Source: Terebella lapidaria (lineage: Eukaryota; Annelida; Polychaeta; Terebellida; Terebellidae). Taken from it: a stretch of DNA of 64,000 bases. The notes beneath the pieces were generated by a model. It had not been told where the DNA came from, did not search any database, and saw only the letters and a program-made list of their open reading frames with translations. This document shows positions 1-64,000 of the stretch, piece by piece (position 1 is the stretch's first letter; the number at the start of each line of letters is the position of its first letter). The translations under genes and the position numbers were made by a program. The stretch spans positions 56,006,451 through 56,070,450 of the forward strand of contig OX424556.1 of NCBI GenBank assembly GCA_949152475.1, written 5' to 3'.

Positions 1-924
1 ATTAACGCCAAGGTCATTGAAAAACAAAAAAAAATAAAAATGGCCATAACTCCACTTTCATTCCACCTGCACTTCCAAAAGTGTTCACGTATTTTACTAT
101 GGCCAATTCTGCATCATTTGATGTATGACCGACAGCAGTTGAATCAAAATTGACGATTTAAACTCCAGGTGAAATACATGGGGGTCAGGAATTTCGGATC
201 CAAAGTTTAACACATTGCTGTGCGGTCGATTCTTGTGTGATTTTGACGAAATTCTCACATAATATGTGCACGGAATGTCCGCATAACCCTTTTGATTTGG
301 AACATCATAGCTCTCAAACTGTTGTCACGGCAACAGAAAATCGTTACTGAAAAGCATAACACGAAAACGATAATAGCATTGCTATATGAAACACTCTGCT
401 TCACATCGCCAGCCACGTTAGTGCTGAGCGTAGAGCGTAGGACTTTGAATCCACAGACCCGGGTTCAATACTATCTCAAAACTATTTTTTTTTCTCCATT
501 AAAAGATCATGTATTCAATTCCAAACAACGAAACAACACATTCGTAGTGTACAAAATCAGCAAATAAATGTAGCACGAGTAATCTTTATCGTTATTATGT
601 CATCATACTTAATTATTTCTCACTATGAATTCCTTAAAGTCATTTAACAGTGTCTCATTGGTTCCATTATGATCGTGTCCTTCATGCATCATAATGCATC
701 TGTGTTAAGTCCATTCTGGCATGATTTGTATTCACCGAGTGTCTCTATTCGTTTTGTTCACTTGTTGTCATTGTAATTTTTCATCTGTAACTTACAAGAT
801 CATGATCATGCTTTCAATTCTGAAGAATGTAGCAGCACAATTTAAAATTATTACAGTATTATGATGCACGGGTTTATAGACCAAAGCTGGTTTATAGACT
901 TCTCTTCAAGTTCATTACTTCATT
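1..924 (+). repeat. Class B monomer, 3' part (cut by window edge)
   Basis: Non-coding repeat. It starts inside the body of a class B monomer: AGGTCA-type motifs, then the ATGGCCAATTCTGCATC submonomer core. It continues through a tRNA-like module (417-478), a T-run and a long AT-rich tail with ATCATGATCATG. The stretch 1 to about 944 recurs almost unchanged 2,518 bp downstream (2519-3462), so the first 3.4 kb is a tandem duplication of a B-A-B arrangement. No open frame here has coding character. Confidence 0.85.
417..478 (+). repeat. tRNA-Gln-like module with T-run
   Basis: The core GGACTTTGAATCCA matches the anticodon arm of animal tRNA-Gln(UUG), loop CTTTGAA, as I recall that tRNA. An A-box-like TTAGTGCTGAGCGTAGAGC lies upstream and a B box GGGTTCAATAC downstream. 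The 3' half of the T-stem and the acceptor stem do not pair, so this is not a working tRNA gene. A run of nine T (485-493) follows the B box at once, as at an RNA polymerase III terminator. It is best read as a tRNA-derived SINE-type module; transcription is inference. Confidence 0.65.
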
Positions 925-1217
925 TTGCCAAGTCCTAGCTCTTTGAGCGATTGCTTCAGTTGTATGTTGCTCAGCGATCAAATATGTGTTCTGTCCGTCT
1001 GTTCGCACGATAGCGGGCGCAATCCTTGTCGGAATGACATGAAATTCTCAATGAAGATGCGCATAAGACTCCTGCACAAGCCTATTGATTTTGAAGGTCA
1101 TAGCTTAAAAACTGTTGTCTTGGCGACTGAAAAACCGTTACATAACTATAACTATGGAGGCTGGAAAACCATAAAGTAACTGTTACATGGAATACACTTC
1201 TTCGCACTGTTGGCAAC

Positions 1218-1278
1218 GTTGGTGCAGTGAATAGAGCGTAAGACTTTGAATCCAAAGACCCGTGTTCAACCCTCCCTC
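1218..1278 (+). repeat. tRNA-Gln-like module, class A first type
   Basis: TTGGTGCAGTGAATAGAGCG resembles a tRNA D-arm and A box. GACTTTGAATCCA is an anticodon-arm remnant, and GTGTTCAACCC is the B box. TTTT follows about 20 bp later. The T-stem is degenerate, so it is a tRNA relic. The same module sits about 293 bp after nearly every class A tag, for example at 15507, 16928, 19224, 20280, 33789 and 37752. Confidence 0.6.
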
Positions 1279-1768
1279 AAAACTCTCTTTTATCTCTAAC
1301 TTAGTTTTTATACAGTCAGTTGTAGTGTTATTTCTAGTTTATAATGCACCTTTTACATTTGGAATAGATTGAAAACTCGCCGAGATATCAAAGTAGAAAG
1401 AGCAGTGGGGTGAATCTGATTCTCAATCCGTTCACACGCCAATAAGCTGTAGAAACGATTACCCCCTGTGGACATGTCCCGTCCTAAATACACACGCTCG
1501 GTTGCATAGCAATACAGTATATCATATATGTATCCAGATGCAGATCTCAAACAACATTTCAGTGGTTTTCTAACTCAGTGATGTACAAGTGATATAACAA
1601 AGCCTAAAACTCTAGTCTAAATACAGTCTGTGTCAAGCGACAGGACCACTTTATATCAGAACTTTTGGGGGTGAGCAACCGGCGCTAGAACCGGCCCCAT
1701 TCCCGGTTTTTAGCAGTAGCTTGCCGTGAAGGACCTGTTACAATACATACACCGCTTCTGCTGTCGGT

Positions 1769-1832
1769 CATGATGGCGCTGTGCATAGAGTGTTCGACTT
1801 TGAATCCACAGACCCTGGTTCAACTCTCTTTC
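1769..1832 (+). repeat. tRNA-Gln-like module, class A second type
   Basis: TGATGGCGCTGTGCATAGAG, then GACTTTGAATCCACAGACC, then the B-box-like GGTTCAACTC, then a long T-run (from about 1840). It stands about 850 bp after the monomer tag. Equivalent modules occur at 16064, 18698, 19783, 22631, 36140, 37225 and elsewhere. The TTCAA B-box core is retained but the flanking stems do not pair well. Confidence 0.6.
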
Positions 1833-2006
1833 AAAACTTGTTTTTTTTTTCTCTCTAACTTACAGGATCATGTCTTTTATAGCATAACTGCACAATTACA
1901 ACTTACTTAAAAGCAACTAGATATTTAAAAAAAAAGAACTATTCAAGTCTCTCAGAACGTTTTTTTAGCTAGTTATAGACCTCTCTTCAAGATCTTTAAC
2001 TTTATT

Positions 2007-3443
2007 TTGCCAAGTCCTAGCTCTCTGAGCGATTGCTTCATTTGTTTGTTAGTTTGTTTGTTTGTTTGTTTGTATGTTTGTCTGTCCGTCTGTTATGACG
2101 ATAGCGGGCGCAATTCTTGTCGCATTTTCATGAAATTTTCACACAATATGCGCAAGCAGCTTCCGCATAAGCCTTTCGTTTCTAAAGGTCAAAGGTCAAA
2201 AATTCATGCCAAGGTCATTGAAAAACAAAAAAATTAAAAATCGTAATAACTCCAGTTATATTATATGTGGACTTTCGAGATTTCTTGCATCGATTACTAT
2301 GGCCAATTCTGCATCTTTTGATGTATGGCCGACAGCTGTTGCATCAAAATTGACGATTTTGACTCCAGGTTAAAAAGACGGGGGTCAGGAGTTTCTGGAT
2401 CAAAAGTTTCAAGCAATGCTGTGCAGTCATTTTTTGTCGGATTCTTATGAAATTTTGACAGCTTATGCACACAATATAACGGCACATTCCTGTTGTTTCT
2501 CAAGGTCAAAGGTCAAGAATTAACGCCAAGGTCATTGAAAAACAAAAAAAAATAAAAATGGCCATAACTCCACTTTCATTCCACCTGCACTTCCAAAAGT
2601 GTTCACGTATTTTACTATGGCCAATTCTGCATCATTTGATGTATGACCGACAGCAGTTGAATCAAAATTGACGATTTAAACTCCAGGTGAAATACATGGG
2701 GGTCAGGAATTTCGGATCCAAAGTTTAACACATTGCTGTGCGGTCGATTCTTGTGTGATTTTGACGAAATTCTCACATAATATGTGCACGGAATGTCCGC
2801 ATAACCCTTTTGATTTGGAACATCATAGCTCTCAAACTGTTGTCACGGCAACAGAAAATCGTTACTGAAAAGCATAACATGAAAACGATAATAGCATTGC
2901 TATATGAAACACTCTGCTTCACATCGCCAGCCACGTTAGTGCTGAGCGTAGAGCGTAGGACTTTGAATCCACAGACCCGGGTTCAATACTATCTCAAAAC
3001 TATTTTTTTTTTCTCCATTAAAAGATCATGTATTCAATTCCAAACAACGAAACAACACATTCGTAGTGTACAAAATCAGCAAATAAATGTAGCACGAGTA
3101 ATCTTTATCGTTATTATGTCATCATACTTAATTATTTCTCACTATGAATTCCTTAAAGTCATTTAACAGTGTCTCATTGGTTCCATTATGATCGTGTCCT
3201 TCATGCATCATAATGCATCTGTGTTAAGTCCATTCTGGCATGATTTGTATTCACCGAGTGTCTCTATTCGTTTTGTTCACTTGTTGTCATTGTAATTTTT
3301 CATCTGTAACTTACAAGATCATGATCATGCTTTCAATTCTGAAGAATGTAGCAGCACAATTTAAAATTATTACAGTATTATGATGCAAGGGTTTATAGAC
3401 CAAAGCTGGCTTATAGACTTCTCTTCAAGTTCATTACTTCATT
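2007..3443 (+). repeat. Class B monomer without the hairpin head
   Basis: After the tag the sequence runs straight into (TTTG)n, TCTG and TCCG instead of the usual TACTTGGCAAAAT hairpin. The body has submonomers with AGGTCAAAGGTCA at 2186-2198 and 2503-2515, then a tRNA-like module at about 2935-2996 and the ATCATGATCATG tail. From 2519 on it repeats the first bases of the window. Confidence 0.8.
2935..2996 (+). repeat. tRNA-Gln-like module, class B type
   Basis: Copy of the module at 417-478, with the same GGACTTTGAATCCA core and GGGTTCAATAC B box, and a T-run directly after. Further class B copies start at about 29106, 41821, 61166 and 63724. Confidence 0.6.
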
Positions 3444-3524
3444 TTGCCAAGTCCTAGCTCTTTGAGCGATTGCTTCATTACTTGGCAAAATAAATTTTGC
3501 CAAGTATGTTGGTCAGTCATCTTG
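3444..3524 (+). repeat. Monomer tag plus class 1 hairpin head
   Basis: The tag is followed by TACTTGGCAAAAT, two A and ATTTTGCCAAGTA, a perfect 13 bp stem, and then ATGTTGGTCAGTC. This head is cut short after CATCTTG, where a second head (the first unit of the 1,271 bp array) begins. That is a nested or abutting arrangement of two heads. Confidence 0.8.
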
Positions 3525-4006
3525 TTACTTGACGAAATGTAAATTTCGTCAAGTATGTTGGTCAGTCGAGTTTGTCTGTCTGTCTGTTTGTTTGTTTGTT
3601 TGTTAGCGCTCTACAGGTCACAATTTTGATCGTAAAGTCCCGAAAATTTGTCAGAAGATGTGCAGTCAGTACTCGACCAAGTGATTAACTTTTATGAGGT
3701 CAAGGTCAAATATTGAGGTCAAGGTCACGCAAAACGATAAAAACACATAAATTGTCATAACTCCAGTTCTATTCGTTATAGAGACTTCAAACCAAGTTCA
3801 TATTGTAGATAAACTCGAGTTCTATCTTTTGTGACCTTGACCTTGGCATTTGACCTTGACCTTGAGAAGTTCGTTATGAGGTGAATGTCAAGGTCAAGTA
3901 CGAAGGTCAGCGCACCATATCGAGTAGTATATTGTTGGAAAGGTCTTGAGCCCCTGATTCCAGTGATATCTCATTTTTGGCGCTGCGACATAAACTGATG
4001 TCACAA

Positions 4007-4014
4007 TGACGTCA
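4007..4014. promoter_or_regulatory. TGACGTCA palindrome (CRE-like), repeated at 5278 and 6549
   Basis: Perfect 8 bp cAMP-response-element-type palindrome in each 1,271 bp unit. A degenerate copy, TGATGTCA, begins exactly 11 bp upstream. Identity to the CREB/ATF consensus is seen directly; binding in this organism is not known. Confidence 0.45.
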
Positions 4015-4128
4015 TAAACGTCAAAAATCCGAAATTTCAAAGTGCCATAACATGGTCAATAGTGTATGGAATCCCTTGAAATTTGATATGCATTTTGACA
4101 GCATTGACCTCTACGAACTGAAGTACAA

Positions 4129-4153
4129 AGGTCAAAGGTCAAGGTCAAGGTCA
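4129..4153 (+). promoter_or_regulatory. Four tandem AGGTCA half-sites (repeated at 5400 and 6671)
   Basis: AGGTCA occurs at 4129, 4136, 4142 and 4148, giving one spacing of 1 bp (DR1) followed by two of 0 bp (DR0). AGGTCA is the nuclear-receptor half-site, and TCAAGGTCA is the extended monomer site used by ERR and FTZ-F1/SF-1 receptors. Inverted pairs of TGACCT lie at 3832-3843 and 3851-3862. The motifs are seen; function is unproven and may be incidental to a repeat family made of such words. Confidence 0.4.
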
Positions 4154-7100
4154 TTGAAATCCCAGAAAAACACGTTTCTTGTAATAACATCCGTTTGAAT
4201 TGTCGTAGGTTCATGGAATTTGAACCATATCATTCAGAAGAGGTATAGCAATCGGACCTATATGTCAATTCCATGATTGACCTCAAACTTTGTCTATAAT
4301 CTGACAAAACTTAATCAGAATCCTATGATAATTCTGGTTTTTACAGATATTTTTTATGTTTTCATGGCTCCAATTTTCACAAATTTACTGAACATTTAAT
4401 TCTAAATCATTTATGCAGTCAGTTGCAGTGTTATTTCTAGTTTATGGTCCACTTTTCACATTTGGAATAAATTGAAAACTCGCCGAGATATCAAAGTAGA
4501 AAGAGAAGTGGGGTGAATCTGATTCTCAATCCGTTCACACACCAATAAGCTGTAGAAACGATTACCCCCTGTGGACATGTCCCCTTCTAAATATACACAC
4601 TCGGTTGAGCAGTAGTACAGTATATCATATATGTATCCAAGTGCACATCTCAAACAACAAAACAATTCTTTTGTTTTCTGACTCAGAGGTGTCAAACTGG
4701 TATAATAAAGCCTAAAACTCATGTCTAAATACAGTCTGGGTCAAGCGACAGGCCACTTTATATCACAACTTTTATTACTTTGATTTTGGCAATTATTACT
4801 TGACGAAATGTAAATTTCGTCAAGTATGTTGGTCAGTCGAGTTTGTCTGTCTGTCTGTTTGTTTGTTTGTTTGTTAGCGCTCTACAGGTCACAATTTTGA
4901 TCGTAAAGTCCCGAAAATTTGTCAGAAGATGTGCAGTCAGTACTCGACCAAGTGATTAACTTTTATGAGGTCAAGGTCAAATATTGAGGTCAAGGTCACG
5001 CAAAACGATAAAAACACATAAATTGTCATAACTCCAGTTCTATTCGTTATAGAGACTTCAAACCAAGTTCATATTGTAGATAAACTCGAGTTCTATCTTT
5101 TGTGACCTTGACCTTGGCATTTGACCTTGACCTTGAGAAGTTCGTTATGAGGTGAATGTCAAGGTCAAGTACGAAGGTCAGCGCACCATATCGAGTAGTA
5201 TATTGTTGGAAAGGTCTTGAGCCCCTGATTCCAGTGATATCTCATTTTTGGCGCTGCGACATAAACTGATGTCACAATGACGTCATAAACGTCAAAAATC
5301 CGAAATTTCAAAGTGCCATAACATGGTCAATAGTGTATGGAATCCCTTGAAATTTGATATGCATTTTGACAGCATTGACCTCTACGAACTGAAGTACAAA
5401 GGTCAAAGGTCAAGGTCAAGGTCATTGAAATCCCAGAAAAACACGTTTCTTGTAATAACATCCGTTTGAATTGTCGTAGGTTCATGGAATTTGAACCATA
5501 TCATTCAGAAGAGGTATAGCAATCGGACCTATATGTCAATTCCATGATTGACCTCAAACTTTGTCTATAATCTGACAAAACTTAATCAGAATCCTATGAT
5601 AATTCTGGTTTTTACAGATATTTTTTATGTTTTCATGGCTCCAATTTTCACAAATTTACTGAACATTTAATTCTAAATCATTTATGCAGTCAGTTGCAGT
5701 GTTATTTCTAGTTTATGGTCCACTTTTCACATTTGGAATAAATTGAAAACTCGCCGAGATATCAAAGTAGAAAGAGAAGTGGGGTGAATCTGATTCTCAA
5801 TCCGTTCACACACCAATAAGCTGTAGAAACGATTACCCCCTGTGGACATGTCCCCTTCTAAATATACACACTCGGTTGAGCAGTAGTACAGTATATCATA
5901 TATGTATCCAAGTGCACATCTCAAACAACAAAACAATTCTTTTGTTTTCTGACTCAGAGGTGTCAAACTGGTATAATAAAGCCTAAAACTCATGTCTAAA
6001 TACAGTCTGGGTCAAGCGACAGGCCACTTTATATCACAACTTTTATTACTTTGATTTTGGCAATTATTACTTGACGAAATGTAAATTTCGTCAAGTATGT
6101 TGGTCAGTCGAGTTTGTCTGTCTGTCTGTTTGTTTGTTTGTTTGTTAGCGCTCTACAGGTCACAATTTTGATCGTAAAGTCCCGAAAATTTGTCAGAAGA
6201 TGTGCAGTCAGTACTCGACCAAGTGATTAACTTTTATGAGGTCAAGGTCAAATATTGAGGTCAAGGTCACGCAAAACGATAAAAACACATAAATTGTCAT
6301 AACTCCAGTTCTATTCGTTATAGAGACTTCAAACCAAGTTCATATTGTAGATAAACTCGAGTTCTATCTTTTGTGACCTTGACCTTGGCATTTGACCTTG
6401 ACCTTGAGAAGTTCGTTATGAGGTGAATGTCAAGGTCAAGTACGAAGGTCAGCGCACCATATCGAGTAGTATATTGTTGGAAAGGTCTTGAGCCCCTGAT
6501 TCCAGTGATATCTCATTTTTGGCGCTGCGACATAAACTGATGTCACAATGACGTCATAAACGTCAAAAATCCGAAATTTCAAAGTGCCATAACATGGTCA
6601 ATAGTGTATGGAATCCCTTGAAATTTGATATGCATTTTGACAGCATTGACCTCTACGAACTGAAGTACAAAGGTCAAAGGTCAAGGTCAAGGTCATTGAA
6701 ATCCCAGAAAAACACGTTTCTTGTAATAACATCCGTTTGAATTGTCGTAGGTTCATGGAATTTGAACCATATCATTCAGAAGAGGTATAGCAATCGGACC
6801 TATATGTCAATTCCATGATTGACCTCAAACTTTGTCTATAATCTGACAAAACTTAATCAGAATCCTATGATAATTCTGGTTTTTACAGATATTTTTTATG
6901 TTTTCATGGCTCCAATTTTCACAAATTTACTGAACATTTAATTCTAAATCATTTATGCAGTCAGTTGCAGTGTTATTTCTAGTTTATGGTCCACTTTTCA
7001 CATTTGGAATAAATTGAAAACTCGCCGAGATATCAAAGTAGAAAGAGAAGTGGGGTGAATCTGATTCTCAATCCGTTCACACACCAATAAGCTGTAGAAA

Positions 7101-7336
7101 CGATTACCCCCTGTGGACATGTCCCCTTCTAAATATACACACTCGGTTGAGCAGTAGTACAGTATATCATATATGTATCCAAGTGCACATCTCAAACAAC
7201 AAAACAATTCTTTTGTTTTCTGACTCAGAGGTGTCAAACTGGTATAATAAAGCCTAAAACTCATGTCTAAATACAGTCTGGGTCAAGCGACAGGCCACTT
7301 TATATCACAACTTTTATTACTTTGATTTTGGCAATT

Positions 7337-7520
7337 ATTACTTGACGAAATGTAAATTTCGTCAAGTATGTTGGTCAGTCGAGTTTGTCTGTCTGTCTGT
7401 TTGTTTGTTACTTGACGAAATGTAAATTTCGTCAAGTATGTTGGTCAGTTGAGTATGTTTGTCTGTTTGTTACTTGGCGAAATCGCTAAAGCGATTTTGC
7501 CAAGTATGTTGGTCACTTGA
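7337..7520 (+). repeat. Three nested hairpin heads
   Basis: Three heads follow one another. Arms are 7339-7351/7356-7368 (GACG type), 7409-7421/7426-7438 (GACG type) and 7471-7487/7490-7506 (TACTTGGCGAAATCGCT, one G-T wobble). Each is followed by CAAGTATGTTGGTCA and a short TTTG/TCTG tract in which the next head begins after TTTGT. This looks like repeated insertion of one head just inside another. Confidence 0.8.
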
Positions 7521-7744
7521 GTGGGTTTGTATGTTTGTTTGTTGGTTTGTTTGCACTCTACAGTCCACAGTCTTCATGCACTTTTTACGAAATCCATAGA
7601 GCATCCTCAAGATCGGAATTCTAGGTCAATGAACTTTTTTCGTGATCCTACATCATTTAGTTTCTGCATAATTAACAAAGTTATTGATTTCGTTCATTCA
7701 AACCCATGTTAACCGAAAACCAAGCTGTAACTTGGTAAATATGT
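7521..7744 (+). repeat. TTTG tract and body remnant before satellite D
   Basis: A short (TTTG)n tract leads into GCACTCTACAG, a motif that also follows the TTTG tract at 11815 and 23615, then about 150 bp of AT-rich sequence without motifs I recognise. It then joins the 267 bp satellite. No gene is visible. Confidence 0.6.
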
Positions 7745-10700
7745 ATCGTAGAGTGAAAAGGACCCCATTTTCGAACTTTGGGCTATAGAGAAGATGATGT
7801 GATGATGGAAACGATGTAATTAGACCAAAGTAGGTCACTGTGACCTAATTTCGGGTCAAAAAATGAACTTTGACCTACTTTTCCAAAAGTGATACCAAGA
7901 CCCTGAGATATGCAAATCTGCAGGAATTTCTGAAATCGGACAATTCTTTGATGAGTTATGGCCTAATTAAGGTGCTAATTGCAGCAACATTCTGTATCTC
8001 GCTTAATATTGGTCGTAGAGCAAAAAGGACCACATTTTTGCACTTTGGGCTATAGAGAAGATGATGTGATGATGGAAACGATGTAATTAGGCCAAAATAG
8101 GTCACTGTGACCTAATTTCGGGTCAAAAAATGAACTTTGACCTACTTTTCCAAAAGTGATGCCAAGACCCCGAGACATTCAAATCTGCAAGAATTTCTGA
8201 AATCGGACAGTTCTTTGATGAGTTATGGCCTAATTAAGGTGCTAATTGCAGCACAAATCTGTATCTCGCTTAATATCGGTCGTAGAGCAAAAAGGACCTC
8301 ATTTTTGGACTTTGGGCTATAAAAAAGATGATGTGATGATGGAAACGATGTAATTAGGTCAAAATAGGTCACTGTGACCTAATTTCGGGTCAAAAAATGA
8401 ACTTTGACCTACTTTTCCAAAAGCGATGCCAAGACCCTGAGATATGCAAATCTGCAGGAATTTCTGAAATCGGACAGTTCTTTGATGAGTTATGGCCTAA
8501 TTAAGGTGCTAATTGCAGCAACATTCTGTATCTCGCTTAATATTGGTCGTAGAGCAAAAAGGACCTCATTTTTGCACTTTGGGCTATAGAGAAGATGATG
8601 TGATGATGGAAACGATGTAATTAGGCCAAAATAGGTCGGTGTGACCTAATTTCGGGTAAAAAAATGAACTTTGACCTACTTTTCCAAAAGTGATGCCAAG
8701 ACCCTGAGACATTCAAATCTGCAAGAATTTCTGAAATCGGACAGTTCTTTGATGAGTTATGGCCTAATTAAGGTGCTAATTGCAGCACAAATCTGTATCT
8801 CGCTTAATATTGGTCGTAGAGCAAAAAGGACCTCATTTTTGGACTTTGGGCTATAAAGAAGATGATGTGATGATGGAAACGATGTAATTAGGTCAAAATA
8901 GGTCACTGTGACCTAATTTCGGGTCAAAAAATGAACTTTGACCTACTTTTCCAGAAGTGTTGCCAAGACCCTGAGACATTCAAATCTGCAAGAATTTCTG
9001 AAATCGGACAGTTCTTTGATGAGTTATGGCTTAATTAAGGTGCTAATTGCAGCACAAATCTGAATCTCCCTTAATATTGGTCGTAGAGAAAAAAGGACCT
9101 CATTTTTGGACTTTGGGCTATAAAGAAGATGATGTGATGATGGAAACGATGTAATTAGGTCAAAATAGGTCACTGTGACCTAATTTCGGGTAAAAAAATG
9201 AACTTTGGGCTACTTTTCCAAAAGTGATGCCAAGACCCTGAGACATGCAAATCTGCAAGAATTTCTGAAATCGGACAGTTCTTTGATGAGTTATGGCCTA
9301 ATTAAGGTGCTAATTGCAGCACAAATCTGTATCTCACTTAATATTGGTCGTAGAGCAAAAAGGACCTCATTTTTGGACTTTGGGCTATAAAGAAGATGAT
9401 GTGATGATGGAAACGATGTAATGAGGCCAAAATAGGTCACTGTGACCTAATTTCGGGTTAAAAAATGAACTTTGGCCTATTTTTCTAAAAGTGATGCCAA
9501 GACCTTGAGACATGCAAATCTGCAAGAGTTTTTGAAATCGGACAGTTCTTTGATGAGCTATGGTCTGATTAAGGTGCTAATTGCAGCACAAATCTGTATC
9601 TTGCTTAATATTGGTCGTATAGCAAGAAGGACCTCATTTTTGGACTTTGGGCTATAAAGAAGATCATGTGATGATGGAAACGATGTAATTAGGCCAAAAT
9701 AGGTCACTGTGACCTAATTTCAAGTAAAAAAATGAACTTTGGCCTACTTTTCCAAAAGTGATGCCAAGACCCTGAGACATGCAAATCTGCAAGAATTTCT
9801 GAAATCGGACTGTTCTTTGATGAGTTATGGCCTAATTAAGGTGCTAATTGCAGCAAAAATCTGTATCTCCCTTAATATTGGTCGTAGAGCAAAAAGGACC
9901 TCATTTTTGGACTTTGGGCTATAAAGAAGATGATGTGATGATGGAAAAGATGTAATTAGGCCAAAATAGGTCACTTTGACCTAACTTCGGGTGAAAAAAT
10001 GAACTTTGGCCTACTTTTCCAAAAGTGATGCCAAAACCCTAAGACATGCAAATCTGCAAGAATTTCTGAAATCGGACAGTTCTTTGATGAGTTATGGCCT
10101 AATTAAGGTGCTAATTGCAGCACAAATCTGTATCTCCCTTAATATTGGTCGTAGAGCAAAAAGGACCTCATTTTTGGACTTTGGGCTATAAAGAAGATGA
10201 TGTGATCATGGAAACGATGTGATTAGGCCAAAATAGGTCCCTGTGACCTAATTTCGGGTTAAAGAATGAACTTTGGCCTACTTTTCTAAAAGTGATGCCA
10301 CGACCCTGAGACATGCAAATCTGCAAGAATTTCTGAAATCGGACAGTTCTTTGATGAGTTATGGCCTAATTAAGGTGCTAATTGCAGCACAAATTCTGTA
10401 TATTGCTTAATATTGGTCGTAGAGCAAAAAGGACCTCATTTTTGGACTTTGGGCTATAAAGAAGATGATGTGATGATGGAAACGATGTAATTAGGCCAAA
10501 ATAGGTCACTGTGACCTAATTTCGGGTGGAAAAATGAACTTTGGCTTACTTTTCTAAAAGTGATGCCAAAACCCTGAGACATGCAAATCTGCAAGAATTT
10601 CTGAAATCGGACAGTTCTTTGATGAGTTATGGCCTAATTAAGGCGCTAATTACAGCACGAATCTGTATCTCGCTTAATATTGGTCTTACAGCAAAATGGA

Positions 10701-11743
10701 CCTCATTTTTGGACTTTGGGCTATAAAGAAGATGATGTGATGATGGAAAGGATGTAATTAGGCCAAAATAGATCACTGTGACCTAATTTCGGGTGAAAAA
10801 ATGAACTTTGGCCTAATTTTCCAAAAGTGATGCTCAATAATGGTCGTAGAGCGAAAAGGACCTCAGTTTCGGACTTTGGGCCATGAAGAAGATGATGTGA
10901 TGATGAAGTCGATGTAATTAGGTCAAAATAGGTCACTGTGACCCAATTTCGGGTCAAAAAATGAACTTGGGCCTACTTTTCCAAAAGTAATGCCAAGGCC
11001 CTAGGACATGCAAATCTGCAAGAATTTCTGAAATCGGACAGTTCTTTGATGAGTTATGGCCTAATTAAGGCGCTAATTGCAGTACAAATCTGTATCTCCC
11101 TTAATATTGGTCGTAGAGCAAAAAGGACCTCATTTTTGGACTTTGGGCTATAAAGAAGATGATGTGATGATGGAAACTATGTAATTAGGTCAAAATAGGT
11201 CACTGTGACCTAATTTCGGGTCAAAAAATGAACTTTGGCCTACTTCTCCAAAAGTGATGCCAAGACCCTGAGACATGCAAATCTGCAAGAATTTCTGAAA
11301 TCGGACAGTTATTTGATGAGTTATGGCCTAATTAATGTGGGATTAATGTGCAGGACAATTCTGTACCTCACATAATATTGGTCACATCGCAAAAAGGACC
11401 TCACTTTCGGACTCTGGGCTATAAAGAAGATGATGTGATGATGAAATCAATGTAATTAGGCCAAAATAGGTCACTATGGCCTTATTCCATGTCAAAATAT
11501 GAACTTTGGCCTACTTTTCCAAAAGTGTTGTCAAAATCATAGGGCACGCGAATTTGCAAGAATTTATGAAATGGCCAATTCTTTTTTGAGTTATAGCCTA
11601 ATTAAGATGCTGATTACAGCACAAATCTATATCTTGCCTATTATTGGTCGTAGAGCAAAAATGAACTCATTTTTGTACTTTGGGCTATGAGGAAGATGGT
11701 GTGATGATGTAACTGACGTAATTGGGACAAAATAGGTCATAAC
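7745..11743 (+). repeat. Satellite D, 267 bp period, about 15 units
   Basis: Tandem monomers with constant landmarks: ACTTTGGGCTATA, GATGATGTGATGATGG, TAGGTCACTGTGACCTA, AATGAACTTTGACCTAC and TTTTCCAAAAGTGATGCC. Spacing is 267 bp, with one shortened unit of 160 bp (10770 to 10930) and increasing divergence after 11.3 kb. The period is divisible by three, so a 61-codon open frame recurs in most units, but each ends in a stop, and the changes I compared alter the amino acids freely. I do not call it a gene. The first four units alternate between two variants. Confidence 0.92.
7832..7846. promoter_or_regulatory. AGGTCACTGTGACCT, estrogen-response-element-like palindrome, once per satellite D unit
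   Basis: AGGTCA, three bases, TGACCT: a perfect inverted repeat with spacer 3, the textbook ERE form. Intact copies start at 7832, 8099, 8366, 8900, 9167, 9434, 9701, 9968 (spacer CTT), about 10503 and 11197. Changed copies are at 8633, 10235, 10770, 10930 and 11467. Whether any receptor binds is unknown. Confidence 0.5.
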
Positions 11744-11940
11744 TTTCCGATATTTCGCCAAGTTCTCGCTCTGTGAGCAATCAAGCGAGTCTTCATTTGT
11801 TTGTTTGTTTGTGTGCACTCTACAGGTCACAATTTTGGTCGTATCGTCATGAAACTTCACCAGAAGGTGGACAATCAATGTCGGACCAAGTGGTAAACTT
11901 TTAGGAGGTCAAGGTCAAAATCTGAGGTCAAGGTCAAGCA
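11744..11940 (+). repeat. Degenerate tag and head leading into satellite E
   Basis: TTTCGCCAAGTTCTCGCTCTGTGAGCAATC is a diverged form of the common monomer tag. It is followed by (TTTG)n, TGTGCACTCTACAGGTCACAATTTTGG and GAAACTTCACCAGAAGG. The same leader, preceded by three hairpins, introduces the second E array at 23.6 kb. Confidence 0.7.
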
Positions 11941-13228
11941 AAAGGTCAAAATCGAAAAATCGCAATAACTTCGCTTCTAATTGAGATTATTTTTTCTGGG
12001 TATTTTTATATTTTTCTATGGCCAATTCTGCATCATCTGATGCATGTCCGATGGTCGTACGACCAAAATTCTCGATTTTCGGTCCAGGTCGAAAATTTGG
12101 GGGTCAAGAATTTAGGTTTTTCCTGTCTCACAATATTCAAAACCATATTATAGAGCCAGGTTCCAATATATGTTGCTGATTTTTACTCAGGATTTGTGCC
12201 TTATCACACAGAACAAGATCCTGAAGTTTCAGAGCTCAGGGTCGAGAATTAGAGTTAAGGTCATAGTAAAGGTCAAAATCGAAAAATCGTGATAACTCTG
12301 CTTCTAATCAAGATTATTTTTTCTGTGTATTTTTATATTTTACTATGGTCAATTCCGCATCAAATGATGCATGTCTGATGGTCGTATGACCTAAACTCTC
12401 GATTTTCGGTCCAGGTCGAAAATTTGGGGGTCATGAACTTAGGTCTTGCTTGTCTCAATTTTCAAAACCCTATTGTAGAGCCAGGTTCCAATATATGTTG
12501 CTGATTTTCACTCAGGAGTTGTGCCATATCACGCAGAACAAGATCCTGAAGTTTCAGAGCTCAGGGTCAAGGATTAGAGTTAAGGTCATAGTAAAGGTCA
12601 AAATCGAAAAATTGAGATAACTTCGCTTCTAATCAAGATTATTTTTTCTGTGTATTTTTATATTTTTCTATGGTCAATTCCGCATCACATGATGCATGTC
12701 TGATGGTCGTATGACCTGAACTCTCGATTTTCGGTCCAGGTCGAAAATTTGGGGGTCATGAACTTAGGTCTTGCTTGTCTCAATTTTCAAAACCCTATTG
12801 TAGAGCCAGCTTCCAATATATGTTTCTGATTTTTACTCAAGAGTTGTGCCATATCACGCAGAACATGACTGTGAAGTTGTAGGGCTCAAGGTCAAGAATT
12901 ACAGTTAAGGTCATAGTAAAGGTCAAAATTGAAAAATCGTGATAACTCCGCTTGTAATCATGATTATTTTTTCTGATTATTTTTGTATTTTTCTATGGTC
13001 AAATCCGCATCATATGATACATGTCCGATGGTCGTATGACCAAAACTCTGGATTTTCGGTCCAGGTCGAAAATTTGGGGGTCATGAATTTAGGTTTTTCC
13101 TGTCTCACAATATACAAAACCACATTATAGAGCCAGGTTCAAATATATATATTGCTGGATTTTACTCAGGAGTTGTGCCTGATCACGCAGAATAAGATTG
13201 TGAAGTTGTAGAACTCAAGGTCACGAGT
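11941..13228 (+). repeat. Satellite E, first array, four units of 325-327 bp
   Basis: Units begin with AAAGGTCAAAATCGAAAAATC at 11941, 12268, 12593 and 12918. Each has the core ATGGTCAATTCCGCATCA, the palindrome family GGTCGTACGACC or GGTCGTATGACC, TTTCGGTCCAGGTCGAAAATTTGG and GGAGTTGTGCC. The core aligns with the class B submonomer (ATGGCCAATTCTGCATC, then CCGACAG), so E and B share ancestry. Confidence 0.88.
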
Positions 13229-14090
13229 TTTCCCGATCGAATTCTGCACGCTGCCAGTCCAATGTACAGCCATGGCATAATTCAGTGTTTATCCTGAGCG
13301 AAGTCTCTCCTACACACTATACTTTACACGTGTTGAGCTTCAATGAACAGAATGGCGCAGTCAGTAGAGGCGTTAGGTTTGTGTGCGAGGGGTAAGTGGT
13401 TCAATTCTCACTGTTGACTGATTTTTTTTTCTTCTAAAATTCAATTCCAAATGACTTTTTCTGTTTCTGAGTGGTCTGGTAAGCATCCCAAACCTGCCAT
13501 GCTTTATGTAATTCTATTGTTTCGAATTATAATGATCACCTTTGAAGGAAAAAAAAACTGTTCCACGAATAGCGATAAACTATTTTATCGGGCTTTCTAG
13601 TGGTATCATCAAAATCTAGTTTGTTCTTTATATTTAAAGTTACAAGCCGCTTTAAATTCAGCATTACGGCCACAACTGTGAATGATCCGTGGTATTAGCT
13701 GCTAACAAATGCATGACAAAAGGCGTGTACCAGATGATATGTCTGCTTCTTATGAATCGCCACATGTCTAAGCCTCTCTATTTGTTTTGTTTACTTGTTG
13801 TCAATGTAATTTCATATTTGTGCGGGAATATTTGCTGTTTGTTATTCGCTTATTTTTAGGCTATCGATATTTGTTTTTGGATTTTTGTAATTTTGATATA
13901 TTTTAGTTTTTTTAGTAGTGGCATCATCAAAACTTTGTGCCGTTAGCATGGTTAGAGGTAATATATTATGTTGATACATACGCAAACTAGATGTTTCAAG
14001 TGGTTCAGTTTCCAATGCTATATGTTGTCAGGGGATGCCATAAATGTGTAAATTATGAGTAAATGTTTTGAATGTAAACAAATGTGTAGA
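13229..14090 (+). repeat. Tail of the E-type element
   Basis: About 860 bp of AT-rich, non-coding sequence after satellite E, repeated at 25.0-26.1 kb with high similarity. It holds a tRNA-like module (13351-13419), a T-run, and a long tail with TTTGTTTTGTTTACTTGTTGTCA, which also resembles the class B tail. Relative to the second copy, about 230 bp are missing near 13753. Confidence 0.7.
13351..13419 (+). repeat. tRNA-like module of a second type
   Basis: AATGGCGCAGTCAGTAGAGGC is an A-box/D-arm-like stretch and GTGGTTCAATTCTC a B box. A run of T follows soon after. It lacks the CTTTGAA anticodon loop of the other modules, so it derives from another tRNA or from a tRNA-derived SINE head. A more canonical copy with GCGGTTCGATTC is at 25152-25220. 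Confidence 0.55.
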
Positions 14091-14626
14091 TTTTTCGTCA
14101 AGTGTTGGCCTATGGCCGATTTTTTGTATGTTTGTCTGTCCGTCAGTTTGCACGATAGCGGCCGCAATCCTGGTCTGAATGACATCAAATTTACACATAA
14201 GATGCGCATAAGACTCCGTCATAAGCCTATTGAATTTGAAGATCATAGCTCAAAAACTGTTGTCTTGGCGACCAAAAAACTGCTACATTGCTTATATCTA
14301 TGGAGGTTGGAAAACCATACAGGAATTGTTACGTGGGATACACCTCCTCCAACTGCCAGCGACGTTAGTGCTGTGCATAGAGCGTATGACTCTCAATCCA
14401 CAGACCCGGGTTCAAGTCTCTCTTGAAACTATTTTTTTTTATTTTTAACTTACAGAATCATGATCTTGCATTTAATTATAAACAACATAACAACACAATT
14501 TAGTAAATGTACAATTTAGTTAACGATAAATAAATAATTGAAAAAAATATATTACAGTATTATGGTGCAGGGGTTTATAGACCAAAGCTAGTTTATGGAC
14601 TTCTCTTCAAGATCTTTAACTTTATT
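14091..14626 (+). repeat. Class A-like monomer with class 2 hairpin head
   Basis: The head CGTCAAGTGTTGGCCTATGGCCGA (14105-14119 forms GGCC-TAT-GGCC) replaces the usual hairpin. It is followed by TGTCTGTCCGTC and an A-like body (CACGATAGCGG, GATGCGCATAAGACTCC), a tRNA-like module at 14364-14423 with B box GGGTTCAAGTC, a long T-run, and a tail with AACATAACAACACAATTTAG. Confidence 0.75.
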
Positions 14627-15213
14627 TTGCCAAGTCCTAGCTCTTTGAGCGATTGCTTCATTACTTGGCAAAATAAATTTTGCCAAGTATGTTGGTCAGT
14701 CATCTTGTTTGTATGTTTGTCTGTCCGTCAGTTTGCACGATAGCGGCCACAATCCTGGTCTGAATGACATCAAATTTACACAGAAGATGCGCATAAGACT
14801 CCATCATAAGCCTATTGAATTTGAAGATCATAGCTCAAAAACTGTTGTCTTGGCGACCAAAAAACTGTTACATTGCTTATATCTATGGATGTTGGAAAAC
14901 CATACAGGAATTGTTACATGGGATACACCTCCTCCAACTACCAGCGACGTTAGTGCTGTGCATAGAGCGTATGACACTCAATCCACAGACCCGGGTTCAA
15001 GTCTCTCTTGAAACTATTTTTTTTTTTATTTTTAACTTACAGAATCATGATCATGCATTTAATTATAAACAACATAACAACACAATTTAGTAAATGTACA
15101 ATTTAGTTAACGACAAATAAATAATTGAAAAAAATATATTACAGTATTATGGTGCAGGGGTTTTTAGACCAAAGCTAGTTTATAGACTTCTCTTCAAGAT
15201 CTTTAATTTCATT
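14627..15213 (+). repeat. Short A-like monomer with class 1 hairpin head
   Basis: Nearly the same body as the preceding monomer (offset 585 bp), but headed by the common tag plus TACTTGGCAAAAT/ATTTTGCCAAGTA. The tRNA-like module is at about 14949-15010. The same body carries two different hairpin heads in adjacent units, so heads are exchangeable. Confidence 0.78.
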
Positions 15214-16267
15214 TTGCCAAGTCCTAGCTCTTTGAGCGATTGCTTCAGTTGTATGTTGCTCAGCGATCAAATATGTGTTCTGTCCGTCTGTTCGCACGAC
15301 AGCGGGCGCAATCCTTATCGGAATGACATGAAATTTTCAAAGAAGATGCGCATAAGACTCCTGCACAAGCCTATTGATTTTGAAGGTCATAGCTTAAAAA
15401 CTGTTGTCTTGGCGACTGAAAAACCGTTACATAACTATAACTATGGAGGCTGGAAAACCGTAAAGTAACTGTTACATGGAATACACTTCTTCACACTGTC
15501 GGCAACGTTGGTGCAGTGGATAGAGCGTAAGACTTTGAATCCAAAGACCCGTGTTCAACCCTCCCTCAAAACTCTAATCTCTTTTATCTCTAACTTAGTT
15601 TTTATACAGTCAGTTGCAGTGTTATTTCTAGTTTATAATGCACCTTTTACATTTGGAATAGATTGAAAACTCGCCGAGTAATCAAAGTAGAAAGAGCAGT
15701 GGGGTGAATCTGATTCTCAATCCGTTCACACGCCAATAAGCTGTAGAAACGATTACCCCCTGTGGACATGTCCCGTCCTAAATACACACGCTCGGTTGCA
15801 TAGCAATACAGTATATCATATATGTATCCAGATGCAGATCTCAAACAACATTTCAGTGGTTTTCTAACCCAGTGATGTACAAGTGATATAACAAAGCCTA
15901 AAACTCTAGTCTAAATACAGTCTGTGTCAAGCGACAGGCTCCCTTATCTTAGGACTGCTTGGGTGACGAACCGGCAAAGGAACCGGCCCCATTCCCGGTT
16001 TTTAGCAGTAATTTGCCATAGAGGAACTGTCACAATACAACACAACTTGACGCTGTCGGCCACTTTGGTGCTGTGCGTAGAGCTCAGGACTTTGAATCCA
16101 CAGACCCGGGGTCAAATCTCTCTTGAAATTATTTTATTTTTATTTTCAACTTACACAATCATGATCATGAATTTCGTTCTAAACAACATAACAACACAAT
16201 TTAATAACTGTATCAAGCTAGTGTAAAAGCTAGTGTATAGACTTCTTTTCCAGTTCATTACTTTATT
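15214..16267 (+). repeat. Class A monomer (1,054 bp)
   Basis: Complete A unit with tRNA-like modules at about 15507-15565 and 16064-16123. Its end has the TTACACAATCATGATCATG tail variant, different from the ACAGGATCATGTC tail of the A monomer at 925. Confidence 0.85.
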
Positions 16268-17152
16268 TTGCCAAGTCCTAGCTCTCTGAGCGATTGCTTC
16301 AGTTGTATGTTGCTCAGCGATCAAATATGTGTTCTGTCCGTCTGTTCGCACGATTGCGGGCGCAATACTTGTCGGAATGACATGAAATTTTCACAGAAGA
16401 TGCGCATATGACTCCTGCACAAGCCTATTGATTTTGAAGGTCATAGCCTAAAAACTGTTGTCTTGGCGACTGAAAAACCGTTACATAACTATAACTATGG
16501 AGGTTTTTATTTTCAACTTACACAATCATGATCATGAATTTCGTTCTAAACAACATAACAACACAATTTAATAACTGTATCAAGCTAGTGTAAAAGCTAG
16601 TGTATAGACTTCTTTTCCAGTTCATTACTTTATTTTGCCAAGTCCTAGCTCTCTGAGCGATTGCTTCAGTTGTATGTTGCTCAGCGATCAAATATGTGTT
16701 CTGTCCGTCTGTTCGCACGATAGCGGGCGCAATCCTTGTCGGAATGACATGAAATTTTCAAAGAAGATGCGCATAAGACTCCTGCACAAGCCTATTGATT
16801 TTGAAAGTCATAGCTTAAAAACTGATGTCTTGGCGACTGAAAAACCGTTACATAACTATAACTGTAGAGGCTGGAAAACCATAAAGTAACTGTTACATGG
16901 AATACACTTCTTCACACTGTCGGCGACGTTGGTGCTGTGGATAGAGCGTAAGACTTTGGATCCAAAGACCCGTGTTCAATCCTCCCTCAAAACTCTAATC
17001 TCTTTTATCTGTACCTTAGTTTTCATACAGTCAGTTGCAGTGTTATTTCTAGTTTATAATGCATCTTTTACATTTGGAATAGATTGAAAACTCTCTCAAA
17101 GCGTTTTTTAGCTGGTTTATTATAGACTTCTTTTCAAGTTCATTACTTTATT
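16268..17152 (+). repeat. Two truncated class A monomers (367 and 518 bp)
   Basis: The 16268 unit breaks after AACTATGGAGG and joins back to TTTTTATTTTCAACTTAC, so about 367 bp is duplicated in tandem (16137-16503 and 16504-16870). The next unit, from 16635, is a short A form of 518 bp that jumps from GATTGAAAACTC to TCTCAAAGCG, losing the central and second tRNA-like parts. The 518 bp form recurs at 22865, 37459, 52323 and 56804. Confidence 0.8.
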
Positions 17153-18931
17153 TTGCCAAGTCCTAGCTCTTTGAGCGATTGCTTCATTACTTGGCAAAAT
17201 AAATTTTGCCAAGTATGTTGGTCAGTCATCTTGTTTGTTTGTTTGTATGTTTGTCTGTCCGTCAGTTTGCACGATAGCGGGCGCAATTCTTATCGGATTT
17301 TCATGAAATTTTGACACAACATGTGCAAGTATCTTCCTCATAAGCCTTTCGTTTCTGAAGGTCAAAGGTCAAAAATTGACGCCAAGGTCGTTCAAAAACC
17401 ATAATATTAAAAATCGTAATAACTCCAGTTATATTTCATCTGGAGTTTCGAGATTTCTTGCATCGATTACTATGGCCAATTCTGCATCTTTTGATGTATG
17501 GCCGACAGCTGTTGCATCAAAATTGACGATTTTGACTCCAGGTTAAAAAGACGAGGGTCAGGAGTTTCTCTATCAAAAGTTTCATGCATTGCTGTGCAGT
17601 CAATTCTTTTCGGATTCTTATGAAATTTTCACAGCATATGCACACCAAATGTCGGCATATTCCTGTTGTTTCTCAAGGTCAAAGGTCAAGAATTACCGCC
17701 AAGGTCATTGAAAAACCAAAAAATTAAAAATCGTCATAACTCCACTTTCATTCCACCTGCACTTCCAAAATTGTCCACCTATTTTACTATGGCCAATTCT
17801 GCATATTTTGATGTATGTCCGACAGTGATTGAATCAAAATTGACGAATCAAACTCCAGGTGAAATACATGGGGGTCAGGAATTTCGGATCCAAAGTTTAA
17901 CACATTGCTGTGCAGTCAATTCTTGTGTGATTTTGACGAGATTCTCACAGAATATGTGCACAAAACATCCGCATAACCCTGTTGATTTGGAACATCATAG
18001 CTCTAAAACTGTTGTCATTGTAACGGAAAAATCGTTACTTGACAAATCACATGAAAACCGTGATAGCATTGCTATACGAAATACACCACCTCACATTGCC
18101 TGCGACATAGAGCTTAGGACTTTAAATCCACAGACCCGTGTTCGAGTCTCTCTTGAAACTATTTTTTTTTATCGCTTGCTTACACGATCAAGTATTTAAT
18201 TCCAAATAACAAAACAACGCATTCATAATGTAGGTATTCAGCAAATAAATGTACCAGGAGTAATTTTCATAGTTTTCATGTCATCATACTTAACTATTTG
18301 TCGCTAAAAATATCACTTAACAGTGTTTCATTGGTTCCATCATGATCGTGTCTTTTATGCATCATAGCGCATCCGTGTTAGCTCCATTCTATCAATAATA
18401 CATACATCATTATATCGTTCCATCTCGGTTGCGTAGTAATACAGTATATCATAAAAGTATCCAAATGCAGATCTCAAACAACATTTCTTTTGTTTTCTGA
18501 CTCAGAGGTGTACAAGTGATACAACGAAGCCTAAAACTCTTGTCTAAATACAATCTGTGGAAAGCGACAGGCTCTTTTATATCAGAACTATCCTGGGTGA
18601 CGAAACGGCGTAGAGATCAGCCCAATTCCCGGTTTTTAGCAGTAATTTGCCTTCAAGAACCTGTTACAATACAACACAACTTGATACTGTCGGCAACGTT
18701 GGTGCAGTGGATAGAGCGTAAGACTTTGAATCCAAAGACCCGGGTTCAACTCTCTCTCAGAACTTGTTTTTTCTCTCTAACTTACAGGATCATGTCTTTT
18801 ATAGCATAACTGCACAATTACAACTTACTTCAAAGCAACTAGATAATTTAAAACAAGAACTATTCAAGTCTCTCTCAGAACGTTTTTTTTAGCTAGTTTA
18901 TAGACCTCTCTTCAAGATCATTAACTTTATT
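17153..18931 (+). repeat. Class B monomer with A-type tail
   Basis: Tag, class 1 hairpin, TTTG/TCTG/TCCG tract, AGGTCA-bearing submonomers, and a shortened tRNA-like module (about 18102-18163, TTAGGACTTTAAATCC, B box GTGTTCGAGTC). The tail then joins an A-type end at about 18420 with another tRNA-like module at 18698-18757. Open frames here are the repeat read through. Confidence 0.78.
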
Positions 18932-19986
18932 TTGCCAAGTCCTAGCTCTTTGAGCGATTGCTTCAGTTGTATGTTGCTCAGCGATCAAATATGTGTTCTG
19001 TCTGTCTGTTCGCACGATAGCGGGCGCAATCCTTGTCGGAATGACATGAAATTTTCACAGAAGATGCGCATAAGACTCCTGCACAAGCCTATTGATTTTG
19101 AAGGTCATAGCTTAAAAACTGTTGTCTTGGCGACTGAAAAACCGTTACATAACTATAACTATGGAGGCTGGAAAACCATAAAGTAACTGTTACATGGAAT
19201 ACACTTCTTCACACTGTCGGCAACGTTGGTGCAGTGGATAGAGCATAAGACTTTGAATCCAAAGACCCGTGTTCAACCCTCCCTCAAAACTCTAATCTGT
19301 TTTAACTCTAATTTACTTTTTATACAGTCGGTTGAAGTATTATTTCTAGTTTATAATGCACCTTTTACATTTGGAATAGATTGAAAACTCGCCGAGATAT
19401 CAAAGTAGAAACAGCAGTGGGGTGAATCTGATTCTCAATCCGTTCACACGCCAATAAGCTGTAGAAGCGATTACCCCCTGTGAACATGTCCCGTCCTAAA
19501 TAAACACGCTCGGTTGCATAGCAATACAGTATATCATATATGTATCCAGATGCAGATCTCAAACAACATTTCAGTGGTTTTCTAACTCAGTGATGTACAA
19601 GTGATATAACAAAGCCTAAAACTCTAGTCTAAATACAGTCTGTGTCAAGCGACAGGCTCCCTTATATTAGGACTGCTGGGGGCGACGAACCGGCAAAGGA
19701 ACCGGCCCCATTCCCGGTTTTTAGCAGTAATTTGCCATAGAGGAACTGTCACAATACAACACAACTTGATGCTGTCGGCCACTTTGGTGCTGTGCGTAGA
19801 GCTCAGGACTTTGAATCCACAGACCCGGGTTCAAATCTCTCTTGAAATTATCTTATTTTTATTTTCAACTTACACAATCATGATCATGAATTTCGTTCTA
19901 AACAACATAACAACACAATTTAATAACTGTATCAAGCTAGTGTAAAAGCTAGTGTATAGACTTCTTTTCCAGTTCATTACTTTATT
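18932..19986 (+). repeat. Class A monomer (1,055 bp)
   Basis: Typical A unit with tRNA-like modules at 19224-19283 and 19783-19843 and the ATCATGATCATG tail. Confidence 0.85.
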
Positions 19987-20536
19987 TTGCCAAGTCCTAG
20001 CTCTCTGAGCGATTGCTTCAGTTGTATGTTGCTCAGCGAACAAATATGTGTTCTGTCCGTCTGTTCGCACGATAGCGGGCGCAATCCTTGTCGGAATGAC
20101 ATGAAATTTTCAAAGAAGATGCGCATAAGACTGCTGCACAAGCCTATTGATTTTGAAGGTCATAGCTTAAAAACTGTTGTCTTGGCGACTGAAAAACCGT
20201 TACATAACTATAACTATGGAGGCTGGAAAACCATAAAGTAACTGTTACATGGAATACACTTCTTCACACTGTCGGCAACGTTGGTGCAGTGGATAGAGCG
20301 TAAGACTTTGAATCCAAAGACCCGTGTTCAACCCTCCCTCAAAACTCTAATCTCTTTTATCTCTAACTTAGTTTTTATACAGTCACTTGCAGTGTTATTT
20401 CTAGTTTATAATGCACCTTTTACATTTGGAATAGATTGAAAACTCGCCGAGATATCAAAGTAGAAAGAGCAGTGGGGTGAATCTGATTCTCAATCCGTTC
20501 ACACGCCAATAAGCTGTAGAAACGATTACCCCCTGT

Positions 20537-21004
20537 GGCTACTGTATATTAATTATATTGGCCATTCAACTCAATGTTAAATGATCTTACTTTGACGGTC
20601 CATAACACCTTCCTAAAAAAAAATCCCAGCCTAACCACTATGCTAGTTTTATCCCTCAACGTATTGGGCATCGCGTGGTGAGCATGAATATATTTGACGA
20701 CACATGGGATTTTTCGCTATTCTGCCTTGAATGGACCCGGGGTGAAAATACCCCAAATTATGGGTGCTGATGCTCATGCAAAACCCCTTTGATTCCCCAG
20801 CTCCTGAGAAGAACGCCAACAAGATACTGCCTTGAAAACCGGGTCATTATATCCCAGCACAGCGTTCTTTCAGGTGAATATACACTCGTCCAGAAGTCTG
20901 GCCTAAAAAATATATGAGGCGATGTTTAACAACAGTTTCCCTTTAAATTGCCTAAGTGAGGTGAACGCTCGCTGATTGGCTGAGGGAATTACTGTACACT
21001 GCCC
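20537..21004 (+). mobile_element. 468 bp TIR unit, left copy
   Basis: MITE-like non-coding unit with imperfect 18 bp inverted ends. The right subterminal stretch GCTCGCTGATTGGCTGAGGG gives CCAATCAGCGAGC on the other strand. It differs from the right copy at about 20681 (G for A) and in GGGTGCTGATG versus GGGTACTGATG. Its right side abuts TTAA, its left side CTGT. Confidence 0.65.
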
Positions 21005-21857
21005 TTAATATATAGGCGTTTCTGAGATATATGAATTATATTTTGTCAGTAGGTAGTCTTATATGTATGTAATTGTGAAACGAAATATAAACCTGATATC
21101 CCGATTCAATTCTCTGTTTCAGTCCATTTAATACATATGCTACATGTGCTGGGATTTGCCAGTCTGCCAAATTCTTAGAATTGAAATTGTTGAAAACTCA
21201 TTGAGTTTTCATGCAAAAGCCTTGAAAATTTCAGGATGAGTATAGAATATAAGTGCAATTAGCATCTAGACCCAATCGTTGGTATAATTCAATGGCAGTT
21301 TGGATTATTTAGTAAAGTAAGATTAAAGAAAACCGTGAATTTATCACACTAAAAACGGAAAATTATCTATAGAACCCATGTGAAACGTAACAAACCACTA
21401 ATAATTTATTTGGAAAGGCAAGAATATCAAGGGGTTATTATTTGCATGCAACGTTGTGTCTCTAGAATGATGTCAGGGTCAGGGGGGCTGCTTATGATAA
21501 GCGTGAGCTCGGCATAGGGCCGACCTCAATTCTTGTGATCTGGTCCGGTGGTCAAAATTTCCTAGTCCCTGACACCTGTAGAAGGCTGAGCTATTGAAAT
21601 GCATCAGTATCATTAATATTGTGCAAACAAATTGTAATTCAAGTCATAATTTAGCCGCTGAGGATAGTTAGAACATTTTTGTATGCCGACCGACCATGTG
21701 ATTTATGTGTATTCCACAATTTTCTCCTTAACCACACAAAACACGGCAAATGAACATTGAATTAGGTCGGGAACCTTCAACTGTTACCTAGTCAAACAAA
21801 TTATGACATTTTTTGCGCTCCCAGGCCACGCAGAGTGAAAATTGTGTAATCAGTTAA
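21005..21857. other. 853 bp middle segment of the composite element
   Basis: AT-rich segment bounded by TTAA at both ends. I see no open frame of note, no tRNA-like module and no AGGTCA clusters, so its make-up differs from the surrounding satellites and it probably came from elsewhere. It is present only in the five composite copies in this window. Confidence 0.6.
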
Positions 21858-22325
21858 GGCTACTGTATATTAATTATATTGGCCATTCAACTCAATGTTA
21901 AATGATCTTACTTTGACGGTCCATAACACCTTCCTAAAAAAAAATCCCAGCCTAACCACTATGCTAGTTTTATCCCTCAACGTATTGGGCATCGCGTGGT
22001 AAGCATGAATATATTTGACGACACATGGGATTTTTCGCTATTCTGCCTTGAATGGACCCGGGGTGAAAATACCCCAAATTATGGGTACTGATGCTCATGC
22101 AAAACCCCTTTGATTCCCCAGCTCCTGAGAAGAACGCCAACAAGATACTGCCTTGAAAACCGGGTCATTATATCCCAGCACAGCGTTCTTTCAGGTGAAT
22201 ATACACTCGTCCAGAAGTCTGGCCTAAAAAATATATGAGGCGATGTTTAACAACAGTTTCCCTTTAAATTGCCTAAGTGAGGTGAACGCTCGCTGATTGG
22301 CTGAGGGAATTACTGTACACTGCCC
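21858..22325 (+). mobile_element. 468 bp TIR unit, right copy
   Basis: Same unit in the same orientation as the left copy, preceded by TTAA and followed by CTGTGGACATG, which continues the interrupted class A monomer. Confidence 0.65.
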
Positions 22326-22864
22326 CTGTGGACATGTCCCGTCCTAAATACACACGCTCGGTTGCATAGCAATACAGTATATCATATATGTATCCAGATG
22401 CACATCTCAAACAACATTTCAGTGGTTTTCTAACTCAGTGATGTACAAGTGATATAACAAAGCCTAAAACTCTAGTCTAAATACAGTCTGTGTCAAACGA
22501 CAGGCCACTTTATATCAGAACTATTGGGGGTGATGAACCGGCGGAGGAAACCGGCCCCCTTCCCGGTTTTTAGCAGTAATTTGCCATAGAGGAACTGTTA
22601 CAATACAACACAACTTGATGCTGTCGGCCACTTTGGTGCAGTGGGTAGAGCTCAGGACTCTGAATCCACAGACCCCGGGTTCAACTCTCTCTCAAAACTT
22701 GTTTTTTCTCTCTAACTTACAGGATCATGTCTTTTATAGCATAACTGCACAATTTAATACATGTACAACTTACTTAACAGCAACTAGAAAACACTATTCA
22801 AGTCTCTCTCAGAACGTTTTTAGCTGGTTTATTATAGACTTCTTTTCAAGTTCATTACTTTATT

Positions 22865-23382
22865 TTGCCAAGTCCTAGCTCTTTGAGCGATTGCTTCAGT
22901 TGTATGTTGCTCAGCGATCAAATATGTGTTCTGTCCGTCTGTTCGCACGATAGCGGGCGCAATCCTTGTCGGAATGACATGAAATTTTCAAAGAAGATGC
23001 GCATAAGACTCCTGCACAAGCCTATTGATTTTGAAAGTCATAGCTTAAAAACTGATGTCTTGGCGACTGAAAAACCGTTACATAACTATAACTGTAGAGG
23101 CTGGAAAACCATAAAGTAACTGTTACATGGAATACACTTCTTCACACTGTCGGCGACGTTGGTGCTGTGGATAGAGCGTAAGACTTTGGATCCAAAGACC
23201 CGTGTTCAATCCTCCCTCAAAACTCTAATCTCTTTTATCTGTACCTTAGTTTTCATACAGTCAGTTGCAGTGTTATTTCTAGTTTATAATGCATCTTTTA
23301 CATTTGGAAAAGATTGAAAACTCTCTCAAAGCGTTTTTTAGCTGGTTTATTATAGACTTCTTTTCAAGTTCATTACTTTATT
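22865..23382 (+). repeat. Short class A monomer (518 bp form)
   Basis: Tag to GATTGAAAACTC, then a jump to TCTCAAAGCG. It carries only the first tRNA-like module (about 23158-23217). Diagnostic changes such as GTAGAGGCTGG are shared with the units at 16635, 37459, 52323 and 56804. Confidence 0.82.
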
Positions 23383-23743
23383 TTGCCAAGTCCTAGCTCT
23401 TTGAGCGATTGCTTCATTACTTGGCAAAATAAATTTTGCCAAGTATGTTGGTCAGTCATCTTGTTTGTTTGTTTGTTACTTGCCGGAATCTTCGATTTCG
23501 GCAAGTATGTTGGTCGGTTGGTTTGTTTATGTGTTTGTTACTTGACGAAATTAAATTTCGTCAAGTATGTTGGTCAGTTGAGTTTGTCTGTTTGTCTGTT
23601 TGTTTGTTTGTTTGTGTGCACTCTACAGGTCACAATTTTGGTCGTATCGTCATGAAACTTCACCAGAAGGTGGACAATCAATTTCGTACCAAGTGGTAAA
23701 CTTTAAGAAGGTCAAGGTCAAAAATGGAGGTCAAGGTCATAGA
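23383..23743 (+). repeat. Tag plus three different nested hairpin heads, leader of satellite E
   Basis: Hairpins at 23418-23430/23433-23445 (TTGGCAAAAT), 23477-23490/23494-23507 (TTGCCGGAATC, one G-T wobble) and 23539-23551/23555-23567 (TTGACGAAAT). Each is followed by CAAGTATGTTGGTC and a TTTG/TCTG tract, the next starting after TTTGT. The last tract runs into TGTGCACTCTACAGGTCACAATTTTGG and the E array. Confidence 0.82.
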
Positions 23744-25025
23744 AAAGGTCAAAATCGAAAAATCGCGATAACTTCGCTTCTAATTGAGATTATTTTTTCT
23801 GGGTATTTTTATATTTTTCTATGGTCAATTCTGCATCATCTGATGCATGTCCGATGGTCGTACGACCAAAATTCCCGATTTTCGGTCCAGGTCGAAAATT
23901 TGGGGGTCAAGAATTTAGATTTTTCTTGTCTCACAATATTCAAATTCATATTATAGAGCCAGGTTCCAATATATGTTGCTGATTTTTACTCAGGAGTTGT
24001 GCCTCATCACGCAGAACAAGATCCTGAAGTTTCAGAGCTCAGGGTCAAGGATTAGAGTTAAGGTCATAGTAAAGGTCAAAATCGAAAAATCGTGATAACT
24101 CCGCTTCTAATCAAGATTATTTTTTCTGTGTATTTTTATATTTTTCTATGGTGAATTCTGCATCACATGATGCATGTCTGATGGTCGTATGACCTAAACT
24201 CTCGATTTTCGGTCCAGGTCGAAAATTTGGGGGTCATGAACTTAGGTCTTGCTTGTCTCAATTTTCAAAACCCTATTGTATAGCCAGGATCCAATATATG
24301 TTTCTGATTTTTACTCAGGAGTTGTGCCTTCTCACGCAGAACATGACTGTGAAGTTATAGGGCTCAAGGTCAAGAATTACAGTTAAGGTCATAGTAAAGG
24401 TCAAAATTGAAAAATCGTGATAACTCCGCTTCTAATCATGATTATTTTTTCTGATTATTTTTGTGTTTTTCTATGGTCAAATCCGCATCATATGATACAT
24501 GTCCGATGGTCGTATGACCAAAACTCTGGATTTTCGGTCCAGGTCGAAAATTTGGGGGTCATGAACTTAGGTCTTGCTTGTCTCAATTTTCAAAACCCTA
24601 TTGTAGAGCCAGGATCCAATATATGTTTCTGATTTTTACTCAGGAGTTGTGCCTTCTCACGCAGAACATGACTGTGAAGTTATAGGGCTCAAGGTCAAGA
24701 ATTACAGTTAAGGTCATAGTAAAGGTAAAAATTGAAAAATCGTGATAACTCCGCTTGTAATCATGATTATTTTTTCTGATTATTTTTGTATTTTTCTATG
24801 GTCAAATCCGCATCATATGATACATGTCCGATGGTCGTATGACCAAAACTCTGGATTTTCGGTCCAGGTCGAAAATTTGGCGGTCATGAATTTAGGTGTT
24901 TCCTGTCTCATAATATTCAAAACCACATTATAGAGCCAGGTTCCAATATATATTGCCGGATTTTACTCAGGAGTTGTGCCTGATCACGCAGAATAAGATT
25001 GTGAAATTGTAGAACTCAAGGTCAC
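23744..25025 (+). repeat. Satellite E, second array, four units
   Basis: Units begin at 23744, 24071, 24396 and 24721, with the same period of 325-327 bp and landmarks as the array at 11941-13228. GGTCGTACGACC is perfect in the first unit and GGTCGTATGACC in the later ones, the same order as in the first array, so the two arrays are copies of one element. Confidence 0.88.
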
Positions 25026-26120
25026 GAGTTTTCCCGATCGAATTCTGCACGCTGCCAGTCCAATGTACAGCCATGGCATAATTCAGTGTTTATCCTGAGC
25101 GAAGTTTCTCCTACGCACTATACTTTACACGTGTTCAGTTTCAATGAACAGAATGGCGCAGTCAGTAGAGGCGTTAGGTATGTGTGCGGGGGGTCAGCGG
25201 TTCGATTCTTACTGTTGACTGATTTTTTTTTTTCTTCTAAAATTCAATTCCAAATGACTTTTTCTGTTTCTGAGTGGTCTTGTAAGCATCCCAAACCTGC
25301 CATGCTTTATGTAATTATATTGTTTCGAATTATAATGATCACCTTTGAAGGAAAAAACACTGTTCCACGAATAGCGACAAACTATTTTATCGGGCTTTCT
25401 AGTGGTATCATCAAAATCTAGTTTGTTCTTTATATTTAAAGTTACAAGCCGCTTTAAATTCAGCATTACGGCCACAACTGTGAATGATCTGTGGTATTAG
25501 CTGCTAACAAATGCATGACAAAAGGCGTGTACCAGATGATATGTCTGCTTCATATGATCCATGTGGGATTGGGGGTCTGGTAAGTGCAGATTAAACACTG
25601 TATCGTGTCATTTTACAGGGTCTCATTGGTTTCATTATGATCGAACAATGCATGTTTTTGTCATAACGCGTTTGTGTTAACTCCATTCTTCATAGCCTTA
25701 AAATATGACCTAATTACAACTGTTTGTTAATATAAAAACATTGATAAAAAGAAGACAAGCAATTATTAGGTCATATTTTAGGGCTGTGCAATCGCCACAT
25801 GTCTAAGCCTCTCTATTTGTTTTGTTTACTTGTTGTCAATGTAATTTCATATTTGTGCGGGAATATTTGATGGTTGTTATTCGCTCATTTTTAGGCTATC
25901 GATATTTGTTTTTGGATTTTTGTAATTTTGATATATTTTAGGTTTTTTAGTAGTGGCATCATCAAAATTTTGTGCCGTTAGCATGGTTAGAGGTAATATA
26001 TCATGTTGATATATACGCAAACTAGATGTTTCAAATGGTTCAGTTTCCAATGCTATATGTTGTCATGGGATGCCATAAATGTGTAAATAATGAGTAAATG
26101 TTTTGAATGTAAACAAATGT
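25026..26120 (+). repeat. Tail of the second E-type element
   Basis: Copy of 13229-14090 with a tRNA-like module (25152-25220, B box GCGGTTCGATTC), a T-run and an AT-rich tail. It keeps about 230 bp missing from the first copy, including TCTCATTGGTTTCATTATGATCG as in class B tails and a small fold-back element at 25694-25785. Confidence 0.72.
25694..25785. mobile_element. Fold-back MITE-like element, 92 bp
   Basis: AGCCTTAAAATATGACCTAATTA (25694-25716) and TTATTAGGTCATATTTTAGGGCT (25763-25785) pair over 23 bp with two mismatches, around a 46 bp loop. It sits in the tail of the E element, where class B tails have no such hairpin. I see no clear target-site duplication, so the family is open. 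Confidence 0.5.
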
Positions 26121-28069
26121 GTAGATTTTCGTCAAGTGTTGGCCTATGGCCGATTTTTTGTTTGTTTGTCTGTCTGTTTGTTTGTTCGCCCTCTAGGGTC
26201 CATATTTCTCACTCGATTTCTTCCAAACTTAGTGTGCATATTTCGTGGGTTCATGGCTCGCGACCGCACACTTTTGGTGATTCTAGGTCAAAGGTCGAGG
26301 TCAAGGTCATGCAAAACAATGAATACACATAAATGGCCATAACTCCGGTTCTAATCGGGATAGAGACTTCAAATCAAGTGCATATTGTAGATAAACTCGA
26401 GTTCTATCTTCCGTGACCTTGACCTTGAACTTTAACCTTGACCTTGAGACGTTCGCCTGAGGTCGAAGTCAAGGTCAAGTACGAAGTTCAGCGCACCATA
26501 TCGAGTAGTATATCGTTGGAAAGGTCTTGGGCCCCTGATTCCAGTGATATCTTATTTTTGGCGCTGCGACGTAAACTGACGTCACAATGACGTCATAAAC
26601 GTCAAATTTCCGAAATTTCAAAAGGCCATAATATCGTTAATAGTGTATGGAATCCATTGAAACTTGATATGCATATTGACATCATTGACCTCTACGACTT
26701 GAAGTACAAAGGTCAAAGGTCAAGGTCAAGGTCATCGAAATCCCAGAAAAACGCGTTTCCGGTAATAACATCTGTTGGAATCGTCGTAGGTTCATGAAAT
26801 TTGAACCATATCATTCAGAAGAGGTATGGCAATCAGACGTATATGTCAATTTCATGATTGACCTTGAACTTGGTCGGAAAAATGAGGTCACATGAGGAAA
26901 ACCTCAGGGTCAAATTTCCAAACTAACTGAAACCTATCAATTAGTATATCAAATGGAAGGTCTTTATACCCTGACACACACTATCCCATTAATATTCAGA
27001 ATTGACGTTTATTGACGTCACAATGACGTCATCAACGTCAATTTTTTGAAAGTTCAAAAGGCCATAGTGTCCACAATTCTTTTTCGATTGTTACTAAAAT
27101 ATCCAAGTATAATATATATTTCTATGCTCAGGCAATGCACAATCTTCATGACCCAAAGTCAAAGGTAAAGGTCAAGGTCAAAGAAAAGGTCAAAATCACA
27201 TATTTGACCATAACTTCGGAACTAATCGTCGTAGAGAGTTCAGACTAGGATCATATTGTAGCATATCAAAAGGCCTTTCTTAGGTGACCTTCAATGTGAC
27301 CATTGACTATGACGCCTGAGGTCAAAGTTGACTTCAAAAATGACCTTGACCTTGACCTTTTGTGAATATATCGAGTAGTAGCTCATTTGAATGGTCTTCG
27401 AAAGTACTTTTCAAATCTGTTGTCATTTTTGGAATCGGACGTCTATTGACGTCATAATGACGTCAAACGTGATTCCAGACTGACATTCAGGTCTTTTAAG
27501 TGTCAGGTGTGTAAACTTATAACATTTACTGCAGATCTAACACCTGCAGACGATGTGGATGCGGCCTGTGATGCTCTGTCAATTTTTAGCTCAATTGATA
27601 TATCTATTTTGACGTAATTGACGTTTTTGTGGCAACAAATCGATAAAATTTCAAGGGAAACTTATTATCTGAAGATATTATGATCTTGTCTGGTGATACT
27701 ATAACATATATAAACACGATTTTAACATGCATATTAAAGAAAAATCCATTCACAGTAAGTTTGCAGCATAGAAATGATCACAAATGACGTCATAATCACG
27801 TGAAAATCACATAAATGGCAGTAACTTCGAAACTAATCGCCGTAGATAGTTCAAACTATGACCATATTGCAGCATATTGAGAAGCCTTTCTTAGTTGACT
27901 TTGAATATGACATTTGACATTGTTTTTGAGACTTTGTGATGAGCTCAATATCGAGGTCAAGTACGAAGTTCAGCTCATCATATCAAGTAGTATACCGTTA
28001 GAAAGTTCTTGGTCTCCTGAGTCCATTGATGTCTTATTTTTGGTGCTGTGACGTTCAATGAGGTAACAT
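26121..28069 (+). repeat. Block F, AGGTCA- and TGACGTCA-rich repeat related to array C
   Basis: Opens with the class 2 hairpin (GGCC-TAT-GGCC, 26141-26151) and a TTTG/TCTG tract. The first part aligns with the 1,271 bp unit (for example ACACATAAATGGCCATAACTCC). The body shows three related segments about 435 bp apart, each with a pair of TGACGTCA palindromes. Four tandem AGGTCA half-sites are at 26710-26734 in the same DR1-DR0-DR0 order as array C. It lacks the A-type distal part of array C. No gene is visible. Confidence 0.78.
26577..26595. promoter_or_regulatory. CRE-like palindrome pair, also at 27013-27031 and 27447-27465
   Basis: Two perfect TGACGTCA sites whose starts are exactly 11 bp apart (26577/26588, 27013/27024, 27447/27458). 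A single further site lies at 27785-27792, followed by the E-box CACGTG at 27797. The consensus match is direct; a regulatory role is inference. Confidence 0.45.
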
Positions 28070-28146
28070 TGATAGTAAGAGTAGTTTGTGAAGTAAACTA
28101 AAGTAAAATGAAGTAAAGTAAGTAAGTAAACGTAGTAAGTAGGGAA
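28070..28146 (+). repeat. AGTAA-rich low-complexity tract
   Basis: Irregular AGTAA, AAGTAAA and AAGTAAGTAAGTAA repeats at the junction between block F and the next class B copy. It is simple-sequence DNA. Confidence 0.7.
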
Positions 28147-28173
28147 GAAATTTTAGTCAATTTGTTCAAATCC

Positions 28174-28202
28174 ATATGTCATGTCATTGGCATATGACAT
28201 AT
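28174..28202. repeat. Short inverted repeat
   Basis: ATATGTCAT (28174-28182) and ATGACATAT (28194-28202) form a perfect 9 bp stem with an 11-base loop, just before the head of the next class B copy. Confidence 0.55.
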
Positions 28203-29612
28203 ATTTTGGTTCCGGCAAGTGTGTGCCCTATGGGCTCTCGTTTGTATGTTTGTCTGTCCGTCCGTTCGCACGATAGCGGGCGCAATTCTTGTCAGATTTT
28301 CATGAAATTTTGACACAACATGTGCAAGGATCTTCCGCGTAAGCCTTTCGTTTCTGAAGGTCAAAGGTCAAAAATTGACGTCAAGGTCGTTCAAAATCCA
28401 AAAAATTTAAAATCGTAATAAGTCCAGTTATATTTTATCTGGAGTTTCGGGATTTCTAGCATCGAATACTATGGCCAATTCTGCATCTTTTGATGTATGG
28501 CCGACAGCTGTTGAATCAAAATTGACGATTTTGACTCCAGGTTAAAAAGACGGGGGTCAGGAGTTTCTGGATCAAAAGTTTCATGCATTGCTGTGCAGTC
28601 AATTTTTGTCGGATTCTTATGAAATTTTGACAGCATATGCACACAATATAACGGCATATTCCTGTCGTTTCTCAAGGTCAAAGGTCAAGAATTAACGACA
28701 AGGTCGTTGAAAACCCAAAAAATTAAAAATGGTCATAACTCCACTTTCATTCCACCTGCACTCCCAAAAGTGTCCACGTCTTTTATTATGGCCAATTCTG
28801 CATCTTTTGATGTATGACCGACAGCGGTTGAATCAAAATTGATGATTTAAACTCCAGGTGAAATACATGGGGGTCAGGAATTTCGGATCCAAAGTTTAAC
28901 ACATTGCTGTGCAGTCGATTCTTGTGTGATTTTGACGAAATTCTCACATAATATGTGCACGGAATGTCCGCATAACCCTTTTGATCTGGAACATCATAGC
29001 TCTGAAACTGTTGTCACGGCAACAGAAAATCGTTACTGAAAAGCATTACATGAAAACGATAATAGCATTGCTATATGAAACACTCCGCTTCACATCGCCA
29101 GCCACGTTAGTGCTGAGCGTAGAGCGTAGGACTTTGAATCCACAGACCCGGGTTCAATACTATCTCAAAACTATTTTTTTTCTCCAATAAAAGATCATGT
29201 ATTCAATTCCAAACAACGAAACAACACATTCGTAGTGTACAAAATCAGCAAATAAACGTAGCACGAGTAATCTTTATCGTTATTATGTCATCATACTTAA
29301 TTATTTCTCACTATGAATTCCTTAAAGTCATTTAACAGTGTCTCATTGGTTCCATTATGATCGTGTCCTTCATGCATCATAATGCATCTGTGTTAAGTCC
29401 ATTCTGGCATGATTTGTATTCACCGAGTGTCTCTATTCGTTTTGTTCACTTGTTGTCATTGTAATTTTTCATCTGTAACTTACAAGATCATGATCATGCT
29501 TTCAATTCTGAAGAATGTAGCAGCACAATTTAATATCATTACAGTATTATGATGCAGGGGTTTATAGACCAAAGCTGGTTTATAGACTTCTCTTCAAGTT
29601 CATTACTTTATT
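28203..29612 (+). repeat. Class B monomer with a third head variant
   Basis: The head CGGCAAGTGTGTGCCCTATGGGC carries the hairpin GCCC-TAT-GGGC (28225-28235), a base-pair-swapped form of GGCC-TAT-GGCC. Then come TGTCTGTCCGTCCG, three submonomers of about 317 bp, a tRNA-like module at about 29106-29166 (B box GGGTTCAATAC) with a T-run, and the ATCATGATCATG tail. Confidence 0.82.
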
Positions 29613-31352
29613 TTGCCAAGTCCTAGCTCTTTGAGCGATTGCTTCATTACTTGGCAAAATAAATTTTGCCAAGTATGTTGGTCAGTCATCTTGTTTGTAT
29701 GTTTGTCTGTCCGTCAGTTTGCACGATAGCGGGCGCAATTCTTGTTGGATTTTCATGAAATTTTGACACAACATGTGCAAGTATCTTCCTCATAAGCCTT
29801 TCGTTTCTGAAGGTCAAAGGTAAAAAATTGACGCCAAGGTCGTTCAAAAACCAAAATATTAAAAATCGTAATAACTCCAGTTATATTTCATCTGGAGTTT
29901 CGAGATTTCTTGCATCGATTACTATGGCCAATTCTGCATCTTTTGGTGTATGGCCGACAGCTGTTGCATCAAAATTGACGATTTTGACTCCAGGTTAAAA
30001 AGACGGGGGTCAGGAGTTTCTGGATCAAAAGTTTCATGCATTGCTGTGCAGTCCATTCTTTTCGGATTCTTATGAAAATTTCACAGCATATGCACACCAG
30101 ATGTCGGCATATTCCTGTTGTTTCTCAAGGTCAAAGGTCAAGAATTAACGCCAAGGTCATTGAAAAACCAAAAAATTAAAAATCGTCATAACTCCACTTT
30201 CATTCCACCTGCACTTCCAAAAGTGTCCACCTCTTTTACTATGGCCAATTCTGCATATTTTGATGTATGTCCGACAGTGATTGAATCAAAATTGACGAAT
30301 CAAACTCCAGGTGAAATACATGGGGGTCAGGAATTTCGGATCCAAAGTTTAACACATTGCTGTGCAGTCAATTCTTGTGTGATTTTGACGAGATTCTCAC
30401 AGTATATGTGCACAAAACATCCGCATAACCCTGTTGATTTGGAACATCATAGCTCTAAAACTGTTGTCATGGTAACGGAAAAACCGTTACTTGACAAATC
30501 ACATGAAAACCGTGATAGCATTGCTATACGAAATACACCACCTCACATTGCCTGCGACATAGAGCTTAGGACTTTAAATCCACAGACCCGTGTTCGAGTC
30601 TCTCTTGAAACTATTTTTTTTATCGCTTGCTTACACGATCAAGTATTTAATTCCAAATAACAAAACAACGCATTCATAATGTAGGTATTCAGCAAATAAA
30701 TGTACCGGGAGTAATTTTCATAGTTTTCATGTCATCATACTTAACTATTTGTCGCTAAAAATATCACTTAACAGTGTCTCATTGGTTCCATCATGATCGT
30801 GTCTTTTATGCATCATAGCGCATCCGTGTTAGCTCCATTCTATCAATAATACATACATCATTATATCGTTCCATCTCGGTTGCGTAGTAATACAGTATAT
30901 CATAAAAGTATCCAAATGCAGATCTCAAACAACATTTCTTTTGTTTTGTGACTCAGAGGTGTACAAGCGATATAACGAAGCCTAAAACTCTTGTCTAAAC
31001 ACAATCTGTGGCAAGCGACAGGCTCTTTTATATCAGAACTATCCTGGGTGACGAAACGGCGTAGAGATCAGCCCCATTCCCGGTTTTTAGCAGTAATTTG
31101 CCATAGAGGAACTGTCACAATACAACACAACTTGACACTGTCGGCCACTTTGGTGCTGTGCGTAGAGCTCAGGACTTTGAATCCACAGACCCGGGCTCAA
31201 ATCTCTCTTGAAATTATTTTATTTTTATTTTCAACTTACACAATCATGATCATGAATTTCGTTTTAAACAACATAACAACACAATTTAATAACTGTATCA
31301 AGCTAGTGTAAAAGCTAGTGTATAGACTTCTTTTCCAGTTCATTACTTTATT
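29613..31352 (+). repeat. Class B monomer with A-type tail
   Basis: Close relative of 17153-18931: tag, TACTTGGCAAAAT hairpin, TCTG/TCCG tract, submonomers with AAGGTCAAAGGTCAAG, shortened tRNA-like module (about 30553-30602), then an A-type end with a tRNA-like module at about 31148-31208. Confidence 0.8.
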
Positions 31353-33495
31353 TTGCCAAGTCCTAGCTCTCTGAGCGATTGCTTCAGTTGTATGTTGCTC
31401 AGCGATCAAATATGTGTTCTGTCCGTCTGTTCGCACGATAGCGGGCGCAATCCTTGTCGGAATGACATGAAATTTTCAAAGAAGATGCGCATAAGACTCC
31501 TGCACAAGCCTATTGATTTTGAAGGTCATAGCTTAAAAACTGTTGTCTTGGCGACTGAAAAACCGTTACATAACTATAACTTTGGAGGCTGGAAAACCAT
31601 AAAGTAACTGTTACATGGAATACACTTCTTCACACTGTCGGCAACGTTGGTGCAGTGGATAGAGCGTAAGACTTTGAATCCAAAGACCCGTGTTCAACCC
31701 TCCCTCGAAACTCTAATCTCTTTTACCTCTAACTTACTTTTCATACAGTCAGCTGCAGTGTTATTTCTAGTTTATAATGCACCTTTTACATTTGGAATAG
31801 ATTGAAAACTCGCCGAGATATCAAAGTAGAAAGAGCAGTGGGGTGAATCTGATTCTCAATCCGTTCACACGCCAATAAGCTGTAGAAACGATGACCCCCT
31901 GTGGACATGTCCCGTCCTAAATACACACGCTCGGTTGCATAGCAATACAGTATATCATATATGTATCCAGATGCAGATCTCAAACAACATTTCAGTGGTT
32001 TTCTAACTCAGTGATGTACAAGTGATATAACAAAGCCTAAAACTATAGTCTAAATACAGTCTGTGTCAAGCGACAGGCTCCCTTATATTAGGACTGCTGG
32101 GGGTGACGAACCGGCCCTTTTCCCGGATTCAGCAGTACATACAATAAATACACCACTTCACGCTGTCGGTCACGTTGGTGCTGTGCATAGAGCTCAGGAC
32201 TCTGAATTCACAGACCCCGGGTTCAACTCTCTCTCGAAACTTGTTTTTTCTCTAACTCACAGGATCATGTCTTTTTATAGCATAACTGCACAATTTAATA
32301 CATGTAAAACTTACTTAACAGCAACTAGATAATTAAAAAAAAGAACTATTCAAGTCTCTCTCAAAATGTTTTTTAGCTGGTTTATCATAGACTTCTTTTC
32401 AAGTTCATTACTTTATTTTGCCAAGTCCTAGCTCTTTGAGCGATTGCTTCAGTTGTATGTTGCTCAGCAATCAAATATGTGTTTGTCCGTCTGTTCGCAC
32501 GATAGCGGGCGCAATCCTTGTCGGAATGACATGAAATTTTCAAAGAAGATGCGCATAAGACTCCTGCACAAGCCTATTGATTTTGAAGGTCATAGCTTGA
32601 AAACTGTTGTCTTGGCGACTGAAAAACCGTTACATAACTATAACTATGGAGGCTGGAAAACCATAAAGTAACTGTTACATGGAATACACTTCTTCACACT
32701 GTCGGCAACGTTGGTGCAGTGGATAGAGCGTCAGACTTTGAATCCAAAGACCCGTGTTCAACCCTGCCTCAAAACTCTAATCTCTTTTATCTCTAACTTA
32801 GTTTTTATACAGTCAGTTGCAGTGTTATTTCTAGTTTATAATGCACCTTTTACATTTGGAATAGATTGAAAACTCGCCGAGATATCAAAGTAGAAAGAGC
32901 AGTGGGGTGAATCTGATTTTCAATCCGTTCACACGCCAATAAGCTGTAGAAACGATTACCCCCTGTGGACATGTCCCGTCCTAAATACACACGCTCGGTT
33001 GCATAGCAATACAGTATATCATATATGTATCCAGATGCAGATCTCAAACAACATTTCAGTGGTTTTCTAACTCAGTGATGTACAAGTGATATGACAAAGC
33101 CTAAAACTCTTGTCTAAATACAGTCTGTGTCAAGCGACAGGCTCCCTTATATTAGGACTGCTGGGGCTGACGAGCCGGCAAAGGAACCGGCCCCATTCCC
33201 GGTTTTTAGCAGTAGCTTGCCATGAAGGACCTGTTACAATACATACACCACTTCAAGCTGTCGGTCATGTTGGTGCTGTGCATAGAGCGTAAGACTTCGA
33301 ATCCACAGACCCGGGTTCAACTCTCTCTCAAAACTTTTTTTTTCTCTCTAACTTACAGGATCATGTCTTTTATAGCATCACTGTGCAATTTAATACATGT
33401 ACAACTTACTTATTGATTAAACTATTATAGTGTGTATGAAGCATTTATAAACCAAAACTTGTTGATAGACTTCTCTTCAGTTCATTGACTTTATT
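31353..33495 (+). repeat. Two class A monomers
   Basis: Units start at 31353 and 32418 with the common tag. Each has both tRNA-like modules. The second ends in a tail (TTGATTAAACTATTATAGTG) not seen in the others, which marks the left edge of the 10 kb duplicated block. Confidence 0.82.
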
Positions 33496-36373
33496 TTGCC
33501 AAGTCCTAGCTCTTTGAGCGATTGCTTCAGTTGTATGTTGCTCAGCGAACAAATATGTGTTCTGTCCGTCTGTTCGCACGATAGCGGGCGCAATCCTTGT
33601 CGGAATGACATGAAATTTTCAAAGAAGATGCGCATAAGACTGCTGCACAAGCCTATTGATTTTGAAGGTCATAGCTTAAAAACTGTTGTCTTGGCGACTG
33701 AAAAACCGTTACATAACTATAACTATGGAGGCTGGAAAACCATAAAGTAACTGTTACATGGAATACACTTCTTCACACTGTCGGCAACGTTGGTGCAGTG
33801 GATAGAGCGTAAGACTTTGAATCCAAAGACCCGTGTTCAACCCTCCCTCAAAACTCTAATCTCTTTTATCTCTAACTTAGTTTTTATACAGTCACTTGCA
33901 GTGTTATTTCTAGTTTATAATGCACCTTTTACATTTGGAATAGATTGAAAACTCGCCGAGATATCAAAGTAGAAAGAGCAGTGGGGTGAATCTGATTCTC
34001 AATCCGTTCACACGCCAATAAGCTGTAGAAACGATTACCCCCTGTGGCTACTGTATATTAATTATATTGGCCATTCAACTCAATGTTAAATGATCTTACT
34101 TTGACGGTCCATAACACCTTCCTAAAAAAAAATCCCAGCCTAACCACTATGCTAGTTTTATCCCTCAACGTATTGGGCATCGCGTGGTAAGCATGAATAT
34201 ATTTGACGACACATGGGATTTTTCGCTATTCTGCCTTGAATGGACCCGGGGTGAAAATACCCCAAATTATGGGTGCTGATGCTCATGCAAAACCCCTTTG
34301 ATTCCCCAGCTCCTGAGAAGAACGCCAACAAGATACTGCCTTGAAAACCGGGTCATTATATCCCAGCACAGCGTTCTTTCAGGTGAATATACACTCGTCC
34401 AGAAGTCTGGCCTAAAAAATATATGAGGCGATGTTTAACAACAGTTTCCCTTTAAATTGCCTAAGTGAGGTGAACGCTCGCTGATTGGCTGAGGGAATTA
34501 CTGTACACTGCCCTTAATATATAGGCGTTTCTGAGATATATGAATTATATTTTGTCAGTAGGTAGTCTTATATGTATGTAATTGTGAAACGAAATATAAA
34601 CCTGATATCCCGATTCAATTCTCTGTTTCAGTCCATTTAATACATATGCTACATGTGCTGGGATTTGCCAGTCTGCCAAATTCTTAGAATTGAAATTGTT
34701 GAAAACTCATTGAGTTTTCATGCAAAAGCCTTGAAAATTTCAGGATGAGTATAGAATATAAGTGCAATTAGCATCTAGACCCAATCGTTGGTATAATTCA
34801 ATGGCAGTTTGGATTATTTAGTAAAGTAAGATTAAAGAAAACCGTGAATTTATCACACTAAAAACGGAAAATTATCTATAGAACCCATGTGAAACGTAAC
34901 AAACCACTAATAATTTATTTGGAAAGGCAAGAATATCAAGGGGTTATTATTTGCATGCAACGTTGTGTCTCTAGAATGATGTCAGGGTCAGGGGGGCTGC
35001 TTATGATAAGCGTGAGCTCGGCATAGGGCCGACCTCAATTCTTGTGATCTGGTCCGGTGGTCAAAATTTCCTAGTCCCTGACACCTGTAGAAGGCTGAGC
35101 TATTGAAATGCATCAGTATCATTAATATTGTGCAAACAAATTGTAATTCAAGTCATAATTTAGCCGCTGAGGATAGTTAGAACATTTTTGTATGCCGACC
35201 GACCATGTGATTTATGTGTATTCCACAATTTTCTCCTTAACCACACAAAACACGGCAAATGAACATTGAATTAGGTCGGGAACCTTCAACTGTTACCTAG
35301 TCAAACAAATTATGACATTTTTTGCGCTCCCAGGCCACGCAGAGTGAAAATTGTGTAATCAGTTAAGGCTACTGTATATTAATTATATTGGCCATTCAAC
35401 TCAATGTTAAATGATCTTACTTTGACGGTCCATAACACCTTCCTAAAAAAAAATCCCAGCCTAACCACTATGCTAGTTTTATCCCTCAACGTATTGGGCA
35501 TCGCGTGGTAAGCATGAATATATTTGACGACACATGGGATTTTTCGCTATTCTGCCTTGAATGGACCCGGGGTGAAAATACCCCAAATTATGGGTACTGA
35601 TGCTCATGCAAAACCCCTTTGATTCCCCAGCTCCTGAGAAGAACGCCAACAAGATACTGCCTTGAAAACCGGGTCATTATATCCCAGCACAGCGTTCTTT
35701 CAGGTGAATATACACTCGTCCAGAAGTCTGGCCTAAAAAATATATGAGGCGATGTTTAACAACAGTTTCCCTTTAAATTGCCTAAGTGAGGTGAACGCTC
35801 GCTGATTGGCTGAGGGAATTACTGTACACTGCCCCTGTGGACATGTCCCGTCCTAAATACACACGCTCGGTTGCATAGCAATACAGTATATCATATATGT
35901 ATCCAGATGCACATCTCAAACAACATTTCAGTGGTTTTCTAACTCAGTGATGTACAAGTGATATAACAAAGCCTAAAACTCTAGTCTAAATACAGTCTGT
36001 GTCAAACGACAGGCCACTTTATATCAGAACTATTGGGGGTGATGAACCGGCGGAGGAAACCGGCCCCCTTCCCGGTTTTTAGCAGTAATTTGCCATAGAG
36101 GAACTGTTACAATACAACACAACTTGATGCTGTCGGCCACTTTGGTGCAGTGGGTAGAGCTCAGGACTCTGAATCCACAGACCCCGGGTTCAACTCTCTC
36201 TCAAAACTTGTTTTTTCTCTCTAACTTACAGGATCATGTCTTTTATAGCATAACTGCACAATTTAATACATGTACAACTTACTTAACAGCAACTAGAAAA
36301 CACTATTCAAGTCTCTCTCAGAACGTTTTTAGCTGGTTTATTATAGACTTCTTTTCAAGTTCATTACTTTATT
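33496..36373 (+). repeat. Interrupted class A monomer, copy 2
   Basis: Same as 19987-22864, offset 13,509 bp. tRNA-like modules at about 33789-33848 and 36140-36201; composite element inside. Confidence 0.88.
34046..35834 (+). mobile_element. Composite TIR element, copy 2
   Basis: Repeats at 34046-34513 and 35367-35834 with the same TTAA inner edges and CTGT outer edges as copy 1. The identical host flank shows it was copied together with its monomer rather than inserted again. Confidence 0.72.
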
Positions 36374-37976
36374 TTGCCAAGTCCTAGCTCTTTGAGCGAT
36401 TGCTTCAGTTGTATGTTGCTCAGCGATCAAATATGTGTTCTGTCCGTCTGTTTGCACGATAGCGGGCGCAATCCTTGTCTGAATGACATGAAACTTTCAA
36501 AGAAGATGCGCATAAGACTCCTGCACAAGCCTATTGATTTTGAAGGTCATAGCTTAAAAACTGTTGTCTTGGCGACTGAAAAACCGTTACATAACTATAA
36601 CTATGGAGGCTGGAAAACCATAAAGTAACTGCTACATGGAATACACTTCTTCACACTGTCGGCAACGTTGGTGCAGTGGATAGAGCGTAAGACTTTGAAT
36701 CCAAAGACCCGTGTTCAACCCTCCCTCAAAACTCTAATCTCTTTTATCTCTAACTTAGTTTTTATACAGTCAGTTGCAGTGTTATTTCTAGTTTATAATG
36801 CTCCTTTTACATTTGGAATAGATTGAAAACTCGCCGAGATATCAAAGTAGAAAGAGCAGTGGGGTTAATCTGATTCTCAATCCGTTCACACGCCAATAAG
36901 CTGTAGAAACGATTACCCCCTGTGGACATGTCCCGTCCTAAATACACACGCTCGGTTGCATAGCAATACAGTATATCATATATGTATCCAGATGCAGATC
37001 TCAAACAGCATATCGGTGGTTTTCTGACTCAGTGATGTACTAGTGACATAACAAAGCCTAAAACTCTACTCTTAATACAGTCTGTGTCAAACGACAGGCC
37101 ACTTTATATCAGAACTATTGGGGGTGATGAACCGGCGGAGGAAACCGGCCCCCTTCCCGGTTTTTAGCAGTAATTTGCCATAGAGGAACTGTTACAATAC
37201 AACACAACTTGATGCTGTCGGCCACTTTGGTGCAGTGGGTAGAGCTCAGGACTCTGAATCCACAGACCCCGGGTTCAACTCTCTCTCAAAACTTGTTTTT
37301 TCTCTCTAACTTACAGGATCATGTCTTTTATAGCATAACTGCACAATTTAATACATGTACAACTTACTTAACAGCAACTAGAAAACACTATTCAAGTCTC
37401 TCTCAGAACGTTTTTAGCTGGTTTATTATAGACTTCTTTTCAAGTTCATTACTTTATTTTGCCAAGTCCTAGCTCTTTGAGCGATTGCTTCAGTTGTATG
37501 TTGCTCAGCGATCAAATATGTGTTCTGTCCGTCTGTTCGCACGATAGCGGGCGCAATCCTTGTCGGAATGACATGAAATTTTCAAAGAAGATGCGCATAA
37601 GACTCCTGCACAAGCCTATTGATTTTGAAAGTCATAGCTTAAAAACTGATGTCTTGGCGACTGAAAAACCGTTACATAACTATAACTGTAGAGGCTGGAA
37701 AACCATAAAGTAACTGTTACATGGAATACACTTCTTCACACTGTCGGCGACGTTGGTGCTGTGGATAGAGCGTAAGACTTTGGATCCAAAGACCCGTGTT
37801 CAATCCTCCCTCAAAACTCTAATCTCTTTTATCTGTACCTTAGTTTTCATACAGTCAGTTGCAGTGTTATTTCTAGTTTATAATGCATCTTTTACATTTG
37901 GAATAGATTGAAAACTCTCTCAAAGCGTTTTTTAGCTGGTTTATTATAGACTTCTTTTCAAGTTCATTACTTTATT
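36374..37976 (+). repeat. Class A monomer plus 518 bp short form
   Basis: Units at 36374 (1,085 bp) and 37459 (518 bp). The first has the tail variant CAAACAGCATATCGGTGG and TGTTTGCACGATAGCGG. tRNA-like modules at about 36667, 37225 and 37752. Confidence 0.84.
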
Positions 37977-40854
37977 TTGCCAAGTCCTAGCTCTTTGAGC
38001 GATTGCTTCAGTTGTATGTTGCTCAGCGAACAAATATGTGTTCTGTCCGTCTGTTCGCACGATAGCGGGCGCAATCCTTGTCGGAATGACATGAAATTTT
38101 CAAAGAAGATGCGCATAAGACTGCTGCACAAGCCTATTGATTTTGAAGGTCATAGCTTAAAAACTGTTGTCTTGGCGACTGAAAAACCGTTACATAACTA
38201 TAACTATGGAGGCTGGAAAACCATAAAGTAACTGTTACATGGAATACACTTCTTCACACTGTCGGCAACGTTGGTGCAGTGGATAGAGCGTAAGACTTTG
38301 AATCCAAAGACCCGTGTTCAACCCTCCCTCAAAACTCTAATCTCTTTTATCTCTAACTTAGTTTTTATACAGTCACTTGCAGTGTTATTTCTAGTTTATA
38401 ATGCACCTTTTACATTTGGAATAGATTGAAAACTCGCCGAGATATCAAAGTAGAAAGAGCAGTGGGGTGAATCTGATTCTCAATCCGTTCACACGCCAAT
38501 AAGCTGTAGAAACGATTACCCCCTGTGGCTACTGTATATTAATTATATTGGCCATTCAACTCAATGTTAAATGATCTTACTTTGACGGTCCATAACACCT
38601 TCCTAAAAAAAAATCCCAGCCTAACCACTATGCTAGTTTTATCCCTCAACGTATTGGGCATCGCGTGGTAAGCATGAATATATTTGACGACACATGGGAT
38701 TTTTCGCTATTCTGCCTTGAATGGACCCGGGGTGAAAATACCCCAAATTATGGGTGCTGATGCTCATGCAAAACCCCTTTGATTCCCCAGCTCCTGAGAA
38801 GAACGCCAACAAGATACTGCCTTGAAAACCGGGTCATTATATCCCAGCACAGCGTTCTTTCAGGTGAATATACACTCGTCCAGAAGTCTGGCCTAAAAAA
38901 TATATGAGGCGATGTTTAACAACAGTTTCCCTTTAAATTGCCTAAGTGAGGTGAACGCTCGCTGATTGGCTGAGGGAATTACTGTACACTGCCCTTAATA
39001 TATAGGCGTTTCTGAGATATATGAATTATATTTTGTCAGTAGGTAGTCTTATATGTATGTAATTGTGAAACGAAATATAAACCTGATATCCCGATTCAAT
39101 TCTCTGTTTCAGTCCATTTAATACATATGCTACATGTGCTGGGATTTGCCAGTCTGCCAAATTCTTAGAATTGAAATTGTTGAAAACTCATTGAGTTTTC
39201 ATGCAAAAGCCTTGAAAATTTCAGGATGAGTATAGAATATAAGTGCAATTAGCATCTAGACCCAATCGTTGGTATAATTCAATGGCAGTTTGGATTATTT
39301 AGTAAAGTAAGATTAAAGAAAACCGTGAATTTATCACACTAAAAACGGAAAATTATCTATAGAACCCATGTGAAACGTAACAAACCACTAATAATTTATT
39401 TGGAAAGGCAAGAATATCAAGGGGTTATTATTTGCATGCAACGTTGTGTCTCTAGAATGATGTCAGGGTCAGGGGGGCTGCTTATGATAAGCGTGAGCTC
39501 GGCATAGGGCCGACCTCAATTCTTGTGATCTGGTCCGGTGGTCAAAATTTCCTAGTCCCTGACACCTGTAGAAGGCTGAGCTATTGAAATGCATCAGTAT
39601 CATTAATATTGTGCAAACAAATTGTAATTCAAGTCATAATTTAGCCGCTGAGGATAGTTAGAACATTTTTGTATGCCGACCGACCATGTGATTTATGTGT
39701 ATTCCACAATTTTCTCCTTAACCACACAAAACACGGCAAATGAACATTGAATTAGGTCGGGAACCTTCAACTGTTACCTAGTCAAACAAATTATGACATT
39801 TTTTGCGCTCCCAGGCCACGCAGAGTGAAAATTGTGTAATCAGTTAAGGCTACTGTATATTAATTATATTGGCCATTCAACTCAATGTTAAATGATCTTA
39901 CTTTGACGGTCCATAACACCTTCCTAAAAAAAAATCCCAGCCTAACCACTATGCTAGTTTTATCCCTCAACGTATTGGGCATCGCGTGGTAAGCATGAAT
40001 ATATTTGACGACACATGGGATTTTTCGCTATTCTGCCTTGAATGGACCCGGGGTGAAAATACCCCAAATTATGGGTACTGATGCTCATGCAAAACCCCTT
40101 TGATTCCCCAGCTCCTGAGAAGAACGCCAACAAGATACTGCCTTGAAAACCGGGTCATTATATCCCAGCACAGCGTTCTTTCAGGTGAATATACACTCGT
40201 CCAGAAGTCTGGCCTAAAAAATATATGAGGCGATGTTTAACAACAGTTTCCCTTTAAATTGCCTAAGTGAGGTGAACGCTCGCTGATTGGCTGAGGGAAT
40301 TACTGTACACTGCCCCTGTGGACATGTCCCGTCCTAAATACACACGCTCGGTTGCATAGCAATACAGTATATCATATATGTATCCAGATGCACATCTCAA
40401 ACAACATTTCAGTGGTTTTCTAACTCAGTGATGTACAAGTGATATAACAAAGCCTAAAACTCTAGTCTAAATACAGTCTGTGTCAAACGACAGGCCACTT
40501 TATATCAGAACTATTGGGGGTGATGAACCGGCGGAGGAAACCGGCCCCCTTCCCGGTTTTTAGCAGTAATTTGCCATAGAGGAACTGTTACAATACAACA
40601 CAACTTGATGCTGTCGGCCACTTTGGTGCAGTGGGTAGAGCTCAGGACTCTGAATCCACAGACCCCGGGTTCAACTCTCTCTCAAAACTTGTTTTTTCTC
40701 TCTAACTTACAGGATCATGTCTTTTATAGCATAACTGCACAATTTAATACATGTACAACTTACTTAACAGCAACTAGAAAACACTATTCAAGTCTCTCTC
40801 AGAACGTTTTTAGCTGGTTTATTATAGACTTCTTTTCAAGTTCATTACTTTATT
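37977..40854 (+). repeat. Interrupted class A monomer, copy 3
   Basis: Tandem repeat of 33496-36373 at a spacing of 4,481 bp, with the composite element inside. Confidence 0.88.
38527..40315 (+). mobile_element. Composite TIR element, copy 3
   Basis: Repeats at 38527-38994 and 39848-40315 around an 853 bp middle; same edges as copy 1. Confidence 0.72.
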
Positions 40855-42327
40855 TTGCCAAGTCCTAGCTCTTTGAGCGATTGCTTCATTACTTGGCAAA
40901 ATAAATTTTGCCAAGTATGTTGGTCAGTCATCTTGTTTGTTTGTTTGTTTGTTTGTTTGTATGTTTGTCTGTCCGTCAGTTTGCACGATAGCGGGCGCAA
41001 TTCTTGTCGCATTTTCATGAAATTTTCACACAATATGCGCAAAGAGCATCCACATAAGCCTTTCGTTTCTGAAGGTCAAAGGTCAAAAATTGACGTCAAG
41101 GTCGTTCAAAAACCAAAAAATTAAAAATCGTAGTAACTCCAGTTATATTTTATTTGGAATTTCGAGATTTCTAGCATCGATTAATATGGCCAATTCTGCA
41201 TCTTTTGATGTATGGCCGACAGCTGTTGAGTGAAAATTGACGATTTTGACTCCAGGTTAAATAGACGGGGGTCCGGAGTTTCTGGATCAAAAGTTTCATG
41301 CATTGCTGTGCAGTCAATTCTTGTCGGATTCTTATGAAATTTTCACAGCACATGCCCACCAGATGTCGGCATATTCCTGTCGTTTCTCAAGGTCAAAGGT
41401 CAAGAATTAACGACAAAATCGTTGAAAAACAAAAAAATTAAAAATGGTCATAACTCCACTTTCATTCCACCTGCACTTCCAAAAGTGTCCACGTCTTTTA
41501 TTATGGCCAATTCTGCATCTTTTCATGTATGACCGACAGCAGTTGAATCAAAATTGACGATTTAAACTCCAGGTGAAATACATGGGGGTCAGGAAGTTCG
41601 GATCCAAAGTTTAACACATTGCTGTGCGGTCGATTCTTGTCTGATTTTGACGAAATGCTCACATAATATGTGCACGGGATGTCCGCATAACCCTTTTAAT
41701 TTGGAACATCATAGCTCTCAAACTGTTGTCACGGCAACAGAAAATCGTTACTGAAAAGCATTACATGAAAACGATAATAGCATTGCTATATGAAACAATC
41801 CGCTTCACATCGCCAGCCACGTTAGTGCTGAGCGTAGAGCGTAGGACTTTGAATCCACAGACCCGGGTTCGATACTATCTCAAAACTAGTTTTTTTCTCC
41901 ATTAAAAGATCATGTATTCAATTCCAAACAACGAAACAACACATTCGTAGTGTACAAAATCAGCAAATAAATGTAGCACGAGTAATCTTTATCGTTATTA
42001 TGTCATCATACTTAATTATTTCTCACTATGAATTCCTTAAAGTCATTTAACAGTGTCTCATTGGTTCCATTATGATCGTGTCCTTCATGCATCATAATGC
42101 ATCTGTGTTAAGTCCATTCTGGCATGATTTGTATTCACCGAGTGTCTCTATTCGTTTTGTTCACTTGTTGTCATTGTAATTTTTCATCTGTAACTTACAA
42201 GATCATGATCATGCTTTCAATTCTGAAGAATGTAGCAGCACAATTTAATATTATTACAGTATTATGATGCAAGGGTTTATAGACCAAAGCTGGTTTATAG
42301 ACTTCTTTTCAAGTTCATTACTTTATT
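40855..42327 (+). repeat. Class B monomer (1,473 bp)
   Basis: Tag, TACTTGGCAAAAT hairpin, a longer (TTTG)5 tract, then submonomers whose shared TTCTTGT landmark lies at 41001, 41318 and 41634, showing the 316-317 bp period. tRNA-like module at 41821-41881 (B box GGGTTCGATAC), T-run, ATCATGATCATG tail. The same unit is found at 60200 and 62758. Confidence 0.86.
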
Positions 42328-43412
42328 TTGCCAAGTCCTAGCTCTTTGAGCGATTGCTTCAGTTGTATGTTGCTCAGCGATCAAATATGTGTTCTGTCCG
42401 TCTGTTTGCACGATAGCGGGCGCAATCCTTGTCTGAATGACATGAAACTTTCAAAGAAGATGCGCATAAGACTCCTGCACAAGCCTATTGATTTTGAAGG
42501 TCATAGCTTAAAAACTGTTGTCTTGGCGACTGAAAAACCGTTACATAACTATAACTATGGAGGCTGGAAAACCATAAAGTAACTGCTACATGGAATACAC
42601 TTCTTCACACTGTCGGCAACGTTGGTGCAGTGGATAGAGCGTAAGACTTTGAATCCAAAGACCCGTGTTCAACCCTCCCTCAAAACTCTAATCTCTTTTA
42701 TCTCTAACTTAGTTTTTATACAGTCAGTTGCAGTGTTATTTCTAGTTTATAATGCTCCTTTTACATTTGGAATAGATTGAAAACTCGCCGAGATATCAAA
42801 GTAGAAAGAGCAGTGGGGTTAATCTGATTCTCAATCCGTTCACACGCCAATAAGCTGTAGAAACGATTACCCCCTGTGGACATGTCCCGTCCTAAATACA
42901 CACGCTCGGTTGCATAGCAATACAGTATATCATATATGTATCCAGATGCAGATCTCAAACAGCATATCGGTGGTTTTCTGACTCAGTGATGTACTAGTGA
43001 CATAACAAAGCCTAAAACTCTACTCTTAATACAGTCTGTGTCAAACGACAGGCCACTTTATATCAGAACTATTGGGGGTGATGAACCGGCGGAGGAAACC
43101 GGCCCCCTTCCCGGTTTTTAGCAGTAATTTGCCATAGAGGAACTGTTACAATACAACACAACTTGATGCTGTCGGCCACTTTGGTGCAGTGGGTAGAGCT
43201 CAGGACTCTGAATCCACAGACCCCGGGTTCAACTCTCTCTCAAAACTTGTTTTTTCTCTCTAACTTACAGGATCATGTCTTTTATAGCATAACTGCACAA
43301 TTTAATACATGTACAACTTACTTAACAGCAACTAGAAAACACTATTCAAGTCTCTCTCAGAACGTTTTTAGCTGGTTTATTATAGACTTCTTTTCAAGTT
43401 CATTACTTTATT
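42328..43412 (+). repeat. Class A monomer (1,085 bp)
   Basis: Same variant as 36374. The left junction of the 4,458 bp tandem duplication lies within its tRNA-like to central part (after about 42604). Confidence 0.84.
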
Positions 43413-45729
43413 TTGCCAAGTCCTAGCTCTTTGAGCGATTGCTTCATTACTTGGCAAAATAAATTTTGCCAAGTATGTTGGTCAGTCATCTTGTTTGTTT
43501 GTTTGTATGTTTGTCTGTCCGTCAGTTTGCACGATAGAGGGCGCAATTCTTGTCAGATTTTCATGAAAATTTCACACAATATGCGCAAGGAGCATCCTCA
43601 TAAGCCTTTCGTTTCTGAAGGTCGAAGGTCAAAAATTGACCTCAAGGTCGTTCAAAAACGAAAAAATTAAAAATCGCAATAACTCCAGTTATATTTTATC
43701 TGGAGTTTCGAGATTTCTTGCATCGATTGCTATGGCCAATTCTGCATCTTTTGATGTATAGCCGACAGCTGTTGAGTCAAAATTGACGATTTTGACTCCA
43801 GGTTAAAAAGACGGGGGTCTGGAGTTTCTGGATCAAAAGTTTCATGCATTGTTGTGCAGTCAATTCTTGTCGGATTCTTATGAAATTTTCACAGCACATG
43901 TACACAAGATGTCGGCATATTCCTGTTGTTTCTCAAGGTCAAAGGTCAAGAATTAACGCCAAGGTCATTGAAAAACCAAAAAATTAAAAACCGTCATAAC
44001 TCCACTTTCATTCCACCTGCACTTCCAAGAGTGTTCACGTCTTTTATTATGGCCAATTCTGCATCATTTGATGTATGACCGACAGCGGTTGAATCAAAAT
44101 TGACCATTTAAACTCCAGGTGAAACACATGGGGGTCAGGAATTTCGGATCCAAAATTTAACACATTGCTGTGCAGTCGATTCTTGTGTGATTTTGACGAA
44201 ATTCTCACAGAATATGTGCGCAGAACGTCTGCATAACCCTAATGATTTGGAACATTATAACTCTAAAACTGTTGTCATGGCAACAAAAATTCGTTACTTG
44301 AAAGCATTGCATGAAAACCACGATAGCATTGCTAAATGAAATACATCTCTTCACATTGCTAGCGACGTCAGTGCTGTGCGTAGAGCTTAGGACCTTTAAT
44401 CCACAGACCCGGGTTCAAGTCTCTCTCAGAACTATTTTTTTTTCTCTATTTTTGAATTACAAATAACAAAACAGACGTTCGTAGTGTACAAATTCAGCAA
44501 ATAAATGTAGCAGGAGAAATCTACATCGTTTTTATGTCATCGTACTCAATTATTTCTCACCAAGAATTTCCTAAAATCATTTAATAGTGTCTCATTGGTT
44601 CGATTATGATCATGTTTTCCATGCATCATAACGCACCTGTTAACTCCTAAATATGAGTATTCAGCAATATATTCGCCATGTGACAGTGTGTGCGATTAGG
44701 CAAAAAGCGCGGACCTCATAGTGCCAGGCAATTTGCGTACCATTGAAGATTTTCCCAGTCGAGTGACTCGATTCCACATGCAATATGACTAGAATCTAGC
44801 ATCAATGCGAGATTATAAATTACAGTTACCCGGCGATTTAGCAGCCAGTTATTCAAGTTTTTTTTAAATGCTAGTTGTCTGCAGTTAACCTATCAATCGT
44901 AGGCTACAGGCCCTAACCAGCCAGCATGAGCAGCATCTGTCAACTCACGTAGGCCTGCATGATCGATCTGGGTTTGGGTTTGTTTTTCGTTTTGATGGAA
45001 TTTCTATCACAAAACTTTTTTTTTCTTTACATCATCATGTATTTAATTCCAAATAACAAACAACACATTCATAGTGTACAAATTCAGCAAATAAATATTG
45101 CAGCAGTAATCTTCGTCATTTTTATGTCATCACACCTAATTATTTCTTGGTATATATTTTTCCAAGTCATTTACAGTGTCTAATTGGTTCCATTATGATC
45201 ATGTGTTTCATGCATCATAGCGCATCTGTGTTAATTCTTGAATATACACACTCGGTTGCGTATTAATACAGTATATCATATATGTATCCAAATGCAGGTC
45301 TCAAACAGCATATCGGTGGTTTTCTGACTCAGTGATGTACTAGTGACATAACAAAGCCTAAAACTCTACTCTTAATACAGTCTGTGTCAAACGACAGGCT
45401 CCCTTATATTAGGACTGCTGGGGGTGACGAACCGGCAAAGGAACCGGCCCCCTTCCCGGTTTTTAGCAGTAATTTGCCATAGAGGAACTGTTACAATACA
45501 TACACCACTTTATGCTGTAGGCCACGTTGGCGCTGTGCATAGAGCTCAGGACTTTGAATCCACAGACCCGGGTTCAAATCTCTCTTGAAATTATTTTATT
45601 TTTATTTTCAACTTACACAATCATGATCATGAATTTCATTCTAAACAACATAACAACACAACTTAATAACTGTATCAAGCTAGTGTAAAAGCTAGTGTAT
45701 AGACTTCTTTTCCAGTTCAATACTTTATT
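43413..45729 (+). repeat. Class B variant with duplicated tail and foreign stretch
   Basis: Tag, hairpin, shorter TTTG tract, GATAGAGGGCGC, submonomers, tRNA-like module at about 44367-44427 (GGACCTTTAATCC, B box GGGTTCAAGTC), T-run and tail. About 350 bp of unrelated sequence (44645-44995) follow, then a second B-type tail (CAGCAAATAAATATTGCAGC), then an A-type end with its own tRNA-like module near 45528. Confidence 0.8.
44645..44995. other. Stretch unlike any other repeat here
   Basis: About 350 bp with higher local complexity, found only here and in the tandem copy at 49103-49453. It includes the near-palindrome TCGAGTGACTCGA and a TTTTTTTT tract. It separates two copies of the class B tail, so it looks like an insertion with part of the tail duplicated. 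I recognise no gene. Confidence 0.55.
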
Positions 45730-47870
45730 TTGCCAAGTCCTAGCTCTCTGAGCGATTGCTTCAGTTGTATGTTGCTCAGCGATCAAATATGTGTTCTGTC
45801 CGTCTGTTCGCACGATAGCGGGCGCAATTCTTGTCGGAATGACATGAAATTTTCAAAGAAGATGCGCATAAGACTCCTGCACAAGCCTATTGATTTTGAA
45901 GGTCATGGCTTAAAAACTGTTGTCTTGGTGACTGAAAAACCGTTACATAACTATAACTATGGAGGCTGGAAAACCATAAAGTAACTGTTACATGAATTAC
46001 ACTACTTCACATTGTCGGCAACGTTGGTGCAGTGGATAGAGTGTAAGACTTTGAATCCAAAGACCCGTGTTCAAACCTCCCTCAAAACTCTGATCTCTTT
46101 TACCTCTAACTTACTTTTATACAGTCAGTTGCAGTGTTCTTTCTAGTTTATAATGCACCTTTTACATTTGGAATAGATTGAAAACTCGCCGAGATATCAA
46201 AGTAGAAATAGCAGTGGGGTGAATCTGATTCTCAATCCGTTCACACGCCAATAAGCTGTAGAAACGATTACCCCCTGTGGACATGTCCCGTCCTAAATAC
46301 ACACGCTCGGTTGCATAGTAATACAGTATATCATATATGTATCCAAATGCAGATCTCAAACAACATTTCGGTGGTTTTCTAACTCAGTGATGTACAAGTG
46401 ATATAACAAAGCCTAAAACTCTAGTCTAAATACAGTCTGTGTCAAGCGACAGGCTCCCTTATATTAGGACTGCTGGGGCTGACGAACCGGCCCCCATTCC
46501 CGGTTCCCCTTCCCGGTTTTTAGCAGTAATTTGCCATAGAGGAACTGTCACAATACAACACAACTTGACGCTGTCGGCCACTTTGGTGCTGTGTGTAGAG
46601 CTCAGGACTTTGAATCCACAGACCCGGGTTCAAATCTCTCTTGAAATTATTTTATTTTTATTTTCAACTTACACAATCATGATCATGAATTTCGTTCTAA
46701 ACAACATAACAACACAATTTAATAACTGTATCAAGCTAGTGTAAAAGCTAGTGTATAGACTTCTTTTCCAGTTCATTACTTTATTTTGCCAAGTCCTAGC
46801 TCTCTGAGCGATTGCTTCAGTTGTATTTTGCTCAGCGATCAAATATGTGTTCTGTCCGTCTGTTCGCCCGATAGCGGGCGCAATCCTTGTCGGAATGACA
46901 TGAAATTTTCAAAGAAGATGCGCATAAGACTCCTGCACAAGCCTATTGATTTTAAAGGTCATAGCTTAAAAACTGTTGTCTTGGCGACTGAAAAACCGTT
47001 ACATAACTATAACTATGGAGGCTGGAAAACCATAAAGTAACTGTTACATGGAATACACTTATTCACACTGTCGGCAACGTTGGTGCAGTGGATAGAGCGT
47101 AAGACTTTGAATCCAAAGACCCGTGTTCAACCCTCCCTCAAAACTCTAATCTCTTTTATCTCTAACTTAGTTTTTATACAGTCAGTTGCAGTGTTATTTC
47201 TAGTTTATAATGCTCCTTTTACATTTGGAATAGATTGAAAACTCGCCGAGATATCAAAGTAGAAAGAGCAGTGGGGTTAATCTGATTCTCAATCCGTTCA
47301 CACGCCAATAAGCTGTAGAAACGATTACCCCCTGTGGACATGTCCCGTCCTAAATACACACGCTCGGTTGCATAGCAATACAGTATATCATATATGTATC
47401 CAGATGCAGATCTCAAACAGCATATCGGTGGTTTTCTGACTCAGTGATGTACTAGTGACATAACAAAGCCTAAAACTCTACTCTTAATACAGTCTGTGTC
47501 AAACGACAGGCCACTTTATATCAGAACTATTGGGGGTGATGAACCGGCGGAGGAAACCGGCCCCCTTCCCGGTTTTTAGCAGTAATTTGCCATAGAGGAA
47601 CTGTTACAATACAACACAACTTGATGCTGTCGGCCACTTTGGTGCAGTGGGTAGAGCTCAGGACTCTGAATCCACAGACCCCGGGTTCAACTCTCTCTCA
47701 AAACTTGTTTTTTCTCTCTAACTTACAGGATCATGTCTTTTATAGCATAACTGCACAATTTAATACATGTACAACTTACTTAACAGCAACTAGAAAACAC
47801 TATTCAAGTCTCTCTCAGAACGTTTTTAGCTGGTTTATTATAGACTTCTTTTCAAGTTCATTACTTTATT
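45730..47870 (+). repeat. Two class A monomers
   Basis: Units at 45730 (1,056 bp) and 46786 (1,085 bp). The second switches near 47.15 kb from one A subtype to the other (ATGCTCC, GGGGTTAATC), which is the junction of the 4,458 bp tandem duplication. Confidence 0.84.
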
Positions 47871-50187
47871 TTGCCAAGTCCTAGCTCTTTGAGCGATTGC
47901 TTCATTACTTGGCAAAATAAATTTTGCCAAGTATGTTGGTCAGTCATCTTGTTTGTTTGTTTGTATGTTTGTCTGTCCGTCAGTTTGCACGATAGAGGGC
48001 GCAATTCTTGTCAGATTTTCATGAAAATTTCACACAATATGCGCAAGGAGCATCCTCATAAGCCTTTCGTTTCTGAAGGTCGAAGGTCAAAAATTGACCT
48101 CAAGGTCGTTCAAAAACGAAAAAATTAAAAATCGCAATAACTCCAGTTATATTTTATCTGGAGTTTCGAGATTTCTTGCATCGATTGCTATGGCCAATTC
48201 TGCATCTTTTGATGTATAGCCGACAGCTGTTGAGTCAAAATTGACGATTTTGACTCCAGGTTAAAAAGACGGGGGTCTGGAGTTTCTGGATCAAAAGTTT
48301 CATGCATTGTTGTGCAGTCAATTCTTGTCGGATTCTTATGAAATTTTCACAGCACATGTACACAAGATGTCGGCATATTCCTGTTGTTTCTCAAGGTCAA
48401 AGGTCAAGAATTAACGCCAAGGTCATTGAAAAACCAAAAAATTAAAAACCGTCATAACTCCACTTTCATTCCACCTGCACTTCCAAGAGTGTTCACGTCT
48501 TTTATTATGGCCAATTCTGCATCATTTGATGTATGACCGACAGCGGTTGAATCAAAATTGACCATTTAAACTCCAGGTGAAACACATGGGGGTCAGGAAT
48601 TTCGGATCCAAAATTTAACACATTGCTGTGCAGTCGATTCTTGTGTGATTTTGACGAAATTCTCACAGAATATGTGCGCAGAACGTCTGCATAACCCTAA
48701 TGATTTGGAACATTATAACTCTAAAACTGTTGTCATGGCAACAAAAATTCGTTACTTGAAAGCATTGCATGAAAACCACGATAGCATTGCTAAATGAAAT
48801 ACATCTCTTCACATTGCTAGCGACGTCAGTGCTGTGCGTAGAGCTTAGGACCTTTAATCCACAGACCCGGGTTCAAGTCTCTCTCAGAACTATTTTTTTT
48901 TCTCTATTTTTGAATTACAAATAACAAAACAGACGTTCGTAGTGTACAAATTCAGCAAATAAATGTAGCAGGAGAAATCTACATCGTTTTTATGTCATCG
49001 TACTCAATTATTTCTCACCAAGAATTTCCTAAAATCATTTAATAGTGTCTCATTGGTTCGATTATGATCATGTTTTCCATGCATCATAACGCACCTGTTA
49101 ACTCCTAAATATGAGTATTCAGCAATATATTCGCCATGTGACAGTGTGTGCGATTAGGCAAAAAGCGCGGACCTCATAGTGCCAGGCAATTTGCGTACCA
49201 TTGAAGATTTTCCCAGTCGAGTGACTCGATTCCACATGCAATATGACTAGAATCTAGCATCAATGCGAGATTATAAATTACAGTTACCCGGCGATTTAGC
49301 AGCCAGTTATTCAAGTTTTTTTTAAATGCTAGTTGTCTGCAGTTAACCTATCAATCGTAGGCTACAGGCCCTAACCAGCCAGCATGAGCAGCATCTGTCA
49401 ACTCACGTAGGCCTGCATGATCGATCTGGGTTTGGGTTTGTTTTTCGTTTTGATGGAATTTCTATCACAAAACTTTTTTTTTCTTTACATCATCATGTAT
49501 TTAATTCCAAATAACAAACAACACATTCATAGTGTACAAATTCAGCAAATAAATATTGCAGCAGTAATCTTCGTCATTTTTATGTCATCACACCTAATTA
49601 TTTCTTGGTATATATTTTTCCAAGTCATTTACAGTGTCTAATTGGTTCCATTATGATCATGTGTTTCATGCATCATAGCGCATCTGTGTTAATTCTTGAA
49701 TATACACACTCGGTTGCGTATTAATACAGTATATCATATATGTATCCAAATGCAGGTCTCAAACAGCATATCGGTGGTTTTCTGACTCAGTGATGTACTA
49801 GTGACATAACAAAGCCTAAAACTCTACTCTTAATACAGTCTGTGTCAAACGACAGGCTCCCTTATATTAGGACTGCTGGGGGTGACGAACCGGCAAAGGA
49901 ACCGGCCCCCTTCCCGGTTTTTAGCAGTAATTTGCCATAGAGGAACTGTTACAATACATACACCACTTTATGCTGTAGGCCACGTTGGCGCTGTGCATAG
50001 AGCTCAGGACTTTGAATCCACAGACCCGGGTTCAAATCTCTCTTGAAATTATTTTATTTTTATTTTCAACTTACACAATCATGATCATGAATTTCATTCT
50101 AAACAACATAACAACACAACTTAATAACTGTATCAAGCTAGTGTAAAAGCTAGTGTATAGACTTCTTTTCCAGTTCAATACTTTATT
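47871..50187 (+). repeat. Class B variant, second copy
   Basis: Copy of 43413-45729 at +4,458 bp, with the tRNA-like module at about 48825-48885 and the unrelated stretch at 49103-49453. Confidence 0.85.
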
Positions 50188-52322
50188 TTGCCAAGTCCTA
50201 GCTCTCTGAGCGATTGCTTCAGTTGTATGTTGCTCAGCGATCAAATATGTGTTCTGTCCGTCTGTTCGCACGATAGCGGGCGCAATTCTTGTCGGAATGA
50301 CATGAAATTTTCAAAGAAGATGCGCATAAGACTCCTGCACAAGCCTATTGATTTTGAAGGTCATGGCTTAAAAACTGTTGTCTTGGTGACTGAAAAACCG
50401 TTACATAACTATAACTATGGAGGCTGGAAAACCATAAAGTAACTGTTACATGAATTACACTACTTCACATTGTCGGCAACGTTGGTGCAGTGGATAGAGT
50501 GTAAGACTTTGAATCCAAAGACCCGTGTTCAAACCTCCCTCAAAACTCTGATCTCTTTTACCTCTAACTTACTTTTATACAGTCAGTTGCAGTGTTCTTT
50601 CTAGTTTATAATGCACCTTTTACATTTGGAATAGATTGAAAACTCGCCGAGATATCAAAGTAGAAATAGCAGTGGGGTGAATCTGATTCTCAATCCGTTC
50701 ACACGCCAATAAGCTGTAGAAACGATTACCCCCTGTGGACATGTCCCGTCCTAAATACACACGCTCGGTTGCATAGTAATACAGTATATCATATATGTAT
50801 CCAAATGCAGATCTCAAACAACATTTCGGTGGTTTTCTAACTCAGTGATGTACAAGTGATATAACAAAGCCTAAAACTCTAGTCTAAATACAGTCTGTGT
50901 CAAGCGACAGGCTCCCTTATATTAGGACTGCTGGGGCTGACGAACCGGCCCCCATTCCCGGTTCCCCTTCCCGGTTTTTAGCAGTAATTTGCCATAGAGG
51001 AACTGTCACAATACAACACAACTTGACGCTGTCGGCCACTTTGGTGCTGTGTGTAGAGCTCAGGACTTTGAATCCACAGACCCGGGTTCAAATCTCTCTT
51101 GAAATTATTTTATTTTTATTTTCAACTTACACAATCATGATCATGAATTTCGTTCTAAACAACATAACAACACAATTTAATAACTGTATCAAGCTAGTGT
51201 AAAAGCTAGTGTATAGACTTCTTTTCCAGTTCATTACTTTATTTTGCCAAGTCCTAGCTCTCTGAGCGATTGCTTCAGTTGTATTTTGCTCAGCGATCAA
51301 ATATGTGTTCTGTCCGTCTGTTCGCCCGATAGCGGGCGCAATCCTTGTCGGAATGACATGAAATTTTCAAAGAAGATGCGCATAAGACTCCTGCACAAGC
51401 CTATTGATTTTAAAGGTCATAGCTTAAAAACTGTTGTCTTGGCGACTGAAAAACCGTTACATAACTATAACTATGGAGGCTGGAAAACCATAAAGTAACT
51501 GTTACATGGAATACACTTATTCACACTGTCGGCAACGTTGGTGCAGTGGATAGAGCGTAAGACTTTGAATCCAAAGACCCGTGTTCAACCCTCCCTCAAA
51601 ACTCTAATCTCTTTTATCTCGAACTTACTTTTTATACAGTCAGTTGCGGTGTTATTTCTAGTTTATAATGCACCTTTTACATTTGGAATAGATTGAAAAC
51701 TCGCCGAGATATCAAAGTTGAAATAGCAGTGGGGTGAATCTGATTCTCAATCCGTTCACACGCCAATAAGCTGTAGAAACGATTACCCCCTGTGGACATG
51801 TCCCGTCCTAAATACACACGCTCGGTTGCATAGTAATACAGAATATCATATATGTATCCAAATGCAGATCTCAAACAACATTTCAGTGGTTTTCTAACTC
51901 AGTGATGTACAAGTGATATAACAAAGCCTAAAACTCTAGTCTAAATACAGTCTGTGTCAAGCCACAGGCTCCCTTATATTAGGACTGCTGGGGTTGACGA
52001 ACCGGCAAAGGAACCGGCCCCATTCCCGGTTTTTAGCAGTACATACAATAAATACACCACTTCACACTGTCGGTCACGTTGTTGCTGTGCATAGAGTGTA
52101 GGACTTTCAATCTACAGACCCGGGTTCAAGTCTCTCTCAAAACTTGTTTTTTTCTCTCTAACTTACAGGATCATGTCTTTTATAGCATAACTGCACAATT
52201 TAATACATGTACAAATTACTTAACAGCAACTAGATAATTTAAAAAAAGATCTATTCAAGTCTCTCTCAAAACGTTTTTTAGCTGGTTTATTATAGACTTC
52301 TTTTCAAGTTCATTACTTTATT
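50188..52322 (+). repeat. Two class A monomers
   Basis: Units at 50188 and 51244. The first and the start of the second copy 45730-47160; after about 51620 the sequence is a different A subtype (CTCGAACTTACTTTT, GGTGAATC), marking the right end of the duplication. Confidence 0.84.
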
Positions 52323-52840
52323 TTGCCAAGTCCTAGCTCTTTGAGCGATTGCTTCAGTTGTATGTTGCTCAGCGATCAAATATGTGTTCTGTCCGTCTGT
52401 TCGCACGATAGCGGGCGCAATCCTTGTCGGAATGACATGAAATTTTCAAAGAAGATGCGCATAAGACTCCTGCACAAGCCTATTGATTTTGAAAGTCATA
52501 GCTTAAAAACTGATGTCTTGGCGACTGAAAAACCGTTACATAACTATAACTGTAGAGGCTGGAAAACCATAAAGTAACTGTTACATGGAATACACTTCTT
52601 CACACTGTCGGCGACGTTGGTGCTGTGGATAGAGCGTAAGACTTTGGATCCAAAGACCCGTGTTCAATCCTCCCTCAAAACTCTAATCTCTTTTATCTGT
52701 ACCTTAGTTTTCATACAGTCAGTTGCAGTGTTATTTCTAGTTTATAATGCATCTTTTACATTTGGAATAGATTGAAAACTCTCTCAAAGCGTTTTTTAGC
52801 TGGTTTATTATAGACTTCTTTTCAAGTTCATTACTTTATT
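52323..52840 (+). repeat. Short class A monomer (518 bp form)
   Basis: Same deleted form as 22865 and 37459, with one tRNA-like module at about 52616. Confidence 0.82.
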
Positions 52841-55718
52841 TTGCCAAGTCCTAGCTCTTTGAGCGATTGCTTCAGTTGTATGTTGCTCAGCGAACAAATA
52901 TGTGTTCTGTCCGTCTGTTCGCACGATAGCGGGCGCAATCCTTGTCGGAATGACATGAAATTTTCAAAGAAGATGCGCATAAGACTGCTGCACAAGCCTA
53001 TTGATTTTGAAGGTCATAGCTTAAAAACTGTTGTCTTGGCGACTGAAAAACCGTTACATAACTATAACTATGGAGGCTGGAAAACCATAAAGTAACTGTT
53101 ACATGGAATACACTTCTTCACACTGTCGGCAACGTTGGTGCAGTGGATAGAGCGTAAGACTTTGAATCCAAAGACCCGTGTTCAACCCTCCCTCAAAACT
53201 CTAATCTCTTTTATCTCTAACTTAGTTTTTATACAGTCACTTGCAGTGTTATTTCTAGTTTATAATGCACCTTTTACATTTGGAATAGATTGAAAACTCG
53301 CCGAGATATCAAAGTAGAAAGAGCAGTGGGGTGAATCTGATTCTCAATCCGTTCACACGCCAATAAGCTGTAGAAACGATTACCCCCTGTGGCTACTGTA
53401 TATTAATTATATTGGCCATTCAACTCAATGTTAAATGATCTTACTTTGACGGTCCATAACACCTTCCTAAAAAAAAATCCCAGCCTAACCACTATGCTAG
53501 TTTTATCCCTCAACGTATTGGGCATCGCGTGGTAAGCATGAATATATTTGACGACACATGGGATTTTTCGCTATTCTGCCTTGAATGGACCCGGGGTGAA
53601 AATACCCCAAATTATGGGTGCTGATGCTCATGCAAAACCCCTTTGATTCCCCAGCTCCTGAGAAGAACGCCAACAAGATACTGCCTTGAAAACCGGGTCA
53701 TTATATCCCAGCACAGCGTTCTTTCAGGTGAATATACACTCGTCCAGAAGTCTGGCCTAAAAAATATATGAGGCGATGTTTAACAACAGTTTCCCTTTAA
53801 ATTGCCTAAGTGAGGTGAACGCTCGCTGATTGGCTGAGGGAATTACTGTACACTGCCCTTAATATATAGGCGTTTCTGAGATATATGAATTATATTTTGT
53901 CAGTAGGTAGTCTTATATGTATGTAATTGTGAAACGAAATATAAACCTGATATCCCGATTCAATTCTCTGTTTCAGTCCATTTAATACATATGCTACATG
54001 TGCTGGGATTTGCCAGTCTGCCAAATTCTTAGAATTGAAATTGTTGAAAACTCATTGAGTTTTCATGCAAAAGCCTTGAAAATTTCAGGATGAGTATAGA
54101 ATATAAGTGCAATTAGCATCTAGACCCAATCGTTGGTATAATTCAATGGCAGTTTGGATTATTTAGTAAAGTAAGATTAAAGAAAACCGTGAATTTATCA
54201 CACTAAAAACGGAAAATTATCTATAGAACCCATGTGAAACGTAACAAACCACTAATAATTTATTTGGAAAGGCAAGAATATCAAGGGGTTATTATTTGCA
54301 TGCAACGTTGTGTCTCTAGAATGATGTCAGGGTCAGGGGGGCTGCTTATGATAAGCGTGAGCTCGGCATAGGGCCGACCTCAATTCTTGTGATCTGGTCC
54401 GGTGGTCAAAATTTCCTAGTCCCTGACACCTGTAGAAGGCTGAGCTATTGAAATGCATCAGTATCATTAATATTGTGCAAACAAATTGTAATTCAAGTCA
54501 TAATTTAGCCGCTGAGGATAGTTAGAACATTTTTGTATGCCGACCGACCATGTGATTTATGTGTATTCCACAATTTTCTCCTTAACCACACAAAACACGG
54601 CAAATGAACATTGAATTAGGTCGGGAACCTTCAACTGTTACCTAGTCAAACAAATTATGACATTTTTTGCGCTCCCAGGCCACGCAGAGTGAAAATTGTG
54701 TAATCAGTTAAGGCTACTGTATATTAATTATATTGGCCATTCAACTCAATGTTAAATGATCTTACTTTGACGGTCCATAACACCTTCCTAAAAAAAAATC
54801 CCAGCCTAACCACTATGCTAGTTTTATCCCTCAACGTATTGGGCATCGCGTGGTAAGCATGAATATATTTGACGACACATGGGATTTTTCGCTATTCTGC
54901 CTTGAATGGACCCGGGGTGAAAATACCCCAAATTATGGGTACTGATGCTCATGCAAAACCCCTTTGATTCCCCAGCTCCTGAGAAGAACGCCAACAAGAT
55001 ACTGCCTTGAAAACCGGGTCATTATATCCCAGCACAGCGTTCTTTCAGGTGAATATACACTCGTCCAGAAGTCTGGCCTAAAAAATATATGAGGCGATGT
55101 TTAACAACAGTTTCCCTTTAAATTGCCTAAGTGAGGTGAACGCTCGCTGATTGGCTGAGGGAATTACTGTACACTGCCCCTGTGGACATGTCCCGTCCTA
55201 AATACACACGCTCGGTTGCATAGCAATACAGTATATCATATATGTATCCAGATGCACATCTCAAACAACATTTCAGTGGTTTTCTAACTCAGTGATGTAC
55301 AAGTGATATAACAAAGCCTAAAACTCTAGTCTAAATACAGTCTGTGTCAAACGACAGGCCACTTTATATCAGAACTATTGGGGGTGATGAACCGGCGGAG
55401 GAAACCGGCCCCCTTCCCGGTTTTTAGCAGTAATTTGCCATAGAGGAACTGTTACAATACAACACAACTTGATGCTGTCGGCCACTTTGGTGCAGTGGGT
55501 AGAGCTCAGGACTCTGAATCCACAGACCCCGGGTTCAACTCTCTCTCAAAACTTGTTTTTTCTCTCTAACTTACAGGATCATGTCTTTTATAGCATAACT
55601 GCACAATTTAATACATGTACAACTTACTTAACAGCAACTAGAAAACACTATTCAAGTCTCTCTCAGAACGTTTTTAGCTGGTTTATTATAGACTTCTTTT
55701 CAAGTTCATTACTTTATT
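52841..55718 (+). repeat. Interrupted class A monomer, copy 4
   Basis: Starts the second copy of the 10 kb block (offset 19,345 bp from 33496). Composite element inside. Confidence 0.88.
53391..55179 (+). mobile_element. Composite TIR element, copy 4
   Basis: Repeats at 53391-53858 and 54712-55179, same edges as copy 1. Confidence 0.72.
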
Positions 55719-57321
55719 TTGCCAAGTCCTAGCTCTTTGAGCGATTGCTTCAGTTGTATGTTGCTCAGCGATCAAATATGTGTTCTGTCCGTCTGTTTGC
55801 ACGATAGCGGGCGCAATCCTTGTCTGAATGACATGAAACTTTCAAAGAAGATGCGCATAAGACTCCTGCACAAGCCTATTGATTTTGAAGGTCATAGCTT
55901 AAAAACTGTTGTCTTGGCGACTGAAAAACCGTTACATAACTATAACTATGGAGGCTGGAAAACCATAAAGTAACTGCTACATGGAATACACTTCTTCACA
56001 CTGTCGGCAACGTTGGTGCAGTGGATAGAGCGTAAGACTTTGAATCCAAAGACCCGTGTTCAACCCTCCCTCAAAACTCTAATCTCTTTTATCTCTAACT
56101 TAGTTTTTATACAGTCAGTTGCAGTGTTATTTCTAGTTTATAATGCTCCTTTTACATTTGGAATAGATTGAAAACTCGCCGAGATATCAAAGTAGAAAGA
56201 GCAGTGGGGTTAATCTGATTCTCAATCCGTTCACACGCCAATAAGCTGTAGAAACGATTACCCCCTGTGGACATGTCCCGTCCTAAATACACACGCTCGG
56301 TTGCATAGCAATACAGTATATCATATATGTATCCAGATGCAGATCTCAAACAGCATATCGGTGGTTTTCTGACTCAGTGATGTACTAGTGACATAACAAA
56401 GCCTAAAACTCTACTCTTAATACAGTCTGTGTCAAACGACAGGCCACTTTATATCAGAACTATTGGGGGTGATGAACCGGCGGAGGAAACCGGCCCCCTT
56501 CCCGGTTTTTAGCAGTAATTTGCCATAGAGGAACTGTTACAATACAACACAACTTGATGCTGTCGGCCACTTTGGTGCAGTGGGTAGAGCTCAGGACTCT
56601 GAATCCACAGACCCCGGGTTCAACTCTCTCTCAAAACTTGTTTTTTCTCTCTAACTTACAGGATCATGTCTTTTATAGCATAACTGCACAATTTAATACA
56701 TGTACAACTTACTTAACAGCAACTAGAAAACACTATTCAAGTCTCTCTCAGAACGTTTTTAGCTGGTTTATTATAGACTTCTTTTCAAGTTCATTACTTT
56801 ATTTTGCCAAGTCCTAGCTCTTTGAGCGATTGCTTCAGTTGTATGTTGCTCAGCGATCAAATATGTGTTCTGTCCGTCTGTTCGCACGATAGCGGGCGCA
56901 ATCCTTGTCGGAATGACATGAAATTTTCAAAGAAGATGCGCATAAGACTCCTGCACAAGCCTATTGATTTTGAAAGTCATAGCTTAAAAACTGATGTCTT
57001 GGCGACTGAAAAACCGTTACATAACTATAACTGTAGAGGCTGGAAAACCATAAAGTAACTGTTACATGGAATACACTTCTTCACACTGTCGGCGACGTTG
57101 GTGCTGTGGATAGAGCGTAAGACTTTGGATCCAAAGACCCGTGTTCAATCCTCCCTCAAAACTCTAATCTCTTTTATCTGTACCTTAGTTTTCATACAGT
57201 CAGTTGCAGTGTTATTTCTAGTTTATAATGCATCTTTTACATTTGGAATAGATTGAAAACTCTCTCAAAGCGTTTTTTAGCTGGTTTATTATAGACTTCT
57301 TTTCAAGTTCATTACTTTATT
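55719..57321 (+). repeat. Class A monomer plus 518 bp short form
   Basis: Copies of 36374-37976 at +19,345 bp; units start at 55719 and 56804. Confidence 0.85.
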
Positions 57322-60199
57322 TTGCCAAGTCCTAGCTCTTTGAGCGATTGCTTCAGTTGTATGTTGCTCAGCGAACAAATATGTGTTCTGTCCGTCTGTT
57401 CGCACGATAGCGGGCGCAATCCTTGTCGGAATGACATGAAATTTTCAAAGAAGATGCGCATAAGACTGCTGCACAAGCCTATTGATTTTGAAGGTCATAG
57501 CTTAAAAACTGTTGTCTTGGCGACTGAAAAACCGTTACATAACTATAACTATGGAGGCTGGAAAACCATAAAGTAACTGTTACATGGAATACACTTCTTC
57601 ACACTGTCGGCAACGTTGGTGCAGTGGATAGAGCGTAAGACTTTGAATCCAAAGACCCGTGTTCAACCCTCCCTCAAAACTCTAATCTCTTTTATCTCTA
57701 ACTTAGTTTTTATACAGTCACTTGCAGTGTTATTTCTAGTTTATAATGCACCTTTTACATTTGGAATAGATTGAAAACTCGCCGAGATATCAAAGTAGAA
57801 AGAGCAGTGGGGTGAATCTGATTCTCAATCCGTTCACACGCCAATAAGCTGTAGAAACGATTACCCCCTGTGGCTACTGTATATTAATTATATTGGCCAT
57901 TCAACTCAATGTTAAATGATCTTACTTTGACGGTCCATAACACCTTCCTAAAAAAAAATCCCAGCCTAACCACTATGCTAGTTTTATCCCTCAACGTATT
58001 GGGCATCGCGTGGTAAGCATGAATATATTTGACGACACATGGGATTTTTCGCTATTCTGCCTTGAATGGACCCGGGGTGAAAATACCCCAAATTATGGGT
58101 GCTGATGCTCATGCAAAACCCCTTTGATTCCCCAGCTCCTGAGAAGAACGCCAACAAGATACTGCCTTGAAAACCGGGTCATTATATCCCAGCACAGCGT
58201 TCTTTCAGGTGAATATACACTCGTCCAGAAGTCTGGCCTAAAAAATATATGAGGCGATGTTTAACAACAGTTTCCCTTTAAATTGCCTAAGTGAGGTGAA
58301 CGCTCGCTGATTGGCTGAGGGAATTACTGTACACTGCCCTTAATATATAGGCGTTTCTGAGATATATGAATTATATTTTGTCAGTAGGTAGTCTTATATG
58401 TATGTAATTGTGAAACGAAATATAAACCTGATATCCCGATTCAATTCTCTGTTTCAGTCCATTTAATACATATGCTACATGTGCTGGGATTTGCCAGTCT
58501 GCCAAATTCTTAGAATTGAAATTGTTGAAAACTCATTGAGTTTTCATGCAAAAGCCTTGAAAATTTCAGGATGAGTATAGAATATAAGTGCAATTAGCAT
58601 CTAGACCCAATCGTTGGTATAATTCAATGGCAGTTTGGATTATTTAGTAAAGTAAGATTAAAGAAAACCGTGAATTTATCACACTAAAAACGGAAAATTA
58701 TCTATAGAACCCATGTGAAACGTAACAAACCACTAATAATTTATTTGGAAAGGCAAGAATATCAAGGGGTTATTATTTGCATGCAACGTTGTGTCTCTAG
58801 AATGATGTCAGGGTCAGGGGGGCTGCTTATGATAAGCGTGAGCTCGGCATAGGGCCGACCTCAATTCTTGTGATCTGGTCCGGTGGTCAAAATTTCCTAG
58901 TCCCTGACACCTGTAGAAGGCTGAGCTATTGAAATGCATCAGTATCATTAATATTGTGCAAACAAATTGTAATTCAAGTCATAATTTAGCCGCTGAGGAT
59001 AGTTAGAACATTTTTGTATGCCGACCGACCATGTGATTTATGTGTATTCCACAATTTTCTCCTTAACCACACAAAACACGGCAAATGAACATTGAATTAG
59101 GTCGGGAACCTTCAACTGTTACCTAGTCAAACAAATTATGACATTTTTTGCGCTCCCAGGCCACGCAGAGTGAAAATTGTGTAATCAGTTAAGGCTACTG
59201 TATATTAATTATATTGGCCATTCAACTCAATGTTAAATGATCTTACTTTGACGGTCCATAACACCTTCCTAAAAAAAAATCCCAGCCTAACCACTATGCT
59301 AGTTTTATCCCTCAACGTATTGGGCATCGCGTGGTAAGCATGAATATATTTGACGACACATGGGATTTTTCGCTATTCTGCCTTGAATGGACCCGGGGTG
59401 AAAATACCCCAAATTATGGGTACTGATGCTCATGCAAAACCCCTTTGATTCCCCAGCTCCTGAGAAGAACGCCAACAAGATACTGCCTTGAAAACCGGGT
59501 CATTATATCCCAGCACAGCGTTCTTTCAGGTGAATATACACTCGTCCAGAAGTCTGGCCTAAAAAATATATGAGGCGATGTTTAACAACAGTTTCCCTTT
59601 AAATTGCCTAAGTGAGGTGAACGCTCGCTGATTGGCTGAGGGAATTACTGTACACTGCCCCTGTGGACATGTCCCGTCCTAAATACACACGCTCGGTTGC
59701 ATAGCAATACAGTATATCATATATGTATCCAGATGCACATCTCAAACAACATTTCAGTGGTTTTCTAACTCAGTGATGTACAAGTGATATAACAAAGCCT
59801 AAAACTCTAGTCTAAATACAGTCTGTGTCAAACGACAGGCCACTTTATATCAGAACTATTGGGGGTGATGAACCGGCGGAGGAAACCGGCCCCCTTCCCG
59901 GTTTTTAGCAGTAATTTGCCATAGAGGAACTGTTACAATACAACACAACTTGATGCTGTCGGCCACTTTGGTGCAGTGGGTAGAGCTCAGGACTCTGAAT
60001 CCACAGACCCCGGGTTCAACTCTCTCTCAAAACTTGTTTTTTCTCTCTAACTTACAGGATCATGTCTTTTATAGCATAACTGCACAATTTAATACATGTA
60101 CAACTTACTTAACAGCAACTAGAAAACACTATTCAAGTCTCTCTCAGAACGTTTTTAGCTGGTTTATTATAGACTTCTTTTCAAGTTCATTACTTTATT
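57322..60199 (+). repeat. Interrupted class A monomer, copy 5
   Basis: Tandem repeat of 52841 at +4,481 bp, and copy of 37977 at +19,345 bp. Confidence 0.88.
57872..59660 (+). mobile_element. Composite TIR element, copy 5
   Basis: Repeats at 57872-58339 and 59193-59660, same edges as copy 1. Confidence 0.72.
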
Positions 60200-61672
60200 T
60201 TGCCAAGTCCTAGCTCTTTGAGCGATTGCTTCATTACTTGGCAAAATAAATTTTGCCAAGTATGTTGGTCAGTCATCTTGTTTGTTTGTTTGTTTGTTTG
60301 TTTGTATGTTTGTCTGTCCGTCAGTTTGCACGATAGCGGGCGCAATTCTTGTCGCATTTTCATGAAATTTTCACACAATATGCGCAAAGAGCATCCACAT
60401 AAGCCTTTCGTTTCTGAAGGTCAAAGGTCAAAAATTGACGTCAAGGTCGTTCAAAAACCAAAAAATTAAAAATCGTAGTAACTCCAGTTATATTTTATTT
60501 GGAATTTCGAGATTTCTAGCATCGATTAATATGGCCAATTCTGCATCTTTTGATGTATGGCCGACAGCTGTTGAGTGAAAATTGACGATTTTGACTCCAG
60601 GTTAAATAGACGGGGGTCCGGAGTTTCTGGATCAAAAGTTTCATGCATTGCTGTGCAGTCAATTCTTGTCGGATTCTTATGAAATTTTCACAGCACATGC
60701 CCACCAGATGTCGGCATATTCCTGTCGTTTCTCAAGGTCAAAGGTCAAGAATTAACGACAAAATCGTTGAAAAACAAAAAAATTAAAAATGGTCATAACT
60801 CCACTTTCATTCCACCTGCACTTCCAAAAGTGTCCACGTCTTTTATTATGGCCAATTCTGCATCTTTTCATGTATGACCGACAGCAGTTGAATCAAAATT
60901 GACGATTTAAACTCCAGGTGAAATACATGGGGGTCAGGAAGTTCGGATCCAAAGTTTAACACATTGCTGTGCGGTCGATTCTTGTCTGATTTTGACGAAA
61001 TGCTCACATAATATGTGCACGGGATGTCCGCATAACCCTTTTAATTTGGAACATCATAGCTCTCAAACTGTTGTCACGGCAACAGAAAATCGTTACTGAA
61101 AAGCATTACATGAAAACGATAATAGCATTGCTATATGAAACAATCCGCTTCACATCGCCAGCCACGTTAGTGCTGAGCGTAGAGCGTAGGACTTTGAATC
61201 CACAGACCCGGGTTCGATACTATCTCAAAACTAGTTTTTTTCTCCATTAAAAGATCATGTATTCAATTCCAAACAACGAAACAACACATTCGTAGTGTAC
61301 AAAATCAGCAAATAAATGTAGCACGAGTAATCTTTATCGTTATTATGTCATCATACTTAATTATTTCTCACTATGAATTCCTTAAAGTCATTTAACAGTG
61401 TCTCATTGGTTCCATTATGATCGTGTCCTTCATGCATCATAATGCATCTGTGTTAAGTCCATTCTGGCATGATTTGTATTCACCGAGTGTCTCTATTCGT
61501 TTTGTTCACTTGTTGTCATTGTAATTTTTCATCTGTAACTTACAAGATCATGATCATGCTTTCAATTCTGAAGAATGTAGCAGCACAATTTAATATTATT
61601 ACAGTATTATGATGCAAGGGTTTATAGACCAAAGCTGGTTTATAGACTTCTTTTCAAGTTCATTACTTTATT
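60200..61672 (+). repeat. Class B monomer (1,473 bp)
   Basis: Copy of 40855-42327, with tRNA-like module at about 61166-61226. The B plus A pair (2,558 bp) then starts again at 62758. Confidence 0.86.
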
Positions 61673-62757
61673 TTGCCAAGTCCTAGCTCTTTGAGCGATT
61701 GCTTCAGTTGTATGTTGCTCAGCGATCAAATATGTGTTCTGTCCGTCTGTTTGCACGATAGCGGGCGCAATCCTTGTCTGAATGACATGAAACTTTCAAA
61801 GAAGATGCGCATAAGACTCCTGCACAAGCCTATTGATTTTGAAGGTCATAGCTTAAAAACTGTTGTCTTGGCGACTGAAAAACCGTTACATAACTATAAC
61901 TATGGAGGCTGGAAAACCATAAAGTAACTGCTACATGGAATACACTTCTTCACACTGTCGGCAACGTTGGTGCAGTGGATAGAGCGTAAGACTTTGAATC
62001 CAAAGACCCGTGTTCAACCCTCCCTCAAAACTCTAATCTCTTTTATCTCTAACTTAGTTTTTATACAGTCAGTTGCAGTGTTATTTCTAGTTTATAATGC
62101 TCCTTTTACATTTGGAATAGATTGAAAACTCGCCGAGATATCAAAGTAGAAAGAGCAGTGGGGTTAATCTGATTCTCAATCCGTTCACACGCCAATAAGC
62201 TGTAGAAACGATTACCCCCTGTGGACATGTCCCGTCCTAAATACACACGCTCGGTTGCATAGCAATACAGTATATCATATATGTATCCAGATGCAGATCT
62301 CAAACAGCATATCGGTGGTTTTCTGACTCAGTGATGTACTAGTGACATAACAAAGCCTAAAACTCTACTCTTAATACAGTCTGTGTCAAACGACAGGCCA
62401 CTTTATATCAGAACTATTGGGGGTGATGAACCGGCGGAGGAAACCGGCCCCCTTCCCGGTTTTTAGCAGTAATTTGCCATAGAGGAACTGTTACAATACA
62501 ACACAACTTGATGCTGTCGGCCACTTTGGTGCAGTGGGTAGAGCTCAGGACTCTGAATCCACAGACCCCGGGTTCAACTCTCTCTCAAAACTTGTTTTTT
62601 CTCTCTAACTTACAGGATCATGTCTTTTATAGCATAACTGCACAATTTAATACATGTACAACTTACTTAACAGCAACTAGAAAACACTATTCAAGTCTCT
62701 CTCAGAACGTTTTTAGCTGGTTTATTATAGACTTCTTTTCAAGTTCATTACTTTATT
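61673..62757 (+). repeat. Class A monomer (1,085 bp)
   Basis: Copy of 42328-43412. Its end joins another class B head of the 60200 type rather than the 43413 type. Confidence 0.84.
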
Positions 62758-64000
62758 TTGCCAAGTCCTAGCTCTTTGAGCGATTGCTTCATTACTTGGC
62801 AAAATAAATTTTGCCAAGTATGTTGGTCAGTCATCTTGTTTGTTTGTTTGTTTGTTTGTTTGTATGTTTGTCTGTCCGTCAGTTTGCACGATAGCGGGCG
62901 CAATTCTTGTCGCATTTTCATGAAATTTTCACACAATATGCGCAAAGAGCATCCACATAAGCCTTTCGTTTCTGAAGGTCAAAGGTCAAAAATTGACGTC
63001 AAGGTCGTTCAAAAACCAAAAAATTAAAAATCGTAGTAACTCCAGTTATATTTTATTTGGAATTTCGAGATTTCTAGCATCGATTAATATGGCCAATTCT
63101 GCATCTTTTGATGTATGGCCGACAGCTGTTGAGTGAAAATTGACGATTTTGACTCCAGGTTAAATAGACGGGGGTCCGGAGTTTCTGGATCAAAAGTTTC
63201 ATGCATTGCTGTGCAGTCAATTCTTGTCGGATTCTTATGAAATTTTCACAGCACATGCCCACCAGATGTCGGCATATTCCTGTCGTTTCTCAAGGTCAAA
63301 GGTCAAGAATTAACGACAAAATCGTTGAAAAACAAAAAAATTAAAAATGGTCATAACTCCACTTTCATTCCACCTGCACTTCCAAAAGTGTCCACGTCTT
63401 TTATTATGGCCAATTCTGCATCTTTTCATGTATGACCGACAGCAGTTGAATCAAAATTGACGATTTAAACTCCAGGTGAAATACATGGGGGTCAGGAAGT
63501 TCGGATCCAAAGTTTAACACATTGCTGTGCGGTCGATTCTTGTCTGATTTTGACGAAATGCTCACATAATATGTGCACGGGATGTCCGCATAACCCTTTT
63601 AATTTGGAACATCATAGCTCTCAAACTGTTGTCACGGCAACAGAAAATCGTTACTGAAAAGCATTACATGAAAACGATAATAGCATTGCTATATGAAACA
63701 ATCCGCTTCACATCGCCAGCCACGTTAGTGCTGAGCGTAGAGCGTAGGACTTTGAATCCACAGACCCGGGTTCGATACTATCTCAAAACTAGTTTTTTTC
63801 TCCATTAAAAGATCATGTATTCAATTCCAAACAACGAAACAACACATTCGTAGTGTACAAAATCAGCAAATAAATGTAGCACGAGTAATCTTTATCGTTA
63901 TTATGTCATCATACTTAATTATTTCTCACTATGAATTCCTTAAAGTCATTTAACAGTGTCTCATTGGTTCCATTATGATCGTGTCCTTCATGCATCATAA
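62758..64000 (+). repeat. Class B monomer, cut by window edge
   Basis: Repeats 60200-61442 at +2,558 bp, with hairpin, TTTG tract, submonomers, tRNA-like module at about 63724-63784 and the start of the tail. The array evidently continues beyond the window. Confidence 0.85.

Follow-up and report, generated by a model that had tools for sequence, protein, structure and literature searches.

What are the short hairpins that recur in a 64-kb stretch of Terebella lapidaria DNA (hereafter the window), and what keeps their arms complementary while the sequence of the stems changes? A preliminary description had listed seven of these hairpins, here called heads, with three different base pairs at stem position 7 and G-C, A-T or G-T at position 9 between constant flanks, and had read them as true covariation of a fold maintained either by selection or through the copying mechanism.

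Heads and tails in the window

All seven listed heads are present, their positions being right to within one base, and the window contains 18 heads altogether, every one on the plus strand (Table 1). They represent four stem families (10 GGCA, 6 GACG, 1 GGCG and 1 CCGG) rather than 18 independent cases. Searching the window for CAAGTATGTTGG with up to two mismatches gave 18 matches, exact in all 18, as compared with a mean of 7.3 and a maximum of 14 in 100 shuffles. Position 7 is indeed A-T, G-C or C-G and position 9 is G-C, A-T or G.T, the G.T case being the previously unlisted head at 7471; the head at 23477 has G.T at position 10. The constant flank as first described has to be corrected to GTATGTTGGTC; the base following it varies (A in 17 of the 18 heads, G in the head at 23477). 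Four heads folded as single-stranded DNA (seven strands) gave z-scores of -6.2 to -8.7, and for each of the seven strands none of 200 shuffles was equally stable. TTTG/TCTG microsatellite tracts are found 3' of the heads.

Table 1. Heads and tails located in the window; L and R are the two arms of a head, R' is the arm of a tail.
Feature	Position	Strand	Remark
GGCA head (L + loop + R)	3479..3506	+	outermost head, nest A
GACG head	3526..3555	+	first of four spaced 1271 bp: 3526, 4797, 6068, 7339
GACG head	7409..7438	+	closing tail at 14099 (14092..14117)
GGCG-w head, G.T at position 9	7471..7506	+	closing tail at 11759 (11752..11778)
Tail: R' ..TTTCGCCAAGT + palindrome GCTC-TGT-GAGC	11752..11778	+	full pairing with L of head 7471
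Tail, GACG family: R' ..TTTCGTCAAGT + palindrome GGCC-TAT-GGCC	14092..14117	+	
Tail, GGCA family: R' ATTTTGCCAAGT + palindrome GCTC-TTT-GAGC	14624..14650	+	closes nest A, by type
GGCA head	14662..14689	+	
GGCA head	17188..17215	+	
GGCA head	23418..23445	+	outermost, nest B
CCGG head, G.T at position 10	23477..23507	+	second in nest B
GACG head	23539..23567	+	innermost, nest B
GACG-type tail	26126..26151	+	partner head 23539
CCGG-type tail: R' TTCCGGCAAGT + palindrome GCCC-TAT-GGGC	28209..28235	+	partner head 23477
GGCA-type tail	29610..29636	+	partner head 23418
GGCA head	29648..29675	+	
Other GGCA heads (starts)	40890, 43448, 47906, 60235, 62793	+	

Covariation of three arms

The genome-wide pattern collection that had been proposed retrieved 4239 exact TACTTG..CAAGTATGTTGG heads from the 762-Mb genome. 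At position 7, 4059 of them carry a Watson-Crick pair (1029 A-T, 1393 G-C and 1637 C-G), the others being 160 G.T, 4 A.C and 16 of other kinds, so that mismatched stems are far from being as common as matched ones. At position 3, the outer pair, the genome holds 4239 C-G heads and 1267 flipped to G-C, against only 18 mismatched patterns (17 C.C and one G.G). The 17 C.C patterns include C1:42549243, where there is no head, 13 GGCC copies on C4 and C5, and C8:10417653, a G-C head whose reading began at a TACTTG further upstream. A looser head count over the retrieved loci, in which 37 of 115 rows formed fewer than 10 of the 12 pairs, blended chance matches with real heads and was left unused.

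Because the copies fall into few families, a family-level test was added. Among the 12 stem types, i.e. those seen at least twice (CCGG-T coming from a single tandem cluster), five positions are changed on both sides, and the L-R covariation score is 0.345, which none of 500 shuffles reached, as compared with 0.113 for shuffled stems; families that are related do not count as independent cases in this test. The count of two-sided pairs was less distinctive, as 8 of 500 shuffles attained it. The different pairs seen within the window belong to different element families and do not record changes at one locus. Both the genome-wide counts and the family-level test support the covariation previously proposed, and it also extends to a third arm that had escaped notice.

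This arm, R', is located directly before a 3' palindrome, kilobases from the head. It matches L perfectly in seven of eight families and with one mismatch in the eighth (GGCG-b), and only 2 of 40320 reassignments among the eight families were as good. The L-R' covariation score is 0.383, as compared with 0.101 for shuffled arms, and was reached by none of 500 shuffles; further pair types were not distinctive (reached in 47 of 500). Tails were detected by relaxed criteria; stricter detectors missed true tails. All seven T9 tails in the retrieved cases belong to a CCAG head, and one CCAG element with a C9 tail has A.C. Among the 100 T/C tails listed, out of 196 places, 26 are of the T form and 74 of the C form; 12 T and 8 C cases, hand-picked off C1, were retrieved. 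Left out were 6 T and 6 C stretches with no head upstream in reach, as well as the C-form tails in stretches L076 and L077. Eight further C-form cases, on C1, rest on coordinates only, each being assigned the nearest head on its strand within 4 kb. Retrieved stretch L051 contained neither head nor tail. At 31453453 on C1 a CCAG head is positioned just outside the CCGG head.

Identity of the elements and their nesting

The heads are very likely the 5' ends of Helentrons of the non-autonomous kind (HINEs, Helitron2-type), their fold being maintained by selection that acts on the transposition of source elements. TT precedes all 77 distinct heads in the retrieved sequence, the second T being built into most search patterns. 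The 5' inverted repeat stands at or near the 5' end after this TT and forms a 5' hairpin with an adjacent partner repeat, a microsatellite follows the 5' repeats, and a 3' inverted repeat lies just before the 3' palindrome. The genome further encodes the protein expected of an autonomous Helentron, comprising Rep, PIF1 helicase and C-terminal endonuclease: OTU, Helitron_like_N, PIF1 and a C-terminal Exo_endo_phos domain occur in one 2261-aa frame, and Helitron_like_N has 150 scored matches in the genome. Heads adjoin the RepHel gene in two of three retrieved copies, with one end only reached, and this gene is in reversed orientation, as has been reported for some Helitron2 elements. A canonical Helitron (Helitron1), with 5' TC, 3' CTRR, A/T insertion and no 5' hairpin, does not agree with the TT target and 5' hairpin found here, and the heads were likewise rejected as canonical 3' hairpins, since head, tail and TT fit a Helentron 5' end. 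A link to viral contigs was also discarded: four stretches contain CAAGTATGTTGGTCAGT, the palindrome being present in none.

Much of this layout is known. As described in passages of a 2013 paper (PMC3627910), Helitron2 has a 5' ATIR, 0-2 bp away from the 5' end, which forms a 5' hairpin with the bases that follow it, a 3' ATIR just before the 3' hairpin and, in some elements, a reversed RepHel; compensatory changes were noted there in two related elements, Helitron-1N1_CQu and -1N2_CQu. The layout and the RepHel reversal are common to both systems, whereas here at least eight stem families occur in one genome, with thousands of copies, wobble intermediates and exceptions, and the gene also has an endonuclease domain. 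Passages on Helentron/HINE/DINE-1 (PMC4067079, 2014) report a 5' subTIR with adjacent inverted repeat, a microsatellite, a 3' subTIR with palindrome, the TT target, a RepHel with C-terminal endonuclease and, in one element, its reversal; all these features are shared, and relative to those passages the three-arm covariation count is found here only. Cg_HINE of the Pacific oyster, according to passages of PMC7492417 (2020), has a subTIR, an inverted repeat, mostly four-letter microsatellites, central tandem repeats and a 3' subTIR with palindrome; it is not tied there to an autonomous partner, in contrast to the RepHel-bordering heads seen here. For DINE-1 in 12 Drosophila genomes, passages of PMC2374699 (2008) describe inverted repeats and a 3' stem-loop kept despite sequence change, and suggest compensatory mutations in the 3' stem, but those changes are between species and the present ones within one genome. 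No three-arm covariation count was found in the available passages of the openly licensed literature.

The tandem heads look like nested insertions. The nearest open head matches the tail type for 13 of 16 tails, with GGCG-b tails scored as non-matching, as compared with a shuffle mean of 5.4; nest A alone (p 0.22) and nest B alone (p 0.17) are not significant. In the C1 nest, head-like row 21726 and tail-like row 24508 were left out as chance, and the minus-strand rows are head arms read backwards. An array on C1 counts against such matching, CCGG heads being paired there with GGCA tails. Self-insertion, and several 5' termini with one 3' terminus, are described in passages on FoHeli of Fusarium oxysporum (PMC5148889, 2016), whereas the nested heads and tails here can be matched by stem type. 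Such matching is a simple way to parse nested Helentrons.

Maintenance of the pairing

Since the sequence changes in step at both element ends, pairing, rather than the letters, is suggested to be what is kept. An element would insert after TT, often inside another element; L would serve as the 5' terminal inverted repeat, R would fold it into the 5' hairpin, and R' would be the 3' inverted repeat, kilobases off, next to the 3' palindrome on its upstream side. Following a suggestion in PMC3627910, R' may draw L away from R as rolling-circle replication finishes and so mark the end point. A source element would move only while L pairs with both R and R', and a change in one arm would spread once tolerated as G.T or answered in the other arms, so that selection for transposition among source elements would maintain the fold, instead of its being kept copy by copy.

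Of the two causes named at the outset, selection on source elements fits better. That copying makes one arm from the other, by hairpin template switching or by L-R or L-R' heteroduplex repair, with selection unneeded, is improbable: it would account for the perfect L-R' match in seven of eight families and for several pairs differing on both sides simultaneously, but correction in every round would erase the L-R wobbles fixed in the CCGG, CCAG, GGCC and GGCG-w families. It would equally erase the A.A that many GTTG-A copies have at position 7 of L-R (the 908-bp unit examined contained no tail of this type), and the G.A at position 7 between L and R' in the GGCG-b family (two sightings). These two mismatches, like the A.C of the CCAG element, also count against the explanation favoured here. 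Wobbles of this kind, and in one instance an A.A mismatch, run through whole families, so that a round of copying does not simply rebuild one arm from the other; G-C, G.T and A-T states moreover coexist in present-day copies, and selection is therefore favoured over mechanical copying.

In each stem type with a wobble, L carries the G and R the T (at position 7 in GGCC, at 9 in GACGb, GGCG-w and CCGG-T, and at 10 in CCGG/CCAG). This orientation is only suggestive of a strand signal, since L pairs with two partners, which may constrain it, and A.C copies are present in one C3 array. At the copy level no strand bias was found at position 7 despite the 160 G.T against 4 A.C, because a single family accounts for 98 of the 100 G.T heads listed, which leaves two separate G.T cases among those 100 against the 4 A.C.

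Much of the window consists of tandem or duplicated sequence, and copies are nearly identical, as would be expected if the heads mattered only as inverted repeats of tandem arrays, spread by unequal exchange and duplication with a few accidental founders as pair types. That is very improbable, given that single heads after TT also occur outside arrays, that both partners of the pair have changed at five positions between stem families, that the distant R' follows these changes, and that, of the window's 35 GGCA-type tail junctions, 24 are without a head, i.e. arrays do not need one. Least credible of all is a function as RNA (structured transcript, terminator or small-RNA source), which the stable stem-loop would suit, but the window gave no Rfam match at the gathering threshold and R' stands kilobases away at the other terminus beside a second palindrome, fitting DNA end recognition.

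The three arms might, although this is rather doubtful, constitute a strand-exchange switch with an address, in which a better-matched R' displaces R from a weaker, G.T-bearing hairpin. In line with this, the predicted L:R' pairing exceeds L:R in strength by 3.1 to 3.5 kcal/mol in four of eight families, equals it in three and falls short of it in one, an edge of four families against one that is not significant. If true, replication would stop at an element's own tail and ignore that of a nested stranger, and the stem covariation would be address divergence among families living inside each other. How Helentron ends are recognized and copying is stopped is only a suggestion in the literature passages. 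The layout and compensatory change in one element pair were already published in 2013; new here are the scale and the test on three arms. With thousands of heads, at least eight stem families living side by side, three arms that covary and visible wobble intermediates, that two-element suggestion becomes countable and testable.

Covariation in the head stem

A pattern search of the window, G000:C2:56006451-56070450, for TACTTG..CAAGTATGTTGG returned 18 exact heads (5' hairpins of a left arm L, a loop and a right arm R), every one on the + strand, and the seven listed in the preliminary description lie where it had placed them, within one base. Four window heads folded as single-stranded DNA gave stems of 12–16 pairs and loops of 3–4 nt, with z-scores of -6.2 to -8.7 and equal stability in 0 of 200 shuffles. 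The + strand was the more stable in the two folded heads bearing a G.T wobble, at -15.2 versus -12.9 kcal/mol (head 7471) and -11.4 versus -9.7 kcal/mol (head 23477).

Genome-wide, the exact-pattern count reached 4239 heads. Position 7 is C-G in 1637 of them, G-C in 1393, A-T in 1029, G.T in 160 and A.C in 4, leaving 16 by subtraction; position 3 is C-G in 4239, G-C in 1267, C.C in 17 (two of these patterns not being genuine C.C heads) and G.G in 1. Since these counts hold the TATGTTGG flank and all other outer stem positions fixed, and since a family's copies lack independence, each of the 12 stem types was also counted once. On that basis 99.3% of cells are paired, with G.T scored as a pair, and two-sided changes occur at positions 3, 7, 9, 10 and 12, the independent stem changes being few (about 6 to 8, judged by eye). 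The five two-sided pairs were matched by 8 of 500 shuffles, and the covariation score of 0.345 (0.113 when shuffled; 0.101 or less when the partners were slid by 1 to 3 columns) was reached by 0 of 500, a test that kin sequences may pass without structure. The earlier claim that the hairpin heads keep pairing while their sequence changes thus holds, both genome-wide and per stem type. Compensatory change in such ends had been reported from two elements (PMC3627910); the present data add scale, a third arm, wobble intermediates and exceptions.

A third arm in the tail

Upstream of many heads lies a tail consisting of ATTTTGCCAAGT and then CCTAGCTCTTTGAGCGATTGCTTCA, with the palindrome GCTC-TTT-GAGC, a type found 35 times in the window and at 2384 places genome-wide (up to 3 mismatches). 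The GGCA head's right arm (families are named by their stem letters) recurs in the letters 5' of this palindrome, and other tails bear other arms; with L and R at its head and R' at its tail, an element thus comprises three arms. Published descriptions of Helitron2/Helentron/HINE elements give the same layout (PMC3627910, PMC4067079), and the object is a transposon end of that known kind. The genome holds at least 150 scored matches to Helitron_like_N, and one open frame, 2261 aa long, encodes OTU, Helitron_like_N, PIF1 and C-terminal Exo_endo_phos domains, the make-up of a Helentron. In two of the three copies examined with flanks, heads lie on the 3' side of the RepHel (Rep and helicase) gene, oriented back toward it, a reversed orientation already on record (PMC3627910).

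Head and tail were assigned for eight families (GGCA, GACG, CCGG, CCAG, GGCC, GGCG-w, GTTG and GGCG-b), in some cases on one or two elements only. Seven of the eight are fully matched between L and R' over positions 2–12, the exception being a G.A at position 7 in GGCG-b. The families' own L-R' pairings hold one mismatch in total, against a mean of 2.3 per foreign pairing, and only 2 of 40320 head-tail reassignments are equally good. Over the eight families the L-R' covariation score was 0.383 versus 0.101 when shuffled (0 of 500), while the seven further pair types were matched by 47 of 500 shuffles. The GTTG family has its flipped pair 3 and its T-A pair 12 in all of L, R and R'. Agreement is sharpest at position 9 of CCGG and CCAG: tails with T9 belong to CCAG heads in 7 of 7 cases examined and those with C9 to CCGG heads in 3 of 4 (exception, L048:1931-4009; Fisher 0.024), or in 11 of 12 when eight cases on contig C1 from coordinates alone are added (Fisher 1.6e-4), the cases being copies whose association mirrors few ancestral changes.

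Nests and arrays

Nest B is three brackets, one within another, and in nest A the remaining GACG heads, which stem from a 1271-bp tandem duplication, are unclosed. With a third nest on C1 included, each tail was paired with the most recent still-open head and compared by type; 13 of 16 tails matched (A 2/3, B 3/3, C1 8/10), against a mean of 5.4 when head types were shuffled (p 5e-5, three nests pooled). The C1 nest by itself gave p 0.00025; nests A and B taken singly were not significant for tail-head matching (p 0.22 and 0.17). Three tails failed to match: the GGCA tail of nest A, which lies behind the duplicated GACG heads, and those of two GGCG-b elements, whose arms deviate by a single letter.

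The inner heads of nests A and B come after TT, within or at the beginning of the outer head's microsatellite, and several heads of the C1 nest stand immediately behind a tail; the rows of heads are therefore explained by elements inserting into one another and end to end, as has been proposed in Fusarium (PMC5148889). At 24 of the 35 GGCA-type tail junctions in the window (929 to 61677) the tail directly joins AGTTGTAT(G/T)TTGCTCAGCG, which looks like the head flank minus its palindrome, so the head has been lost from most array units.

Elements, nests and repeats in the window and elsewhere in the genome
Feature	Location	Description
Nest A, GGCG	window, head 7471, tail 11759	tail arm TTTCGCCAAGT
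Nest A, GACG	window, head 7409, tail 14099	tail arm TTTCGTCAAGT
Nest A, GGCA	window, head 3479, tail 14631	closure assigned by type
Nest B, GGCA	window, head 23418, tail 29617	
Nest B, CCGG	window, head 23477, tail 28216	tail arm TTCCGGCAAGT
Nest B, GACG	window, head 23539, tail 26133	tail arm TTTCGTCAAGT
Third nest	C1:33429001-33459000	
Tandem GACG heads	window 3522-7409	4 heads spaced exactly 1271 bp; units 99.9% identical; no tails between
Repeat	window 7746-10833	267 bp, ~11.6 copies, within nest A elements
Duplicated stretch	window 33465-44631 and 52810-64000	11.2 kb, 98.8% identity
Possibly a single autonomous element (candidate)	G000:C1:41180369-41201687	CCGG head, opposite-strand RepHel match and CCGG tail, ~21 kb apart; sequence read at the head region only
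RepHel frame clusters	G000:C6:36.42-36.61 Mb; C14:31.4-32.7 Mb	several stop-free frames >2000 aa
Array L050	G000:C1:45.80-45.83 Mb	units ~2.1 kb; CCGG heads each directly behind a GGCA tail, right arm shorter by one base
Array L080	G000:C3:24.93-24.98 Mb	long, 908-bp units; head with A.A mismatch at position 7; no tail in the one unit read
GGCC heads	G000:C4:42.53-42.56 Mb	every ~2.5 kb; many adjoined by a second head with C.C at position 3

Pairing strength and maintenance of the stem

With DNA parameters, the duplex L:R' is predicted to be stronger than L:R by 3.1 to 3.5 kcal/mol in CCGG, CCAG, GGCC and GGCG-w, equal to it in GGCA, GACG and GTTG, and weaker in GGCG-b. R' has been suggested to push R off L as replication ends (PMC3627910), an exchange that the stronger L:R' would suit, but four families against one is not significant; any function of the stem pairing is an inference.

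All three states at position 9 are extant, namely CCGG/..CGG (G-C), CCGG/..TGG (G.T, stretch L049) and CCAG/..TGG (A-T), as is a second series of GGCG/CGCC, GGCG/TGCC (window 7471 and stretch L031) and GGCA/TGCC. Whole families retain L-R wobbles (CCGG and CCAG at position 10, GGCC at 7, GGCG-w and GACGb at 9), the GTTG-A type retains A.A at 7, and some single copies carry one-sided changes. Were the matching arms owed to the copying mechanism, one arm being re-made from its partner each round, the wobbles and the A.A that whole families retain would be erased. The simplest reading of these stem sequences is that selection acts on the elements that are still mobile.
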